Below, piece after piece: positions 1-64,000 of a stretch of 64,000 nucleotides of DNA. Position numbers and translations under genes: made by a program. The stretch's first letter is position 1. Each line of letters opens with the position of its first letter. Below the pieces are notes generated by a model. That model had not been told where the DNA came from. It ran no database searches and worked only from the letters and a program-made list of their open reading frames with translations. This DNA comes from Isoperla grammatica. Its lineage: Eukaryota; Arthropoda; Insecta; Plecoptera; Perlodidae. The stretch is taken from assembly GCA_945910005.1 (NCBI GenBank), contig OX246748.1:9153363-9217362 (forward strand), read 5' to 3'.

Positions 1-263
1 GTTACTGTTTGTTGATTATATTGATAAGAGTTAGTTGTTTTCTAAGTACAGATGTGAGAGTTCACACGTTCCGACAGACAACCAACAGAATATGAAAACA
101 AGACACGTCAAATTAGTGGGTGAAATGAAAGCGTTGCGTAACTTTCGGTTTTGATGAGAGCTTTTGTGAAATAAAATTAATTGTTGTATTGTTGTGTTAT
201 GACGGCGGACTCGTATGACGTCGACCAAATTAGGTTAATCAAACAATGTACGGTTCGTTGTAA

Positions 264-296
264 AGCGTAGGTGGGGGGAGGGGGGGGGGGGCGATA
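264..296. repeat. Poly-G tract
   Basis: A purine run dominated by G (a 12-base G run) follows 260 bases in which I see nothing recognisable. It is one of several G/C homopolymers scattered through the window. Confidence 0.8.
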
Positions 297-370
297 TTTG
301 GGAGGGTTTCGAGGGGGTAGCCGTTTTGGTTTTAGTTAACGTTACACTCGTCCCGAGGAGATTAGAGATT

Positions 371-670
371 GATGATGATGATTAATGGGGCTTAACGTCT
401 CATATTTATGCAACGATGGCTAATCGAGACGATGAGCGGGTGATAATGAAGATGAGAAAGATGACGATGAAGAATAAAGCCACATCCGAATCAGATACAT
501 TGTACGTCGCGTGGGTCGTCATACGGGAGTCCAGAAAGGGAGGGCAAGGCCAAGTGGGAGGAGAAATATTCAGTGGGACAGTGGAGGGACAAGGGACAGG
601 GTCTCCTTTTGTCGCCTCTTACGACTAGCAGAGTCACTCTGGGCCTATTCTACCCCGGGCCGAGACGGGT
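371..670 (-). mobile_element. SINE-like dispersed repeat, family M, copy 1
   Basis: About 300 bp, nearly identical to copies at 1822, 6580 and 8388. On the minus strand it begins with the module gacccgtctcggcccggg, runs through a Pu/Py-rich middle, and ends with cgttaagccccattaatcat plus an ATC-rich tail. I call it a SINE because of the size, simple-sequence tail and target duplication at the 8388 copy. The head is not clearly tRNA-like in this copy. Short ORFs inside it are not genes. Confidence 0.75.
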
Positions 671-1356
671 CAGGATGGGGACAAGTAGGACGACTTGATT
701 AAAATGCGAAAAAAAAAACGGTCAAAGGATAGGAACTCGGCTAGCCGCATCTTACGACTGGCAGTCACCCTGGAAAAAATTTACTTGGAAATCAATATCC
801 AATTTGTAAGTACAATGAGAGCGGTGTATCCATCCTGTATGAGGCTTCTTTGCGCGCCCCAGTCACCCCGAGGAACCTACCTCGGCCTGAGATAGAGCGA
901 TATAATGTAATATATAATATAACGAACAAATACGGCGTCGGCCCATCAGAATCATGTCATCACGGTCGCCGGGCCAGTCCATGTACGGTGTGGGAGGGGT
1001 GGTTCGGGGGTGTTTGTGGGCGACCCGACAGCAACGCGCCCAGTTCTGAACAACGCCAGAGGATTCTTCTTGTTCTTCTTGATGAACGCCATATGAGAAG
1101 AATAAAAAAGTGTAATAGGACTTCACGGGCACCGAATATGCGTACACCACTTACCCTGAGGAAGAACCAATCTCGGACCGTACTAAGAAGTAAACTGTTA
1201 TATTTATGAATTAAATACGGATTATTCGCTAGAGTTTATTATTTATAAATTAATAATATATTTTATTTATTATTAAATCGAGTGTTTAAATACGTACACG
1301 ACTACTAGGTCGTGGGATGTCGGGTGAGATTGGAGGAAATGGACCAGTTAGCAGGA
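671..1356. other. Intergenic, decayed repeat fragments only
   Basis: Scattered scraps of the family M head module (cttacgactggcagtcaccc near 750, cagtcacccc near 860) are visible. No gene, RNA or structured element can be supported. Confidence 0.5.
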
Positions 1357-1417
1357 GTCGCCTCTTACGACTGGGAGAGTCAACCTGGGCCAATTCTACC
1401 CCAGGCTCAGACGGGGC
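1357..1417 (-). repeat. SINE family M head fragment
   Basis: A 61-bp match to the family M head (cgcctcttacgactgggaga, then the ccccaggctcagacgggg end) without the rest of the element. Confidence 0.6.
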
Positions 1418-1565
1418 CAATCACCAAAGGAAGACACATAAAAGAGATACACAAAGTATTAGATTTACATATTGCACCACAACCTTAACACATTACCATA
1501 GGTGAATGATAACTATACTCGCAGTATAGTGATGTGATAGCTCCTTGAAAACAAATAAAAATTTA

Positions 1566-1568
1566 ATT

Positions 1569-1640
<72 letters not shown>
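1566..1640. repeat. (AAT)n microsatellite
   Basis: About 25 uninterrupted AAT units. The poly-Leu and poly-Tyr frames across it are artefacts. Confidence 0.97.
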
Positions 1641-1821
1641 CAATAAAAATAAGAAATACAAATAATCCACAGAGCATATCTAGTGTAGGATTGGATATTT
1701 CGATGGATAGCTTGGATGTTGCGTTTCCACAAGGAAACTGATCAGACACAAAATTATTGTGATTTGCTCTGTGAGAGTTTATTTTATTTATTTTTATAAT
1801 TATTACACACAAGTTTAAGAT

Positions 1822-2104
1822 TGATTGATTAATGGGGCTTAACGTCTCATATTTATGCAACTATGGCTAATCGAGACGATGACCGGGTGATAATGAAGAT
1901 GAGAAAGATGACGATGAAGAATAAAGCAACATCCGAATCAGGTCCATTGTACGTCGCGTGGGTCGTCATACGGGAGTCCAGCAAAGGAGGGCAGGGCCAA
2001 GTGGGAGGAGAAATATTCAGTGGGACAGTGGGGGGATAGGGACAGGGACTCCTTTTGTCGCCTCTTACGACTAGCAGAGTCACTCTGGGCCTATTCTACC
2101 CCGG
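1822..2104 (-). mobile_element. SINE-like repeat, family M, copy 2
   Basis: Near-identical to the copy at 371, lacking the last bases of the head (it stops at tctaccccgg). The tail side reads tgattgattaatggggctta. Confidence 0.75.
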
Positions 2105-2524
2105 TTCTACTACATCCTATTATAGCGTCGGCCGAATCAGACAGCACACATTGATGTGGCTGTCGAAACGGAAATCCAACTGGAGAGTTTAAGGGGAGGT
2201 GGTGAAGGGGGGGGTCAACGATGTGGTTGTTGGGGGTTGCTGGCGTTCAGGTCGCAAATAGGGCAAGTATGATGAGAAGGAAAGTTGGAGAGGAACTATG
2301 TAAGCCATATGAGATGAATAAAAAACTACGAAAGAAATGCAACGACGAAATTCAGGCATCGGTCACCACGAGGAAGCTTCACCTCAACTATAGCGTTAAA
2401 GAAGGGGTCAATTTAAAAGTAGCAATTTTTCATGTTCTTTCTCCACGAATCAATTATCATATCTTCATCTCGTCCCAACGTTCCTTACAGAATCTCTATT
2501 TTTTTTTTTAACGCCGTACTCGAC
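2105..2524. other. Intergenic, unrecognised
   Basis: Contains a 96-codon open frame at 2221-2511 that resembles nothing I know, and a faint trace of the family M body (gccgaatcagacagcacaca). No gene is supported. Confidence 0.4.
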
Positions 2525-3018
2525 AGTTAAGTCACATGAATTGGGAGTATTTTGGAGGAGAAAGGGTCGCTAGTGGGGGGAAAAATATATAAAACACCGG
2601 GAAAAAATATTAGATGACCTCATGTCGTCAACTCCTACGACTGGCAGAGTCACTCTAGGGCAAATTCAACCCCGGGTGTAGAACAGCAATGGCTGGACAA
2701 TGCGTCCCTACAAATCGGTTCTTATATGCCCCGAAAAAGTGTCCAGTCGGAGTATAGACGTACGTACGTAGAGTTAAGTCATATGAATTGGGAGTATTTC
2801 GAAGGAAAAGGGTCGCTAGTGGGAGAGAAAATATATAAAACACGGGGAAAAAATATTAGATGACCTCATGTCGTCAACTCCTACGACTGGCAGAGTCACT
2901 CTAGGGCAAATTCAACCCCGGGTGTAGAACAGCAATGGCTGGACAATGCGTCCCTACAAATCGGTTCTTATATGCCCCGAAAAAGTGTCCTGTCGGAGTA
3001 AAGACGTACGTACGTAGA
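2525..3018. repeat. Two-copy tandem duplication, 247-bp unit
   Basis: The block starting agttaagtcacatgaattgg at 2525 recurs at 2772 (agttaagtcatatgaattgg) with few differences. Both copies carry a family M head fragment (ctacgactggcagagtcact) and end in tacgtacgta. This looks like a recent segmental tandem duplication. Confidence 0.9.
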
Positions 3019-3820
3019 AGCACGTAAAAATAGCGATTAGTATTTAACTTAAACCAAAAAAAAATCAGACAAAAAATCAAAATCTCAGCACATGATTTTC
3101 AATATGCTACAAACTGCTATTTTAACTAAAACCACAGTTTTTTAATGATTATCGAGACTTGTATTGATAAACCCATCTAACTAACTCATAACTCATAACT
3201 CATCCATTCTCGTAGGTTTCTGGTAAAAGAAACAGCCACAGGCAGGTTTCTGGCGGAAAAGAAAAAACAATATTTTAATAAAAAAAAAAATAAAAAAAGC
3301 CAATCATGCTCAATATAATAAAATGAGAACGAATTTTAAAAATAAAAATGCTATTTTTCCGTGACTATTGATATGTTATGTTACGACCGTCTAAATGACG
3401 GAAACATTTTCATCTCCGTTCCTTTGCGGCAGTCAAAGAATGTTAATGACAGAACATAGTTACGAACGTTGTAACGTCGAGGTTAACACCAAATACCTTA
3501 ATAGGAATCTACGGTATTTGTTAACACGCTACGACAATACGGAAATAGGGTCGGGAATTTCTACTACAATTATTATATTATTGTTCATATTTTATTTATT
3601 TCATGAAAAGGGCGTAGAAGTGAAGGCCATATACGATTACAGCGAGGCTCACAATATCGCCACAGCCATTTATTTATATTTATTTGTTTTTTCGGGACAA
3701 AATGACGTCACGTATTTTCGTAACGTGGCTAATCGAGAAGACGAGTAGGAGGGGGGGTGAAATATGAAGATGAAAAACGCCTTCCTGTCCACAGCGCGTG
3801 GGTCGAGGTCTATCAGCCCA
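3019..3820. other. AT-rich intergenic, nothing recognised
   Basis: A-rich and T-rich DNA with a 117-codon open frame (3395-3748). That frame has no recognisable domain and ends in a SINE-like scrap, so I do not call it. Confidence 0.4.
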
Positions 3821-4035
3821 TCCGCGTACCAGTGTACACGCTGCTAGCACAGGTCACTTAGTTGAGCAGTCACGAACCCGCGACCATCCGCGTATAAACA
3901 TACACCGCTAGCAAAGATCACTTAGTTTCTAAGAGCGGTCAAGAACGCGGGAACATCCGCGTACCAGTATACGCGCCGCTAGCACAGTCATGAACCCACG
4001 ACCATCCGCGGAACAGTACCAGTACTTAGTTCCCA
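3821..4035. repeat. Imperfect tandem repeat, about 70-80 bp unit
   Basis: Three degenerate copies share ccatccgcgtaccagtatac, cgctgctagcacaggtcac and cttagtt. Divergence between units suggests it is old. Confidence 0.65.
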
Positions 4036-4316
4036 AGAGAAAAGGGGCGGAATGCAGAGTCGGTTGAAGTATGTGATTTGTTTATGGTTTTAAAGTTTGT
4101 TCTTCTTATGGAAAATAGCATGTAATAAAAATTTAAAAAAAATCATAGCAACAAATTCTGAACTTAAGTTCTTAACCCGACACTTGACTGTGCATACGGG
4201 CCTAGGTACTCGGCCTAGAAACGCACAAGTCCGAGCAGGATATATAATATAGCCACTCGTGCAGCGGAGAGGGTAACTCCCGCACAAGAGGGTCTAAAAA
4301 TCATACAATTTACTTA

Positions 4317-4740
4317 TTACCCATTGTCTCTTTTTGATTGGTTGATATTTGGGCTTAACGTCTTATATTTTTGCAACTTGGCTAATGAAGACGTTGCGTG
4401 GGTTATACATAAGATGAAATTGGGGGCTCTTTGGAGGAAAGGGGCAAGTAAGAGGGCACGTGAGAAAAGGGGTAAGGGGAGGAAAGGGGATTGGGGTGTG
4501 GACTGCACTTCGTCTGACTTCTCCTCCTCGACCAGTCCGGCTAGGATGGTCCTACCAGAAGCATACGCTTCCGTCGGTATAGCTCTCGGGATCAACAAAA
4601 CACGCAAACCTGCTAACCACGATAAGGTAGCAGTTCCTGGGCAGGACCCATTGTCCCTTTTTGACACCCTTGTTTGTGCATTTAGGCAAGTGCACGTAGG
4701 GTTATTGATAGTCTGCACCTACGCCCTTTTTCTGCGAGCT
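4317..4740 (-). mobile_element. Composite SINE-like repeat (family M tail with another head)
   Basis: The left side carries the family M tail module (gggcttaacgtcttatattt, then a degraded gcaacttggctaat). The right side carries ggtcctaccagaagcatacg, which in reverse matches sequences near 40870 and 56880 (gcttctggtagggccaccc type). This is a second, tail-sharing SINE-like family. Long open frames on both strands here are by-products. Confidence 0.55.
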
Positions 4741-4999
4741 TAGGCGATCTATCAACCGCAGCTCAGGTACATGCACGCAGCATTTTAGAATAGCTCCACA
4801 CATTGATACTATCCATCTAGAAACACAATAAAAATAGCAAAAGCATGTCGCCTTCACTCGTTCAACGCTATGTATACACAAAAATTGTTAGTTTCATTCC
4901 AGCGCACACGATTTTATTTTTAAGAGAGAATAATCCATACGTAAATATGATTTTTTCGATTGCGTGAAACCTGCAAACTCAAAATGTGGGTATTGAGGT

Positions 5000-5375
5000 G
5001 ATTTACACGTGTCTCTTCAGTAGTACAGTTGGTGGAAAGGGTCAACGTCTCTTCTTGTCGCCTATTACGACTAGCATAGTCACTCTACTGCGAGTTGTTG
5101 TGCAACGTACTAGACGTCTAGGTCATACGACGTCGGCGGCATCCTGGACCGATCCTGGACCGATCCTGGACCGATCCAATTAGAGGAGGATCTAGGGCGC
5201 AAGAAACGAAAACGACAGACGCGTTATCCTCGAAGTAGACGCCCATTACTGGGTCAGGATTGAATGTAATGTGCGTATATTAACAAAACGAGTCTTAATT
5301 ATTTTAATTGGGTCTCCTTTCGTCTCCTCAAGACTAGCAGTCACCCTGGGTCCAATCTACCCCGGTCATCCCACA
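5000..5375. repeat. Decayed SINE fragments and an 11-bp triplet repeat
   Basis: Head-module scraps occur near 5058 (ttgtcgcctattacgactag) and 5310-5365. Between them, TCCTGGACCGA is repeated three times at about 5144-5177. The 260 bp before and 500 bp after hold nothing I can name. Confidence 0.55.
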
Positions 5376-5989
5376 CGGAGTGGTGGGGGACTTTAAGGGG
5401 AAACAAATTCATTTGTGAGCATAAAGAGGAAAAATTTAATGTAGGGGGGTAAGGAAGGGTTATGATTATTTGGTTCTCAAACAGGGCCAGCATGAATGAA
5501 AATAAATCGCGAAAAAAGAAGGAACACAAAAAAAGAAAGAACACGTCAAGAGCAACAGAACATGAACTCTAAGGAGAAAGAGATCACGAAAAAAATAATG
5601 AAAAAGGTTACCTACTAAGATCATGATAAAAGAGAAATAGATTATTAAAAATGTTAGGGAATCCTCTTAGCGGGCTCCAGTACAGCCACTATGATGAATT
5701 TTTAACCTCGGACCGGAAACTATCTGCATAATATGTAACACAAGCACCCTCGAGTTACGTCATACGCACATGTAAGAGGGCAGAGAAGAACCATCGATAT
5801 TTCAAGAGATACATGGGTGGCAAAGAGAATCTGGATGATTTTATTTGTTCGCCTCGTACCTTTAGTCAAACAATAGAATGACCTCAGATTGTGTCCCGTA
5901 TTTAATACAGCGGGGGATTATAGACAATCGTTTGCCAAAAATTGCAGTTATAGTTTCGTCTCGTTATTGTTATTATTGAATGTTGTTGT

Positions 5990-6579
5990 TGTTGTTGTGA
6001 ACTCATGCCACGTTGGGGATGTACCACTGCCAGCAACACGCCGTCGAGATTGCCGGTCACCGAGCGGCCCGTCGACACTGGACAAACTTCCATCCGAGAG
6101 GTCCAGAGTTCGACCCCAGCGCTCCTGCGCCGACATACGAGAGCGACGTGATTGAGGAAGACGAGGAGGACGAGGAGGGTGGTCGCAGCGACGCTGAGCT
6201 TCAGCAGCCGCGAGGAGGAAGGCCCGACGCCAGCCGCTGACGACCGTCTCCTGCGGTGGTTAACGAACGTACCGCCGCCGAGCATCAACGCGGAGGTCGC
6301 CGCCAGGAGTCCGTACCGGCGTCCGCCTCATCCGAGGGACCAGAGGACCCGCCGATCTCCGCCGCCCCCGGATACTGCGGCTGTTCACTCAGCCCGCGCC
6401 CGGGTACTGCGGCTGTTCTCTCAGCCCACCCGGGGCCGGCGCATGAAACAACAACACCACGACCAGGACCAACACGGAACTTCTCACCACCGCGGCCCGC
6501 CACCCCCGGTGCCACCCGCGCGAAAAAGCAGTGGACCGACTTCAGGCCGCGCCAGTCACGCATCTACCGCACGTCGGGT
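5990..6579. other. GC-rich, CpG-rich island (left half)
   Basis: Composition changes sharply from the AT-rich surroundings to GC- and CpG-rich. Frames are open on both strands. One minus frame (5902-6288) carries a hydrophobic stretch of about 15 residues after an Arg-rich segment; plus frames are Pro/Arg-rich with an acidic run. No domain is recognisable, and frame openness is expected at this GC content. It may be a promoter-associated first exon, but neither strand nor product can be decided. Confidence 0.35.
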
Positions 6580-6948
6580 GATTGATTGATTAATGGGGCT
6601 TAACGTCTCATATTTTCGCAACTATGGCCAATCGAGACGATGAGCGGGTGATAATGAAGATGAGAAAGATGATGATGAAGAATAAAGCCAGATCCGAATC
6701 AGGTCCATTGTACGTCGCGTGGGTCGTCATACGCGAGTCCAGCAAGGGAAGGGCAGGGCCATGTGGGAGGAGAAATATTCAGTGGGACAGTGGGGGGGGA
6801 GGGGCAGGGTCTCCTTTTGTCGCCTCTTACGACTAGCAGAGTCACTCTGGGCCTATTCTACCCCGGGCCGAGACGGGTCTCCTTTTGTCGCCTCTTACGA
6901 CTAGCAGAGTCACTCTGGGCCTATTCTTCCCCGGGCCCAGACGGGCTA
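6580..6948 (-). mobile_element. SINE-like repeat, family M, copy 3 with doubled head
   Basis: A full-length copy interrupts the GC-rich island. The roughly 66-bp head module (gtctccttttgtcgcctctt onward) is present twice in tandem. Flanking sequence shows a probable target duplication: cgtcggg precedes the element and recurs just after it, within a 12-bp match having one mismatch. Confidence 0.75.
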
Positions 6949-7200
6949 CCGCCCGTCGGGACCTGCCGTCTACACATCCCCGCGAGCATCACCATCTGCT
7001 CCCGCCGCCGTCGCAACAACATCATCACTTCGGCGGCCGCGAACGTCCGACGCCTGTACGCAGACGGACGGCGTAAACTGTGAGTCGCATGTAACCAATA
7101 CAGCTACTCTAAGACAGTGTTAAAAACCCGCAGATTCAACTCGGTGATTATACACGCTCGGCCTCAAGTAGAGCCGTCACGTCTGTCTCTATTTCAGTTC
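6949..7200 (+). other. GC-rich island, right half, with possible splice sites
   Basis: The island resumes after the SINE and ends abruptly at a consensus donor (gtgagt at about 7080). A pyrimidine-rich acceptor-like ctctatttcag lies about 110 bp downstream. This could be the edge of a plus-strand exon, but there is no product evidence. Confidence 0.25.
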
Positions 7201-7824
7201 CCGCCCGACCACACATAAGGGCCGTGCCTACTGTGGCGCCGAGTGCGTGTTTTAAATTTAAGACGGCTAGGCTGTGCAATTTCTCAAACAGCAACGCCAC
7301 TGTGAAACATCAACCCTCTGGCGCGCCTACGCCGCCTAAACCCTTAAGTTGGGGCAGACCATCTGCACCCCCCGCCAACCCCATGCGCGCCCCGTTCTTC
7401 AAACAGGCGCCACGCTCATATTCGCCGCATGCTCTCGCTGGAAGTACATTTGGTACAACCATGCTAAGCTCTATATAGCATCTCCACAACATGGGCGTAT
7501 TACCCCGAGCCTGCAAGTGCGCCACACACGCCACCCACGGTGTTTACCCGCATTCAAATTGAATGTTGTTGTTTGGTGAATTAGGTTGAGTCAATTGATT
7601 TGTATTCAAATTCTTTATTTTTTATAGACCCACGTTAGTCCTCACGTGATAAAAGTATTTTTGAATTTGTTATTGTTATTTACTAAAATAATTGCCACAA
7701 TGGCATGGGCTTAGAAATGTTGAATTCAATGATATCCGTCGATTTGTCTGTTCCACAAATACTTCTTCGCAGTTTAAAGAACGTACTAGGCTTATAGGCG
7801 TACGCTACAATTTCAATGGTAATT

Positions 7825-7831
7825 ATAATTA

Positions 7832-7896
<65 letters not shown>

Positions 7897-7898
7897 TA
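7825..7898. repeat. (TTA)n microsatellite
   Basis: About 22 TTA/ATT units. The poly-Tyr frame over it is spurious. Confidence 0.97.
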
Positions 7899-8125
7899 TG
7901 TTTCTTTTCAATATTATTTACTGTGGAGTGGTTCCGAAAGGAGACAAGAAACGGGCCACAGCGGGTTCTAGGTTCTAATAAATGGTGACGACGATTGAAA
8001 TTAACGCCGATGCACAAATGTCATGATTCCCAAATTCTTATGAACTACCTTAACGATGATTCTAGTTTGAGTTTAACGTTCCACACTTTTGCAACTTGAG
8101 TTAATCGAGACGATGAGTGGGCAAT

Positions 8126-8191
8126 GTATGAAGAACATCTATGAAGAACATGTATGAAGAACATGTATGAAGAACATGTATGAAGAACATG
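8126..8191. repeat. 13-bp tandem repeat
   Basis: The unit tatgaagaacatg is repeated about five times. Confidence 0.85.
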
Positions 8192-8194
8192 TTT

Positions 8195-8930
8195 TAAATG
8201 GGTAATAACTACGTGGCCTAGGCTTAGAGAAAATGAGTCAATAGGCTTATAGGCCTACGCTGCAAATTCGAAGAAAATGTATAAATGTGGTAGGTAATAA
8301 CTACATGGCATAGGCTTAGAGAAAATCATTCTCAAGAAAATGTAAAAGAATGGGTAAATAGGCTTATAGACCACGCTACAATTTCGATGATGATTAATGG
8401 GGCTTAACGTCTCATATTTTTGCAACAATGGCTAATCGAGACGATGAGCGGGTGATAATGAAGATGAAAAAGATGATGATGAAGAATAAGCCACATCCGA
8501 ATCAGATCCATTGTACGTCGCGTGGGTCGTCATACGGGAGTCCAGCAAGGGAGGGCAGGGCCAAGTGGGAGGAGAAATATTCCGTGGGACAGTGGGGGGA
8601 TAGGGGCAGGGTCTCCTTTTGTCGCCTCTTACGACTAGCAGAGTCACTCTGGGCCTATTCTACCCCGGGCCGAGACGGGTCTCAATTTCGAAGAAAATGT
8701 TTTATTCTGGTATTAACTTCATGGCCTAGGCTTAGAGAAAACCATTCTCAAGAATATGTAAAAGAATGAGTAAATGGGCTTATAGGCCTACGATATGTAT
8801 TATTTAAATTTAGTAATAAGAAACTTCATGGTCTAGGCTTAGAGAAAATATTCTCAGAAAAATCTAAAAGAATGAGTAAATTGGCTTACGATACCATTAT
8901 AGGCCTCGGCCTAGAATACTTGAGTTTTTT
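8195..8930. repeat. Degenerate minisatellite related to the 66-bp array, split by a SINE
   Basis: Units of roughly 75-85 bp share aactacatggcctaggctta, gagaaaat and aataggcttataggcctacg. They resemble the units at 11085-13445 (catggcctaggc...ggctta). A family M SINE sits inside. Confidence 0.7.
8388..8682 (-). mobile_element. SINE-like repeat, family M, copy 4 with target duplication
   Basis: The 295-bp insertion interrupts the minisatellite. It is flanked by a perfect 9-bp direct repeat, caatttcga, at 8379-8387 and 8683-8691. This defines both ends: the minus-strand start agacccgtctcgg and the tail ending in atcatca. It is the cleanest evidence that family M is a retroposed unit. Confidence 0.85.
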
Positions 8931-9234
8931 CCTTAGTATTCGACATAAATAGGTCCTACGATGTCTACCGAATCAGAACCATTACAAATCGCAGAGGTCG
9001 TCATAAATAGAGAACAATCATGGGGTTGGGGTTAGTGGTATTGTTAGGGGGTTGGGATGCTTCAAGTACCACAGAGGGGAAGAACTCTTTGGGGCTCTGG
9101 TCAACACAAGAACACTCAGAGGATTAAAATAACATAGAAGAGCAACAGGGCCTGGGCTTGGAGAATATGAGAGAATATCAGTGTGGACAGAGTTGTAAAT
9201 GATTTGTTTAATGCAAATGTTGGTGGGAATAAAG

Positions 9235-9425
9235 AAAGCCGCGGAGCAGCTGGCGGGACCACGTCTGTACGCGACGAAGGCGACTGAACTACTGAGCGAG
9301 CGGCGACGCGACACCTGGTTAGGCCGGTAAGTAGTACGCGGCGTGGTGTTCCGCGCTGTCAATGTATTCCTACGCGCCGTTTGACCGTATCACGCTCTGC
9401 GATGGAACGGAAAGAAAGAGTTCTA
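9235..9425. repeat. GC-rich dispersed segment, copy 1 (paired with 13950-14135)
   Basis: Shares gccgcggagcagctggcg-like sequence, gtgtcaatgtattcctacgc and cgctcggagatggaac-like stretches with 13950-14135. Both copies lie downstream of a catggcctaggc minisatellite, so they belong to one larger dispersed unit. Confidence 0.75.
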
Positions 9426-9429
9426 CAAT

Positions 9430-11030
9430 TTAATGCCTTACATTTTTTTATCTACTGGCTGAATCGGGAAAAAGGGTCACATTTTTTTAAAACTAATATT
9501 AATATAAATAGAAAGAGTGGAATAATGGAAAACTTAAAGCATGAATAGATTTATATAGGCCCTATATTCGAGTATCCCATTTTTCCACCTTCCAATATCT
9601 AGGTTTAGATACTACATACGTTATGACAACATAAGATGATACATTTGATATTCTTAAGCTTCAACCCATCCAGTACCTTGTATTTCACATATGTATTTCT
9701 TCCTTTTCTTTCCATTTCATTCTGCTTCTTTATTCCATTCTGCATATTCTTTTATTTTAAATTTATTCATCTTCTTTATCATATCGTACTCATGCACGCA
9801 CCCACTGCCCCAGTTTGGTCATCTCCAAGGCAGCTCTGTTTGTCACGGGACCACAATAGGCCGAACGCATACCATCTCTCCATTGCTGATAAATGCCTGC
9901 GCCATCTGATTCATTGGTGTTCGCAAACCGTTAGGTCAAATGAGACTATAAGTCTAGCATTCATTCATAGGGATGGGTTTAAATCCGTAATGAGCAACTT
10001 GGCATAGTCTTATTCGCATTCATTAAAATTAATATTACTTGTTGTTTTAATGATGTACTCGATAGCTAGGATGCCGTCGGCCAAAACGGATCCATCACAT
10101 ATCGCCATGGTCGTTGTAAGGGGAATCCAAAAATGGATATATTAAATATGTGGTTTACGCCTACAATGTAAGTATTATAAAATTAATATTTGTATTGTAA
10201 AATCCCGCGTTATATTTTACGTACAAAAGCGTGGTTTGTTATGTATTATATATGTGTGTATTTCACGACGTACTCGACAGCTTACGTCGTATGACGTCTT
10301 CCAAAACCGGTCCATCTACATCGCGGGGTCGTCATAAGGGGAGTTTAGCAATGGATTAAATGATATTTGAGGTAAACGTCTCATAATCGTCTCTTACGAC
10401 TTGCAGAGTCACTCTGGGTCTATACTATTCCAGGCCAGGACGTGCACATTGTCTCACTCTACCTCGGTAAGAGATGGGACAATTCTTGTTTATAAATTGG
10501 CCTTTTAAAAAACAATTTTACATCATTTTTCATGACCAATAGTTTCTACATTGTCAAGTGAATTCTTCTGTATGTTTCTTGCGGCGTCAGTTTGAACATA
10601 ACCTAAATTAATTATTAAAATGAAGGCCCATCGAAACTTGTTAACGATAGAGTGTGGCATTGACACGATTGTGCGTATGCGTTGTGGTAACTTAGTTCGA
10701 TCAACGCCATTTCATTGTCGAGTACACCCGTACAAACGTAGACAACAACATCATTGGCGGTGAGTGAAGTACCATCGTATACAGAGGATGAAAAACAAAA
10801 TGTGAATTCATTTTGAGTTTGAATCTAGTTAGAGAGGTGCTAGCCAAGAGAGCGCGTATGTGCATCATTTGCGATTTCGAGGATTGCCTAATCGTTTACA
10901 TTTATATTATTGCTTAATATAAATATAAAAATAAAAAATATAATGGTAAAGAGAATGCTATACAAAATTATGTAGACTGTATTATGTAGAATAGAATGTT
11001 AGGGAATAGCTACATTGCCTAGGCTCAGTT
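9430..11030. other. AT-rich intergenic
   Basis: Holds decayed family M scraps (about 10050-10130 and 10270-10440, including tcttacgacttgcagagtca). The 123-codon frame at 9636-10007 is Phe/Leu-rich low complexity and has no recognisable domain. Nothing else is supported. Confidence 0.45.
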
Positions 11031-11034
11031 ATTA

Positions 11035-11066
11035 ATAGAATAGAATAGAATAGAATAGAATAGAAC
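11035..11066. repeat. (TAGAA)n microsatellite
   Basis: Six TAGAA units sit directly before the 66-bp minisatellite. Confidence 0.9.
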
Positions 11067-11084
11067 TTTATTTTCTTCTTTGTA

Positions 11085-13445
11085 CAGCAACTAGGCATAT
11101 ACACTATAACTCGGAAGAGTATGTTAAAATAAGATGAAAGCCACATGGCCTAGGCCCTAGGCTTATACACTATAACTCGGAAGAGTATGTTAAAATAAGA
11201 TGATAACCACATGGCCTAGGCCCTAGGCCTATACACTATAACTCGGAAGAGTATGTAAAAATAAGATGATAGCCACATGGCCTAGGCCTTAGGCTTGTAC
11301 ACTATAGCTCGGAAGAGTATGTTAAAATAAGATGATAGCCACATGGCCTAGGCCCTAGGCTTATACATTATAACTCGGAAGAGTGTGTTAAAATAAGATA
11401 ATAGCAACATGGCCTAGGCCCTAGGCTTATACATTATAACTCGGAAGTGTATGTTGAAATAAGATGATAGCCACATGGCCTAGGCCCTAGGCTTATACAT
11501 TATAACTCGGAAGTGTATGTTGAAATAAGATGATAGCCACATGGCCTAGGCCCTAGGCTTATACACAATTACTCGGAAGAGTGTGTTAAAATAAGATAAT
11601 AGCAACATGGCCTAGGCCCTAGGCTTATACATTATAACTCCGAAGTGTATGTTGAAATAAGATGATAGCCACATGGCCTAGGCCTTAGGCTTATACATTA
11701 TAACTCCGAAGTGTATGTTGAAATAAGATGATAGCCACATGGCCTAGGCCCTAGGCTTATACACAATAACTCGGAAGAGTGTGTTAAAATAAGATAATAG
11801 CAACATGGCCTAGGCCCTAGGCTTATACATTATAACTCCGAAGTGTATGTTGAAATAAGATGATAGCCACATGGCCTAGGCCTTAGGCTTATACATTATA
11901 ACTCGGAAGTGTATGTTGAAATAAGATGATAGCCACATGGCCTAGGCCTTAGGCTTATACATTATAACTCGGAAGTGTATGTTGAAATAAGATGATACCC
12001 ACATGGCCTAGGCCCTAGGCTTATACACTATAACTCCGAAGTGTATGTTGAAATAAGATGATAGCCACATGGCCTAGGCCTTAGGCTTATACATTATAAC
12101 TCGGAAGTGTATGTTGAAATAAGATGATAGCCACATGGCCTAGGCCTTAGGCTTATACACTATAACTCGGAAGTGTATGTTGAAATAAGATGATAGCCAC
12201 ATGGCCTAGGCCCTAGTCTTATACACAATAACTCGGAAGAGTATGTTTAAATAAGATGATAGCCACATGGCCTAGGCCCTAGGCTTATACACTATAACTC
12301 GGAAGAGTATGTCACAATAAGATGATAGCCACATGGCCTAGGCCCTAGTCTTATACACAATAACTCGGAAGAGTATGTTTAAATAAGATGATAGCCACAT
12401 GGCCTAGGCCCTAGGCTTATACACTATAACTCGGAAGAGTATGTCACAATAAGATGATAGCCACATGGCCTAGGCCCTAGGCTTGTACACTATAACTCGG
12501 AAGAGTATGTCACAATAAGATGATAGCCACATGGCCTAGGCCCTAGGCTTGTACACTATAACTTAGAAGAGTATGTTAAAATAAGATGATAGCCACATGG
12601 CCTGGCCTAGGCTTATACCCTATAGCTCGGAAGAGTATACATGGCCTAAGCTCTAGGCTTATACACTATAACTCGGAAGAGTATGTTAAAATAAGATGAT
12701 AGCCACATGGCCTGGCCTAGGCTTATACACTATAACTCGGAAGAGTATGTTAAAATAAGATGATAGCCACATGGCCTAGGCCCTAGGCTTGTACACTATA
12801 ACTCGGAAGAGTATGTTAAAATAAGATGATAGGCACATGGCCTGGCCTAGGCTTATACCCTATAGTTCGGAAGAGTATGTTAAAATAAGATGATAGCCAC
12901 ATGGCCTAGGCCCTAGGCTTATACACTTTAACTCGGAAGAGTATGTTAAAATAAGATGATAGCCACATGGCCTAGGCCCTTGGCTTATACACTTTAACTC
13001 GGAAGAGTATGTTAAAATAAGATGATAGCCACATGACCTAGGCCCTAGGCTTATACACTATACTCGGAAGAGCATGTTAAAATAAGATGATAGCCACATG
13101 GCCTAGGCCCTAGGCTTATACACTTTAACTCGGAAGGGTATGTTAAAATAAGATGATAGCCACATGGCCTAGGCCCTTGGCTTATACACTTTAACTCGGA
13201 AGAGTATGTTAAAATAAGATGATAGCCACATGGCCTAGGCTTATACACTTTAACTCGGAAGAGTATGTTTAAATAAGATGATAGCCACATGGCCTAGGCC
13301 CTAGGCCTAAACACTATAACTCGGAAGAGTATGTTAAAATAAGATGATAGCCACATGGCCTAGGCCCTAGGCTTATACACTATAACTCGGAAGAGTATGT
13401 TAAAATAAGATGAGAGCCACATGGCCTAGGCCCTTGGCTTATAGC
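11085..13445. repeat. 66-bp minisatellite, about 36 units
   Basis: The unit contains catggcctaggccctaggct, tatacactataactcggaag and agtatgttaaaataagatga. Units start 66 bp apart (for example aagatg at 11131 and 11197), with some shortened by loss of ccctagg. Variants such as tgttgaaataag, gtcacaataag and gtgtgttaaaataagataat occur in blocks, so higher-order duplication is visible. The nested palindrome cctagg recurs in each unit. Open frames through it are periodic artefacts. Confidence 0.97.
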
Positions 13446-13949
13446 TCACACGACGTCGGTCGAGTAAGAACCAGCACCCATCGCCGAGGTTGTCCCATGT
13501 TAAGACCAGTTCGGTAATTGGGTGGCAAGGGGGTGGTGGGGTTAGGGGAGATTAGAATAGACTAGCCAAGATTATTCGCGCAGGGGGCTAAGAGAGTGGG
13601 AGGGTTGGGTGTTTTGATTAGACTCGATTATGTTTGAGAACGTTTTAACAGTCAAGATTATTCTCGCAAGGGGGTTGGGGGGGTAGGGGGTGATCAAGAT
13701 TATTCTCGCAGGGGGTAGGGGGGTAGGGGTTGGTTGGCTTTAGTCGCAAAGAGGGCAGGTATGAATGAGAATGATGATGTTACTGCAATGGGGGTAGGCT
13801 TATATGCTATAATTCCGAAGAATGTTTAAATAAGGTAGTAGCAACAGTGCCTAGGCTTCAACACTATAAGCCTAACATACACAAGAATAGGTCAGTGTAG
13901 AATATTAACTATGTCTTAGATCGTGTATGCAAATGTTGAACGACCCAGG
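13446..13949. other. Flank of the minisatellite, G-rich
   Basis: Contains gacgtcggtcgagtaagaac, a decayed family M body similar to 8950-9010, and repeated caagattattctcgcaggggg-type G-rich blocks. It supports a shared composite unit with 8940-9235. Confidence 0.5.
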
Positions 13950-14135
13950 AGAGTCGCGGCGGAGCTGGCGAAAACACGACCGCGCTCGACAAAGGCTAGC
14001 AAACGTCTGCTGAGCGGCCGGGCACGGCTTGGCCTAGGCTTTGTTTCGGCGGCGCGTGCGCGGTGGTGTCAATGTATTCCTACGCCGTTCGACATTATCG
14101 CGCTCGGAGATGGACCAAGAGAAAAGAGTTCCAAT
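13950..14135. repeat. GC-rich dispersed segment, copy 2 (paired with 9235-9425)
   Basis: Homologous to 9235-9425, as shown by gtgtcaatgtattcctacg and the flanking GC-rich sequence. The 74-codon frame inside is not conserved as a frame between the copies. Confidence 0.75.
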
Positions 14136-14726
14136 AATTTGATTTGATTATCAGCTATCGATAAGATTATTGGAGAGCATCCCATTTCTAAACTGATTGA
14201 AAGAAAACGATAGAAATTAAGGAGTAGTTATGTAATGACAAACACGATAATTTTAGATATAAGCTTATTCATACCTGATATTTTCTTGTTTCCAATGTTA
14301 AATCGAAGCCTCATCTTATTCCTCATCTTCCACACTATTCCTACCTATTCTTGTATGTCTAATTAGTAGTTTATAATCATCGTTTCATTATAAACGCCCT
14401 CAGGTTTCCACTGTCGTTTGGTCCTAGGCTAGAATGTGCTCAAATTAACTCTGCCTGTCGTACGCAGCGTTGAATGCATTGAAATCATATCACCTTGCGG
14501 TTGAGAACGTAGTTTCTTTATTGGTTGTTTAATCATATACTTGTCAAAAGGACAATTGTAAAAAATATTGTCTAAAATTCCCCGTGGATAGGTTTCAATC
14601 ATAGTCTTCTCAATGTGTAAGTAAAACTACCAAAACAATGCACAACTAAAAATATAAAAAGGATGGTGTATGCATCAATGAACCTTGAAATACCATTTGG
14701 AAACAAGTTTAGGGTTCCTGTCCTTA

Positions 14727-16047
14727 GGCCCGGTTTTTCAATCATTTGTTAAATAGTCCGTAAGCTTAACGAGAGCTTTTACCAACTAGCGAACATAAAG
14801 ATGTTTTTACTAACTAAATGCCAAAATTATCCTTATTATTCTTGTCCTATGCTTTAATTCTTATTTTTCAACTAATTAACAATTTGTTATTTGTTTTATT
14901 TTAAATTAACAAATAATATTAATAATTCCGGAGGTTTGACCAGCTGTCATTCGAAAATTACGTCATTTCACACAAAGTATCGATTTGTAAGTGAACCTGA
15001 ATATATTCATTTAATATGATTCGTTCTAAATAATCTCGATTACAACTTCTTTAAAGATATGTAAACAAACCTGCGTGACATATCACAGATTTTAAGATAA
15101 TAACGGAAGTTTTATGGGCTGTCATTTCGAAAATTACTTAATGTCACATATAGTAGCGATTTGTAAGAGAACCTGAGGATATTCATTTAACTTAACTCGT
15201 ATTAATTAATCTCAATTACATTAACTTTAATCATGTATAAATTGACTTGCGTGACATACCACAGATTTTCTGATAATTACAGAAGTTTGACAGGCTCTCA
15301 ATCGATAATTACGTAATTTCACACATGGTATCGATTTGTAAGAGAACCCTAGTATATTCTTTTAATTTGCTTCTTTCTAATTAATCTCAATTACTTCTAC
15401 TTTAATCATATATAAACATTCCTGCGTGACATACTACTGACTTTGAGATAATTACGTAAGTTTGACGTGCTGTCATTCGAAAATTAGTTAATGTCACACA
15501 TAGTAGTAAATGGTAAAAGAACCTGATAATATTCAATTAATTTGATTCCTTTTAATTGATCTCAATTACATCTCATTTAAGCATATGTAAACATACCTGC
15601 GTGACATACTACAGACATACATGGTATCGATTGTGTGTGTTTGTAAGAAAATTAAAAATAACCCTGAAATGTATTATGCTCATTAATAACCATCATTGGA
15701 TTATAGGAATTAGTTTTACATTTGCAAGGTAGTTTGTGCAGTTGGAAAAATCCTTAATATAGGCTCTGGGCTATACAATCATCTCAACAAATAACAGCCA
15801 ACCAGAAAATCATAGATACATTAGTTGATTTCCTATTTATTAAACATTTGGACTAATGTATTTAATAAAATGAGTAGTTGTAGTTATTAAGATTGTTATC
15901 GTCTAAAATTCAAATTCTTTGTCAGTTTAAACTAGAAAAGCATAATTAATATGTGTTTTACTTGTAAATCTATTTCTAATTGCCAAGTTGGTAAAAGCGC
16001 TAGTCATGCTTTGCGGACTGTTTAACAGCTGATTGAAAAACCAGCCC
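14727..16047. mobile_element. Non-autonomous PIF/Harbinger-like DNA transposon
   Basis: Terminal inverted repeats of about 70 bp are visible: ggcccggtttttcaatcatt at the left, and the reverse complement of the right end reads gggctggtttttcaatcagc. Both continue through tgttaaa(t/c)agtccg and cttttaccaact. The element is flanked by TTA at 14724-14726 and 16048-16050. A 3-bp TTA duplication with G-rich TIRs is typical of PIF/Harbinger. No transposase frame exists; the interior is mostly a 175-bp tandem repeat. Confidence 0.8.
14935..15635. repeat. 175-bp tandem repeat inside the Harbinger-like element
   Basis: Four units start near 14935, 15110, 15285 and 15461. They share gctgtcattcgaaaattac, gtatcgatttgtaag-type, atattcatttaa and cctgcgtgacata segments. 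Confidence 0.85.
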
Positions 16048-17062
16048 TTAGTGGATCATGTTCAGTCTTGAGGTCTACTACATTATTTTGAAAATATAAA
16101 TATAAATATATATCGTCTTGATTAGCCTCGTTGTACAAATATGCGATGTAAAACCCCAAATAACAATCATTGTTTATACTTGTTCCTTTATTGTTAATAT
16201 ATGTTTACGTCAAGAAAAAACAACTACCCCAAAATATCCTGAATATAGCCATCTAAAATAATATTCTGGTATACTAATTTATTATGAACAATGTTTAAAC
16301 TAGGTCTGGTTTCACCAAACCTATAGTTGCGAGATTAGCCATTATTCGGGGATTTCTCCGAACAAATATGTGGTGAATCATATTTAGTTGACACCATGTA
16401 TATTGAATCTTATATTTTTTGAAACCATGTTGACCAATCCATGATCAGTAAATAAGAAATTAACGAAGTCCGATCATCGGAGTTAAAATTTTATACACTG
16501 TAGTCTACGTTTTATAATGAGAAATCAATAACTCGTACAACACTATAACAAGTGGATGTTAGGTACGTACATAAGACGGATATATAATTCACATGTTTGT
16601 ATCAGCTAATCACTTTTGAAAGTATGATTGAAACCCCAGCCCTGACTTGTAATCGTGTGATTTGTCCTTCAATTCAAGAAAGTGAATGCAAAAACTCGCC
16701 TGTGAAATACACAATTAAATTACAATACTATTGCTATGACTTCATAAATGAATATTAATAATAAACTCCATGACAGTAATAAATTATGGTCTCCAACCGA
16801 ACATATACATCGAGATGAAAAAAGCAATAATTTTGAACACATATAGGACAGATAGTACGAACATTTTTTAACTACGAAGAATTAAGATTTCAAGAAGTTC
16901 TCCATCCTGATGATGATTTCCGTGGTTTCCACCGTTCGAAGAGCGAATACTGGGATGTGTACAAATCGGCCACGACCGTACATAGCATCCACATTTTGTT
17001 TTGGAAAAATAACATGGACAATGATATATTTAATAAGTTCTAAGTAGAGTTTAATAAGGTAA
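16048..17062. other. AT-rich intergenic
   Basis: No gene is supported. A weak inverted pair (gtctggtttcaccaaac near 16307, gaaaccccagccctg near 16632) hints at another decayed MITE, but I could not find convincing ends. Confidence 0.4.
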
Positions 17063-17480
17063 AGCCAACGGTTTAGCCGCGGTCGCTTAGCCGGTTCCCA
17101 TATGAACACCGAAGTTAAGCAACTTCGGGCTAGGTCAGGAGGTGGATGGGTGACAACTCACCTCTGAAACACTAGTTACCGTTGGTTAGAGCAGATTGGA
17201 GGGTTCGACAGCTTGTGTAACAGCTTCGTTCTTCTCGTCTACTGCTCGGCAGTCCAGGTTAGTGGAGGAACCTATATGACTGGTCAAAGTTACACCGTCC
17301 TTTCGGATGGGACGTAAAGCCGATGGTCCCCTTGGTACTTTTCGACAGGAGTAGGCTACGTGCCGGTACCAGGCTTCCCCTCCTCCCTCCCTCATTATCA
17401 TTCATCAATCATCACTCATCAGGCTAAAGAGGGCATTGTGCCCTACACTGGCCTTAATTACAATAAAATAAATAAATAAA
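17063..17480 (+). mobile_element. 5S rRNA-headed SINE with Deu-like core
   Basis: The first about 125 bp follow a 5S rRNA from end to end (gccaacgg start, caccgaagttaagcaacttc, gtggatgggtgac, ccgttggtt end). They keep the internal promoter region, but with substitutions in the middle. The central part carries cgtcctttcggatgggacgt followed by aaagccgatggtccc, which I recognise as the Deu-type SINE core. The 3' part runs aggctaaagagggcattgtg and ends in an (AATAA)n-type tail. A functional 5S gene would not have this body. Confidence 0.85.
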
Positions 17481-19105
17481 ATAAGGTGAGCACGTCATGG
17501 ACATTTATGTCCGTACAGCATGTTAACGCCGGTTTTGACCGAGTTTGTATGTATTGCAACAGTAAAATAATAATAATAATAAAAATGCAACAAACAATTT
17601 CAATGTACAGTTCCAAACCGTTGGATTGTGAATTCTACAAGAAGAGAGAAGTGCGAGTTCGAATCCAATATAGCTAGCTGACTGTGAATAATGCATCCGC
17701 ACGTGCAGCGGTAGTGACAGGATATAAAGTTTCTTGTTTCTTTCGTGCGGTGTTTTGGTCGTATATCAAAGGGTGTATTCATGACAATATGAGACTTTAT
17801 CGAAGCCGGCAACAGTGGGTTGACATTTTAGATGGCAACAGAAAACCGTACATGCTCACGACGTAATACGAGCTTGTTTGGTTGTTGTGTATGACGTAGT
17901 CGACAGTTCGGTCAGGTTCGGACATGATAACGAAGCCTGACTCCCCAACACATCATCTGTGTTTTTTCTTTATTTTACTACCCGTATATGTTATTTTTTA
18001 AATATTACTATTAATTCAAATTCAAATTCATTATGATGTATTAATAATAAATACTTTTTTCTTCTTAGTATTTATTTTGTATTTATCTTTATACTGATAA
18101 TAGGTTTGTATATTAATTAGTATGTATTTGCTTATAGCAATAAACTTTTAATCGAGGAATGCTCACATAAGATGAACTTGTGTGTGAGCGTATTTGAATA
18201 CACACCATGGTGTGTTTTCGCCTGTTGAAGAGCTCTGATCAGGGTTCGAAATATTGCGCTTTAATTTTATGTGTGACAAGGAACAGTGTACAGTCCAATT
18301 ACTTAGTGCTTATAAGAACACTATTTCATTGTTTATTTATTTATTTAACCAAATACTGTAATATACAACATATCGATTGTAATACAGGACACTGGCGGAA
18401 ATTTGCAGCGACGCGTATGGAGTTCTGCTCGCAAGGTTAAATAACTAGACAGGGAAGGAAATAATATATGGTAATTTAAAAATATTTCTGTGCGCAGATG
18501 AGATCTTTTATTATGCGTATATTATGTATACTGATTAAAACTAAACTATTTCTACTCAGCTGTTTGACCGATGCGAGGTCTAAGTGTAAATAAGAAGATA
18601 TTTCTAATTCATAGCAATTATTTCGGCATACTTTATACCTAGTCATTTTGGGGGACGAAAATCACGTACATCTTCATTGCACTGCAATAATAATGACTGA
18701 TTTACTATTAACCCAAAATATACGATTTCAATAAATGTTGTCCATCTTTCTCTTTAAGATAGCAACATTTATATACTTATATATCAATATTTGTCTCGGC
18801 TGGGGAAAAATGTATGATAGTTAATTTGTTTGTCTCAATAGCACTTTGAGTTTATAAAATAGACTGTATTTCGCTCTGTATAATTTTATTCTTATTAAAT
18901 ATTGTATTGTATTGTAGTTAATTATTTAATAATTTTCTTATTATATACCGAATACATTATTCGTTTATTTGCAAGATTTACTTAAATATTCAATGCCAAA
19001 AAACATACATTTACAGTAAATTACAGATTTTGAAGATGAATAGTATTTATCTTTTATCATATTTAAATAAGTACACACAAGTGCACAGTTTAGCCTTAAA
19101 CGACT
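17481..19105. other. AT-rich intergenic downstream of the receptor gene
   Basis: No domain-bearing frame is visible. A short (AAT)n run lies near 17565-17580 and many A/T runs occur. The 3' UTR of the minus-strand receptor gene must start at 19105; a reverse AATAAA (tttatt) occurs near 18965. Confidence 0.45.
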
Positions 19106-19219
19106 TCAAAACATAGATGTGTATGATGTTGTACCGTTGTTAGTAATGTGGGCCCCACTCTGGTTCGCCATACTGAACTGAACCATCACAACCAAATACG
19201 TGGCAGTGGTTGAAAACAT
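19106..19219 (-). CDS. Grl exon 7 (TM7 signature and stop)
   Basis: 114 bp including the stop at 19106-19108. The acceptor is ttgtttcag. It encodes MFSTTATYLVVMVQF, the TYhhhhhQF motif that defines the insect chemoreceptor / Grl superfamily, and then a 22-residue polar tail. Confidence 0.9.
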   Translation of the reverse strand: MFSTTATYLVVMVQFSMANQSGAHITNNGTTSYTSMF

Positions 19220-19244
19220 CTGAAACAAAATTGTTATAACAATT

Positions 19245-19286
<42 letters not shown>

Positions 19287-22200
19287 TAAAAATACTCAAG
19301 CAGTAACATGGTTTCTTAAAACAGTACCGTTACCGTTTAGGCCACGAGAATAATTTGACTCAATATGACTCTGCCAATCGTAAAAAGCGATAAAACTGGA
19401 ACTCACTTTATTCCACTCACACCCTCACCCTGTCAACTTTAACTTACAATACAAATATTCCAAATGGATTATAAATATTTTACAAACTTACAGACACCGC
19501 CAGTTGACGGTTGACTACCACATATCCGCCCAAGGTTATCACGGGTAGGTTGTGCAATACCGTGTTTTCGAAGAGCTGCAACTAGAAATAGATGATAGTT
19601 ATAGAACAATACATTCTTTGTGAAAAATACATGGACATGAGTCGAATATATATTCGTTCACATGCTGTAAGTAAATTTAAGAGCTTAATTTGTAACTTTG
19701 AATTGAAGTCATCCCACTTGTCCTTTTCCTCCCTCATAACCCCCCCCCCCCCAACCATCGCACCCGACGTCACATGACCAATGTCTTATGGAACGGTTGA
19801 GTACGTCCTTAAACCAAAGTCTTCCTACGCCTCCCAATCTGTGTCCGGGGATTAATGTCGACCAGGATGAACCTGCCATTCGCACGAGGTTACTAAACGA
19901 TGTCCTCTTATTTACATTAAATCCCATTCACCCCTTTCTTATCTCCTTTGAGGTCATATGACCTAGTTTTATAGTACGTCGTTAAACTCCAAAAAAAATT
20001 TTTTTAAGGTACCTGTTGACGAGTCTCTATGTCGTCTGATCTCATTTTCTGCAGCTTTTGTTTCACAACATCTCCCACCTGAAACAACAATTTAGTTTAA
20101 AAATAATAATAATCATGATCACCCCGTCTAGGTCCGGGGTAGAATTCGGCTCACACAACCTCCACCCTTTAAAACCCTCCCCTTGAATGTAAGTCCTCAA
20201 ACTCGTCAAATTAATTTCTCCCCCAAATTATTCCCCTGCCGCCTTATGACCGAAATATTTACTAATCATCTAAAACAATCTGAGTCTGGGGTATAATTTA
20301 TCCCAGAACGAGTCTGCCAGTCATACGACGCGACAAAAGAAGGTAATATACCCACTGTTTTGTGTTCTCTTCATTTTATAAATGATATTCAACTAAACCG
20401 GGGTAGAATTTAGCCCATGCAGACTCATACCTCGTCGGTTGCCGACTGCGCCGATAAGCAGAATGTCATAATAGATGCGAAGAGAATGGCGCTGTTAGCC
20501 AACTCCCCGAGATGGACGAACGTCGGGTTGCTCGTTACTGAGGACAGATGATAAGTGGACAGAACAAAGCTAGTGAACCAGAACAGTGTGATCTGGCAGT
20601 ACTGGTAGCAGAACACCTGGCCGAACTGTCTGGTGAGTCTACTCAGGTCCAACCATAGATGGCGGTAGTGGGCCATGAGCTCGCTGGTAGAGCGAGATGA
20701 ACGGGAGAAGTCCTGGAACGATGAAATGAATACACTGGGTCAAAACAAAGATCTCATTTCGTGGTCCGTATTTGTAGTCGTCCCCTACCCCTAAGGGCGC
20801 CCGTTTTGGCGAAGCAACAATTTCATGTATAGCATTTCCAATATAGAAAAAACGTCCATAGCAACAACGGGTGTCCATGGGTGTAGGGGACGATTATGAA
20901 TTTCAACCTTCTCAAATCTCCGTCTGGGCCCGGGGTAGAATTTGGCCCAGGGTCACGTCTTAGAGGCAACTAAATGAGATCGTCAAACTTTCCATTTCCA
21001 CCAATGAACCCCTTGGAATATATTTGTCCTCCTACTTGCATTCTTCCTGCATTCTCCTTCCCCGACGTAGTATGACTTCGTTCGAGTACATCGATAAAAA
21101 ACTAAATAATTAAAATACAATGGAGCAGACAATTTCATGGAATACCTTTCTCCAAAGACCCAACGGTTGTGTTCGTCGTTTAACAAAAAAACGCTAAAAG
21201 AGGACGCTTCAAGAGGACGCTAAAATTCGAGCGCTTCAGATTATAACAGTTTATCAACATATATCCGTGTTATTCGTAGGCGAGTGGGTAGAAAGGGTGT
21301 GGCAAGTGAGAAGAGGGGAATTGATAAGAGAAGATAAGAAGAAAAAGGTCTGTGGGCCGTTGATCAGTGGGCTGAGGTGTGAGCAGCGGATCGCTAGCGT
21401 GGGCGCGTGAGATAGCGTGGCTTGGAAAGCGTGGGGAGTAGAGGTTAGGGACGGCAAAAGTTGAAGTGAAGAAGAGTTAACTGCTCGGGAGGTACGGCGG
21501 ACCGAGGTAGGTACTACAGGTCCTTCTCGTTTTGGTTATTCTATTCGTTGGAAGGAGTTTGGACAGGATGAGTGAAAGGAAAGGGCAGGGGAAGGGATGT
21601 GGGCAGGGTAGGGGATGTGTGGCCTGTGGGAAGGCGGTGGTCAATAAAGGGGTGGGGTGTGACGGGTGCGATGGTTGGTACCACCCAAGCTGTGGGGGGT
21701 TGGTGGAAGGGGAGTATTCGAGGCTGGCAGAAAATAATAAGGAGAAGTGGCTTTGCAGGAAGTGTAGGAAGGGTGAGAGCAAGGGAAAAAAAGGGATGGT
21801 AGAGAAAAGACAGGAAGGGGGGGATAAGGAGAGGAAGATGGAGGGGAAGGAGGGTAAGGAAGAGGAGGGTAAGGAAGAGGAGGTGGGGAAGGATATAGGC
21901 ATGATGGGAAAGGAGGAGGAAGGTAAGATTGGTAGGGTGGACAGGAATAAGGGAGATGAAGATGGGGTAGTTGGTATGGGAAATAAAAAGGAGAAATTGG
22001 AGGGAGAGGCAAGGGATGCAGGAATGGAAGGGGGTGTGAAGGCAGGAGAAGGAAAAGGGATGGTGGGATTGGAGGGAGATGGGTTGCTGACAGGGAAGGG
22101 AAAGTAGCTGGGGGATGGAGGGGTAGTGGGGATAGAGGTGGGCAAGGCAGAGGAGGCGAAAAATAGAGGGAAGGCTGAAGGAGTAAAGGGCACAAATAAG

Positions 22201-25200
22201 GATGAGGAGGAGAGTAGGTCGACGAAAATTGGAAGTGTGAAAAAGGTTAGTATGAGAGAGGTGGGTAACAGGATAGTGGAAGAGAAGGGGGTTGAAGGGA
22301 GGAAGGTGGAGGCAGGGATGATGATGCAGGGGGACATACCCAAGGGAGAAACAGGACGCAAGGGGAAGGATGAGAAGCAGGATGGAATGGGTAAGGAAGG
22401 TGGGAAATGGAAAGGGGATAGAGAAATGCGGATGAGGCTTGAGGTTGAGAGGATTCGGGAGGAGATGTTAGATAGGATTAGGTTGCTGGAGAGACTAGTA
22501 CTGGGGGATGATGAGGGATCGGAGGTTGAAGACGGACAGGAGGGAGAAAGGGGGAGGGAGAGGAGTCCAGTAGGAATGGGAGGGGAAGGGCTGAATGGAG
22601 GGCAGGTGGGTGGTGAGGGGGTCAGGAGAGACTGGGAGGTAAGGGATAGGAGAGATGGGGAGGAGGAAAATGTAAGTGTGGAAGGGAGGGTAAGAGGAAA
22701 GGGCAAGGTGGACAGAGATGAAAGGGAAGGGGGAGGAGAACTGAAGGAGGATAGGATGATTGAGGATGTGGTGAGAAATAGGGAAATGGGCAGGATGGAT
22801 AAGGGGGCAGGGTTATATGGAGAGGAGGGAAGGAAGAGTTTGGAGGGGACAAGAAGCTGTAGGGGAAGGGGAAGGGCGTTGACTGTCGAGGGGCAGAGAG
22901 AGGGGCGTGTCGAACGAGGTAAGAGAGAGGAAATGGGAAGGACTGGAGTTAGGAGGGGGCTGGAAATGGAAGTAGGATTGAGGGGTGGAGTGGCGATGGG
23001 CAGGGGACGAGGTGTGGGGGGTATGGGGACAGGCAGGAGGGGAGGGTACGTAGGAGGCTGGATGGGTCGAGGAGAGGGAGGTAGGATGGGAGGAGCGGAA
23101 GGAGGTGGGACGGGAGGAGCGGAAGGAAGTAGGATGGGGAGAGCGGAAGGAGGTTGGATGGGTCGAGGAGAGGGAAGTAGGATGGGAGGAGCGGAAGGAG
23201 GTTGGAGGGGGGGAGCGGAAGGAAGTAGGATGGGGGGAGCGGATGGAGGTAGGACGGGAGGAGCGGAAGGAAGTAGGATGGGGGGAGCGGAAGGAGTTGG
23301 GATGGGTCGAGGAGAGGGAAGTTGGATGGGAGGAGCGGAAGGAGGTTGGAGGGGGGGAGCGGAAGGAAGTAGGATGGGGGGAGCGGAAGGAGGTAGGAGG
23401 GGAGGAGCGGAAGGGATGAAAGGAAGGAATTTGGAATGGGAAGCAGGGAGGGAAAGGACAGTGGGTATGGAACGTAAGGGGGGAGTGGGGAACCGGGATG
23501 GAGAATTAGATAGGAATGTGGCAAGGGAGGCAGGGAGAGGAGGAGATACAGGGAGGGTAGGGAAAGGGGGAGCGGAAGAAAAGAGGGAGGGAGGAAGGAA
23601 CGTGGGTGAGATAGGAGGGAAGGATGGGCTGGTGGTAGGAGACTCAATGGTGAGGGGGGTGAGGGATTACTGTGGGAGAAGGGGGGTTAGTGTATGGGCC
23701 TACCCAGGGATTACAATGAGGGGGTTGGAGGCGGCGCTGTCGGGAACGGGGATGAGAGCGGGAGTGGTTTGTATAATGGTGGCCACTAATGACATTCGGA
23801 GGACAAGGGGTGGTGCATATAGAGAGGAAACGAGGAAGGGGATGGAAAGATTGGTGAGGGTAATTATGAAGGAGGTGGGTGAGAATGCAAGGTTGGTTTT
23901 ATTGGGAGTCCTGGACAGGACGGATATAAAGAGGTGGGTGATCGAGGAGGTGAATCGAGGTATGGAAGAGGCGGCAGACATGGTAGGGGCGCAATATATA
24001 GATACGAGGAGGTATGTGGGGCTAGAGGACCTGAGGGGTGATGGGCTACATCTGAACAGGGAAGGAGATGCAAAGTTGGGGGAACTCCTGGTAAAAGTAA
24101 TACAGGACGTGGGAAAGGGGAAGATAGTAGGGAGGAGTGAGATTTGAAGAGAGGTGAGGAAGGTAAGGGGGGAGAGGAGGTATGAGGGGCGACAAGGTAG
24201 GGATAGAGGTGTGGGTAGGGAGAGGAGTATGGAAGGAAAGGAGGGTAGGATGAGGGAGCCTGAGGGGAGAGTGGAAGGATGGGGAAGTAGGAGTAGAGAT
24301 ATGGCTAGGGATGTAAGAGGGGAAGGGAGTAGGGATGAGAAGAGGGGAGGGAGGAAGGATGTGGGGGGTGGGAAGAAGGGGGTGGGGGGTGGGAAAAAGG
24401 ATACGGAGGGGGGGGATGATGAACTAAGGGTACTACTGGTAAATTGTCAGAGTCTGAGAAATAAACTAGTACCCTTCTGGTCTATGGTGGAGCTGAAACA
24501 GCCGGATATTATTATTGCAACGGAGACATGGCTAGAGGAAGGGATAACGGATGAGGAAATAGGGCATAAGAAATACAGCATATTTAGGAGGGATAGGGAA
24601 AGGAGAGGGGGAGGGATAATGATTGGATGTAGGAAGGAGATGAGGGGAAGGATAGTGTGGAGGGAGGATGATTGCGAGATGATGGGGGTGAAGGTAAACA
24701 TGGGGGAAATTGTAACAGAGGTGGTCGCGGTATATAGACCAGTAGATAATGGGGAGACAGAGACCCTAAGGAGATTAAGGGAAAGAGTAAAGGGGGAGGG
24801 GAAAATTGTAGTGGCGGGTGACCTAAATCTGCCGGGGATAGACTGGGAAGGTGGATCTGAGGGTAGAGGAGGGGTAAAGCAGGGTCTGGTGAGGGAAATT
24901 ATAAATCAGGGATTAGTGCAGATTGTGAGGGGGCACACCAGGGCTAATGCGAATGGGGGAAATCTGCTGGACGTCATGCTGGTAAGGAGGGAGGAGGGAT
25001 GGATTGATTGTAAAGTGGAAGAAGGCATTAGCGATCATAGGATAGTGATAGCGACCTTGGAAGGAAGGGGGAGAAAAATGCATGCGGAAGAGGAAGGGAA
25101 AAAGATGAAATGGTTGTACAATAGGGCAGATAGGGAGGGGATTGGGAGGGATTTGAGGGATTGCTATGAGGGATGGAGGGGGGGAAATCAGGGGGCAAAT

Positions 25201-28200
25201 CAACTGTGGAGGGGTTTTGTGGACATATGTTTGGAAGTAAGGGGTAGGCGGGTACCAGGGAAGCAAATGGCAAAAAAACAGGACCCTCCATATTATAATA
25301 TGAAGATAAGGAAATTAAAGAGGAGGGGAAGGCAAGCCTATGGTAGATATAGACGAACAAGGGATATAATGGACAGGGATGAGGCAAAAAGGATTGAGAA
25401 AGAACTAAATGAGGTGAAGAAGAGGAGTTGGGAGGTATATATGACTGGTCTGATGAAAGAGGGGGATAAACAAGGAAGTTGGAATAGGATGTTCGGTTAT
25501 GTGAGAGGGAAGAAGGGAAAAGGGGGCTCGTTGCCAACGCTGGAGAATGGGGTAGGAGAGTTATTGGTGGATAATGTGGAGAAGGCTGAAGGGCTAAACC
25601 AATACTATGCAGGGGTTTTTCAGGAAGAGGATGAGGAGGAAGACGGGGTGAGGATGAAGGGAAGGGGGAGTAAACCTATGGTGGTCAGTGTGGATAGAGT
25701 GGCAAGGGTGATAGCGGGACTGAAAAATGGGAAGGCTCCTGGAAATGATGAAATGACGGGTGACTTTCTCAAATTAGCAATGGGGGAATCGGCACGGTAT
25801 ATGACGGAGATCATCAGGGTATCTCTGCACGAGGGAATGGTTCCGATGGATTGGAAGGAGGCGGTGGTAATACCGATACACAAGGGGGGGGAGAGGGGTA
25901 AAATGACTAACTACCGACCAGTCTCTCTGACATCAGTGGGGTCAAAAATAATGGAGAGGGTAGTGGGTGACTTTGTGAAGGAGGTGATAAAGGAGAAGGG
26001 ATGGATGGCCGAGGCGCAGCATGGTTTTAGGAAGGGTTATTCGTGCGAGACTCAACTATTGGGAATGACAGGGGACATAGCGGAGGTATTGGATAGGGGA
26101 GGGGAAGTGGATGCTGTGTTCATAGACTTTGAGAAGGCGTTCGACAAGGTGCCGCACAAAAGGCTGTTAGGGAAGGTGGGAGGGGTGGTGGATGATGGAG
26201 GGGTAGTAAGATGGATAGGGGATTTTCTGAAGGGGAGAACACAAAGGGTAAGGGTAGGGGAGGTGTTGTCAGGGGAGATAGATGTAACCTCGGGAGTGCC
26301 CCAGGGCAGTGTACTGGGGCCCCTATTATTTGCAATCTATGTGAATGACCTGGCGGAAGGTATGAAGGCGAAAGTTAGATTGTTCGCGGATGATTGCGTG
26401 ATCTATCGGGAGATAAGGGGAAAGGAGGATGAATTGCTGATGGGGGAGGACATGGAGGGACTGGGCGATTGGGTGGATAGGAATAAGATGAGGCTAAATG
26501 CGGGGAAGTGCAAGTGGATTAGGTTTACTAGGAGGAGAACGCAAGGAGGGATCAATGAGGGTTACGTGTTGCAAGGACAGAGACTGGAGAAGGTGGTGGA
26601 AATAAAGTACCTAGGAGTGTGGCTAGAGGATACATTGGATTGGGGAGGGCATGTGGAAAGAATGGTGAAGAAAGGGATAAGAAATCTACATTTTGTGCTG
26701 AGAGTGCTGAAGGGGGCGGGCAAGGATTTAAGGGATCATGCCTATAAGACACTGGTTAGGCCTGGGTTAGAGTATGCGGCGGCGGTCTGGGACCCGTATA
26801 AAAGTAAGGATAGGGAGGTGTTGGAGGGTGTGCAGAGGAAAGCGGCAAGGAAAGTACTTGGGAGGGGAAAGAGATGGGAGGAGGTTGAAGTGGGTGAAGG
26901 AGGAAAGGAAAGGGTTTATGAGAGTGTGACAGAAATGGTGAAGGAACTGGGGTGGGAAAACTTGGAGGATAGGAGAGCAAGGGACAGGCTGGGGAAGATG
27001 TTTAAGGTGACAAGAAATATGGAGGGATGGGGGGAGCTGCATAGAAGCACTGCACCTGCGGCATACATGGGCCGGGGGGATAATACGTGGAAACTGGAAA
27101 GAAGGACCTGGAGGACGGACCTCGGGAAGTTTTCCTTCCTGGGCAGGACGGTTGTGGATTGGAATGGTCTGGGTGAAGAGGTAGTGAGCCAGGAGAAGGC
27201 TAAGGGTTTTATGGAAAGGCTGAAGGCAAAATGGGAAGAGGAGGTGAGAGGAGGAGAGGAGAAGATGAAGAAATGAAGGCGAGAGGCACAGGATTCCGAG
27301 GAGAAATAGGAAGAGGAAGGGGAGGGAGCTAAGGAAGTGGAAGGAGAGAAGGAAGAAAAGAGGAATGGAAGGATGAAGAGGAATGGAAACCTGCCACCGG
27401 TCCACAGTGATCAACAGCGGGGGAAAACAACAACAACAACAACAACAACAACACTAAATAGTAAATAAATTGCGTATGATTAACAGCAGCAGCACCACTA
27501 ACCTGTTCCAAATGGCGCATCATCTGTCTCGAGGTAACGACTGAGACAGAGCACAAGAGATACCACAACAGTAGATGGAGATTCAGAAGGAGGATCGCAT
27601 AGCCAAAGTAGAAGATCTCCCATACTTGTATCTGTGAAGAGTCCATGACGTAGTATTCACCGGTGACGAACAGGTAGGACACCACGACCGTCAGCACAAC
27701 CAAGGCGGTGCATCGATGACGCAGGCGAAGACGAAGATGATGACGGGTCAGTTGAAGGAAGTCAGCCTGGAAAAAAAGGATCCGTCTGTGTCCGGGGTAG
27801 AATTTAGACCAAGGTGACTCTGCCATTCATAAGAGGAGATGAAATGATACTTCTTATATTTCCTTTTTCTACCCTTTAGATCTATTTTTCTTCTACTTGT
27901 CCCTTTCCTCCAACCTTCACCGACGAAGCGTAAGTTAGTTGTCGCGTACATCGTTCAACAATAAATAATAACAAAAATGTCACTTACCTCCAATCACCAT
28001 CTAAACGTCAAAAGACCTAACGGTTGAGACCATCGTCACACTTCAAATAATAAAAATAGGTGAATTCGGAAATAGAATAATAAAACATGTTTTTTACCCA
28101 AACCATGATGAAAATTAGCTATGGTTAGTCAAATTAATGGTAAAGTAGGCTGTTACTTTAAAAATGTATTTTCATTCTGACCCTGTGGAATAGTTGACGT

Positions 28201-31200
28201 TGTAGTAGAGGAGCAAAAGGTATCTCGTGCGCCTTTCGTGGAAGAGTATTGCGGTAAACGGTATTCTGTTACGGCATACCATACGAGTATTTTGCACCTA
28301 CCTGGCAGATCCTGGCACGCTGCAGAGGGCGCCAGGAGCGTCGTGACGTCATAGACACGTTTTAATGAATTACTTTTGAACGGTTTATGTCACAGAAAAT
28401 ATCAAGAGGACAATTTTATGATGTCATACTAGATGAGAATTTATAACCTATCTGCCACATCCTGGCGGACTGCAGAGGGCGCCAGGAGCGTCGTGACGTC
28501 ATATACACGTTTGAACTAATAACGTTTGAACGGTTCATGTCACAGAAAATATGTAGGGTACAATTCTTCTATAAAATACTATACGAGTATTTTGCACCTA
28601 CCTGGCACATCCTGGCACGCTGAAAAGGGCGCCAGGAGCGTCATGGCGTCATAAACACGTTTCAATTAATAACGTTTGAACGGTTCATGTCACAGAAAAT
28701 GTCAAGGGAACAATTCTATTACGAAATACTATTTGAGTATTTTGCATCTACTTGGCACATCGTGGCACGCTACAGAGGGCGCCAGGAGCGTCGTGACGTC
28801 ATACACTTTTTCATTAATAACTTTTGAACGGTTCATATCACAGAAAATATCAAGAAGACAATATTATAGAAAATTTAAATACAAATCGATTGATATGTAC
28901 CAATAGGGTAATCATGTAATATTTAAGGGAGAAATTGCTAACAAATAATAATAATTAGATGTGTATATGAAATGCAGGGCATCCCTCATCGTAATATCTA
29001 TTTATTACTATTTCGGAGTTATAATTGTATCACTGTGAAGGACTTCATAATCGTAGTCATCCCAACCATAGGCGCCGACTACGGGGGGGCTTGGGGTCTA
29101 GCGCCCCCCCTGAAAAATGTCAGGGGGGGCGGAGCCCCCCCTGAGATTCAATGCAACGCATAGAAAAAATACGAGACTTTCTCATGTTGATGCCCGAACT
29201 TATAACTTTCGTTCGAAACTCGCTAAAAAGATTAGCAATCTTCAAGTAGCCTAATTTCAAGATGACGATTCACAAGCCATTGTGGTTTTTTGCCCAACAC
29301 GGTGATGGTGTTTCGTACCAAATCGAGTCTTATTATCAAACGATTATAACTTTTTTGCAAGACGTTTACTTGACAGGCCAGGGCGACGGAACTGGAAAAA
29401 CCCATGGATTTCTGTCAACATTTTTCCGGTTTGAAACGAATTATTTCACGTCGTTGATGCCCCATGTGTGCCCGGGAAAGAAAAGACCTAGGGTGACTCT
29501 GCCAGTCGTAAGAGGCGACAAAAGGAGACCCGTCTGGGCCCGGGTTGACCCCCAGCCGATTGGGCGCGGTCAAACCCAGCCCGGCGGAGCTTGGGGTAGA
29601 ATAGGCCCAGAGTGACTTTGCTAGTCGTAAGAGGCGACGAAAGGAGACCCTGTCCCTTCCCCCCCACTGTCCCACTGAAGATTTCTCCTCCCGCATGGCC
29701 CTGCCCTCCCTTGCTGGACTCCCCTTATGACGACTACCGTGATATAGATGGACCTGATTCGGAAGACGTCATATGACCTAAGCTGTCGAGTACGTTGTTA
29801 AACACCACAAATCATCATCATTATCATCACGTCGTTGATAATCAGTGAAATTCAAAAATTGCAAAGCACTTACCTCTATTTTTAAATGGCACAATCTACG
29901 ATCGACACAATAGGGAAGTCTCATCAAAAATAAATATTCCTCAAAGCACCTAAAAATAGAAGATCATTATCTAAAAATACGGGCGGTATAATTTTTATAT
30001 CTGAGAAGCGTATATTTTCAATTCTATTAGCATTTTAAGTTTGAAATTTGGAACTTCTTGTTCCGTAATTGAAAAACGGCTCTTGACGTCATATGTCATG
30101 TAAACAACTGCCTCCTTGAAGTATTCTTAATAATATCAACGATATTAAGTTGGATATTTTACAATATCTAGGATGCAGTGACTTTACAACAATGTCTTTT
30201 ATACCACTGTTTTCTTCAGAAAATACATTTTGATACAGTATTTACCAAAACGTGTTTAAATTATTGCAATTATTTAACATATTGTTGTTAATTAATGTTG
30301 AGAAGTGTTCATTGACTAACTATAAATAAACGTTGGTTCAGTTAGAGTCTTATGAGAGCAATAATCTACTAAAGGGTGGAATTTCAGTACTATTTGTATG
30401 ATATAAAATTATTGTTTACTGACATATGACGTCAGAACCTTGAAATCACGAGCAAGATGGCGCAGGTCCGTTTCTGAGCGTGTTTTGACAGCAGTATCTT
30501 TGACTTGCTGTTAAAGCGATGTTAATGCACCTTTCGAGCCGAAACCAATTAGTTCCCGTTTATTTTAACTTGAGGTTACCAGTAAGCAAATAAAAAAAAT
30601 GCGTGAGACTTTCCTATTACAACGGCAATCGAGGTAATAGTAGCCTATACGTCATGACGGATATTTAGCGATTTAAGAAAAATCACAGTCGAGCTCACAA
30701 GCTTGATTTAGTAGAACCAAATTTTTTTCAGAGAAAGGAAAATACCACGTTGACTTGACGATGGCAGTGACGCTCATGATAACCGAACGACATACGTATA
30801 AGTATTCAAGTTTGGGATCAAAATTCTCCAGTTTTCGAAATGGGTTCCAGGAAAAGTAATCTATCATACTGCCAAGATGAAACAATTTGCAACTTGAAAA
30901 ATCGATGGAGGAGTTTAAACGATTTTAGATTTTGATATTTCTCTGAACTATAGCACGGAGCACCTCTATAGAATCATCCAAACTTCGTGATGATGGTATT
31001 TGGGTTTTAACATCCCACATTTTTTCAACGAGGTTAATCGAGACGATGACTGGGTGATTATGAAGATGAGAAAACGCCACATGACATCCCAAGCCAGGAT
31101 TCGAACCTGGAACGCAGAGACCGCGGTTTATTATAGACCAACGCCTAATCAACCTCGGCTATCTGCACTTCGTAACTACTGTGTCTCCAGTGTTTATGCG

Positions 31201-34200
31201 AGTCATTTTTTTGAGCCCCCCCTGAAATGTTAACAAGTCGGCGCCTATGATCCCAACATACCCATGGGTATCTGTTGTTCAACAATAATAATAATTATTA
31301 TTATTGTATACTAGTTACTATTCATAGACTGATTAGTAAAACTCACGTTTGCTAGAAGTTCACTTCATCTTCATCATCGTCGTCTTCATCCTCATCTCCC
31401 GTGTTGTCGGTATTCAAGCACTCTTGTTCCTCGTATTCAGTAGAACAGCCACAAAGCTCGGTGCACCTCATGTTATTTGCTTTGCAGCTGCATCTTGACG
31501 CACACCTTGATTTTAAGCAGTTGCACCTAGCTAGTTGAATGACGGTAGCCGGTGCAGGTTCGAGGGTTATCATGACTGCCACATAGTCGTTGCTCTCAAG
31601 TAGCCATCCGTAGTCTTCGGGTAATAAGTTGATAGGGTTGGCAACCTGGTAATTATGCCACACCCAGCATTGATGGTGAGCACCTAGTATGGCTTGGAGA
31701 TATGCGGCTTTGCTGGGTGGAAGCTTTTGGTGGGTGCTTGGCAAGACTTTTTGTGAAACATGCGCCATCGAAGGTCAGACACTGATCTCAGTTTAGTGAA
31801 TGGACAGTACAGTTTGCAAACAAACTTCTCTAGACCACTTACCACGGAGTCTTTTAGAGCAACAGTTTAACCTAGTTCTTTAAATGCTGAAAATATTTCA
31901 TAGTCGGATTCTTCCACACACCAGCACTTGTGAGGATCTAGCCAAACTTCTTGTCATGCGCATTGACAACAGTTATAGTGAGTTTTCAGAGGTCCACGTG
32001 GTATTTGATAGATATGACATTACTGTTTCATTAAAATCGGCTACTCGAAAGACTTGCAAGGAGGAAAAGCTGCTGTAGCTTGTCGCATTACAGACAACAC
32101 GCCAATCGGGCACTTGAGCATGTCACAACTACTTGGTCACACCAAAACCAAGTATGAGCGGACAGAATATTTTTCACAGAAGATAATTCGAGCCTCACAG
32201 GCCATGGAGCGACAACCAGTTGTCGCATGGAGTAACAAGACTATAAGTACAAAAACACTTCTATCACACTAAAATAGTGAACAGGAAGAAACCGATACTA
32301 AGATGTTGCTTCATGCATTAGATGCGACAAAACGAGGAGCTACTCAAATATCTATTTTTTCCCCAGATACAGATGTCCTTATCCTGGTACTGCGACGTTA
32401 CACCGATCTCTGTAAAAATACTGTGTTCATTACAGGTAAAGGGGAAAATAATAGAAGGATAGCACTTGGGTCACTATACAACACACTTGGGCAAAATCAA
32501 GTTTCAGGACTAACTGGATTTCACGCTTTCAGTGGTTCCGACAACACTGGGGGATTTTCAAGAAAGGGGAAGCTTTCGTGCTGGAAAGCTTTCAGAGAAT
32601 CCGACTATGAAATATTTTCAGCATTTAAAGAACTAGGTTTAACTGTTGCTCTAAAAGACTCCGTGATAAGTGGTCTAGAGAAGTTTGTTTGCAAACTGTA
32701 CTGTCCATTCACTAAACTGAGATCAGTGTCTGACCTTCGATGGCGCATGTTTCACAAAAAGTCTTGCCAAGCACCCACCAAAAGCTTTCACCCAGCAAAG
32801 CTGCATATCTCCAAGCCATACTAGGTGCTCACCATCAATGCTGGGTGTGGCATAATGACCAGGTTGCCAACCCTATATCAACTTATTACCCGAAGACTAC
32901 GGATGGCTACTTGAGAGCAAGGAGTATGTGGCAGTCATGACAACCCTCGAACCTGCACCGGCTGCCGCTGCCGTCATTCAACTAGTTAAATGCAACTGCT
33001 TAAAATCAAGGTGTGCGTCAAGATGCAGCTGCAAAGCAAATAACATGAGGTGCACCGAGCTTTGTGGCTGTTCTACTAAATACGAGGAACAAGAGTGCTT
33101 GAATACCGACAACACGGGAGATGAGGATGAAGACGACGATGATGAAGATGAAGAGAACTTCTAGCAAACGTGAGTTTTACTAATCAGTCTATGAATAGTA
33201 ACTAGTATACAATAATAATAATTATTATTATTGTTAAACAACAGATACCCATGGGTATGTTGGGATGACTACGATTATTAAGTCCTTCACAGTGATACAA
33301 TTGTAACTCCGAAATAGTAATAAATAGATATTACGATGAGGGATGCCCTGCATTTCATATACACATCTAATTATTATTATTTGTTAGCAATTTCTCCCTT
33401 AAATATTACATGATTACCCTATTGGTACATATCAATCGATTTGTATTTAAATTCTCTATAATATTGTCGTCTTAATATTTTCTGTGATATGAACCGTTCA
33501 AAAGTTATTAATGAAAAAGTGTATGACGTCACGACGCTCCTGGCGCCCTCTGCAGCGTGCCACGATGTGCCAAGTAGATGCAAAATACTCAAATAGTATT
33601 TCGTAATAGAATTGTTCCCTTGACATTTTCTGTGACATGAACCGTTCAAACGTTATTAATTAAAACGTGTTTATGACGTCATGACGCTCCTGGCGCCCTC
33701 TTCAGCGTGCCAGGATGTGCCAGGTAGGTGCAAAATACTCGTATAGTATTTTATAGAAGAATTGTACCCTACATATTTTCTGTGACATGAACCGTTCAAA
33801 CGATATTAGTTCCAACGTGTATATGACGTCACGACGCTCCTGGCGCCCTCTGCAGCCCGCCAGAAGGTGGCAGATTGGTTATAAATTCTCATCTAGTATG
33901 ACATCATAAAATTGTCCTCCTGATATTTTCTGTGACATAAACCGTTCAAAAGTAATTAATTAAAACGTGTCTATGACGTCACGACGCTCCTGGCGCCCTC
34001 TGCAGCGTGCCAGGATCTGCCAGGTAGGTGCAAAATACTCGTATGGTATGCCGTAACAGAATACCGTTTACCGCAATACTCTTTCACGAAAGGCGCACGA
34101 GAACTTAAATGTTACCTTTTGCTCCTCTACTATTGGTTTAAACACCAACTAACAACAAATGGTAGATGTCGTTTGACATCAGCATACCTGAAAAGTGGCC

Positions 34201-35251
34201 CAGTCGTTCATAAGGTTGGCGAACGCTGCTGTGCCCATGTAGTGGCGGAGTGGCAGCCAGATGTGTGGCAGGATATACATGATCATCATCAGCGAAAACA
34301 CAGTGGAGTCAAACTCTTTCCTTGACCTCAGTATCAGATTGATTTTCTCCCTCAATTCAAAGCCAACGATTACGTTCATCAGCATGTAGAAGCACAATGA
34401 GTAGATCATCTGCTTGGAACCACATCGGAAGGTGGCTCTGCCTGGAAGATAAAACAACGATTACCTCTCTCGCTGCTGAAATTCTATTTGTTTTTGACAA
34501 GAAATTGCGCCTTCAGGGCCCCGAGTAGAATTTCGTCCAAGGAAGTCCTCTACCAATCGTAAGAGACTAGAAAATGTATCTACCTTCTATTTGCTTTGAC
34601 AGGGAATTCTGCTGTCGTGGCCTGTGGTACAATTTTATCCAATGAAGACCTCTGGCAATCGTAAGAGGCGAAAAAATGAGGTAGTACCCTCAGATTGTGA
34701 GAATTAATGTCTTCTGAAACCTAAACTCTCAATTTAAATTCTTACGCTCTGCTGCTGTAGTCTCTCAAATCCTTTGAAGATAAGTTCTACTACGGATCTT
34801 CCTACTTGTGTCCCTTTCCTCCAATTCCCCTCCCCCCCCCCCCCTTTCTCCCCAACCCAACGTCATATGGCATAGTTGTCGAGTACCTCGTTCAAAACCA
34901 AATACTAATAATGATCATAATTACCCACAGTGTTCATCTGCAAGGGAAAGAGTCCTAGTACTCGAAAGATCCACCAGAGAGACTTGAGCTCGTCATACAA
35001 AACTTGCCCCTTCGCTTGTACTTGTTGCTGCGCGCTTGGGGTGTTCCAGTCTTGCCCATGCGCGTTAAGGGGGTCCCCGGGTTGAACATGCTCAGAAAGA
35101 GAGTCGAACCGCGGGAGCTGCCGCTTCGGAGCAAGATCCACTTTTCTGAGTGGCGGATCCAGTTTTCCGTAGAACCCTTCGTTAAACACCACGCTGGCTG
35201 TGAAAGTAGTGGTTCTAGTAGTGCTACTGCTTGACCGACTCGACTCTGCGA
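19106..35251 (-). CDS. Gustatory-receptor-like seven-transmembrane receptor, seven exons
   Basis: A probable ligand-gated plasma-membrane channel or receptor of the insect GR / animal Grl superfamily. Seven exons join in frame with GT-AG introns: 34925-35251, 34188-34441, 27503-27766, 20431-20712, 20013-20078, 19492-19575 and 19106-19219. The first intron is phase 1 and the rest phase 0, giving about 462 residues. The N-terminal region ends with FRVLGLFPL, a typical GR entry to TM1. TM1-2 are in exon 2, TM3-4 in exon 3, TM5-6 in exon 4 and TM7 across exons 6-7. The TM7 signature TYLVVMVQF is intact, and no stop or frameshift is seen. The start is uncertain: either an upstream exon splices at 35251, or translation begins at the ATG at 35310-35312, giving about 483 residues. 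The ligand is unknown. Confidence 0.88.
19246..19284. repeat. (AAT)n microsatellite in the last Grl intron
   Basis: Thirteen AAT units lie within the intron between exons 6 and 7, close to the acceptor of exon 7. Confidence 0.95.
19492..19575 (-). CDS. Grl exon 6 (start of TM7)
   Basis: 84 bp, phase 0. The acceptor is ctagttgcag and the donor TCT|GTAAGT. It encodes LPVITLGGYVVVNRQLAVS, matching the conserved G-(F/Y)-x-V-x-R pattern that precedes the TM7 signature in GR proteins. Confidence 0.87.
19845..19995 (+). repeat. Decayed SINE-like repeat (family M) in Grl intron
   Basis: Recognisable by gtccggggattaatgtcgac at the head and tatagtacgtcgttaaactc at the tail, with a diverged middle. 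Similar decayed copies lie at about 20120-20410 in the next intron. A 12-base C run at 19740 precedes it. Confidence 0.55.
20013..20078 (-). CDS. Grl exon 5 (intracellular loop)
   Basis: A 66-bp micro-exon, phase 0, encoding a 22-residue charged loop (VGDVVKQKLQKMRSDDIE...). The acceptor gttgtttcag and donor CAG|GTACCT are both good. It is too short to be seen as an ORF, but it sits exactly where GR proteins have a loop before TM7. Confidence 0.82.
20431..20712 (-). CDS. Grl exon 4 (TM5-TM6)
   Basis: 282 bp, phase 0 on both sides. The acceptor is catcgttccag and the donor GAG|GTATGA. It encodes the helical stretch MAHYRHLWLDLSRLTRQFGQ, typical of the GR intracellular loop, then TM5 (ITLFWFTSFVLSTYHL) and TM6 (NSAILFASIMTFCLSA). 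Confidence 0.88.
20779..20897. mobile_element. Small MITE, family P, copy 1
   Basis: About 30-bp imperfect terminal inverted repeats are visible: agtcgtcccctacccctaag at the left, and the reverse complement of the right end reads aatcgtcccctacacccatg. The interior resembles 49524-49632 (gggcgcccgtt, agcaac). Confidence 0.65.
20925..21112 (+). repeat. Decayed SINE-like repeat (family M)
   Basis: Head gtctgggcccggggtagaat and tail cgttcgagtacatcgataaa are visible. It lies in the Grl intron immediately before the LINE. Confidence 0.6.
21568..22107 (+). CDS. LINE ORF1, N-terminal part with PHD finger
   Basis: Starts at the first ATG (MSERKGQGKG). Residues 17-66 form a perfect C4HC3 PHD zinc finger: C17, C20, C31, C34, H39, C42, C63 and C66, with WYHPSC in the middle. 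A Lys/Glu/Gly-rich linker follows. The frame closes at a TAG (22105-22107), but the very same frame continues open for another 2 kb, so this stop is probably a mutation or a readthrough site. PHD fingers in CR1-like ORF1 are thought to help chromatin or RNP interactions. Confidence 0.82.
   Translation: MSERKGQGKGCGQGRGCVACGKAVVNKGVGCDGCDGWYHPSCGGLVEGEYSRLAENNKEKWLCRKCRKGESKGKKGMVEKRQEGGDKERKMEGKEGKEEEGKEEEVGKDIGMMGKEEEGKIGRVDRNKGDEDGVVGMGNKKEKLEGEARDAGMEGGVKAGEGKGMVGLEGDGLLTGKGK
22108..24147 (+). CDS. LINE ORF1, C-terminal part with SGNH esterase
   Basis: In phase with the PHD part, separated only by the TAG at 22105. It has no ATG near the start, so it is a continuation rather than a new gene. 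The first two thirds are Arg/Glu/Gly-rich low complexity and include about 13 MGGAEG-type nonapeptides (about 23070-23420). The C-terminal about 165 residues are an SGNH/GDSL-type hydrolase: VVGDSMVRG (catalytic Ser, about 23638), VATNDIR, and DGLHLN (Asp/His, about 24040). The esterase is known from CR1-like ORF1. Stop TGA at 24145. Confidence 0.82.
   Translation: MGDGGVVGIEVGKAEEAKNRGKAEGVKGTNKDEEESRSTKIGSVKKVSMREVGNRIVEEKGVEGRKVEAGMMMQGDIPKGETGRKGKDEKQDGMGKEGGKWKGDREMRMRLEVERIREEMLDRIRLLERLVLGDDEGSEVEDGQEGERGRERSPVGMGGEGLNGGQVGGEGVRRDWEVRDRRDGEEENVSVEGRVRGKGKVDRDEREGGGELKEDRMIEDVVRNREMGRMDKGAGLYGEEGRKSLEGTRSCRGRGRALTVEGQREGRVERGKREEMGRTGVRRGLEMEVGLRGGVAMGRGRGVGGMGTGRRGGYVGGWMGRGEGGRMGGAEGGGTGGAEGSRMGRAEGGWMGRGEGSRMGGAEGGWRGGAEGSRMGGADGGRTGGAEGSRMGGAEGVGMGRGEGSWMGGAEGGWRGGAEGSRMGGAEGGRRGGAEGMKGRNLEWEAGRERTVGMERKGGVGNRDGELDRNVAREAGRGGDTGRVGKGGAEEKREGGRNVGEIGGKDGLVVGDSMVRGVRDYCGRRGVSVWAYPGITMRGLEAALSGTGMRAGVVCIMVATNDIRRTRGGAYREETRKGMERLVRVIMKEVGENARLVLLGVLDRTDIKRWVIEEVNRGMEEAADMVGAQYIDTRRYVGLEDLRGDGLHLNREGDAKLGELLVKVIQDVGKGKIVGRSEI
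23070..23420 (+). repeat. 27-bp coding tandem repeat in LINE ORF1
   Basis: Units such as ggtaggatgggaggagcgga encode GG-x-M/R/T-GGAEG. They repeat about 13 times with a higher-order pattern, keeping frame throughout. Confidence 0.88.
24148..27276 (+). CDS. LINE ORF2: APE endonuclease and reverse transcriptase
   Basis: About 1,040 intact codons. A basic N-terminal stretch leads into the endonuclease: LLVNCQSLRNK (about 24430), ATETWL, VVAVYRP, VVAGDLNLPGIDW and SDHRIV. The reverse transcriptase follows: NYRPVSLTSVGSKIMERV, AQHGFRKGYSC, AVFIDFEKAFDKVPH, SGVPQGSVLGPLLFAIYVND and the catalytic FADD at about 26385. C-terminal KYLGV and LEYAAAVWDP are typical of CR1-group elements. All key residues are present. 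The frame is the same as ORF1, separated by the single TGA at 24145-24147. The first ATG in frame lies about 80 bp downstream, so initiation by reinitiation or readthrough is possible. Confidence 0.93.
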   Translation, partial: REVRKVRGERRYEGRQGRDRGVGRERSMEGKEGRMREPEGRVEGWGSRSRDMARDVRGEGSRDEKRGGRKDVGGGKKGVGGGKKDTEGGDDELRVLLVNCQSLRNKLVPFWSMVELKQPDIIIATETWLEEGITDEEIGHKKYSIFRRDRERRGGGIMIGCRKEMRGRIVWREDDCEMMGVKVNMGEIVTEVVAVYRPVDNGETETLRRLRERVKGEGKIVVAGDLNLPGIDWEGGSEGRGGVKQGLVREIINQGLVQIVRGHTRANANGGNLLDVMLVRREEGWIDCKVEEGISDHRIVIATLEGRGRKMHAEEEGKKMKWLYNRADREGIGRDLRDCYEGWRGGNQGANQLWRGFVDICLEVRGRRVPGKQMAKKQDPPYYNMKIRKLKRRGRQAYGRYRRTRDIMDRDEAKRIEKELNEVKKRSWEVYMTGLMKEGDKQGSWNRMFGYVRGKKGKGGSLPTLENGVGELLVDNVEKAEGLNQYYAGVFQEEDEEEDGVRMKGRGSKPMVVSVDRVARVIAGLKNGKAPGNDEMTGDFLKLAMGESARYMTEIIRVSLHEGMVPMDWKEAVVIPIHKGGERGKMTNYRPVSLTSVGSKIMERVVGDFVKEVIKEKGWMAEAQHGFRKGYSCETQLLGMTGDIAEVLDRGGEVDAVFIDFEKAFDKVPHKRLLGKVGGVVDDGGVVRWIGDFLKGRTQRVRVGEVLSGEIDVTSGVPQGSVLGPLLFAIYVNDLAEGMKAKVRLFADDCVIYREIRGKEDELLMGEDMEGLGDWVDRNKMRLNAGKCKWIRFTRRRTQGGINEGYVLQGQRLEKVVEIKYLGVWLEDTLDWGGHVERMVKKGIRNLHFVLRVLKGAGKDLRDHAYKTLVRPGLEYAAAVWDPYKSKDREVLEGVQRKAARKVLGRGKRWEEVEVGEGGKERVYESVTEMVKELGWENLEDRRARDRLGKMFKVTRNMEGWGELHRSTAPAAYMGRGDNTWKLERRTWRTDLGKFSFLGRTVVDWNGLGEEVVSQEKAKGFMERLKAKWEEEVRGGEEKMKK
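27503..27766 (-). CDS. Grl exon 3 (TM3-TM4)
   Basis: 264 bp, phase 0 on both sides. The acceptor is ttttttccag and the donor CAG|GTTAGT. It encodes an Arg/His-rich loop, TM3 (ALVVLTVVVSYLFV) and TM4 (YAILLLNLHLLLWYLL). Confidence 0.87.
27785..27965 (+). repeat. Decayed SINE-like repeat (family M)
   Basis: Head gtgtccggggtagaatttag, the middle gtgactctgccattcataag, and tail gtacatcgttcaacaataaa. It sits in the Grl intron just upstream of exon 3. Confidence 0.6.
28300..28910. repeat. Left subterminal repeats of the fold-back element
   Basis: Four tandem units of about 150 bp share cctacctggcacatcctggc, gagggcgccaggagcgtcgt, gacgtcat and tttgaacggttcatgtcaca. Each has a TGACGTCA or near match, the cAMP-response-element palindrome. 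Confidence 0.87.
29484..29832 (+). mobile_element. SINE-like repeat, family M, inside the hAT-like element
   Basis: Plus orientation. The head module occurs twice (gggtgactctgccagtcgta at about 29492 and gagtgactttgctagtcgta at about 29609), as in the 6580 copy. The tail is cgttgttaaacaccacaaat followed by (ATC)n. Confidence 0.75.
31000..31165 (-). mobile_element. tRNA-headed SINE sharing the family M tail
   Basis: On the minus strand it starts with a tRNA-like segment (gccgaggttgattaggcgtt ... ccaggttcgaatcctggc, B box ggttcgaatcc). It continues into the family M 3' module (tcttcataatcacccagtca, gtctcgattaacctcg, atgttaaaacccaaata). It lies in the right part of the hAT-like element. Confidence 0.7.
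31352..31913 (-). pseudogene. Inverted partial copy of the CXC transposon protein gene
   Basis: Encodes, on the minus strand, the C-terminal portion of the same protein as 31884-33164. It includes the Cys-rich CXC segment (CNCLKSRCASRCSCK, CTELCGC) and an acidic tail (DEDEDDDDEDE). The open part is 31352-31768. It lacks the N-terminal region, which lies only in the loop, so it is a product of arm duplication and not a gene. Confidence 0.8.
31884..33164 (+). pseudogene. Decayed transposon protein with PIN-like core and CXC domain
   Basis: Collinear fragments in several frames: 31887-32078 (HSRILPHTSTCEDLAKLL, VVFDRYDITVS), 32054-32270 (ITDNTPIGHLSMSQLLGHTK), 32303-32824 (FSPDTDVLILVLRRY, GFHAFSGSDNTGGF) and 32928-33164 (CXC cysteines and acidic tail). 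At least three frameshifts or stops separate them (near 32060, 32270 and 32760-32930). The TDV...GSDN spacing recalls PIN/FEN-type nucleases; that is inference. Similar uncharacterised proteins recur in invertebrate genomes. Placement between inverted repeats suggests it is the element's own protein. Confidence 0.7.
33420..34060. repeat. Right subterminal repeats of the fold-back element
   Basis: The reverse-complement counterpart of the left set, with four units and the same gacgtcac and ctggcgccctc cores. Confidence 0.87.
34188..34441 (-). CDS. Grl exon 2 (TM1-TM2)
   Basis: 254 bp. The acceptor tatcttccag precedes it and the donor CAG|GTATGC follows. It encodes two hydrophobic segments, around MIYSLCFYMLMNVIVGF and STVFSLMMIMYILPHIWL, separated by a basic loop (REKINLILRSRKE). 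Confidence 0.85.
34515..34915 (+). repeat. Decayed SINE-like repeats in the Grl intron
   Basis: Two head scraps (ccccgagtagaatttcgtcc and tgtggtacaattttatccaa) are followed by ccaatcgtaagag and caatcgtaagaggc. A tail near 34868 reads catatggcatagttgtcgag. A C run of 14 bases lies at about 34830. Confidence 0.5.
34925..35251 (-). CDS. Grl exon 1 (N-terminal region)
   Basis: Encodes a Ser/Thr-rich then charged N-terminal tail of about 85 residues, followed by YDELKSLWWIFRVLGLFPL. The acceptor ccctcttttag lies at 35252. The donor is G|GTAATT at 34924, phase 1, matching exon 2. If the exon instead continues to the ATG at 35310-35312, the extra residues form a hydrophobic signal-like stretch. That ATG abuts a decayed SINE, so the choice is open. 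Confidence 0.75.
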
Positions 35252-35314
35252 CTAAAAGAGGGAAAAATGATAAATATATCAAATTGAAAATGCTGAAGTG
35301 AGGACTCTTCATCT

Positions 35315-35620
35315 GTGTTCGGGGTAGAGCTACGACCACCCAGGGTGACTGTCAATCTTAAGAGGCATAAGAGGGGAAATGAATACTTCCAATTTCTCCT
35401 TTAAATCTATTTTAAACCTTCTACTTGTTCATTCCATTAATCTCCTCCCCGTTTGATTGGTGATACAGCATTAGGACTAACGAGACTCTGCCAATCGTAA
35501 TATGCATTTAATTGAGGTTCTCCCTCCCCCCTCTTTAAATATATCTTCCTACTTGTCCCATTCCTCCAAATACCCTCAACCCTAAGTATGATCTAGTTGT
35601 TGATAAGAATTATTAATAAT
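35315..35620 (+). repeat. Decayed SINE-like repeats upstream of the Grl gene
   Basis: Contains gtgttcggggtagagctacg, ctgtcaatcttaagaggc and actctgccaatcgtaatatg. It abuts the candidate start of the receptor gene. Confidence 0.5.
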
Positions 35621-35735
35621 AATAAATGGAACTAGTTTCAGTTAATATTTCCACTAACTGGAATTGAACCCTGGACCGCCCAAATCCGAGCCATGTGTTC
35701 TAACCTTGAAGCACCCCGTTCGGTTATTGAACAAA
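35600..35735 (-). mobile_element. tRNA-headed SINE fragment
   Basis: On the minus strand: ggtgcttcaaggttagaaca (A-box region) and gtccagggttcaattccag (B box), then an (ATT)n tail. The tRNA fold is degraded and no acceptor stem is completed, so it is not a functional tRNA. Confidence 0.65.
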
Positions 35736-36380
35736 TATTAATTGTTCCTTGAAGAAGGAAGAAGAAATTTGCACAAAAATGTCTTAGATGAAGATTACCG
35801 CTTACGTCATTATTTCTTACGTCGGAGATTCTCAATGAAGGACACTTCTGGTTAACACTGATGACGTAGCAGAAACCATATCCGAAATAATTATATCACC
35901 TTCAAGGTATCGTGTTGCAATCAATGATTAGTTGCTTCTTCACAAACTATCATTATTTTGGCGTATCAGTTAATTATACAAATCTCAATCATAGTATTTT
36001 AATCAAATAAATATTATAGGTCTAAACGTAGGTATAGGAGAACCTGTTATGTCACGTTTGGCCTTTGACCTAGACGGTGTTTACAATTTTAATGAGTACC
36101 ACCTTATTCAAAAGTTTGTTAACATATCAGAATGTTTGAACAGTTGTGTTGTTTCTACATGTAGTCAATATTAGTTTTTTTCTTATTAGACAGGTACTCA
36201 ATTAGTTAGAGCGTAGAGTTTCGGTAATAATACACAAGACTATATAAAGAGACTGACATGTTTAGTGATGATTTTGTGTCATTATACGAAGTGTAATTAT
36301 GTGAGGAAAAACACACAATAATATGTTACTTTTCATGGTGTTTTAGTTTAGTTAGTAAATTAGTTTATTCTTCTCGTCTG
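35735..36380. other. AT-rich intergenic
   Basis: No feature is supported. I looked here for the missing first exon of the receptor gene and found no ATG with a phase-1 donor. Confidence 0.4.
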
Positions 36381-36775
36381 GACCCTGGGTAAATTATACC
36401 CAGGACCCCTCTGCATATCGTAAAATACAAGAAAATTAGGTCCTTCCATTTCCCCTTTCTACCCATTTCCCTTTAAATTGAATTGTTTTTCCCCTTACTT
36501 TTCCCTTACCCTCAATGACTACCCCGACGTATGACTTAATTGTCGAGTACGTCGTTCAACAGTATAAAATAATAAATAATTAACAAAAAATCCGGGGTAG
36601 AATTCGGCGTAGGGTGACTCTGCTGATCGTAAGAGACAACTAAAGAAATACCACCTATTTCGATGTTTCACCCATTTAACCAATATATCAAATTTTTTCC
36701 TACTTGCGTCCTTTCTCCAATCTCCTTCCCAAATTACGTATGACGTACGTAACGTGAGTTCGCCAGTAAACAGTA
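36380..36775 (+). repeat. Two decayed SINE-like copies
   Basis: The first runs 36380-36570 (gtctggaccctgggtaaatt ... gagtacgtcgttcaacag). The second runs 36594-36775 (ccggggtagaattcggcgta ... gacgtacgtaacg). Confidence 0.6.
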
Positions 36776-36779
36776 AATA

Positions 36780-37300
36780 TAAAACAACACACAACATATT
36801 TTCACTTTTATATATATTTTTTCCACATTTTGTCGTCATGTTCTTTCTTATTTACATACTTTTATTTTTATTATTTAATATATTGCATTTCCACTTCATT
36901 TTATTTTATTTCATTGCTCAATCAATTTCTCTTGTTCTTGATTTTTTTTATATGACAGTAGTTTGTTTTGTTTTTGTTGTAATTGTTATTCATGAGCTCG
37001 TTATTATTAATTGTTTAAGGCTGGTCCACACAGATTTTTAAGACATACGATTTAAGGTTTAACGCGTAGTCGTAAAGTTGGATCATAGGAAACGCGTACT
37101 GGCGTTCACACAAGGTTTTAGTTTTATGACGTTGTTTTCATTGTTGTTTTTAAAACAACGTCTTAAAACCTTATCCATTATGTCTTCAAAATCTGTGTGG
37201 ACCAGCCATTACATAGCCTAGTTTTATTTAATATCCACCTTTGTAAATCAGTTTTTATAACTAAATAGGATAAACAGTAAATATAAAACAATACAAAACA
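36780..37300. repeat. AT-rich dispersed repeat X, copy 1, split by a MITE
   Basis: Shares agtagtttgttttgttt, gttattgttatt-type, catagcctagttttatttaa and ctttgtaaatcagtttttat with 39490-39720, and in reverse with 48930-49200. The MITE at 37019-37207 interrupts it. Confidence 0.75.
37019..37207. mobile_element. 189-bp MITE with about 28-bp terminal inverted repeats
   Basis: Left end ggctggtccacacagatttt; the reverse complement of the right end is identical for 20 bases. Both continue with gaagacata-like sequence, and the interior is AT-rich. Comparison with the uninterrupted repeat X copy at 39650 (gtttgcatagctta) shows it is an insertion. No clear target duplication. Confidence 0.8.
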
Positions 37301-37724
37301 TATTACAGATTTTGTTATTCATGCGGGTGTTTGAGTTTGTGCTCATGTTGTAGCCACGTGTAGTGATGCGGTATATTGACGCGTTGCATGACGTACGCAA
37401 TACTCATCTTCTACCTACTACCACAACCGTCCTTGAACGCAACTTACCGATTCTTTTAAAATGTTAAGGTTGTATGCCAGTTTATTCAAGAGTTACCTTC
37501 ACAGAAATGTGATAATCGAGTTCATATGTCTGTCGAGTGTTGAAGACGCGCCAGTAGCAGTTGGACATTGATCGTGCGAAGAAGGTGAAGGGTTTTCTGC
37601 CGCAATCGATTGAAAGGTGAGTAACGCTACAAGTATGTTCCAACAACACATTACAATGCAACAGTGTAATGAGTTAATTTGAATAATGGAAATAGTTATT
37701 GGAGCAAAAATAATAATAATTTTT

Positions 37725-37985
37725 GTAGGAATACCCGTTCTAGGGTGCACACCAGTTTTACCTGATGTGCCCCTCTTCAGGTGACTAACTAGGTTATTAG
37801 GGTGTTTGAATAGTTGGGAAGGATTGTCCGAGGGCTGTTAGTATGACTAAGTCCCAGGATTCGCTTTTACGACTGAGGAAAACCTCTGAAAAAATCTCCA
37901 GTCAGGACTGCCGGTGGCCGGAATCGAACCGGCGACCTCCCGAATTAGAGTCTCGCGTCTTACCGCTGAGCCACCTCTATCGGTA
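37725..37985 (-). mobile_element. tRNA-headed SINE, family T, copy 1
   Basis: On the minus strand the head is tRNA-like: gaggtggctcagcggtaaga (A box) and ggtcgccggttcgattccgg (B box). The body has cctgactggagattttttca, gaggttttcctcagtcg and a 3' end near ctgaagaggggcaca, with an (ATT)n tail. Family members are at 44205 and 51225. Confidence 0.85.
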
Positions 37986-38742
37986 TTGGAGCAATGTATT
38001 CATCACAAGAAAGCGGATTAAATTCATTAGATTGATATATTTTCGTTAATGTTTTGACAATTTTTTTTAAACAATATGACCTAAATCGGAGTGCCGCAGG
38101 GTAGTGACATACAGTCTTACATGCGTCTTACACAGCGGCCGGTGTAGTAAAATGTCTTACACGAGCTAAATAGCCAGTGTAAAAATCTTTCGCATTGGCT
38201 ATACTATAGTGTAGGTTTTGATAACAGGCGAACGTCTTACAAATATTTACACGGGTAGAAAAGAACGACTAAGTACTTACACTAACGTACACTTTTGAAG
38301 TGTAGGACAGGCGAACGAAGCTTTACTTGCAAGAAGGGAGCGCACGTAATATTATGTTGAGGGGGCAAGACATAAACTTAAGGTAGTATCCGATCCAACC
38401 CCCTTCTCCAAACGCTTTCACTAAAATATGTTTCATATTTTGTTCAACAAAAGTGCCAATTTAACTCTTCGATCAATTTTAACATTACCTTCTTTTTCAA
38501 TTCTTTTAAAATATGTGAATAGTTTAGCTTCAAAACTGACCATACCGCAACGATAGTGTTCGACCAATGGCCAAATTTTAACTACTTGGTGCTTTATTTA
38601 TTCGTGACATTTACCTTCCGAGCTGTTTTTTAGACGCAAAGCTACGTACATTGCTCTCATCTCAGGGTGGATTTGTCACAAGTTTCAACAAACAAGGAAA
38701 GGGGAGAAGGTAAACAATGATAATGCAATACCAGTACTTATA
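37986..38742. other. Intergenic, unrecognised
   Basis: Repeated near-words such as gtcttacac, cttacacgag and tttacacggg occur at 38115-38300, without clear periodicity. No gene is supported. Confidence 0.4.
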
Positions 38743-39050
38743 GGGTACGCACAACACCAAAACACAACAATGAAACAAATGAATTGAATCGATGGACAAG
38801 CGAGCTGTCAAAAAAAAATATGAAGTTCTGAAGTTGGAAAAACAAACGTTCAGAACGTTTACACACTTTCAGATAGTTGCTGTCCATTACTTAACATAAA
38901 TTTTAACTGGCGAGCAGTTACTATCGTTACAACTTATTGTTTCTCCTCATTTTTTGCAAAGATACTACTTTGACGGCTTGTTGTTTGTCCACCAGTTCAA
39001 TTCATTTATTCCATTATTGTAGTTCGGCTGTTACGTCAGATTTGCGTACC
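38743..39050 (+). mobile_element. 308-bp MITE, family Q, copy 1
   Basis: Imperfect terminal inverted repeats of about 85 bp begin gggtacgca and contain caaatgaattgaatcgatgg / aaatgaattgaactggtgga. It is flanked by TTATA at 38738-38742 and 39051-39055. It is the reverse complement of the copy at 48164-48468. Confidence 0.85.
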
Positions 39051-39384
39051 TTATAATATAATAGTAAGGTCCCAATTCACCAATTTCTTTAAGCTAGGAT
39101 TTGGTAACCTCGGTTTAGTAATCATGGCTTCAACAACATTTAATTTAAAATCCACGGTCGTAGAGAATCTCTGCTTACCAACTAATCATAGTCCAAAAAG
39201 TTAGTCGTCCCTGAGAATGGTAAGAGTCAACGGATCGCCCCACGTGCTGATAGCAATATGTAATACCCGTTCGTTCTGAAACAGTGACTCATTTTGAAAG
39301 TTTTATAAGACATGTTACGAGATAATTTATTAAAAAAATTAATTGATGTACATGATTACTACCAATACTACGAGAGGGCGGGCA

Positions 39385-39408
39385 CGTTGGGGGGGGGGGG
39401 GGGGGTCA
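39385..39408. repeat. Poly-G tract
   Basis: A run of about 16 G. Confidence 0.9.
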
Positions 39409-39489
39409 ATTTCTAATTAATAAAATAATCACAACAATAGTCTTTGCCACACAATACAAAAATCGATGTGTAACAGTGCTCCTACAAAA

Positions 39490-39840
<351 letters not shown>

Positions 39841-40539
39841 GGGAACACATATTTTTGGAAACCAACTCGTTATGTAACTGAATAGGAAAGAACGACAAAA
39901 GGAAATAAAAAATAATGAAGATGAATGTTAAATGTATTCATATTTGACAAGTTTTCAGGAAGCAAACATACAAATGAATTATTAACATTTACTTTAGTAG
40001 AGAGGTGACCTTCAATTTATAATATTATTATAATATCTCATGAATAATAACAGACCGCGATACAGGAAATGGACGCTCAACAACAGTGGATTCATGGTTG
40101 ATAATGATCACTGGCAACTTTTCGGTCGTTAAGGATCTACGTTTTTTATTTCACAGAGTTATTGATGTATTTCATTAGGTCAAGGCAGCTAAACGAGTTT
40201 TTCAGAAATTAATAATTTATTTTTTTGGAACTTGAGTATCGTCGTAAGGTACGTAGCGTAACATTTATACACTCAAATGTTTAACCTTATACCTAGTTGG
40301 TATTCAATACATGTACATTCAATTACGCAATGCATACAGCCAATTAGAAGAAGGGTATTTGCTAGTAAAATTAACAACTCCGCATGAGAATATGTAAATG
40401 ATGGGCGAGCGGCAAGTGGACTATCTGGGAATGAAAATACTGTTTTAATATTGCAGTTAGTATAAAGAGAGCAAATAATGTAGTGTTTATGTAACGAGTA
40501 TTGGTTATATCTTCGAGAGTTAAGTTACCTTGTATCGAC

Positions 40540-41040
40540 CGGGGTTAGAATTTGGCCCAGAAAGACTCTGCCAGTCGTAAGAGACAACTTCCTACAATTT
40601 CCCCTTTCACCCATTATAATAAATAATAAATTGACAAATATGTCTATTTTCAGTAATTACTTTTAGGACAAAAGTTACGAAGATTTTAATTGTAATACAG
40701 GGTTGTGTTTAACATTTATTAGGTATTCATATTCAACAATAATCATGCGATGTTTGTATTATTTTGTGTAATCAAATTTTGCTTTTTTACAACTTATAAA
40801 CTATTTGCACCGTGGAATTTTAATATTATGTTGTAAATCAAACCCTTCTCAAGGACTACTTATCGTGCTTCTGGTAGGGCCACCCTAGACGGACAGGTCG
40901 TGGTGGAGGAGCCAGACGAAAGAAAGTCCACGTGCTCCCTTTTCCCGGATCCTCCCTTTTATGGCCTACTTCTCCCTTTCCTCCAAACACTCCCCGACAT
41001 AATATGATCATAGTTGTACGTCGCTAAACATCAATTAAGT
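40540..41040 (+). repeat. Decayed SINE-like copies, including the second head type
   Basis: A family M head lies at 40540-40610 (ccggggttagaatttggccc ... gccagtcgtaagagacaact). A second copy at 40860-41040 has the gcttctggtagggccaccct head and the gttgtacgtcgctaaacatc tail. Confidence 0.6.
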
Positions 41041-41190
41041 AAATAAAAGTGAGTGTATGTACAAGTTTATTTATTTTATTTATCAAAACACACAAATATG
41101 TACGTCTGTACGTCGCTAAACATCAATTAAGTAAATAAAAGTGAGTGTATGTACAAGTTTATTTATTTTATTTATCAAAACACACAAATC
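41015..41190. repeat. Tandem duplication of about 92 bp ending at the secreted-protein exon
   Basis: The segment acgtcgctaaacatcaatta through caaaacacacaaat occurs at 41015-41097 and again at 41107-41189, almost identically. The SINE tail is thus doubled immediately upstream of the ATG at 41201. Confidence 0.9.
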
Positions 41191-41200
41191 TGTTCCAGCA

Positions 41201-42364
41201 ATGGGAGGGAGGACGCTGTTGATTGGAGTTGTTCTCCTCGGTGCCGTGTGGTCGTACCCCATCCCCACATACGACTCTCGCCTCTCTTCGCTGGAGCTGG
41301 CAATCATCAAGTGCATCGTAGAAACGGTACCAGGAGTCACAAAAGGCGGAGGAGGTACCTACGACTGGTCCGTCGTCCAGTCAAGATCGAAGGAGCTACA
41401 GGGAGCGGAGATAGAGGTCGTTCAGGTGGGACAACGGGATCCAGACTTCACCGCACGATCAGGGGGAAGTTACCCAAGCGACTGGAATATTGTTCGTTCT
41501 GTATCGAGTCAACTTGGGGCCAGAGACGACGGCAACTTCCAAGAGAATGGGAGAGCAGGATTATCTGATGATTGGGCGATTATGAAGTCCATATCGACTG
41601 AACTTCATTTAGACGTGGAACAAGGACCGGGAGACGCCAGTAATGAACCTGCGTACCAACCTCCTACGGGACAGGAGGGTAGAGGCCGTTCAGAGGGCAA
41701 CAATGCGGTAGTTTTTCCAAACAACCAACCAATTTCGTCAGTAGAAGGAAATTCTGGTGATTATCCTATTGATATTCGCTCATTTTCAAGTGATCTTCCA
41801 TCAGCGAATGGAATGGAAATTCAACAGAGTTACTCTCAATCAGAGGAATACATGGGAATAGGTGGCACTGGTGAAAACGATCAACGATCGTTTGGAAACG
41901 GTGGAACATCTCAAGAAGTGACAGGAGTGCAGAATAATGAAGGAGGTGCAATTGGATGGAGTATTGTTAGGTCCATATCAAGCGAGCAGGAACCAATAAG
42001 TGAAGATATGTCTTCCTCGGGGAGTCAGCAGACCATATCGACATCAGGAACCCAGGCAGAGAAAGGAGATACAGATAGCTACAATGTAGTGCAACCCATC
42101 TCAACTGAACTCCAACCTGCTGATAATGAAGCTGGAGAAATTCCAGCAAGTCTGACTGAATTATTTCCACCCCCACTGGAACAACCGGAAGATTCTTGGA
42201 ATAGTCAACCATCGGAAGGCGCTCAACCTTCTGAAATTGACTCTTCAGAAACAGGTCATTCGTCCACTGTGGAGGGACAAGAACCTTGTGAAACGGGGCA
42301 CAAGCGAGTTAAAAACGTGTGCAGAAAGGTTTACTCGTTTCAGTTGAAGAGCCATCTCAAATAA
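41201..42364 (+). CDS. Secreted repeat protein, unknown family
   Basis: 387 residues from the ATG at 41201. I chose this start because residues 1-18 form a signal peptide (MGGRTLLIGVVLLGAVWS) and a possible acceptor (tctgttccag) lies 2 bases upstream; the frame is open further upstream without an ATG. The mature chain is acidic and Ser/Gly/Glu-rich. It carries six spaced copies of a [DG]-W-x-[IV]-[VM]-x-S-x-S-[ST]-[EQ]-L-like motif near residues 54, 93, 123, 188, 251 and 292. The C-terminus has a Cys pair, C363 and C374, in PCETGHKRVKNVCRKV. There is no known domain, and I do not recognise the function. A polyadenylation signal follows at 42402. Confidence 0.82.
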   Translation: MGGRTLLIGVVLLGAVWSYPIPTYDSRLSSLELAIIKCIVETVPGVTKGGGGTYDWSVVQSRSKELQGAEIEVVQVGQRDPDFTARSGGSYPSDWNIVRSVSSQLGARDDGNFQENGRAGLSDDWAIMKSISTELHLDVEQGPGDASNEPAYQPPTGQEGRGRSEGNNAVVFPNNQPISSVEGNSGDYPIDIRSFSSDLPSANGMEIQQSYSQSEEYMGIGGTGENDQRSFGNGGTSQEVTGVQNNEGGAIGWSIVRSISSEQEPISEDMSSSGSQQTISTSGTQAEKGDTDSYNVVQPISTELQPADNEAGEIPASLTELFPPPLEQPEDSWNSQPSEGAQPSEIDSSETGHSSTVEGQEPCETGHKRVKNVCRKVYSFQLKSHLK

Positions 42365-42401
42365 AAAGAGAAGTGTTGTTTCCAAACGGTGTGAATGCAC
42401 A

Positions 42402-42407
42402 AATAAA
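42402..42407 (+). promoter_or_regulatory. Polyadenylation signal AATAAA
   Basis: Canonical AATAAA, 38 bases after the stop of the secreted repeat protein. Confidence 0.7.
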
Positions 42408-42539
42408 GCCCAAACTACAATTGTCGGCATCGGGATTGAAATCGCAATACGGATGTCGTAAAAATGTTAGCTTACATAGCTCTTATGACGCTGTTCACAA
42501 TACAATCGTAATGTCGTAATGATTTAACATGAGAAAATG

Positions 42540-44017
42540 TACGATCCCGATCCCGATCCCGATGCTGTGCTTGGAGTTTTAGCCTCTGAGTATTGGCATG
42601 AAAACGTTATGAAGTGCCCGGAAAAGCGTTTCAATACTTATCCATGTTGGATACTTTGTGCGTTTCTATTCATGTTGTACAATATATTTTACAATCAAGC
42701 ATATTTTGTTTAGATTGGTATTGTTTGAAATACCTATCGAATAATTTAGTATGTGTGCATTTCAAAGATTTAGATCCATGTCGCATAATCAGTATTGACT
42801 AACTTCCTACTTACTTTAAGTCTAACTATTAATTTTAAAGTACTTGATAGGTCTAATATTGGCCCATCAAAATAAAAAAAATTCCTTCATTAAGAAACAT
42901 TAGGATGTAGTTTTTTAAATTACAGCTTGGCCTCTATGTCACATCTAGCGACATGTTGCATTATTAGTAGTTTAGCGACGTACTCAACTTTAGGTCATAG
43001 GCCCAGCCCCTTTGTTACCTCTGAGAGGACCAAGGAAATTAATATATGCTAGTTCTATTTTTTCATTAATTATTGTTTGTACACGACATATTAAATAATT
43101 TGGTTACTAAACAGATAGTAGAATATAGCTCATATAATAAAACATTTTTCAGACTTGATCCAGGACCCATAGATAGTGCTACGGCCTTCTAGATCTTCAA
43201 TGCACCTTAACATAACTTAAAGGACCCTTAGATAGAGCTAATAACATCCATCTAGATCAATTCTGTTGTTCTGTTGTGATTCTGATAAATTCTTTCTGAA
43301 AATCATCTATTAATCGAAACATTGAACTAACTTACATTAGTTCCGTAGGTTCCCGTTAGTGGCGCCCACGTCATATGTTAACTGTTCAGTACGTCGTTAA
43401 ACACTCATGTAAGTACGTCGTTAAATCAATAGAAATAACAATGCGACCAGCGATACGACTTACCTCGTAACGCAGCTACGTCCTTGAAACGACTGGAAAT
43501 TACACAATACCCTCCCGGGTCGAGTGATGAACTCCAGGTCATAACCGCCCAACACCCCCTAAGTGATTATCATGATTATACCTACCTACCTTGTAATTGA
43601 CTGTCCATTATCCTTATTAATACCAGTAATGTACGGGAATTGAAAGGGAAATAAAAGATAGCATGTTCGAGTCTGTCTCCAGAGAATGGTACTGGTAGAG
43701 ATGTCTGCATGGCTATGAGATAGAGTAGGGGTGGGGTTAGTAGCACGTCAAGTACTTGTAACTATTAACACCTCTTTGCGTTTATTCCTGTTTCCAATGC
43801 AGAAGGTTTAATTCCCGCTTAGAAATTGATGTGGATCTGTCTTCATGGTGTGCGTGTTAACAGTGACTTTGGAGTTGTCACAGCGCAAATATTTGCATAA
43901 TAAATTGCAATTATGTCCCCCCCCCCCCACTGAAAATCAATAATTGCAACCGAGTGGGTGTAGATTATAAATAGAAATGTATTAATATTTATTTAAATGT
44001 TCTTATTTGTCTTCCCG
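42540..44017. other. Intergenic, mostly unrecognised
   Basis: Includes a gatccc triplet repeat (42543-42562), a C run at about 43917-43929, and short repeated phrases (ccttagatagagcta, aatcatctattaa) at 43150-43330. These phrases recur at 44950-45340, 48480-48630 and 52850-53050, indicating another decayed dispersed repeat. No gene is seen. Confidence 0.45.
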
Positions 44018-44170
44018 TTTGGACTCGGGGTAGAATTTGGCCTCTGCCAGTCGTCAGAGGGGATGAAATGAGGTTATTCACTTTCCCTATCACATCAATA
44101 CGCTGTTTTAATTTAAATTCTCCAATTTGTCTCTTTCTTGAAATCATTCATCGATTATTCCTTAACAATA
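44018..44170 (+). repeat. Decayed SINE-like repeat (family M)
   Basis: Head cgtttggactcggggtagaa, then ctctgccagtcgtcagagg. The tail is eroded. Confidence 0.5.
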
Positions 44171-44204
44171 ACATTCAATATCAAAGCTTTGGAATTATTC
44201 GGTA

Positions 44205-44465
44205 CTAGATAGTATTAACATTGCATAATAATATTTTTTTAAGAATCCTGCCCAGGGACAATTATCCATGTCCCTCTTCAGGAGACTATAACAAGGTAGT
44301 GCGGTATTTGGGATAGTTAGGATGGTGTAAGTATGACTGCGTCCCAGTATTCGCCTTGTGACTGAGGAAAACCTCAGAAAATCCATGTCAGGACTGTCAG
44401 TAGCCAGTATCGAACCGGTGGCCTTCCGAATTTGAGTCTTACCGCTGGGCCATCTATATCGATTA
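44205..44465 (-). mobile_element. tRNA-headed SINE, family T, copy 2
   Basis: Same structure as 37725-37985: a minus-strand head with gatggcccagcggtaagact and ccaccggttcgatactgg, then gaggttttcctcagtcaca. About 75 percent similar to copy 1 by eye. Confidence 0.8.
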
Positions 44466-44769
44466 CATTACATTGCATAAAAGAAGACATTGGAGATATA
44501 AAGTGTTCTTAAATTTGTCTAGTTCTATCTATATTGTGTGTTTTGTTTAGATGTACGTAGATTTGGATAATATCTAGACTAACAAAATTCAAAAATTTTA
44601 ATATTCAATGTCATTTTGAAGCCACGAACAAAATGCCTACACTATCATACTTTTTAAGTAACCTATATGTGCCGAACACTCCTATTTACAAACAAAATCA
44701 AACACTTCATCAACATATAGGAACTATACATTTGAGAATAGCACCTGTTTGCCTTCGGGATACTAGGCA

Positions 44770-44900
44770 CAATTGGTGACTCTGCTAATCGTAAGAGGTG
44801 ACGAAATGAGGTCACCGGATACGTCTCAAGCGTGTCCCTATCATCCAATCACTTCCTCTACGTATGACACAACGGTAGGTTATGTCGTTAAACACCAAAT
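44770..44900 (+). repeat. Decayed SINE-like repeat (family M)
   Basis: Middle and tail: gtgactctgctaatcgtaag, gaggtgacgaaatgaggt and ggttatgtcgttaaacacca. Confidence 0.55.
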
Positions 44901-45486
44901 AATAACGTGTCACAGATCCATTTTTGCGGTAGATTCAATACCAGACCTTTTTCAGAATTGATCTAGATCCTTAGATAGAGCTAATCACGGCCCTCAACAT
45001 CTTCAATTAGAGCAATGCACAACAGTGAAAAATGCACATAACATAACTATCAAGGCCCCTTAGATAGAGCTAATCACGGCCCACTTAGGGCCGTATGCAC
45101 AGTCAAGAGTCAAGTTGAGTACAGGATTTGTTGCTATGGAATTGTTTTATTACATACTATTTTCCATAAGAAGAACAAACTCCATAGCCACCATAAACAA
45201 ATCACATAACTCGACTCTGCATTTCACCCCTGTCTTCAATGACAACAACGCACAACAGTGACAAATGTACCTTCACATAACTATCAAGGACCTTTAAATA
45301 GAGCTTATCACGGTCCGCTAGATCAATTCTGAAAATCACCTATTAACGAACCAAAGACATATCTTTTGCATCATAATGTATTTAATCGTACATGTTAATT
45401 AAAGTGCATTTAACTAACAATATATCACGGCATGGTGTAAGATCATAAAGTCCTGCGTGAAGCTGTGAGCTTGGCCGTCCACTCAG

Positions 45487-45665
45487 TCAGTGTTGAGACC
45501 TGTAAATTTCGTTATTACGTGGTGGTTCAGTAAACGGATCGGGTTGATCAGGCCTGTCTTCTATGCACCATTTAAGAGGATTTGGTAATCCCAATTTTTC
45601 AAGGATAGTTCTGGACGAGCAAGTAAACAAAATTGATATATAGCCCAGTTGGTCCATAAGCGCAC
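45487..45665 (-). CDS. DRPxQxDP family member A, exon 3
   Basis: 179 bp with the acceptor ttaatttcag and stop TGA at 45487-45489. It encodes 58 residues including LEKLGLPNPLKWC and EDRPDQPDPFTEPP. Confidence 0.78.
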
Positions 45666-48600
45666 CTGAAATTAAATAAAAAATGTTGTTATGGATGTTG
45701 CGACAGAGAAAATAGATTATATATCTTTGTATTTGAATATGAGTTTTTCACCTCCTGGGTCCGGTGTATAATTTGTTCCAGTGATAGTTTGTAATGTTCA
45801 GTAAGCTACCTGGAGTAGTGGGCTTTCAGACCGATGAGGATTATGCATTCGACTCTACAGCGGAAGACTACAATTACTAATCTTTAGAAGAACGTCGGGA
45901 ATATATAGATTTTCATTGAATTGGCGTGCGTAAAAGAGGCACGTAAAGGATGTGAGTTTGGGATGAGACTATTTATACGTTGTGAATAGCCTGGCAATGA
46001 CCTTGTAGATAACTCAGTTAAAAGCTTAACTGAGTTGTAGGAACGTAGTTAGGCCGTTAACTGCAGTTAAGTTAACTGAGTTCCGTTCAAATTGCATTGG
46101 TAACTGGAGTTAACGTGTTAACCACAGTTAAGAACTGTAATGTGAACAGGGTATAAGTGAAATTAGTCTGATTTGAAAATTATCTCTTGCACATACAATT
46201 AATTCCAAGGCTTTAGTCTTAGAACTAGGGTGCAGATGTTTTAGGATTGACAAAGCTTGAGCTCCATCCGCTAGTTATGTGACCACCGCTCAGCATAACA
46301 AATATGACTGATTTTAAATAATATAATATGAAATGAATAAATATGAAATGATTGTCATTATGTCACGGGGGTAGAGGGTTGACACATAGCGATGCAGCAG
46401 GAGAGCGTCAAAATACGAAAATCTCAAGTCTACAATACAATTAAATCCCCTCCAATGTAATTTATTTTCTCTCTCCACAACTAAGTCCCCCCCCCCCCCC
46501 TCTCCCCGCCGCACCACCCTAGAAATCATGTTTGAGTAGTCTACGTTGTTTATTTATTTATTAATTATTCCCATTCATTACAAAAGTGAATAGGGGTTGG
46601 CAGAAAAGAGCACAGCTCCAAACATACAGAGTGACTGCCAACCCATACTAAAAGTACTTAAAATCTAAATATATTAATGCACAAATAAATTACAAAAATA
46701 TATAAAAGAACCTGGAAATGATAATGATAATAATACAACCACCCAAAAATAATTAAATATACAAAATACAAAATACAAAATTAAAAACAAAAAACATGAA
46801 CACATAATATGAATGAAAATATAATTATAAGACAGAACTGTTAAATATGAAGTAAAAAAAGAATAAAAAAATGAAAATTTACAAAACAATGTTTAAAAAA
46901 TTCTCCGTTAAAGACGCTTTGAAGACATCTAATGAGCGTGCCATCCTGATCTTCAGTGGAAGAGAATTCCACGATTGATAAGCCCAATAATAGAACCCTC
47001 TCTGGTAGACTGCTGTTCTGGCAAAAGGTGGCCTGAACAATAGACCCCTACCAAATTGGGCACTACGATTATTACATTACAAATAATCAAATGCAGAGAA
47101 GTAGAGACCTGAAGATACTTACTTACATCCAAGCAGCTGACCACGACCAACTGTAAAAGAAATCGATGCTGAACTGTAATAAGACATTACACTTATTATT
47201 ATTAATATTATTATTAATTGTTTATTCTTGTCACCAAAAAATGAAAATGCTAAGAGATATACTTACAAAAGCTGGGTATACCTCTACGTCAAAAACCGCA
47301 GAAAGTTTTCATGTTTTAATTAAATCTCAAGAATGCTACTCGAAATCGAAAATCTGAGTCACAAGTTTTGGTAAGCCCTACCGACTGAATGTGATGTTAT
47401 AATTATAAGCGATAGTTATTTTGATTATTAAATCGATTATTGGTAAATCAAATTAAAAACAAGTAAAACCATCCTGATTATAATTTTACAGCATTTAGTA
47501 TTTAGGGCTTACCAAACCACAGTCCGCTGTTGAATCAGATTTTCGATTTCGAAGTCTATTCTTGAGATAAAATTTGAAAATGAAATTTTCGTGCTGTTTT
47601 TGACGTAGAAGTAGGCCTACCCTTCGCTCTTAAAGCCAGATAGGTAAAAGAAATTTAAATTTCAAAGTCTCCTGACAAGATACTAGTCGAAGCTAACATT
47701 TTCCAAAAACACTTGAAATCCTAGGAAATCTTGTGCCGCAAAAGCCTTGCTAAAAACTTAACAATACCAACATGTCAACTAAACTAAACTAAACTAACAT
47801 GTCACACGTCAAAAGTTATGTGCTTCTTGCACAGGGAAGGGAAGTGGCTTACTGGACAGTCTTAAGGGCGGTCGGCAGGCTGTTCCATGGATGCACAACA
47901 CGGAAAGCACGCGGGGAAAGCACTTGTATAAACGTGTTTGAAAACACGCAGGTGGGACGGGCCATGTAGTTTTATTCTACGTGATAGCTAGCTATAACAA
48001 AGATTACAAACTTTGTAATCTTTGGTTATACTAGCCAAGCCGTATCGAGGTTAAAAGTTGCAATGCACTCATGCGGTAGAAATGCGAACTATAGAATGGA
48101 GTCGAAATACCAGCGCCCTCTGTGTATGATTTTAAATGTCGAATATAGATCTTTTTCAGAATAGGGTACGCACAACTGACGTAACAGCCGAACTACAACA
48201 ATGGAATAAATGAATTGAACTGGTGGACAAACAACAAGCTGTCAAAGTAGTATTTTTGCAAATAATGAGGATAAACAATTAGTTGTAACGATAGTTACTG
48301 CTCACCAGTTAAAATTTATGTTCAGTAATGGAAAGCAACTATCTGAAAGTTTGTACACGTTCTGTACGTTTGTTTTTTCCAACTTCAGAACTTCATTTTT
48401 TTTTTTACAGCTTGTTTGTCCATCGGTTCAATTCATTTGTTTCATTGTTGTGTTTTGGTGTAGCGCGTAAAAATATAATTAATCACGGCCTTCTAGATCT
48501 TCAATGACACCAATGCACAACAGAGAAAAATACACTTTAACATAACATTTGAAAACAAGTTGTTTTCAAGGACCCAGAGCTAGAAGTATTCACGGCCCAC

Positions 48601-50743
48601 TATAGAACAATTCTGAAAATCGTCTAATACAAAGAGTCGACGTCATAGACTATGTAAAAGTGAATTGACGTGTGTGATAAATACCAGACTGCATACACGG
48701 CTCATAGCACCGAGGTCAGAACTTTCAACCCTCTACTTTCTACCCCCACTCTAAGGCCCTAAACGGTAGGGGTACGGTAGGGAGGGCAGCACTTTAATTG
48801 AACGCACTTCGAAGCGATCACGCACTTTGATATCATTACCTGTTTTCATCCTTTTCGGATCAGTTTGATTTATTTTTATTGTTTTTTGTTTTTTTACTTC
48901 ACAAATTGAATAATGTGGTTCAAATCATGCATTATTATTTATATATTTAATGTCTATTCTATTCAGTTACTGATTTACAAAGGAGGACCTTAAAATATAA
49001 AACTAGACTATGCAAACAATACCATAAATAACAATAACAACAAAAAACAAAACAAACTACTGTACTAGGTATTTAAAAAAAATCAAGAACAAGAAAATAT
49101 AATTACAAAATTAAATTAAATAAAATCAAGTGGAAATGCTATATATTAAATAATAAAAATAAAAGTATGTAAATAAGAAAGAACGCGAAGAAAAAAATGT
49201 GGAAACGATATATATATATATATAAAAGTGAAAGAAGAAGTAAAAGAAAAAAAGGAAAGAAAAAAAATCGAAAAAGAAAAGAAACTCAAACGGTAAACGG
49301 TTGGTCAAATTGACGTTCCACATCAACATTGTGCATGCGGGTTGGCCAACCGAATGAAACTATTTGGAACCGCTGATTGGCTCCCAATCACTCATCTATG
49401 ACATCAGTCAGCATTCACAAGGTTGCTGTGGAACCAATTTATGGCAGACGAAGACGGTTTGTTTGTGAGTATACAACGCACCTATCGTGAAACATAAGAC
49501 ACCCATAGATCCGTATTCATAATGGTCCCCTATTTCTAAGGGCGCCCGTTGTTGCCATTTACCAATTTCTTGCGTTATTTCCCATTTAAAAACATTCTTA
49601 GCAACATCGGGCACCCCTAGGGATAGGCAACGACTTTGATCGACGTGTATTGTGTTCTAATCATGAAAGGAAGATTTTTTGAAATCTTCAAATGAAACCC
49701 GCAACGATCAGATAGGAGTGTCCAGCTTATGATTGCGGTCTCCTCTTGAACGTGTTTGGTCCCGTGAGATGTAATGATCTAGAGAAAATTGATTTGACCC
49801 GAAACTAAATTGTAGCATTAGGTTTTATGGGTATCATTTTCTTCGTAGAAATACGCGTTATAACATATAAAAAATACGCTTAAATCCGTATGGGTTGGGG
49901 TTACGAAAATTAGTTTTAAGGGGACACCATAAAATAAAAAAATGAAAATTGAACAAATATTAACCGATCAACCTGAAATTGTATACACACATACATCAAC
50001 ACTTAGTATTACGTGAGTATTACAAGTATTACGTGGTAATTTTTTAAAAATTATTCGCCACTTTTTTTTACCATTTTTGAGCGCATTCTAACTGTTTAGT
50101 ACAATTTTACCGGACACTGAATGGATTTTTTCTTTCTCTTTTTCTTTAATAATGTCCACCCTCATCTTCATGTTCATTCTTTGGGCAATACATTAAACAT
50201 TTAACATTTTCGGTGTTCATGTTTGCATAATACTAATTTGAAGCTGTTATGGAAGCCTTTTATGTAAATGCCAGTCAGTGTTGTGGTATTAATATTAATT
50301 ATTGACAACGTAATTTATGCTTGGTATTTATAAACGTTCCAAAATAACGAGTGCCCAGGTATCTCATTGCGGTCCAGTGAAGCCATCTCAAAAAAACAGT
50401 CCACAATGAATTAAAATTATCACTCCTACTTCTACGGTATTTACGGTATTGTATATTTTTATTATTTTTTATTATTTTTATTTACGGTATATTTACTTAA
50501 TACGGTATATTTACTTAATTAGTTGCAGCTTTTTCTACGAATGTCTACCATAAAAACTAACCGGGTTGATGGATATTTGTCCTAAAACCATACGACAAAT
50601 TTACATCTACAAGTAGACAAGTTTTTACAGTAGTAACTCGACGAAAATTCCAAATAATAATATCACTAAATAATAAGACTGAATGAAAAAAAAACAAATT
50701 TACCCACCTGGGTAATTATTAGCAAAGCGATCAGGAGCCGCAT
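45487..50743 (-). CDS. Small secreted peptide, DRPxQxDP family, member A (3 exons)
   Basis: Three exons: 50708-50743 (MRLLIALLIITQ), 47123-47150 (LVVVSCLDV plus one base) and 45487-45665. Phases are 0 then 1, and all introns are GT-AG. The 80-residue product starts with a hydrophobic signal peptide encoded by exons 1-2. The mature part contains a Cys, then GLPNPLKWCIEDRPDQPDPF, and a short polar tail. Exon 2 uses the distal of two overlapping donors (GTAA|GTAAGT); the match in length and phase with member B supports this. Function unknown; two conserved Cys could pair. A variant polyadenylation signal (ATTAAA) lies about 100 bp beyond the stop. Confidence 0.72.
45990..46160. repeat. GTTAACT-rich segment with perfect hairpin
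   Basis: aactcagttaa and ttaactgagtt form a perfect 11-bp stem with a 4-base loop at 46011-46036. The next 110 bp repeat gttaact/agttaac words six or more times. It lies in intron 2 of member A. Confidence 0.7.
46487..46502. repeat. Poly-C tract
   Basis: A run of about 14 C in intron 2 of member A. Confidence 0.9.
46545..47095. repeat. Probable dispersed repeat, LINE 3'-UTR-like
   Basis: A-rich sequence is followed by gaagacatctaatgagcgtg and gtggaagagaattccacgat, and then cctctctggtagactgctgt. The phrasing resembles 3' regions of non-LTR elements that I have seen in invertebrates; the assignment is weak. Confidence 0.35.
47123..47150 (-). CDS. DRPxQxDP family member A, exon 2
   Basis: A 28-bp micro-exon with the acceptor ttcttttacag. 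The donor is at 47122 (GTAAGT); an alternative donor four bases upstream would break the frame into exon 3. Confidence 0.65.
47274..47632. mobile_element. Fold-back MITE
   Basis: Inverted arms of about 115 bp. The left arm carries ctacgtcaaaaaccgcag, atctcaagaat and cgaaatcgaaaatctga; the right arm carries their reverse complements. Both arms meet at ggtaagcccta / tagggcttacc around an AT-rich loop. Outer ends are gggtatacct / gtaggcctaccc. Confidence 0.75.
47989..48032. repeat. Hairpin, about 18-bp stem
   Basis: tataacaaagattacaaa is followed directly by its near-perfect reverse complement, ctttgtaatctttggttata. Confidence 0.8.
48164..48468 (-). mobile_element. MITE family Q, copy 2 (inverted relative to copy 1)
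   Basis: The reverse complement of 38743-39050 over its whole length, with differences of roughly one in ten bases by eye. It lies in intron 1 of member A. Confidence 0.82.
48930..49260 (-). repeat. Repeat X, copy 3 (reverse orientation)
   Basis: In reverse it matches 36780-37270 and 39490-39720 (gatttacaaaggaggacctt, aaacaaactactg, atcaagaacaagaaaatata). Confidence 0.75.
49524..49632. mobile_element. Small MITE, family P, copy 2
   Basis: ggtcccctatttctaagggc at the left and ggcacccctagggataggca at the right form inverted ends. The interior matches 20779-20897. Confidence 0.65.
49640..50707. other. Intron or intergenic AT-rich DNA
   Basis: Part of intron 1 of member A. Near 50440-50520 the words tttacggtat and tacttaa recur three times. 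Nothing else is seen. Confidence 0.4.
50708..50743 (-). CDS. DRPxQxDP family member A, exon 1
   Basis: ATG at 50741-50743, 12 codons, then CAG|GTGGGT. Aligns with exon 1 of members B and C (hydrophobic, ending TQ or AQ). Confidence 0.7.
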
Positions 50744-51107
50744 GGCTAATAATAGACTTTCCCCTTGGTTTTTAATTCACCTTTTAGCAAACCCAAAGTT
50801 CTGGGTGTGCTTGTAGTGGCCGAACGGTTCTTCAACTACTGTTTTATAGATACTAATTATAACATAGTACAAACACGTGTAAAACTAATCCTTATACATT
50901 TCTAAATTAGTACCGGTAGTTAAAATCTTATTGCCACATAAATAACATACCTGTAAATAATTGAATACAATCGCTTATAGTTACATTGTTCCATTGTTGA
51001 ATTAATTTCTAGCGCTTGCATATAATGAACTAATCACACAATAAAATTCTAGATTTATTACAGTCCCCTGGATCGTTTATTATTACTTGAAACATCACAT
51101 ATGAGTC

Positions 51108-51190
51108 CGGGGTCAAATTTTGCCCTGGGTGACGCTGCCAATCGTAAGAGGGGACTCTCACATTTTCCCTGTCCACCAATTTACTCATTT
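51108..51190 (+). repeat. Decayed SINE-like fragment (family M)
   Basis: gtccggggtcaaattttgcc, then gacgctgccaatcgtaagag. Confidence 0.55.
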
Positions 51191-51224
51191 AAATCTTATT
51201 CTTCTTCCTTAATAATGACAATAA

Positions 51225-51365
51225 TAATGACAATAATAATAAAAATAATAAAAGTATTTTTTGTAGAAATACCTGTTATCTAGGGTGTACACAATGTTAT
51301 TCCTGATGTGCCCTCTAGGTGACTAACTAGGTATGTTAGGGAGTTTGGATCAGAGTAGGTTTAAG
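51225..51365 (-). mobile_element. SINE family T, copy 3 (3' part only)
   Basis: Matches the left part of 37725-37840 (gtagaaatacctgttatcta, cctgatgtgccctctaggtg, actaactagg) with an (AAT)n tail. The tRNA head is missing. Confidence 0.7.
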
Positions 51366-51575
51366 AACCATATGGTTTAGTTGGATCCAACTTCCAAACC
51401 ATATCTAGCAACTTGTGGTAGGGTAGATCCCAGTTTGAGGTATAGCATGATTCCAAAGTAATCAATCAACCAAATATATATTGAATAATATTTATTTTTA
51501 CAGGTTATTTAAATTCCGACATATAGACTGCATTGTAATAATATCCCTATGCCAAGTTTTACGGTTGGTCTCCTA

Positions 51576-51760
51576 CTAAGGTTTGGGCGTAGTATAGTAA
51601 TGGTTTGAAATGGGTGGAGAAGTCCAAGGATCAGCCTGTTCCGGCCGGTCTTCCACACACCAATGTAACAAATTAGGAAGTCCAAACGTATCAAATAATA
51701 TTATCTTCGTCTGGCACACAATCACATCTTTAACTGGCATCACAGTGTTATATATAGAAT
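51576..51760 (-). CDS. DRPxQxDP family member B, exon 3
   Basis: 185 bp with the acceptor tttaatttcag and stop TAG at 51576-51578. It encodes 60 residues including IVCQ and WCVEDRPEQADPW. Confidence 0.8.
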
Positions 51761-53766
51761 CTGAAATTAAATATACAACTGTAAAATTGCTGGCATATAA
51801 TATAAATCAATATATGTTGGTATTCTCGGGTGATGGTTAGTAACGCCTTAGGGCCCAGGATAGAATATGGGCCAACTTGACTATGCCAGTCGTAAGATGC
51901 GAAAACAGGAGGTAGTTTCAAAGTCATTTTTATTTTAAAAATCAACTAAGTTCATCTAATTCTTCCGTACAGTCCGTACGTGGCTATTTGACTCAGCTGT
52001 CGAGTACGTCATAAGGCAGTAATTGTAATATAATAATCAAAGTTATAATAATTATAATAATAAAGGTAATTGATAACAAAAGTTAATAATAACTTAAAAA
52101 TAAAAAACAGTTAATTACTAACTAAAATATTTGTCAAAATAACTTTAAATATGCACAATTTTTTAGTGATTAGACATTCTAAATGACCTGTGTATTAGAT
52201 GTTAGGTAAATATGTGTACACAATTGCTTTTATACCCATTTTCAAAAATGTTTAAGTTTTCAACAGTTTAACCTTTCTAAATGCATCACTATCTGAGACC
52301 AAAAATAATTAATGACATTCCTTTCAAAATAAGAAGTGCAACCAGTGCATTTGTTTAAAAGAAAAGTTAAAATGAGTGGCTACTTCTTCGAGATTTTAAT
52401 AATTTAAATTGTTTGTAGTCATTTGTAATAAGGAATCGAACTGTTCGTGCGTATAATGCTAGAATATTGTTTCGCCTCTTAATTATATTGATGATAAACA
52501 CATTGTCATGTTTGTTGTGTTATTTAATTTTTTCTCTAGAGTTATAACTACGTAGTAAGCCATATTTTATTTATCCTCCACTAAATTTATTATTACTATT
52601 GTTATTATTATAATAAGCCGTGTTATTATGCTGTGTGATATTATTTGTTCCGCTGACTATCTGTAATTGGCAGATATAAACATAACTACAAGAAACACAA
52701 ACTTGTTCGAGATAATCACGTTTATATGTCAGTGACTATACACTTTGAAGACTACTCATTTGCACGTTAACTGTTGATTTGTTGTCTCCCCCCCCCCCCC
52801 CCCAACGAATTATTATACCACGGAATAGAAAATGTTTCCAAATTAATGTAGTAGCCTTAGCTAGAATTAATCACCGTTCTACAAATCTTCAAAGGTAACA
52901 ATGCGCAACAATGAAATAATATACCTTGACGTTTCGTTTGGAAAATAGTTTTTATTGTGGTTCATTGTTGACTGTTGTAATTGAAGTTAGAGCACCATGA
53001 ATATTCTATCTAAGGGTCCTAGATCAATTTCAAAAACGGTCTATTGAATACGTGATCAAACCCCAAAGAATGATATGAAATACAACTTATGTTGTGTTGG
53101 AACTCACCGAATATGGTCCCATACACTTCGAGCAGCTGAAAAAAGAAATGGGTGCAAAACTGTTGAAACGTGTTTGTAAATTCGGTAAAAAGAGTAGCCT
53201 CGTCTTACTGCAAAATCTAAGCCAAATTAACTTTTTTTAGTTCTATTTTGAGACCGCTATGTAAAATTGAAAAAAGTACCAATAAGAGTGCTGTGCTTAA
53301 GAAAGAACTGTAAAGTGGACTTACAAAATTCTTAATATTACAATCATTACTGTCCTCATTGGGAAAGTCAATTAAAGAATTTTTAATTTATGAGTTTCCC
53401 TATGACAACTGCAATGATTTTAATATATTTTCGAAACCACATCACCCGATGATTTTTCACGTTTTCAATATTGTGTAGCGTTTCCAAAAAATCAGTTAAA
53501 AAGAAATAAAATTAAAAAAGCCCCCGCGGTGGCTAGGGACGTGGGTTCGAATACCGTCTAAGGCGCGTTGTTCTTTGTAATTGTCCTTCAACTTCATATT
53601 TTACTGTTTACCATCTCGAATACCATGACTGCAATAACAGAGACGTAAAGCAACAAGAATCACATTCATCTTCATCATCATTACCAAATTAAAGAAATAA
53701 AGGAAAATACAAAATTTACTTACTTACCTGAGCAATCATCAGCACAGCAACGATCAGGATTCTCAT
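51576..53766 (-). CDS. Small secreted peptide, DRPxQxDP family, member B (3 exons)
   Basis: Exons are 53728-53766 (MRILIVAVLMIAQ), 53108-53135 (LLEVYGTIF plus one base) and 51576-51760. Phases are 0 then 1, with good GT-AG sites (gtaagt, gtgagt, tttcag). The 83-residue product has a signal peptide over exons 1-2. The mature part has C-x17/18-C and FGLPNLLHWCVEDRPEQADP, then a Pro/Tyr-rich tail. AATAAA lies about 80 bp beyond the stop (51491-51496). Paralogous to members A and C over all three exons. No family known to me matches, and function is unknown. Confidence 0.78.
51848..52050 (+). repeat. Decayed SINE-like repeat (family M)
   Basis: Starts gggcccaggatagaatatgg, continues ctatgccagtcgtaagatgc and ends gctgtcgagtacgtcataag. 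It lies in intron 2 of member B. Confidence 0.6.
52787..52803. repeat. Poly-C tract
   Basis: A run of about 16 C in intron 2 of member B. Confidence 0.9.
53108..53135 (-). CDS. DRPxQxDP family member B, exon 2
   Basis: A 28-bp micro-exon, acceptor tttcttttttcag and donor G|GTGAGT. The same length and phase as exon 2 of member A. Confidence 0.75.
53519..53695 (+). mobile_element. tRNA-headed SINE fragment
   Basis: gcccccgcggtggctaggga and cgtgggttcgaataccg (B box) are followed by a body with accatgactgcaataacaga and an (ATC)-rich tail. The head is internally shortened. Confidence 0.6.
53728..53766 (-). CDS. DRPxQxDP family member B, exon 1
   Basis: 13 codons from the ATG at 53764-53766, then CAG|GTAAGT. 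The frame is open further upstream, but this ATG gives a compact signal peptide that aligns with members A and C. Confidence 0.75.
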
Positions 53767-54109
53767 ATCTAACAACGTATGTTTTTCTTTTGTGTTTAAA
53801 TAAAGCTGAATTATATTATTTTTAAATAGTAGGGAGTTTAACGTTGTCTTATTCCTGCACAAACTCAAAATTATTTGTGTGCTTTTGTTATCCGTATTGT
53901 ACGGAACTAGGCCTACTGTTTTATAGCTATACTTGTTGACGAATGCAAACACGAATATGAAATGCTACATTAAACGTGCAAATTAAGCTAGCCAATTAAA
54001 ATTGCAATTGCCGATTATATGATACGCCCATAAACATTTCATCACGCGTGCTTTTTAGGCACGAGTAATTTTAAACGTGTAGATACAAGTAGAATTATTT
54101 CCCCCTAGT

Positions 54110-54265
54110 CTTGTCCCTTGGTGATCAATCATTCGTTAGAGACGATGAAATGTGGTTCTTTCCTTTCTCTTTCACATTTCCTCATATGTGCCCCTTTCCT
54201 CTATTCCCCCCGACGAAAATGACCGTATTGTCGGGTAAGTCGCTGCACACTATATAATCGAATAA
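54110..54265 (+). repeat. Decayed SINE-like repeat (family M)
   Basis: Contains gagacgatgaaatgtggttc, catatgtgcccctttcctct and ttgtcgggtaagtcgctgca. Confidence 0.5.
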
Positions 54266-54619
54266 TCACGCAGTCTTCCTCGATGTGGCGCCCGTGTAAG
54301 GTAACTGCCTGTCATAAAAGGTGACAAAGGTCAAGTCAAATTATCGAATTAAATAGTTATTTAGTATGTAATTTTAATAATAACATTCAAAATACAAAAA
54401 TACAACCATACATTACACGACTTTGCTAGAAATATTATAACTATACACATTGTTGAAAAACACAATTAAAACTATAATTTATATACATATTAGTAATTAA
54501 TATACAGTGCATTTGGCTAAAATATGGATCATACACTAAAAAATCAAAACATATGGTACCAATTGGGATTTGTTCAAATAGACCTTTTGTGCTTCCCTGA
54601 AAAAATATAATACCTAATT

Positions 54620-55120
54620 TTACCACTGGTGTTCAATCTTTTAACTTCAATGGTATTCATAGGTATTTGGTCAAAACTTATTTTGATTTAGAACTGAGCG
54701 TTAATGGTTTCTTCAACATACCATTGGTGTTCAATGGGTTTTCTTCAACGGTATGTAGTCAATGGTTATTTTTATCATGACAAAAAATGTTTTCTTTTTC
54801 AGTGCCATTCAGGCCATTGAAATTAATGTCTTTATTAATTTCAAACGTGAAATATAAATGGTTTTATTATGGTTTACCAAGAGTTGTATTTAGTTAACCA
54901 GTGTATTTTTTTCAGTGATTTTTTGTCAATAGCTTTTCCCAATGATTTTTTATTGTTGCTCAAAGGTTTTTGCCCAATAATTTTGTCCGAAGTTCTTTTT
55001 TCAGAACACCATTTGCCAAAACCATTGGGTAAAAAAGCATTGCATTTGCCCAATGGTTTGTTCGTCTCAATTGTTTGGTCTGAAAACACCATTGGGGAAA
55101 AACCATTGTTTGTTTGAATA
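54620..55120. repeat. Region with recurrent CCATTGG/CCAATGG words
   Basis: More than a dozen short near-repeats (accattggtgttcaatgg, aaaaccattgggta, gcccaatggttt, aacaccattgggg) occur in both orientations without fixed period. It lies directly 3' of member C. Confidence 0.5.
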
Positions 55121-55132
55121 AGATTTGAATGG

Positions 55133-55350
55133 TTATATTAATGAGGGTATAAAACTAAATCCTCTCCCTTGACCAGTCTTCGTTTCGTATTCAGTTGGGA
55201 CTATGGCGGGCGTAGTGAACGGGTCAGGTTGTATTGGTCTCTCTTCAACACACAACTGCAATACATTTGGAACCTTCAATTTTTCAAAGATTTCTTTACT
55301 CTGGCAGTGAACAAAATTATTAACCATTTTTAAGGGGCCAAAGATTAAAT
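55133..55350 (-). CDS. DRPxQxDP family member C, exon 3
   Basis: 218 bp, acceptor caaatttcag and stop TAA at 55133-55135. It encodes 71 residues. Confidence 0.8.
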
Positions 55351-57476
55351 CTGAAATTTGAAAAAAACGCAATTATTGGTGTTGTGAAACATATATATAA
55401 ATACATTATTACCTGTTTCCATATTGGGTTCAAGGGTATACAAAAAAAAACTTATAAGGGTTTGGGGAATCATTTTTTCCAGAGAAATTATGTTGATTGT
55501 TGGGGGTGGTTGTGGTTTGGATGTTGTTGGTAAGCAAAGAAATGAGGTCCTGTCAAATCCCATTGCCACCATTTTACCACTTTAGATATAATTCTTCATC
55601 ATTTTCCCCATCTTGCCCCGGGGAAGAACTTGGCAAAGACGTGACTCTGCCTATTTTAAAAAACAACGAAATGAGTCTAATCATTTTTTTTCCTCTCCTC
55701 AACTTCTGAAAATGGTAGATCTTATTACTCCCACTTGTCCCTTTGAATCTCATCTCCCCGAGAAAAGGTGCCCTAGCTGTCAAGTACGTCCTTAGACACT
55801 AAATAATCTTAATTCCGAGAAAATAGAACAAAACGTGCAAAGTAAACCAAAGAACATAAAAATAAAATATAAAGACCAATACACCGCAAACAGCTATATA
55901 ATACATTATATTATATAATATGTATTTTTATATTCTTTGCTTGAATTGATGGTTTGTATTGCCTATATTATCTCTTGTTTTGTTTATCAATTTCCATGAG
56001 CATGTCCATGAAAATGTGGCCGAAACTATGGAATTTAAATACAAATAATTACATGGATTAAACCGGAAAAACATATATATGATACACGTACAATCATAAC
56101 CGATATACAACAATTAACCAAACACCATATAAATACATATAGGACATTTTGCAACCAAAATAATTGAAAAAAATCATGTATAGGAAGTACAGTACATCAA
56201 ATTCAATAGTAGTGATATCTTGTAAAGTGCTTACCTACGGTAGTCAAGCATCCCGTAATTAGCATCTGTAAACAGAAACAATGCATATCTTGACAGACAT
56301 TTTATTTCACTTCACGATGATCGCCGTGTATGACCTAGCTGTGAGTACGTCGTTAAACACCAATCACGTCACGTCTAGGACCGGAGTAGATTTGGCCCCG
56401 GGGTTTACCTGACCCAATCGTAAGACGCGAGAAAAATGAATTCCCCTTCCTCTTTCCTCACCCAACTCCGTTGAATATTAGTTCTACTAAGACTACTCAT
56501 GTCTAACCACTTATCCCTTTCCCCCAATCAACCACGACGTCTTATAACTTCAGTTGTCGAGTACGCGTTTCCATTATATACCCTGGGTAGAATTAGGCCT
56601 AAGTTGACACTGCCAGTCGTAAGAGACGAACAAGTGAGATATTTCCCCTACCCCTTTTCTCCCATGTACCCCTTTAAATCTAATTTGCTTCTTCTAATTC
56701 TATTTTTTCTTTAATCTTCTTCCACGATGCCTAATGAGTTACGACCTAACGATTATGTCGTTAAACAGCAAATAATTTCACAATTTTCTCCACCCCCAAA
56801 CTTTAACCTACCCCATGTCTGCTACCTTATCGTGGTGGACAGGTTTGTGTGGTTTGGCGATCCCCAGAGCTATCCCGGCGGAAGCATATGCTTCTGGTAT
56901 AGGGCCACCCCAGCCAGATAGATCGAGGTGGAAGCCAGACGAAAGGCAGTCCACGACCTCCCCTTAACGTCCTACTTGTGCATTTCCTCCAAACATCCCT
57001 CGACATCATACGATCACAGTTGTCGAGTACGTCGTTAAACAACAAATAATTAAATCAAACTTTAATACCGTTCTTCCTAACTTTACTTGCCCTCCAATGA
57101 GCTACCCCTATAACACTGCCGATGTTTGATGGATCTGATTCGGCAAACGTCATATATATATATATATATATATATATATCTGGCTCCTGTTTCCAACTTA
57201 AGTTAGGTCAGGGGGTGGCTATAGCCACCAGGATTCTAGGGCACTTCAAGAGCTCCTAACACCGGCTTGCAATAATAAAAATTAAATATTTTTATATCTA
57301 TATTTTAAATAAATTATAACTTATACCGGAAGAGAATAGTAAATTTCCGGATAGCTCTGCCAGTCGTCAGGGCGACAAAAGGGCTCATCAAAGAATCTAA
57401 TAATTTATAAAACACCAAATTATGAAATTTCACTTACCTGAGTTATTAACAACACCGCTATCTTTCTGACGCACAT
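55133..57476 (-). CDS. Small secreted peptide, DRPxQxDP family, member C (3 exons)
   Basis: Exons are 57438-57476 (MCVRKIAVLLITQ), 56235-56265 (MLITGCLTTV plus one base) and 55133-55350. Phases are 0 then 1; exon 2 is 31 bp, one codon longer than in A and B. The 95-residue product has a signal peptide, VHCQ, VPNVLQLCVEERPIQPDPF, and a longer basic, Gly-rich tail (YETKTGQGRGF). Good splice sites occur throughout (gtaagt, gtaagc, tttcag). Paralogous to members A and B; function unknown. Confidence 0.78.
55612..55806 (+). repeat. Decayed SINE-like repeat (family M)
   Basis: Head cttgccccggggaagaactt, then cgtgactctgcctatttt and tail agctgtcaagtacgtcctta. It lies in intron 2 of member C. Confidence 0.6.
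56235..56265 (-). CDS. DRPxQxDP family member C, exon 2
   Basis: A 31-bp micro-exon, acceptor ctgtttacag and donor G|GTAAGC. Confidence 0.72.
56335..57160 (+). repeat. Cluster of four decayed SINE-like copies
   Basis: A tail fragment (56335-56365), two family M copies (56375-56580 and 56580-56775) and one second-head copy at 56815-57050. The last has gtctgctaccttatcgtggt, gcttctggtatagggccacc and tcgagtacgtcgttaaacaa. Head-to-tail clustering suggests insertion into existing tails. It lies in intron 1 of member C. Confidence 0.65.
57151..57179. repeat. (TA)n microsatellite
   Basis: About 14 TA units at the end of a decayed SINE. Confidence 0.92.
57438..57476 (-). CDS. DRPxQxDP family member C, exon 1
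   Basis: 13 codons from the ATG at 57474-57476, then CAG|GTAAGT. Confidence 0.75.
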
Positions 57477-57807
57477 ATTAATCAATTTTCTTTCATTTGT
57501 TGAAATGTAGTCTGCGGTTATGTATTTTAATTTTCCGATGAACTTCCAATTATGTATTGTTTGCCGCGACAAACCAAAACTCCAACATAGGTCGTATTGT
57601 TGGGTTTTGTTAATTTAACTGACGTTACGTAATTAAACACGCGATACACCCAACGCACCATTACACTTTGGAAATTTAATCGTAGAAATAATATCGTTCG
57701 TTTACTTATTTAACAATAGATATTATTTCAATTAAACCAATGGGTATAGATGTAGCAACTTGTCAGTGGCGTACCGTCGTAGTATTAGTTGTGAGTATTA
57801 CACAATG

Positions 57808-57946
57808 ACTAAACTTGGCTTTCGGGTATAGCCGCGTCTATTATTGCTTAAAAGCTGACGTTTCGGGCAGGGGGTGGTGTAACCTGCCCGAAACGTCAGC
57901 TTTTAAGCAACAATCGACGCAACTATACCCGAAAGCTAAGTTTAGT
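57808..57946. mobile_element. Short hairpin element flanked by direct repeats
   Basis: Two arms of about 61 bp (actaaacttggctttcgggt ... gctgacgtttcgggcag, and its imperfect complement) surround a loop of about 13 bases. The words gtgagtattacacaatg (57791-57807) and gtgagtgtattacacaatg (57973-57991) flank it as direct repeats. Confidence 0.75.
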
Positions 57947-58089
57947 GATTGACTCGGGTCGCGAAAGCCTACGTGAGTGTATTACACAATGTACACATTT
58001 AAACTCTATGAATTCGGCACATAAAGTAGAGATAGAAATCTTATAACATTAGTATTACTCATTCTTTATTTTTAGCCAATTATTTTTCC

Positions 58090-58375
58090 ATCTGGGTCCA
58101 GTGTAGAATTTGAACGAAATGATGAAACCAGCTCGTCCAATACCCATTACCACCTATTAAGTTAAATCTACTTCCCTTTAAATCTATTTTTCGTTCTACT
58201 TGTCACTTTCTTTCAAACTTCCCCCACGACAGTATGCCCCAGTTTAAGTCGAATATGATAATTTGTTTAAATTAATCTTAACCGTCGTTAATCCCTACTC
58301 CCCCCCCCCCCCCCCAACCCGCACTTAACAATACAGGGTAGTGGTTGAGTAGGTCTAAGTCGTAAAACAACAAAT
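58090..58375 (+). repeat. Decayed SINE-like repeat with poly-C tract
   Basis: Head ctgggtccagtgtagaattt and tail gagtaggtctaagtcgtaaa are recognisable. The middle contains a C run of about 15 bases near 58300. Confidence 0.5.
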
Positions 58376-58407
58376 AATCAAATCAATCACACATTATTTC
58401 CCAATAT

Positions 58408-58413
58408 ATGTTT
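58408..58413 (-). promoter_or_regulatory. Polyadenylation signal for the 58441 gene
   Basis: Reverse-strand AATAAA about 30 bases past the stop codon. Confidence 0.6.
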
Positions 58414-58440
58414 ATTTCTATTTTTCCTCTAAGTAACATG

Positions 58441-58665
58441 TCAACAGTTTAGTTTCAAGTATGGCTCGCAGTGAGGTCGTCGAGTGGACACTTCGGCGGG
58501 CGTCGCGACGCTTGGCTGCTCATCGGGTGTGGAGGTTGCGTCGCGCCCCAGTCTGTTGCGCGGAGCCTCTTCCACGGTGTACGAGCCTGTCAGACGGACC
58601 ACGGTCGCCTCCAGGCCTAGCAGCGCAATCAGCAGGATCATGAAGCAACGCCAAGCTCCGGCCAT
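58441..58665 (-). CDS. Small secreted peptide with amplified signal-peptide segment
   Basis: 74 residues from the ATG at 58663-58665. Residues 1 to about 20 (MAGAWRCFMILLIALLGLEA) are a clear signal peptide. The mature part is VVRLTGSYTVEEAPRNRLGR, a Thr/Ser/Pro-rich stretch and a Cys-containing end (HCEPYLKLNC). An acceptor-like ctctgtttcag lies 2 bases before the ATG, so 5' non-coding exons may lie upstream. No known family is recognised. A dibasic-like site (RLGRD) could be processed, which is inference. The 5' 90 bp are the source of the tandem array upstream. Confidence 0.65.
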   Translation of the reverse strand: MAGAWRCFMILLIALLGLEATVVRLTGSYTVEEAPRNRLGRDATSTPDEQPSVATPAEVSTRRPHCEPYLKLNC

Positions 58666-61600
58666 GGCTGAAACAGAGGTCTAAGATGACTCTGCTGGTC
58701 GTAGCGACTCCACGGTGTACGAGCCTGTCAGACGGACCACGACCGCCTCTAGGCCTACCAGCGCAATCAGCAGGATCATGAAGCAACGCCAAGCTCCGGC
58801 CATGGCTGAAACAGAGGTCTAAGATGACTCTGCTGGTCGTAGCGACTCCACGGTGTACGAGCCTGTCAGACTAGGCCTACCAGCGCAATCAGCAGGATCA
58901 TGAAGCAACGCCAAGCTCCGGCCATGGCTGAAACAGGTTACGTTATGATCAGGTCTAGGGTGAGTCTGCTGGTCGTAGCGACTCCACGGTGTACGAGCCT
59001 GTCAGACGGACCACGACCGCCTCCAGACCCACCAGCGTAATCAGCAGGATCATGAAGCAACGCCAAGCTCCGGCCATGGCTGAAACAGAGGTCTAAGATG
59101 ACTCTGCTGGTCGTAGCGACTCCACGGTGTACGAGCCTGTCAGACGGACCACGACCGCCTCTAGACCTACCAACGCAATCAGCAGGATCATGAAGCAACG
59201 CCAAGCTCCGGCCATGGCTGAAACAGGTTGCGTTATGATCAGGTCTAGGGTGACTCTGCTGGTCGTAGCGACTCCACGGTGTACGAGCCTGTCAGACGGA
59301 CCACGACCGCCTCTAGGTCTACCAGCGCAATCAGCAGGATCATGAAGCAACGCCAAGCTCCGGCCATGGCTGAAACAGAGGTCTAAGATGACTCTGCTGG
59401 TCGTAGCGACTCCACGGTGTACGAGCCTGTCAGACGGACCACGACCGCCTCCAGACCCACCAGCGTAATCAGCAGGATCATGAAGCAACGCCATGCTCCG
59501 GCCATGGCTGAAACAGAGGTCTAAGATGACTCTGCTGGTCGTAGCGACTCCACGGTGTACGAGCCTGTCAGACGGACCACAGCCGCCTCTAGGCCTACCA
59601 GCGCAATCAGCAGGATCATGAAGCAACGCCAAGCTCCGGCCATGGCTGAAACAGAGGTCTAAGATGACTCTGCTGGTCGTAGCGACTCCACGGTGTACGA
59701 GCCTGTCAGACGGACCACAGCCGCCTCTAGGCCTACCAGCGCAATCAGCAGGATCATGAAGCAACGCCAAGCTCCGGCCATGGCTGGAACAGAGGTCTAG
59801 GGTGACTCTGCTGGTCGTAGCGACTCCACGGTGTACGAGCCTGTCAGACGGACCACAGCCGCCTCCAGACCCACCAGCGCAATCAGCAGGATCATGAAGC
59901 AACGCCAAGCTCCGGCCATGGCTGAAACAGGTTGCGTTATGATCAGGTCTAGGATGACTCTGCTGGTCGTAGCGACTCCACGGTGTACGAGCCTGTCAGA
60001 CGGACCACAGCCGCCTCCAGACCCACCAGCGCAATCAGCAGGATCATGAAGCAACGCCAAGCTCCGGCCATGGCTGAAACAGGTTGCGTTATGGTCAGGT
60101 CTAGGGTGACTCTGCTGGTCGTAGCGACTCCACGGTGTACGAGCCTGTCAGACGGACCACAGCCGCCTCTAGGCCTACCAGCGCAATCAGCAGGATCATG
60201 AAGCAACGCCAAGCTCCGGCCATGGCTGAAACAGAGGTCTAAGATGACTCTGCTGGTCGTAGCGACTCCACGGTGTACGAGCCTGTCATACGGACCACAG
60301 CCGCCTCCAGACCCACCAGCGCAACCAGCAGGATCATGAAGCAACGCCAAGCTCCGGCCATGGCTGAAACAGTGTCGTTATGATCAGGTCTAGGGTGACT
60401 CTGCTGGTCGTAGCGACTTCACGGTGTACGAGCCTGTCAGACGGACCACGGTCGCCTCCAGACCCACCAGCGCAATCAGCAGGATCATGAAGCAACGCCA
60501 AGCTCCGGCCATGGCTGAAACAGTGTCGTTATGATCAGGTCTAGGGTGACTCTGCTGGTCGTAGCGACTCCACGGTGTACGAGCCTGTCAGACGGACCAC
60601 GGCCGCATCTAGGCCCACCAGCGCAATCAGCAGGATCATGAAGCAACGCCAAGCTCCGGCCATGGCTGAAACAGGTTGCGTTATGATCAGGTCTAGGGTG
60701 ACTCTGCTGGTCGTAGCGACTCCACGGTGTACGAGCCTGTCAGACGGACCACGACCGCCTCTAGGCCCACCAGCGCAATCAGCAGGATCATGAAGCAACG
60801 CCAAGCTCCGGCCATGGCTGAAACAGGTTGCGTTATGATCAGGTCTAGGGTGACTCTGCTGGTCGTAGCGACTTCACGGTGTACGAGCCTGTCAGACGGA
60901 CCACGGTCGCCTCCAGGCCTACCAGCGCAATCAGCAAGATCATGAAGCAACGCCAAGCTCTGGCCATGGCTGAAACAGGTTGCGTTATGATCAGGTCTAA
61001 GATATGACTCTGCTGGTCGTAGCGACTCCACGGTGTACGAGCCTGTCAGACGGACCACGACCACCTACAGGCCTACCAGCGCAATCAGCAGGATCATGAA
61101 GCAACGCCAAGCTCCGGCCATGGCTGAAACAGGTTGCGTTATGATTAGGTCTAGGGTGACTCTGCTGGTCGTAGCGACTTCACGGTGTACGAGCCTGTCA
61201 GACGGACCACGACCACCTACAGGCCTACCAGCGCAATCAGCAGGATCATGAAGCAACGCCAAGCTCCGGCCATGGCTGAAACAGTGTCGTTATGATCAGG
61301 TCTAGGGTGACTCTGCTGGTCGTAGCGACTCCACGGTGTACGAGCCTGTCAGACGGACCACGACCGCCTCCAGGCCTACCGGCGCAATCAGCAGGATCAT
61401 GAAGCAACGCCAAGCTCCGGCCATGGCTGAAACAGTGGTCTAACATGACTCTGCTGGTCGTAGCGACTCCACGGTGTACGAGCCTGTCAGACGGACCACG
61501 GTCGCCTCTAGGCCTACCAGCGCAATCAGCAGGATCATGAAGCAACGCCAAGCTCCGGCCATGGCTGAAACAGTGGTCTAACATGACTCTGCTGGTCGTA

Positions 61601-62335
61601 GCGACTCCACGGTGTACGAGCCTTTCAGACGGACCACGACCGCCTACAGGCCTACCAGCGCAATCAGCAGGATCATGAAGCAACGTCAAGCTCTGGCCAT
61701 GGCTGAAACAGGTTGCGTTATGATCAGGTCTAGGATGACTCTGCTGGTCGTAGCGACCCCACGGTGTACGAGCCTGTCAGACGGACCACGACCGCCTCTA
61801 GGTCTACCAGCGCAATCAGCAGGATCATGAAGCAACGCCAAGCTCCGGCCATGGCTGAAACAGAGGTCTAGGATGACTCTGCTGGTCGTAGCGACTCCAC
61901 GGTGTACGAGCCTGTCAGACGGACCACAGCCGCCTCTAGGCCTACCAACGCAATCAGCAGGATCATGAAGCAACGCCAAGCTCCGGCCATGGCTGGAACA
62001 GGTTACGTTATGATCAGGTCTAGGGTGACTCTGCTGGTCGTAGCGACTCCACGGTGTACGAGCCTGTCAGACGGACCACAGCCGCCTCTAGGCCTACCAA
62101 CGCAATCAGCAGGATCATGAAGCAATGCCAAGCTCCGGCCATGGCTGAAACAGGTTACGTTATGATCAGGTCTAGGGTGACTCTGCTGGTCGTAGCGACT
62201 CCACGGTGTACGAGCCTGTCAGACGGACCACGACCACCTACAGGCCTACCAGCGCAATCAGCAGGATCATGAAGCAACGCCAAGCTCCGGCCATGGCTGA
62301 AACAGAGGTCTAAGATGACTCTGCTGGTCGTAGCG
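58666..62335 (-). repeat. Minisatellite of about 25 extra signal-peptide segments fused to a SINE fragment
   Basis: The word gccatggctg marks about 26 starts from 58662 to 62292, spaced mostly 138 or about 152 bp. Each unit has, on the minus strand, an acceptor-like tgtttcag, then ATG and about 31 codons matching the 58441 gene (MAGAWRCFMILLIALVGLEA, VVVRLTGSYTVE). It then runs into SINE-derived tcgctacgaccagcagagtc and a stop. The 152-bp type carries an extra gttgcgttatgat insert. Most copies keep the frame open. Confidence 0.93.
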
Positions 62336-62379
62336 AAACTCTGTTCCACATCAAGATACAACCTTGTTCAAGGGGATTA

Positions 62380-62790
62380 CGACATTAGCCCTGCGTTACT
62401 CTGCCAGTCGTGCGATGAAATTAGGTTCTCTAAATTCTACATTCCACCCACTAACCGTTTTAAAGCTGTATGACCACCAAGACTCCGACCAATGTCTGTC
62501 TTTTAAAATGTGATTAAATTGTCCCAAATCTAAATAGAAATGTTGAAGTTTAGTAAGAGCTAAAGCTGGGTTAACAAGATTTCAAATAATGCAATCATCA
62601 TGGTTGTAATTAGAGCAGCTACTTAAAAAATGAATGGGCTACCTTATCCCACCATACTCCCAGCTCCAAACATCCAATCCCCTAACTGGACTTCCTTATA
62701 ACGACCCCGACGGTGTAATGGATTCGTCTCGGCTAACGTCGTTATGATATAACGATTGATTTCGTCGTTAAACACTATTTTACAATCAAA
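62380..62790 (+). repeat. Decayed SINE-like sequence at the array edge
   Basis: gttactctgccagtcgtgcg at 62395 is the family M head. The tail ttgatttcgtcgttaaacac lies at 62756-62776. Confidence 0.55.
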
Positions 62791-62879
62791 TACATGGTAG
62801 CTTTGCCTTTCGTAAGTGCGGCAAAGGAGCCGACGTGATTCAGTACTATAATACATGTTAGTAACAAAACAAAACACAC

Positions 62880-64000
62880 CAAATACCTTTCTTTACTTAC
62901 TTCTTTATATCGTTATGCTTACGATAAAATCAGTAGTGACAGATAATAAGAAATATATTCGCTTCAAATGATCCAACAGTCCTTTGCGTTTAGAGAACAC
63001 TCATCGACTGATAAAAAACAATTGATTTGCTTTGAACGAAGATTGGCGAAATACACTACAGTCATCATCGTTTTTTTAAGTTCAAAGGTTCTGTGCTCGA
63101 ATATCTTTCCTTGAACTTCTCGTTATCTGTGGCTCTCATTGTTTTTGTACAGCTGGGCTTACCACACACATCTCCCAAACGATATTATTCGTGATTATGA
63201 CTGTTCTCTCATAATAAGTTGGCCCATCGTAAATATTATCATGCTTACGACATACAGCTAGTGTTGGAAGTCTTGAAAGTTTCAACTTGAAAGTTTCAAA
63301 TTGAAATTTTCAAGGCATCAAGTGAAATTTTCAAAAAAATGTGAAACATGATATTTTATAGCCACATTGTTACTAGTTAAGTATTTATTACTTTTAAAGT
63401 TATTCAGAATACATTATATTGATTGGTCACATAGGCAGTGACAGTGAAGTTGAGCCTAACTTTACAGAGTTTGAGACTCCAGAGTCCGAGTAAAAGAGAA
63501 ATATACTACGTTTACTACGCGAGCCGAGTCTGTACGATTCGGTACATACAAACTGCATTCGTACAAAATTTTCCTGGTCAACACGTTTGTATGTACCGAG
63601 AAAGTATCCGAGCCAGCACGCTCTGCCGATCAGTAATATTTACTAAATTTAGACAATGTACAATCTCAGAATCCGTGGTAAAGTAGACAGAAACTGGAGC
63701 TGATTGTCGAGTACGTATACAGTAGTACCACTAAGTACGGACTTGGTTCGTGTGGTAAACGTATATTCAGATTTCTCTAACAAAACTAAGAGAAGTATAT
63801 TGGTATCTGTATATATACCTGCCCTGAGAGTGACAGGTTAAGTCAAAATGTCCTTTCTTCATTACTTTTATACATACCAGGTAATAAAATGCATTCAATT
63901 CATGGGAATGAGTCTTATTTTCATGAAAATCAATCTTTCACAAAATTTCAATATTTCATGAAACTTTCAACGAAACTTTCAAAAACATAAATTTCATGAA
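62880..64000. other. AT-rich end of window with GAAA-TTTC words
   Basis: No gene is supported. At 63260-63340 and again at 63900-64000, words such as gaaagtttcaa, gaaattttcaa and ttcatgaaa recur in both orientations, with relatively normal sequence between. This may be an inverted-repeat element whose right end runs past the window. Confidence 0.4.

Follow-up and report, generated by a model that had tools for sequence, protein, structure and literature searches.

Three tandem genes for a conserved-core family of small, probably secreted peptides in the plecopteran Isoperla grammatica

Gene models

The window analysed here, a stretch of 64,000 nucleotides from contig OX246748.1 of Isoperla grammatica (assembly GCA_945910005.1, positions 9,153,363 to 9,217,362 of the forward strand), holds three minus-strand gene models at positions 45487-57476, hereafter A, B and C. 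Their exons measure 36-39, 28-31 and 179-218 bp, and their introns, of 0.6-3.6 kb, are of phases 0 and 1 with GT-AG borders. The exons, numbered from the first letter of the window, are as follows.

50708..50743, minus strand: gene A exon 1, coding part of 36 bp; first 12 residues of the putative signal peptide; phase 0 donor
47123..47150, minus strand: gene A exon 2, micro-exon of 28 bp; end of the putative signal peptide; phase 1 donor
45487..45665, minus strand: gene A exon 3, 179 bp including the stop; predicted mature peptide
53728..53766, minus strand: gene B exon 1, coding part of 39 bp
53108..53135, minus strand: gene B exon 2, micro-exon of 28 bp
51576..51760, minus strand: gene B exon 3, 185 bp including the stop; predicted mature peptide
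57438..57476, minus strand: gene C exon 1, coding part of 39 bp
56235..56265, minus strand: gene C exon 2, micro-exon of 31 bp
55133..55350, minus strand: gene C exon 3, 218 bp including the stop; predicted mature peptide with a longer tail

A tandem trio with these exon sizes, phases, splice sites and a two-cysteine signature had been proposed in a first-pass annotation, and every one of these elements was reproduced at the positions given above. Its description of the genes as built from micro-exons proved overstated: each gene has one micro-exon, exon 2, and the term does not extend to exons 1 and 3, the former not being a true micro-exon because its non-coding start is left out of the 36-39 bp. 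Similarly, the claim that annotation based on open reading frames would miss all three genes is correct for a list of frames with a 120-residue threshold, which shows none of them; exon 3 lies within frames open for 76-86 codons, and a low-threshold list would therefore catch part of each gene.

The splice sites were scored with approximate matrices, and all 12 of them ranked in the top 3% of the minus-strand GT or AG sites. When every open, phase 0-to-1 candidate of 19-46 bp was considered, the modelled exon 2 scored best in its interval in each of the three genes, out of 74, 33 and 30. The window was also scanned for start exons, defined as 9-21 hydrophobic codons from ATG to donor, by criteria chosen after the exons had been seen. 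Ten places were returned, seven in one minisatellite and the remaining three being the first exons of A, B and C. With the minisatellite set aside, the scan gave three places on the minus strand and none on the plus strand, compared with a mean of 0.25 and a maximum of 2 when the minus strand was resampled 40 times.

Paralogy and conservation

In a tblastn comparison run on the window, each of the three predicted proteins recovered the third exons of the other two, in all six directions (E 1e-12 to 2e-10). E values in the two directions were 2.7e-12 and 1.2e-12 for A-B, 6.4e-11 and 6.5e-11 for A-C, and 1.5e-10 and 2.3e-10 for B-C. A three-protein profile, which recovers its own three members by construction, found no fourth copy in the window, the next score having E 1.3. 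As DNA the third exons are barely alike: blastn detected A-C only (E 0.62), and the likeness of A and B at this exon amounts to 13 bases at the acceptor. The genes are thus tandem paralogues with a common exon plan, as would be expected of a lineage-restricted tandem family of secreted peptides.

Conservation is concentrated in the middle of the mature part, the start of exon 3 and the tail being poorly conserved. In a core of 31 residues, 17-19 are identical per pair, dN is 0.30-0.37 versus a dS of 2.3 or not computable, and third positions are the most changed in the core codons. Over the whole of exon 3, dN and dS were 0.68 and 2.31 for A-B and 0.53 and 3.55 for B-C, with A-C not computable; these are not the ratios near 1 that the first-pass annotation had named as grounds for abandoning the family. 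Because dS is saturated, these values bound constraint only roughly. Within the first 14 codons of exon 3, the three pairs have 0, 1 and 2 residues in common, and for A-B the dN of these codons (2.80) exceeds their dS (1.00), at sites too few and too saturated to trust.

Promoter motif and flanking DNA

The regions upstream of A and B contain a TATA promoter-like motif, the two copies agreeing at 16 of 17 bases.

50836..50852, minus strand: TATA promoter-like motif upstream of gene A
53913..53929, minus strand: TATA promoter-like motif upstream of gene B

When 200 pairs of 300-base upstream regions were resampled, none attained the score of this match; taken alone, over whole segments, the match has a blastn E of 0.20. 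In the 300 bases upstream of gene C no TATA-like hexamer was found, and this region showed no similarity to those of A and B, the scores being attained in 196 resamples out of 200 for the comparison with A and in 147 out of 200 for that with B. The earlier statement that the surrounding DNA is unrelated thus requires qualification for the 17-base motif of A and B, for the ends of their introns, which are weakly alike (blastn E 0.68 each), and for recurring interspersed repeats.

Mobile elements and repeats abound in the window, and interspersed repeats are present in the introns of these genes. Polyadenylation-like hexamers occur downstream of all three stops; they were seen without a null and are not counted as evidence.

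What the analysis shows is the anatomy of the genes, at the level of sequence, their paralogy and their conserved core. Protein homology, splice architecture, the A/B promoter motif and the persistence of the core at saturated silent-site divergence lend good support to a family of small peptides that has been duplicated in tandem, is probably secreted and has a conserved core.

Predicted peptides

All three peptides carry the signature P-N-x-L-x-x-C-[VI]-E-[DE]-R-P-x-Q-x-D-P-[FW]-T, and each predicted mature sequence has two cysteines at a spacing of 17 or 18 residues. A hydrophobic run leads to a plausible cleavage site in the three proteins, the only criteria applied being hydropathy and the -3,-1 rule. 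The mature peptides are acidic (pI 4.79, 4.91 and 5.71 among the three), and neither a dibasic pair nor an N-glycosylation motif was found in any of the three predicted mature sequences. Acidity and the absence of dibasic sites argue against a cationic antimicrobial and against a classical multi-peptide precursor, and nothing tested here speaks for a toxin, antimicrobial or pheromone role. AlphaFold2 models built from the three-row alignment were poor (mean pLDDT 50.1 and 46.9), and a stapled fold therefore gains no support from them.

Proposed function

The reading that we favour, with a probability of about 0.6, is that A, B and C are tandem paralogues of one lineage-limited family encoding secreted, acidic, single-disulfide peptides that act extracellularly through their conserved segment. 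We infer transcription, secretion, a disulfide, a binding role and a tissue for the three genes along the following lines. Transcription of each gene would start from a separate promoter (TATA-like for A and for B), and splicing would join the three exons. The first two would jointly encode a signal peptide of 18-19 residues, with the phase 1 intron splitting the fourth or fifth codon past the likely cleavage site, and exon 3 would supply almost the whole mature peptide, which would be acidic and about 62-76 residues long. This peptide would leave the cell in one piece, without dibasic processing. One disulfide between its two cysteines may staple a loop or helix pair, which would present the conserved PNxLxxC[VI]E[DE]RPxQxDP[FW]T face to an extracellular partner, while the variable N-terminal part and tail of each copy would set specificity. 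The most likely setting would be an abundant, tissue-specific epithelial or glandular secretion, such as matrix, mucus or reproductive fluid.

Relatives and alternative explanations

The first-pass annotation had called the family unrecognised. In agreement with this, no match at E up to 1 was found for any of the three proteins among 24736 Pfam models, no PDB chain was found at E up to 10 with the three-protein profile, and an exact-word search of 5.8 billion proteins returned no relative of peptide B alone. The searches are weak for animal sequences, the protein search needing exact words and the contig collections being of other organisms than animals, which limits how far the term may be taken. 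Viral and prokaryote contigs gave 36 and 39 pattern matches, respectively, none of them confirmed, and exon 3 of B had only two weak matches among plasmids (E 6). It is possible, if on the unlikely side, that a known animal family of secreted peptides includes these genes as a divergent branch and that these methods missed the relatives. The protein search demands three shared 5-residue words, and the three-peptide alignment yielded nine candidates in the 5.8 billion proteins, none at E up to 10. Against such a branch stand the empty Pfam and PDB results and a control in which a far more conserved protein encoded in this window, a reverse transcriptase, matched proteins of Mycteria, Branchiostoma, Pinctada, Caretta and Spirometra; the protein database therefore does hold animal proteins. 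A new family of secreted, acidic peptides with a single disulfide and their own fold, whose PNxLxxC[VI]E[DE]RP face would bind one conserved partner (receptor, gamete coat or matrix component) and whose diverging ends would give each copy its specificity, is a tentative and rather doubtful proposal.

A decaying family, in which three peptides were once functional and secreted and one or more are now unexpressed relics, seems improbable. The lack of the A/B promoter motif in gene C and the poor conservation of the tail and of the first 14 codons of exon 3 would fit decay, but all three frames are open and their splice sites good despite saturated silent sites.

Families of toxins and antimicrobials are usually duplicated in tandem and have mature parts that change fast; conotoxin mature peptides are cysteine-rich. 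The tandem arrangement and the variable mature parts seen here might suggest that an epithelium or a venom gland makes these peptides as toxins or antimicrobials. Eight of nine conotoxin superfamilies studied in Conus have two introns and three exons with GT-AG borders, the I2 superfamily having phases 0 and 1; the exons correspond roughly to signal, pro-region and mature sequence, and every intron is longer than 3 kb (PMC3862624). A, B and C resemble these genes in their three exons and GT-AG borders, and the I2 superfamily in their phases, but in our models exons 1 and 2 both encode signal peptide and introns as short as 0.6 kb occur, in contrast to the conotoxin genes that the source describes. 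With this exon-to-domain match absent and only two cysteines per mature peptide, they were not assigned to a conotoxin superfamily. We consider a toxin or antimicrobial role quite unlikely, since the peptides are acidic, carry two cysteines, no dibasic site and, in the model, no recognised pro-region, and since the conserved piece is the middle of the mature part.

Micro-exon genes of schistosomes encode secreted proteins and have many short exons with lengths divisible by three. The genes studied here likewise place a very short exon in a gene for a predicted secreted protein, but with one micro-exon per gene, of 28, 28 and 31 bp, lengths not divisible by three, they are not of that type. Classical neuropeptide precursors have dibasic processing sites; such sites being found in none of the three mature sequences, this class was also discarded. 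The myticalins, antimicrobial peptides of mussels, are described as a multigene family whose genes have three exons, the second intron being of phase 1; the peptides are cationic and have a dibasic cleavage site, exon 1 is purely 5' UTR, and signal and mature sequences lie on one exon (PMC5577615). The present genes share the multigene, three-exon organization for small, here predicted, secreted peptides and the phase of the second intron, but the pI values and the lack of dibasic pairs separate them from a myticalin-type antimicrobial.

That exon 3 belongs to, or was spread by, a mobile element, its splice pattern being coincidental, is very improbable: the abundance of mobile elements and the repeats within introns would favour it, but no long DNA match surrounds exon 3, with A-C likeness confined to the coding part and A-B likeness to the acceptor bases, and the three copies lie in one orientation, each with fitting exons 1 and 2 upstream.

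Significance

The family of secreted peptides proposed here looks like one of many fast-evolving, lineage-limited families of its kind. Orphan secreted families are common (see PMC4897951), and the surprise is for that reason modest. According to that account, all mollusc mantle secretomes surveyed contain lineage-restricted, rapidly evolving secreted proteins, many of them repetitive and low in complexity, unlike peptides A, B and C, which are neither. A family with an internal exon of 28-31 bp and tiny first coding exons could be recovered from one window by comparison of neighbouring genes. If the peptides are made, the secreted peptides of animals, which are poorly charted, would gain a further family, and the short conserved face of A, B and C, as predicted from sequence, may offer a testable binding site.

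Structure of genes A, B and C

The first-pass annotation had proposed three tandem genes (A, B and C) on the minus strand at 45487-57476, alike in exon sizes and phases, and this arrangement was confirmed by joining the modelled exons. All joined frames were open, and the predicted proteins had 80 residues in A, 83 in B and 95 in C; all six introns were of the GT-AG type, and their phases were 0 and then 1. We give this gene anatomy, as modelled, a probability of about 0.9.

Coding exons and introns of the three genes, in order of transcription
Gene A, minus strand: coding exons of 36, 28 and 179 bp; introns of 3557 and 1457 bp
Gene B, minus strand: coding exons of 39, 28 and 185 bp; introns of 592 and 1347 bp
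Gene C, minus strand: coding exons of 39, 31 and 218 bp; introns of 1172 and 884 bp

Describing the genes as built from micro-exons suits exon 2 (28, 28 and 31 bp) but is overstated as a general description. All three products carried the two-cysteine signature claimed for the family (A, PNPLKWCIEDRPDQPDPFT; B, PNLLHWCVEDRPEQADPWT; C, PNVLQLCVEERPIQPDPFT). Cysteine 1 precedes cysteine 2 by 17 residues in A and C and by 18 in B.

Tests against chance

In the tblastn search that had been proposed, run on the 64 kb window, each predicted protein recovered the exon 3s of the other two genes (six of six directions, E 1.2e-12 to 2.3e-10). At the DNA level exon 3 similarity was nearly lost, being seen in one of three pairs (A-C, E 0.62). 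An unfiltered search of the window with a profile of A, B and C, over six-frame stretches of at least 12 residues, recovered the three genes by construction and revealed no fourth copy, the next best score having an E of 1.3.

Exon 2 was assessed separately from exon 3, by scoring all open AG-to-GT stretches of 19-46 bp leading from phase 0 to phase 1 between exons 1 and 3. Among 74, 33 and 30 candidates in the respective intervals, the best score in all three genes was that of the modelled exon 2, which led the next candidate by 2.1 bits in A, where the runner-up was a longer form with the same donor, and by 11.1 and 10.5 bits in B and C. All 12 splice sites ranked within the top 3% of minus-strand GT or AG sites, as scored with matrices of approximate values. 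Both strands were also scanned for start-exons, defined as runs of 9-21 codons starting at an ATG, with mean hydropathy above 1 and a final G before a GTRRGT-like donor. Ten places were found, seven inside a minisatellite at 58.6-62.3 kb and three corresponding to the modelled first exons; without the minisatellite, the counts were 0 on the plus strand and 3 on the minus strand. Forty second-order Markov resamples of this minisatellite-free minus strand averaged 0.25 start-exons, with a maximum of 2. The contrast is somewhat flattered, because the criteria were chosen after the three exons had been seen.

Other features of the window

11091-13443: satellite array, 66-base unit, about 36 copies
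17064-17187: 5S rRNA-like sequence covering the whole model (47.5 bits), which may be a repeat derived from 5S
21500-27300: non-LTR retrotransposon ORFs (endonuclease and reverse transcriptase), with very strong sense-strand purine bias over 20-28 kb (GC skew 0.53, AT skew 0.23-0.25)
28223-34102: terminal inverted repeats, each about 848 bases long with four 150-base subrepeats and 97.8% identical to one another; they flank two ORFs for which no Pfam match passed the cut-off; inner inverted pair at 31250-31912 and 32596-33266 (96.6%)
41201-42364, plus strand: ORF of 387 residues, ATG at 41201, signal-peptide-like start; visual inspection shows loose WSIVRSIS[ST]EL-like repeats, and Pfam, searched to E 1, gave no match
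58571-62336: minisatellite, 26 copies of a 138-152 bp unit

A minus-strand pattern search of the minisatellite found 25 starts, all with TT[TC]CAGCC immediately 5' of the ATG and nearly all signal-peptide-like (MAGAWRCFMILLIALVGLEA...). A 40-residue ORF followed in 19 of the 25 and a shorter one in 5, and only the last (58665) entered a 74-residue secreted-looking protein; this oddity amounts to a gene start present about 26 times.

Predicted products and their divergence

As had been claimed for a signal peptide split over two exons, a hydrophobic stretch spanned the junction of exons 1 and 2, judged by inspection and hydropathy, ending at VSC, VYG or TGC in agreement with the -3,-1 rule. The phase 1 intron fell at codon 4 (A, B) or 5 (C) after the likely cleavage point; a phase 1 intron soon after the signal peptide is a common location in secreted proteins. 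Predicted mature peptides had 62, 64 and 76 residues and pI values of 4.79, 4.91 and 5.71, and none contained dibasic pairs or N-glycosylation motifs. The peptides are very probably secreted. AlphaFold2 with a three-row alignment gave mean pLDDT values of 50.1 and 46.9, too low to speak for or against any fold.

The core, from cysteine 1 to DP[FW]T, was compared over 31 codons in three pairs, which are not independent. Identity was 17-19 of 31 residues per pair, and 8-10 of the identical residues carried silent changes. The proposal of a family of secreted-looking peptides with a conserved core was right. Differences at codon positions 1/2/3 numbered 10/6/20 (A-B), 11/8/16 (A-C) and 7/7/19 (B-C); dN was 0.30-0.37, and dS was 2.3 for A-C and not computable for A-B and B-C. 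Such identity with many silent changes and high dS indicates that the duplications are old and that the core was retained. In the 14 codons preceding cysteine 1, the three pairs had 0, 1 and 2 residues in common and no clear third-position excess, with dN (2.80) above dS (1.00) for A-B on few, saturated sites; tail identity was 4/13, 2/13 and 5/14, likewise on few, saturated sites.

Signs of joint duplication were seen in the non-coding DNA. Upstream of exon 1, A and B had a motif in common (TATCTATAAAACAGTAG and TAGCTATAAAACAGTAG, respectively), with a whole-segment E of just 0.20. When upstream regions of 300 bases were resampled as 200 pairs, no pair reached the score of this match. TATAAA lay 105 (A) and 159 (B) bases upstream of the ATG. 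The 300 bases upstream of C contained no TATA-like hexamer and no similarity to A or B. Intron ends were alike between A and B (19 of 23 bases for intron 1, 13 of 13 for intron 2), a likeness that, at E 0.68 each, counts only because of its position. The best DNA matches between gene segments were intronic repeats (A-B E 7e-7, B-C E 5e-6), so the surroundings, described earlier as unrelated, are not wholly so.

Search for relatives

No relative of A, B or C was found in Pfam (E cut-off of 1), in viral contigs, prokaryote contigs or plasmids, or among 5.8 billion proteins, in a search whose word filter misses distant relatives and for which gene predictors may have skipped such genes. Peptide C was used minus its last five residues in the Pfam, alignment-based protein, viral-contig and prokaryote-contig searches. 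In PDB, searched to E 10, the three-peptide profile had no match and peptide B a single unconvincing one, to an antibody chain (E 1.6). As positive control for the protein search, residues 350-850 of the window's reverse transcriptase ORF, far more conserved than the peptides, were used as query; of 7968 scored proteins, 7146 matched with an E no higher than 1e-20. The 120 matches listed include named proteins from Mycteria, Branchiostoma, Pinctada, Caretta and Spirometra, so the database includes animal proteins. The family may be "unrecognised", as proposed.

Conotoxin genes, as described in PMC3862624, are like A, B and C in their three-exon plan and, for the I2 superfamily, in phases 0 and 1, but differ in that their exons roughly correspond to signal, pro-region and mature peptide. 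Myticalins (PMC5577615) resemble them in having a phase 1 intron. They are cationic peptides and carry a dibasic site, whereas A, B and C have pI values of 4.79-5.71 and no dibasic pair. Mantle secretomes include many lineage-restricted secreted proteins (PMC4897951). A, B and C belonged to none of the named families compared and fall in the general kind of the orphan tandem secreted-peptide family.

Proposed mode of action

Each of the three genes would be driven by its own promoter, exons 1 and 2 would route the peptide into the secretory path, and exon 3 would give a peptide stapled by a single disulfide, whose conserved face may be presented to an extracellular partner. A TATA promoter and tandem copies fit abundant, tissue-specific secretion. 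The binding face, together with an epithelial or glandular source, is put forward tentatively, at somewhat under even odds, as what these peptides may represent.
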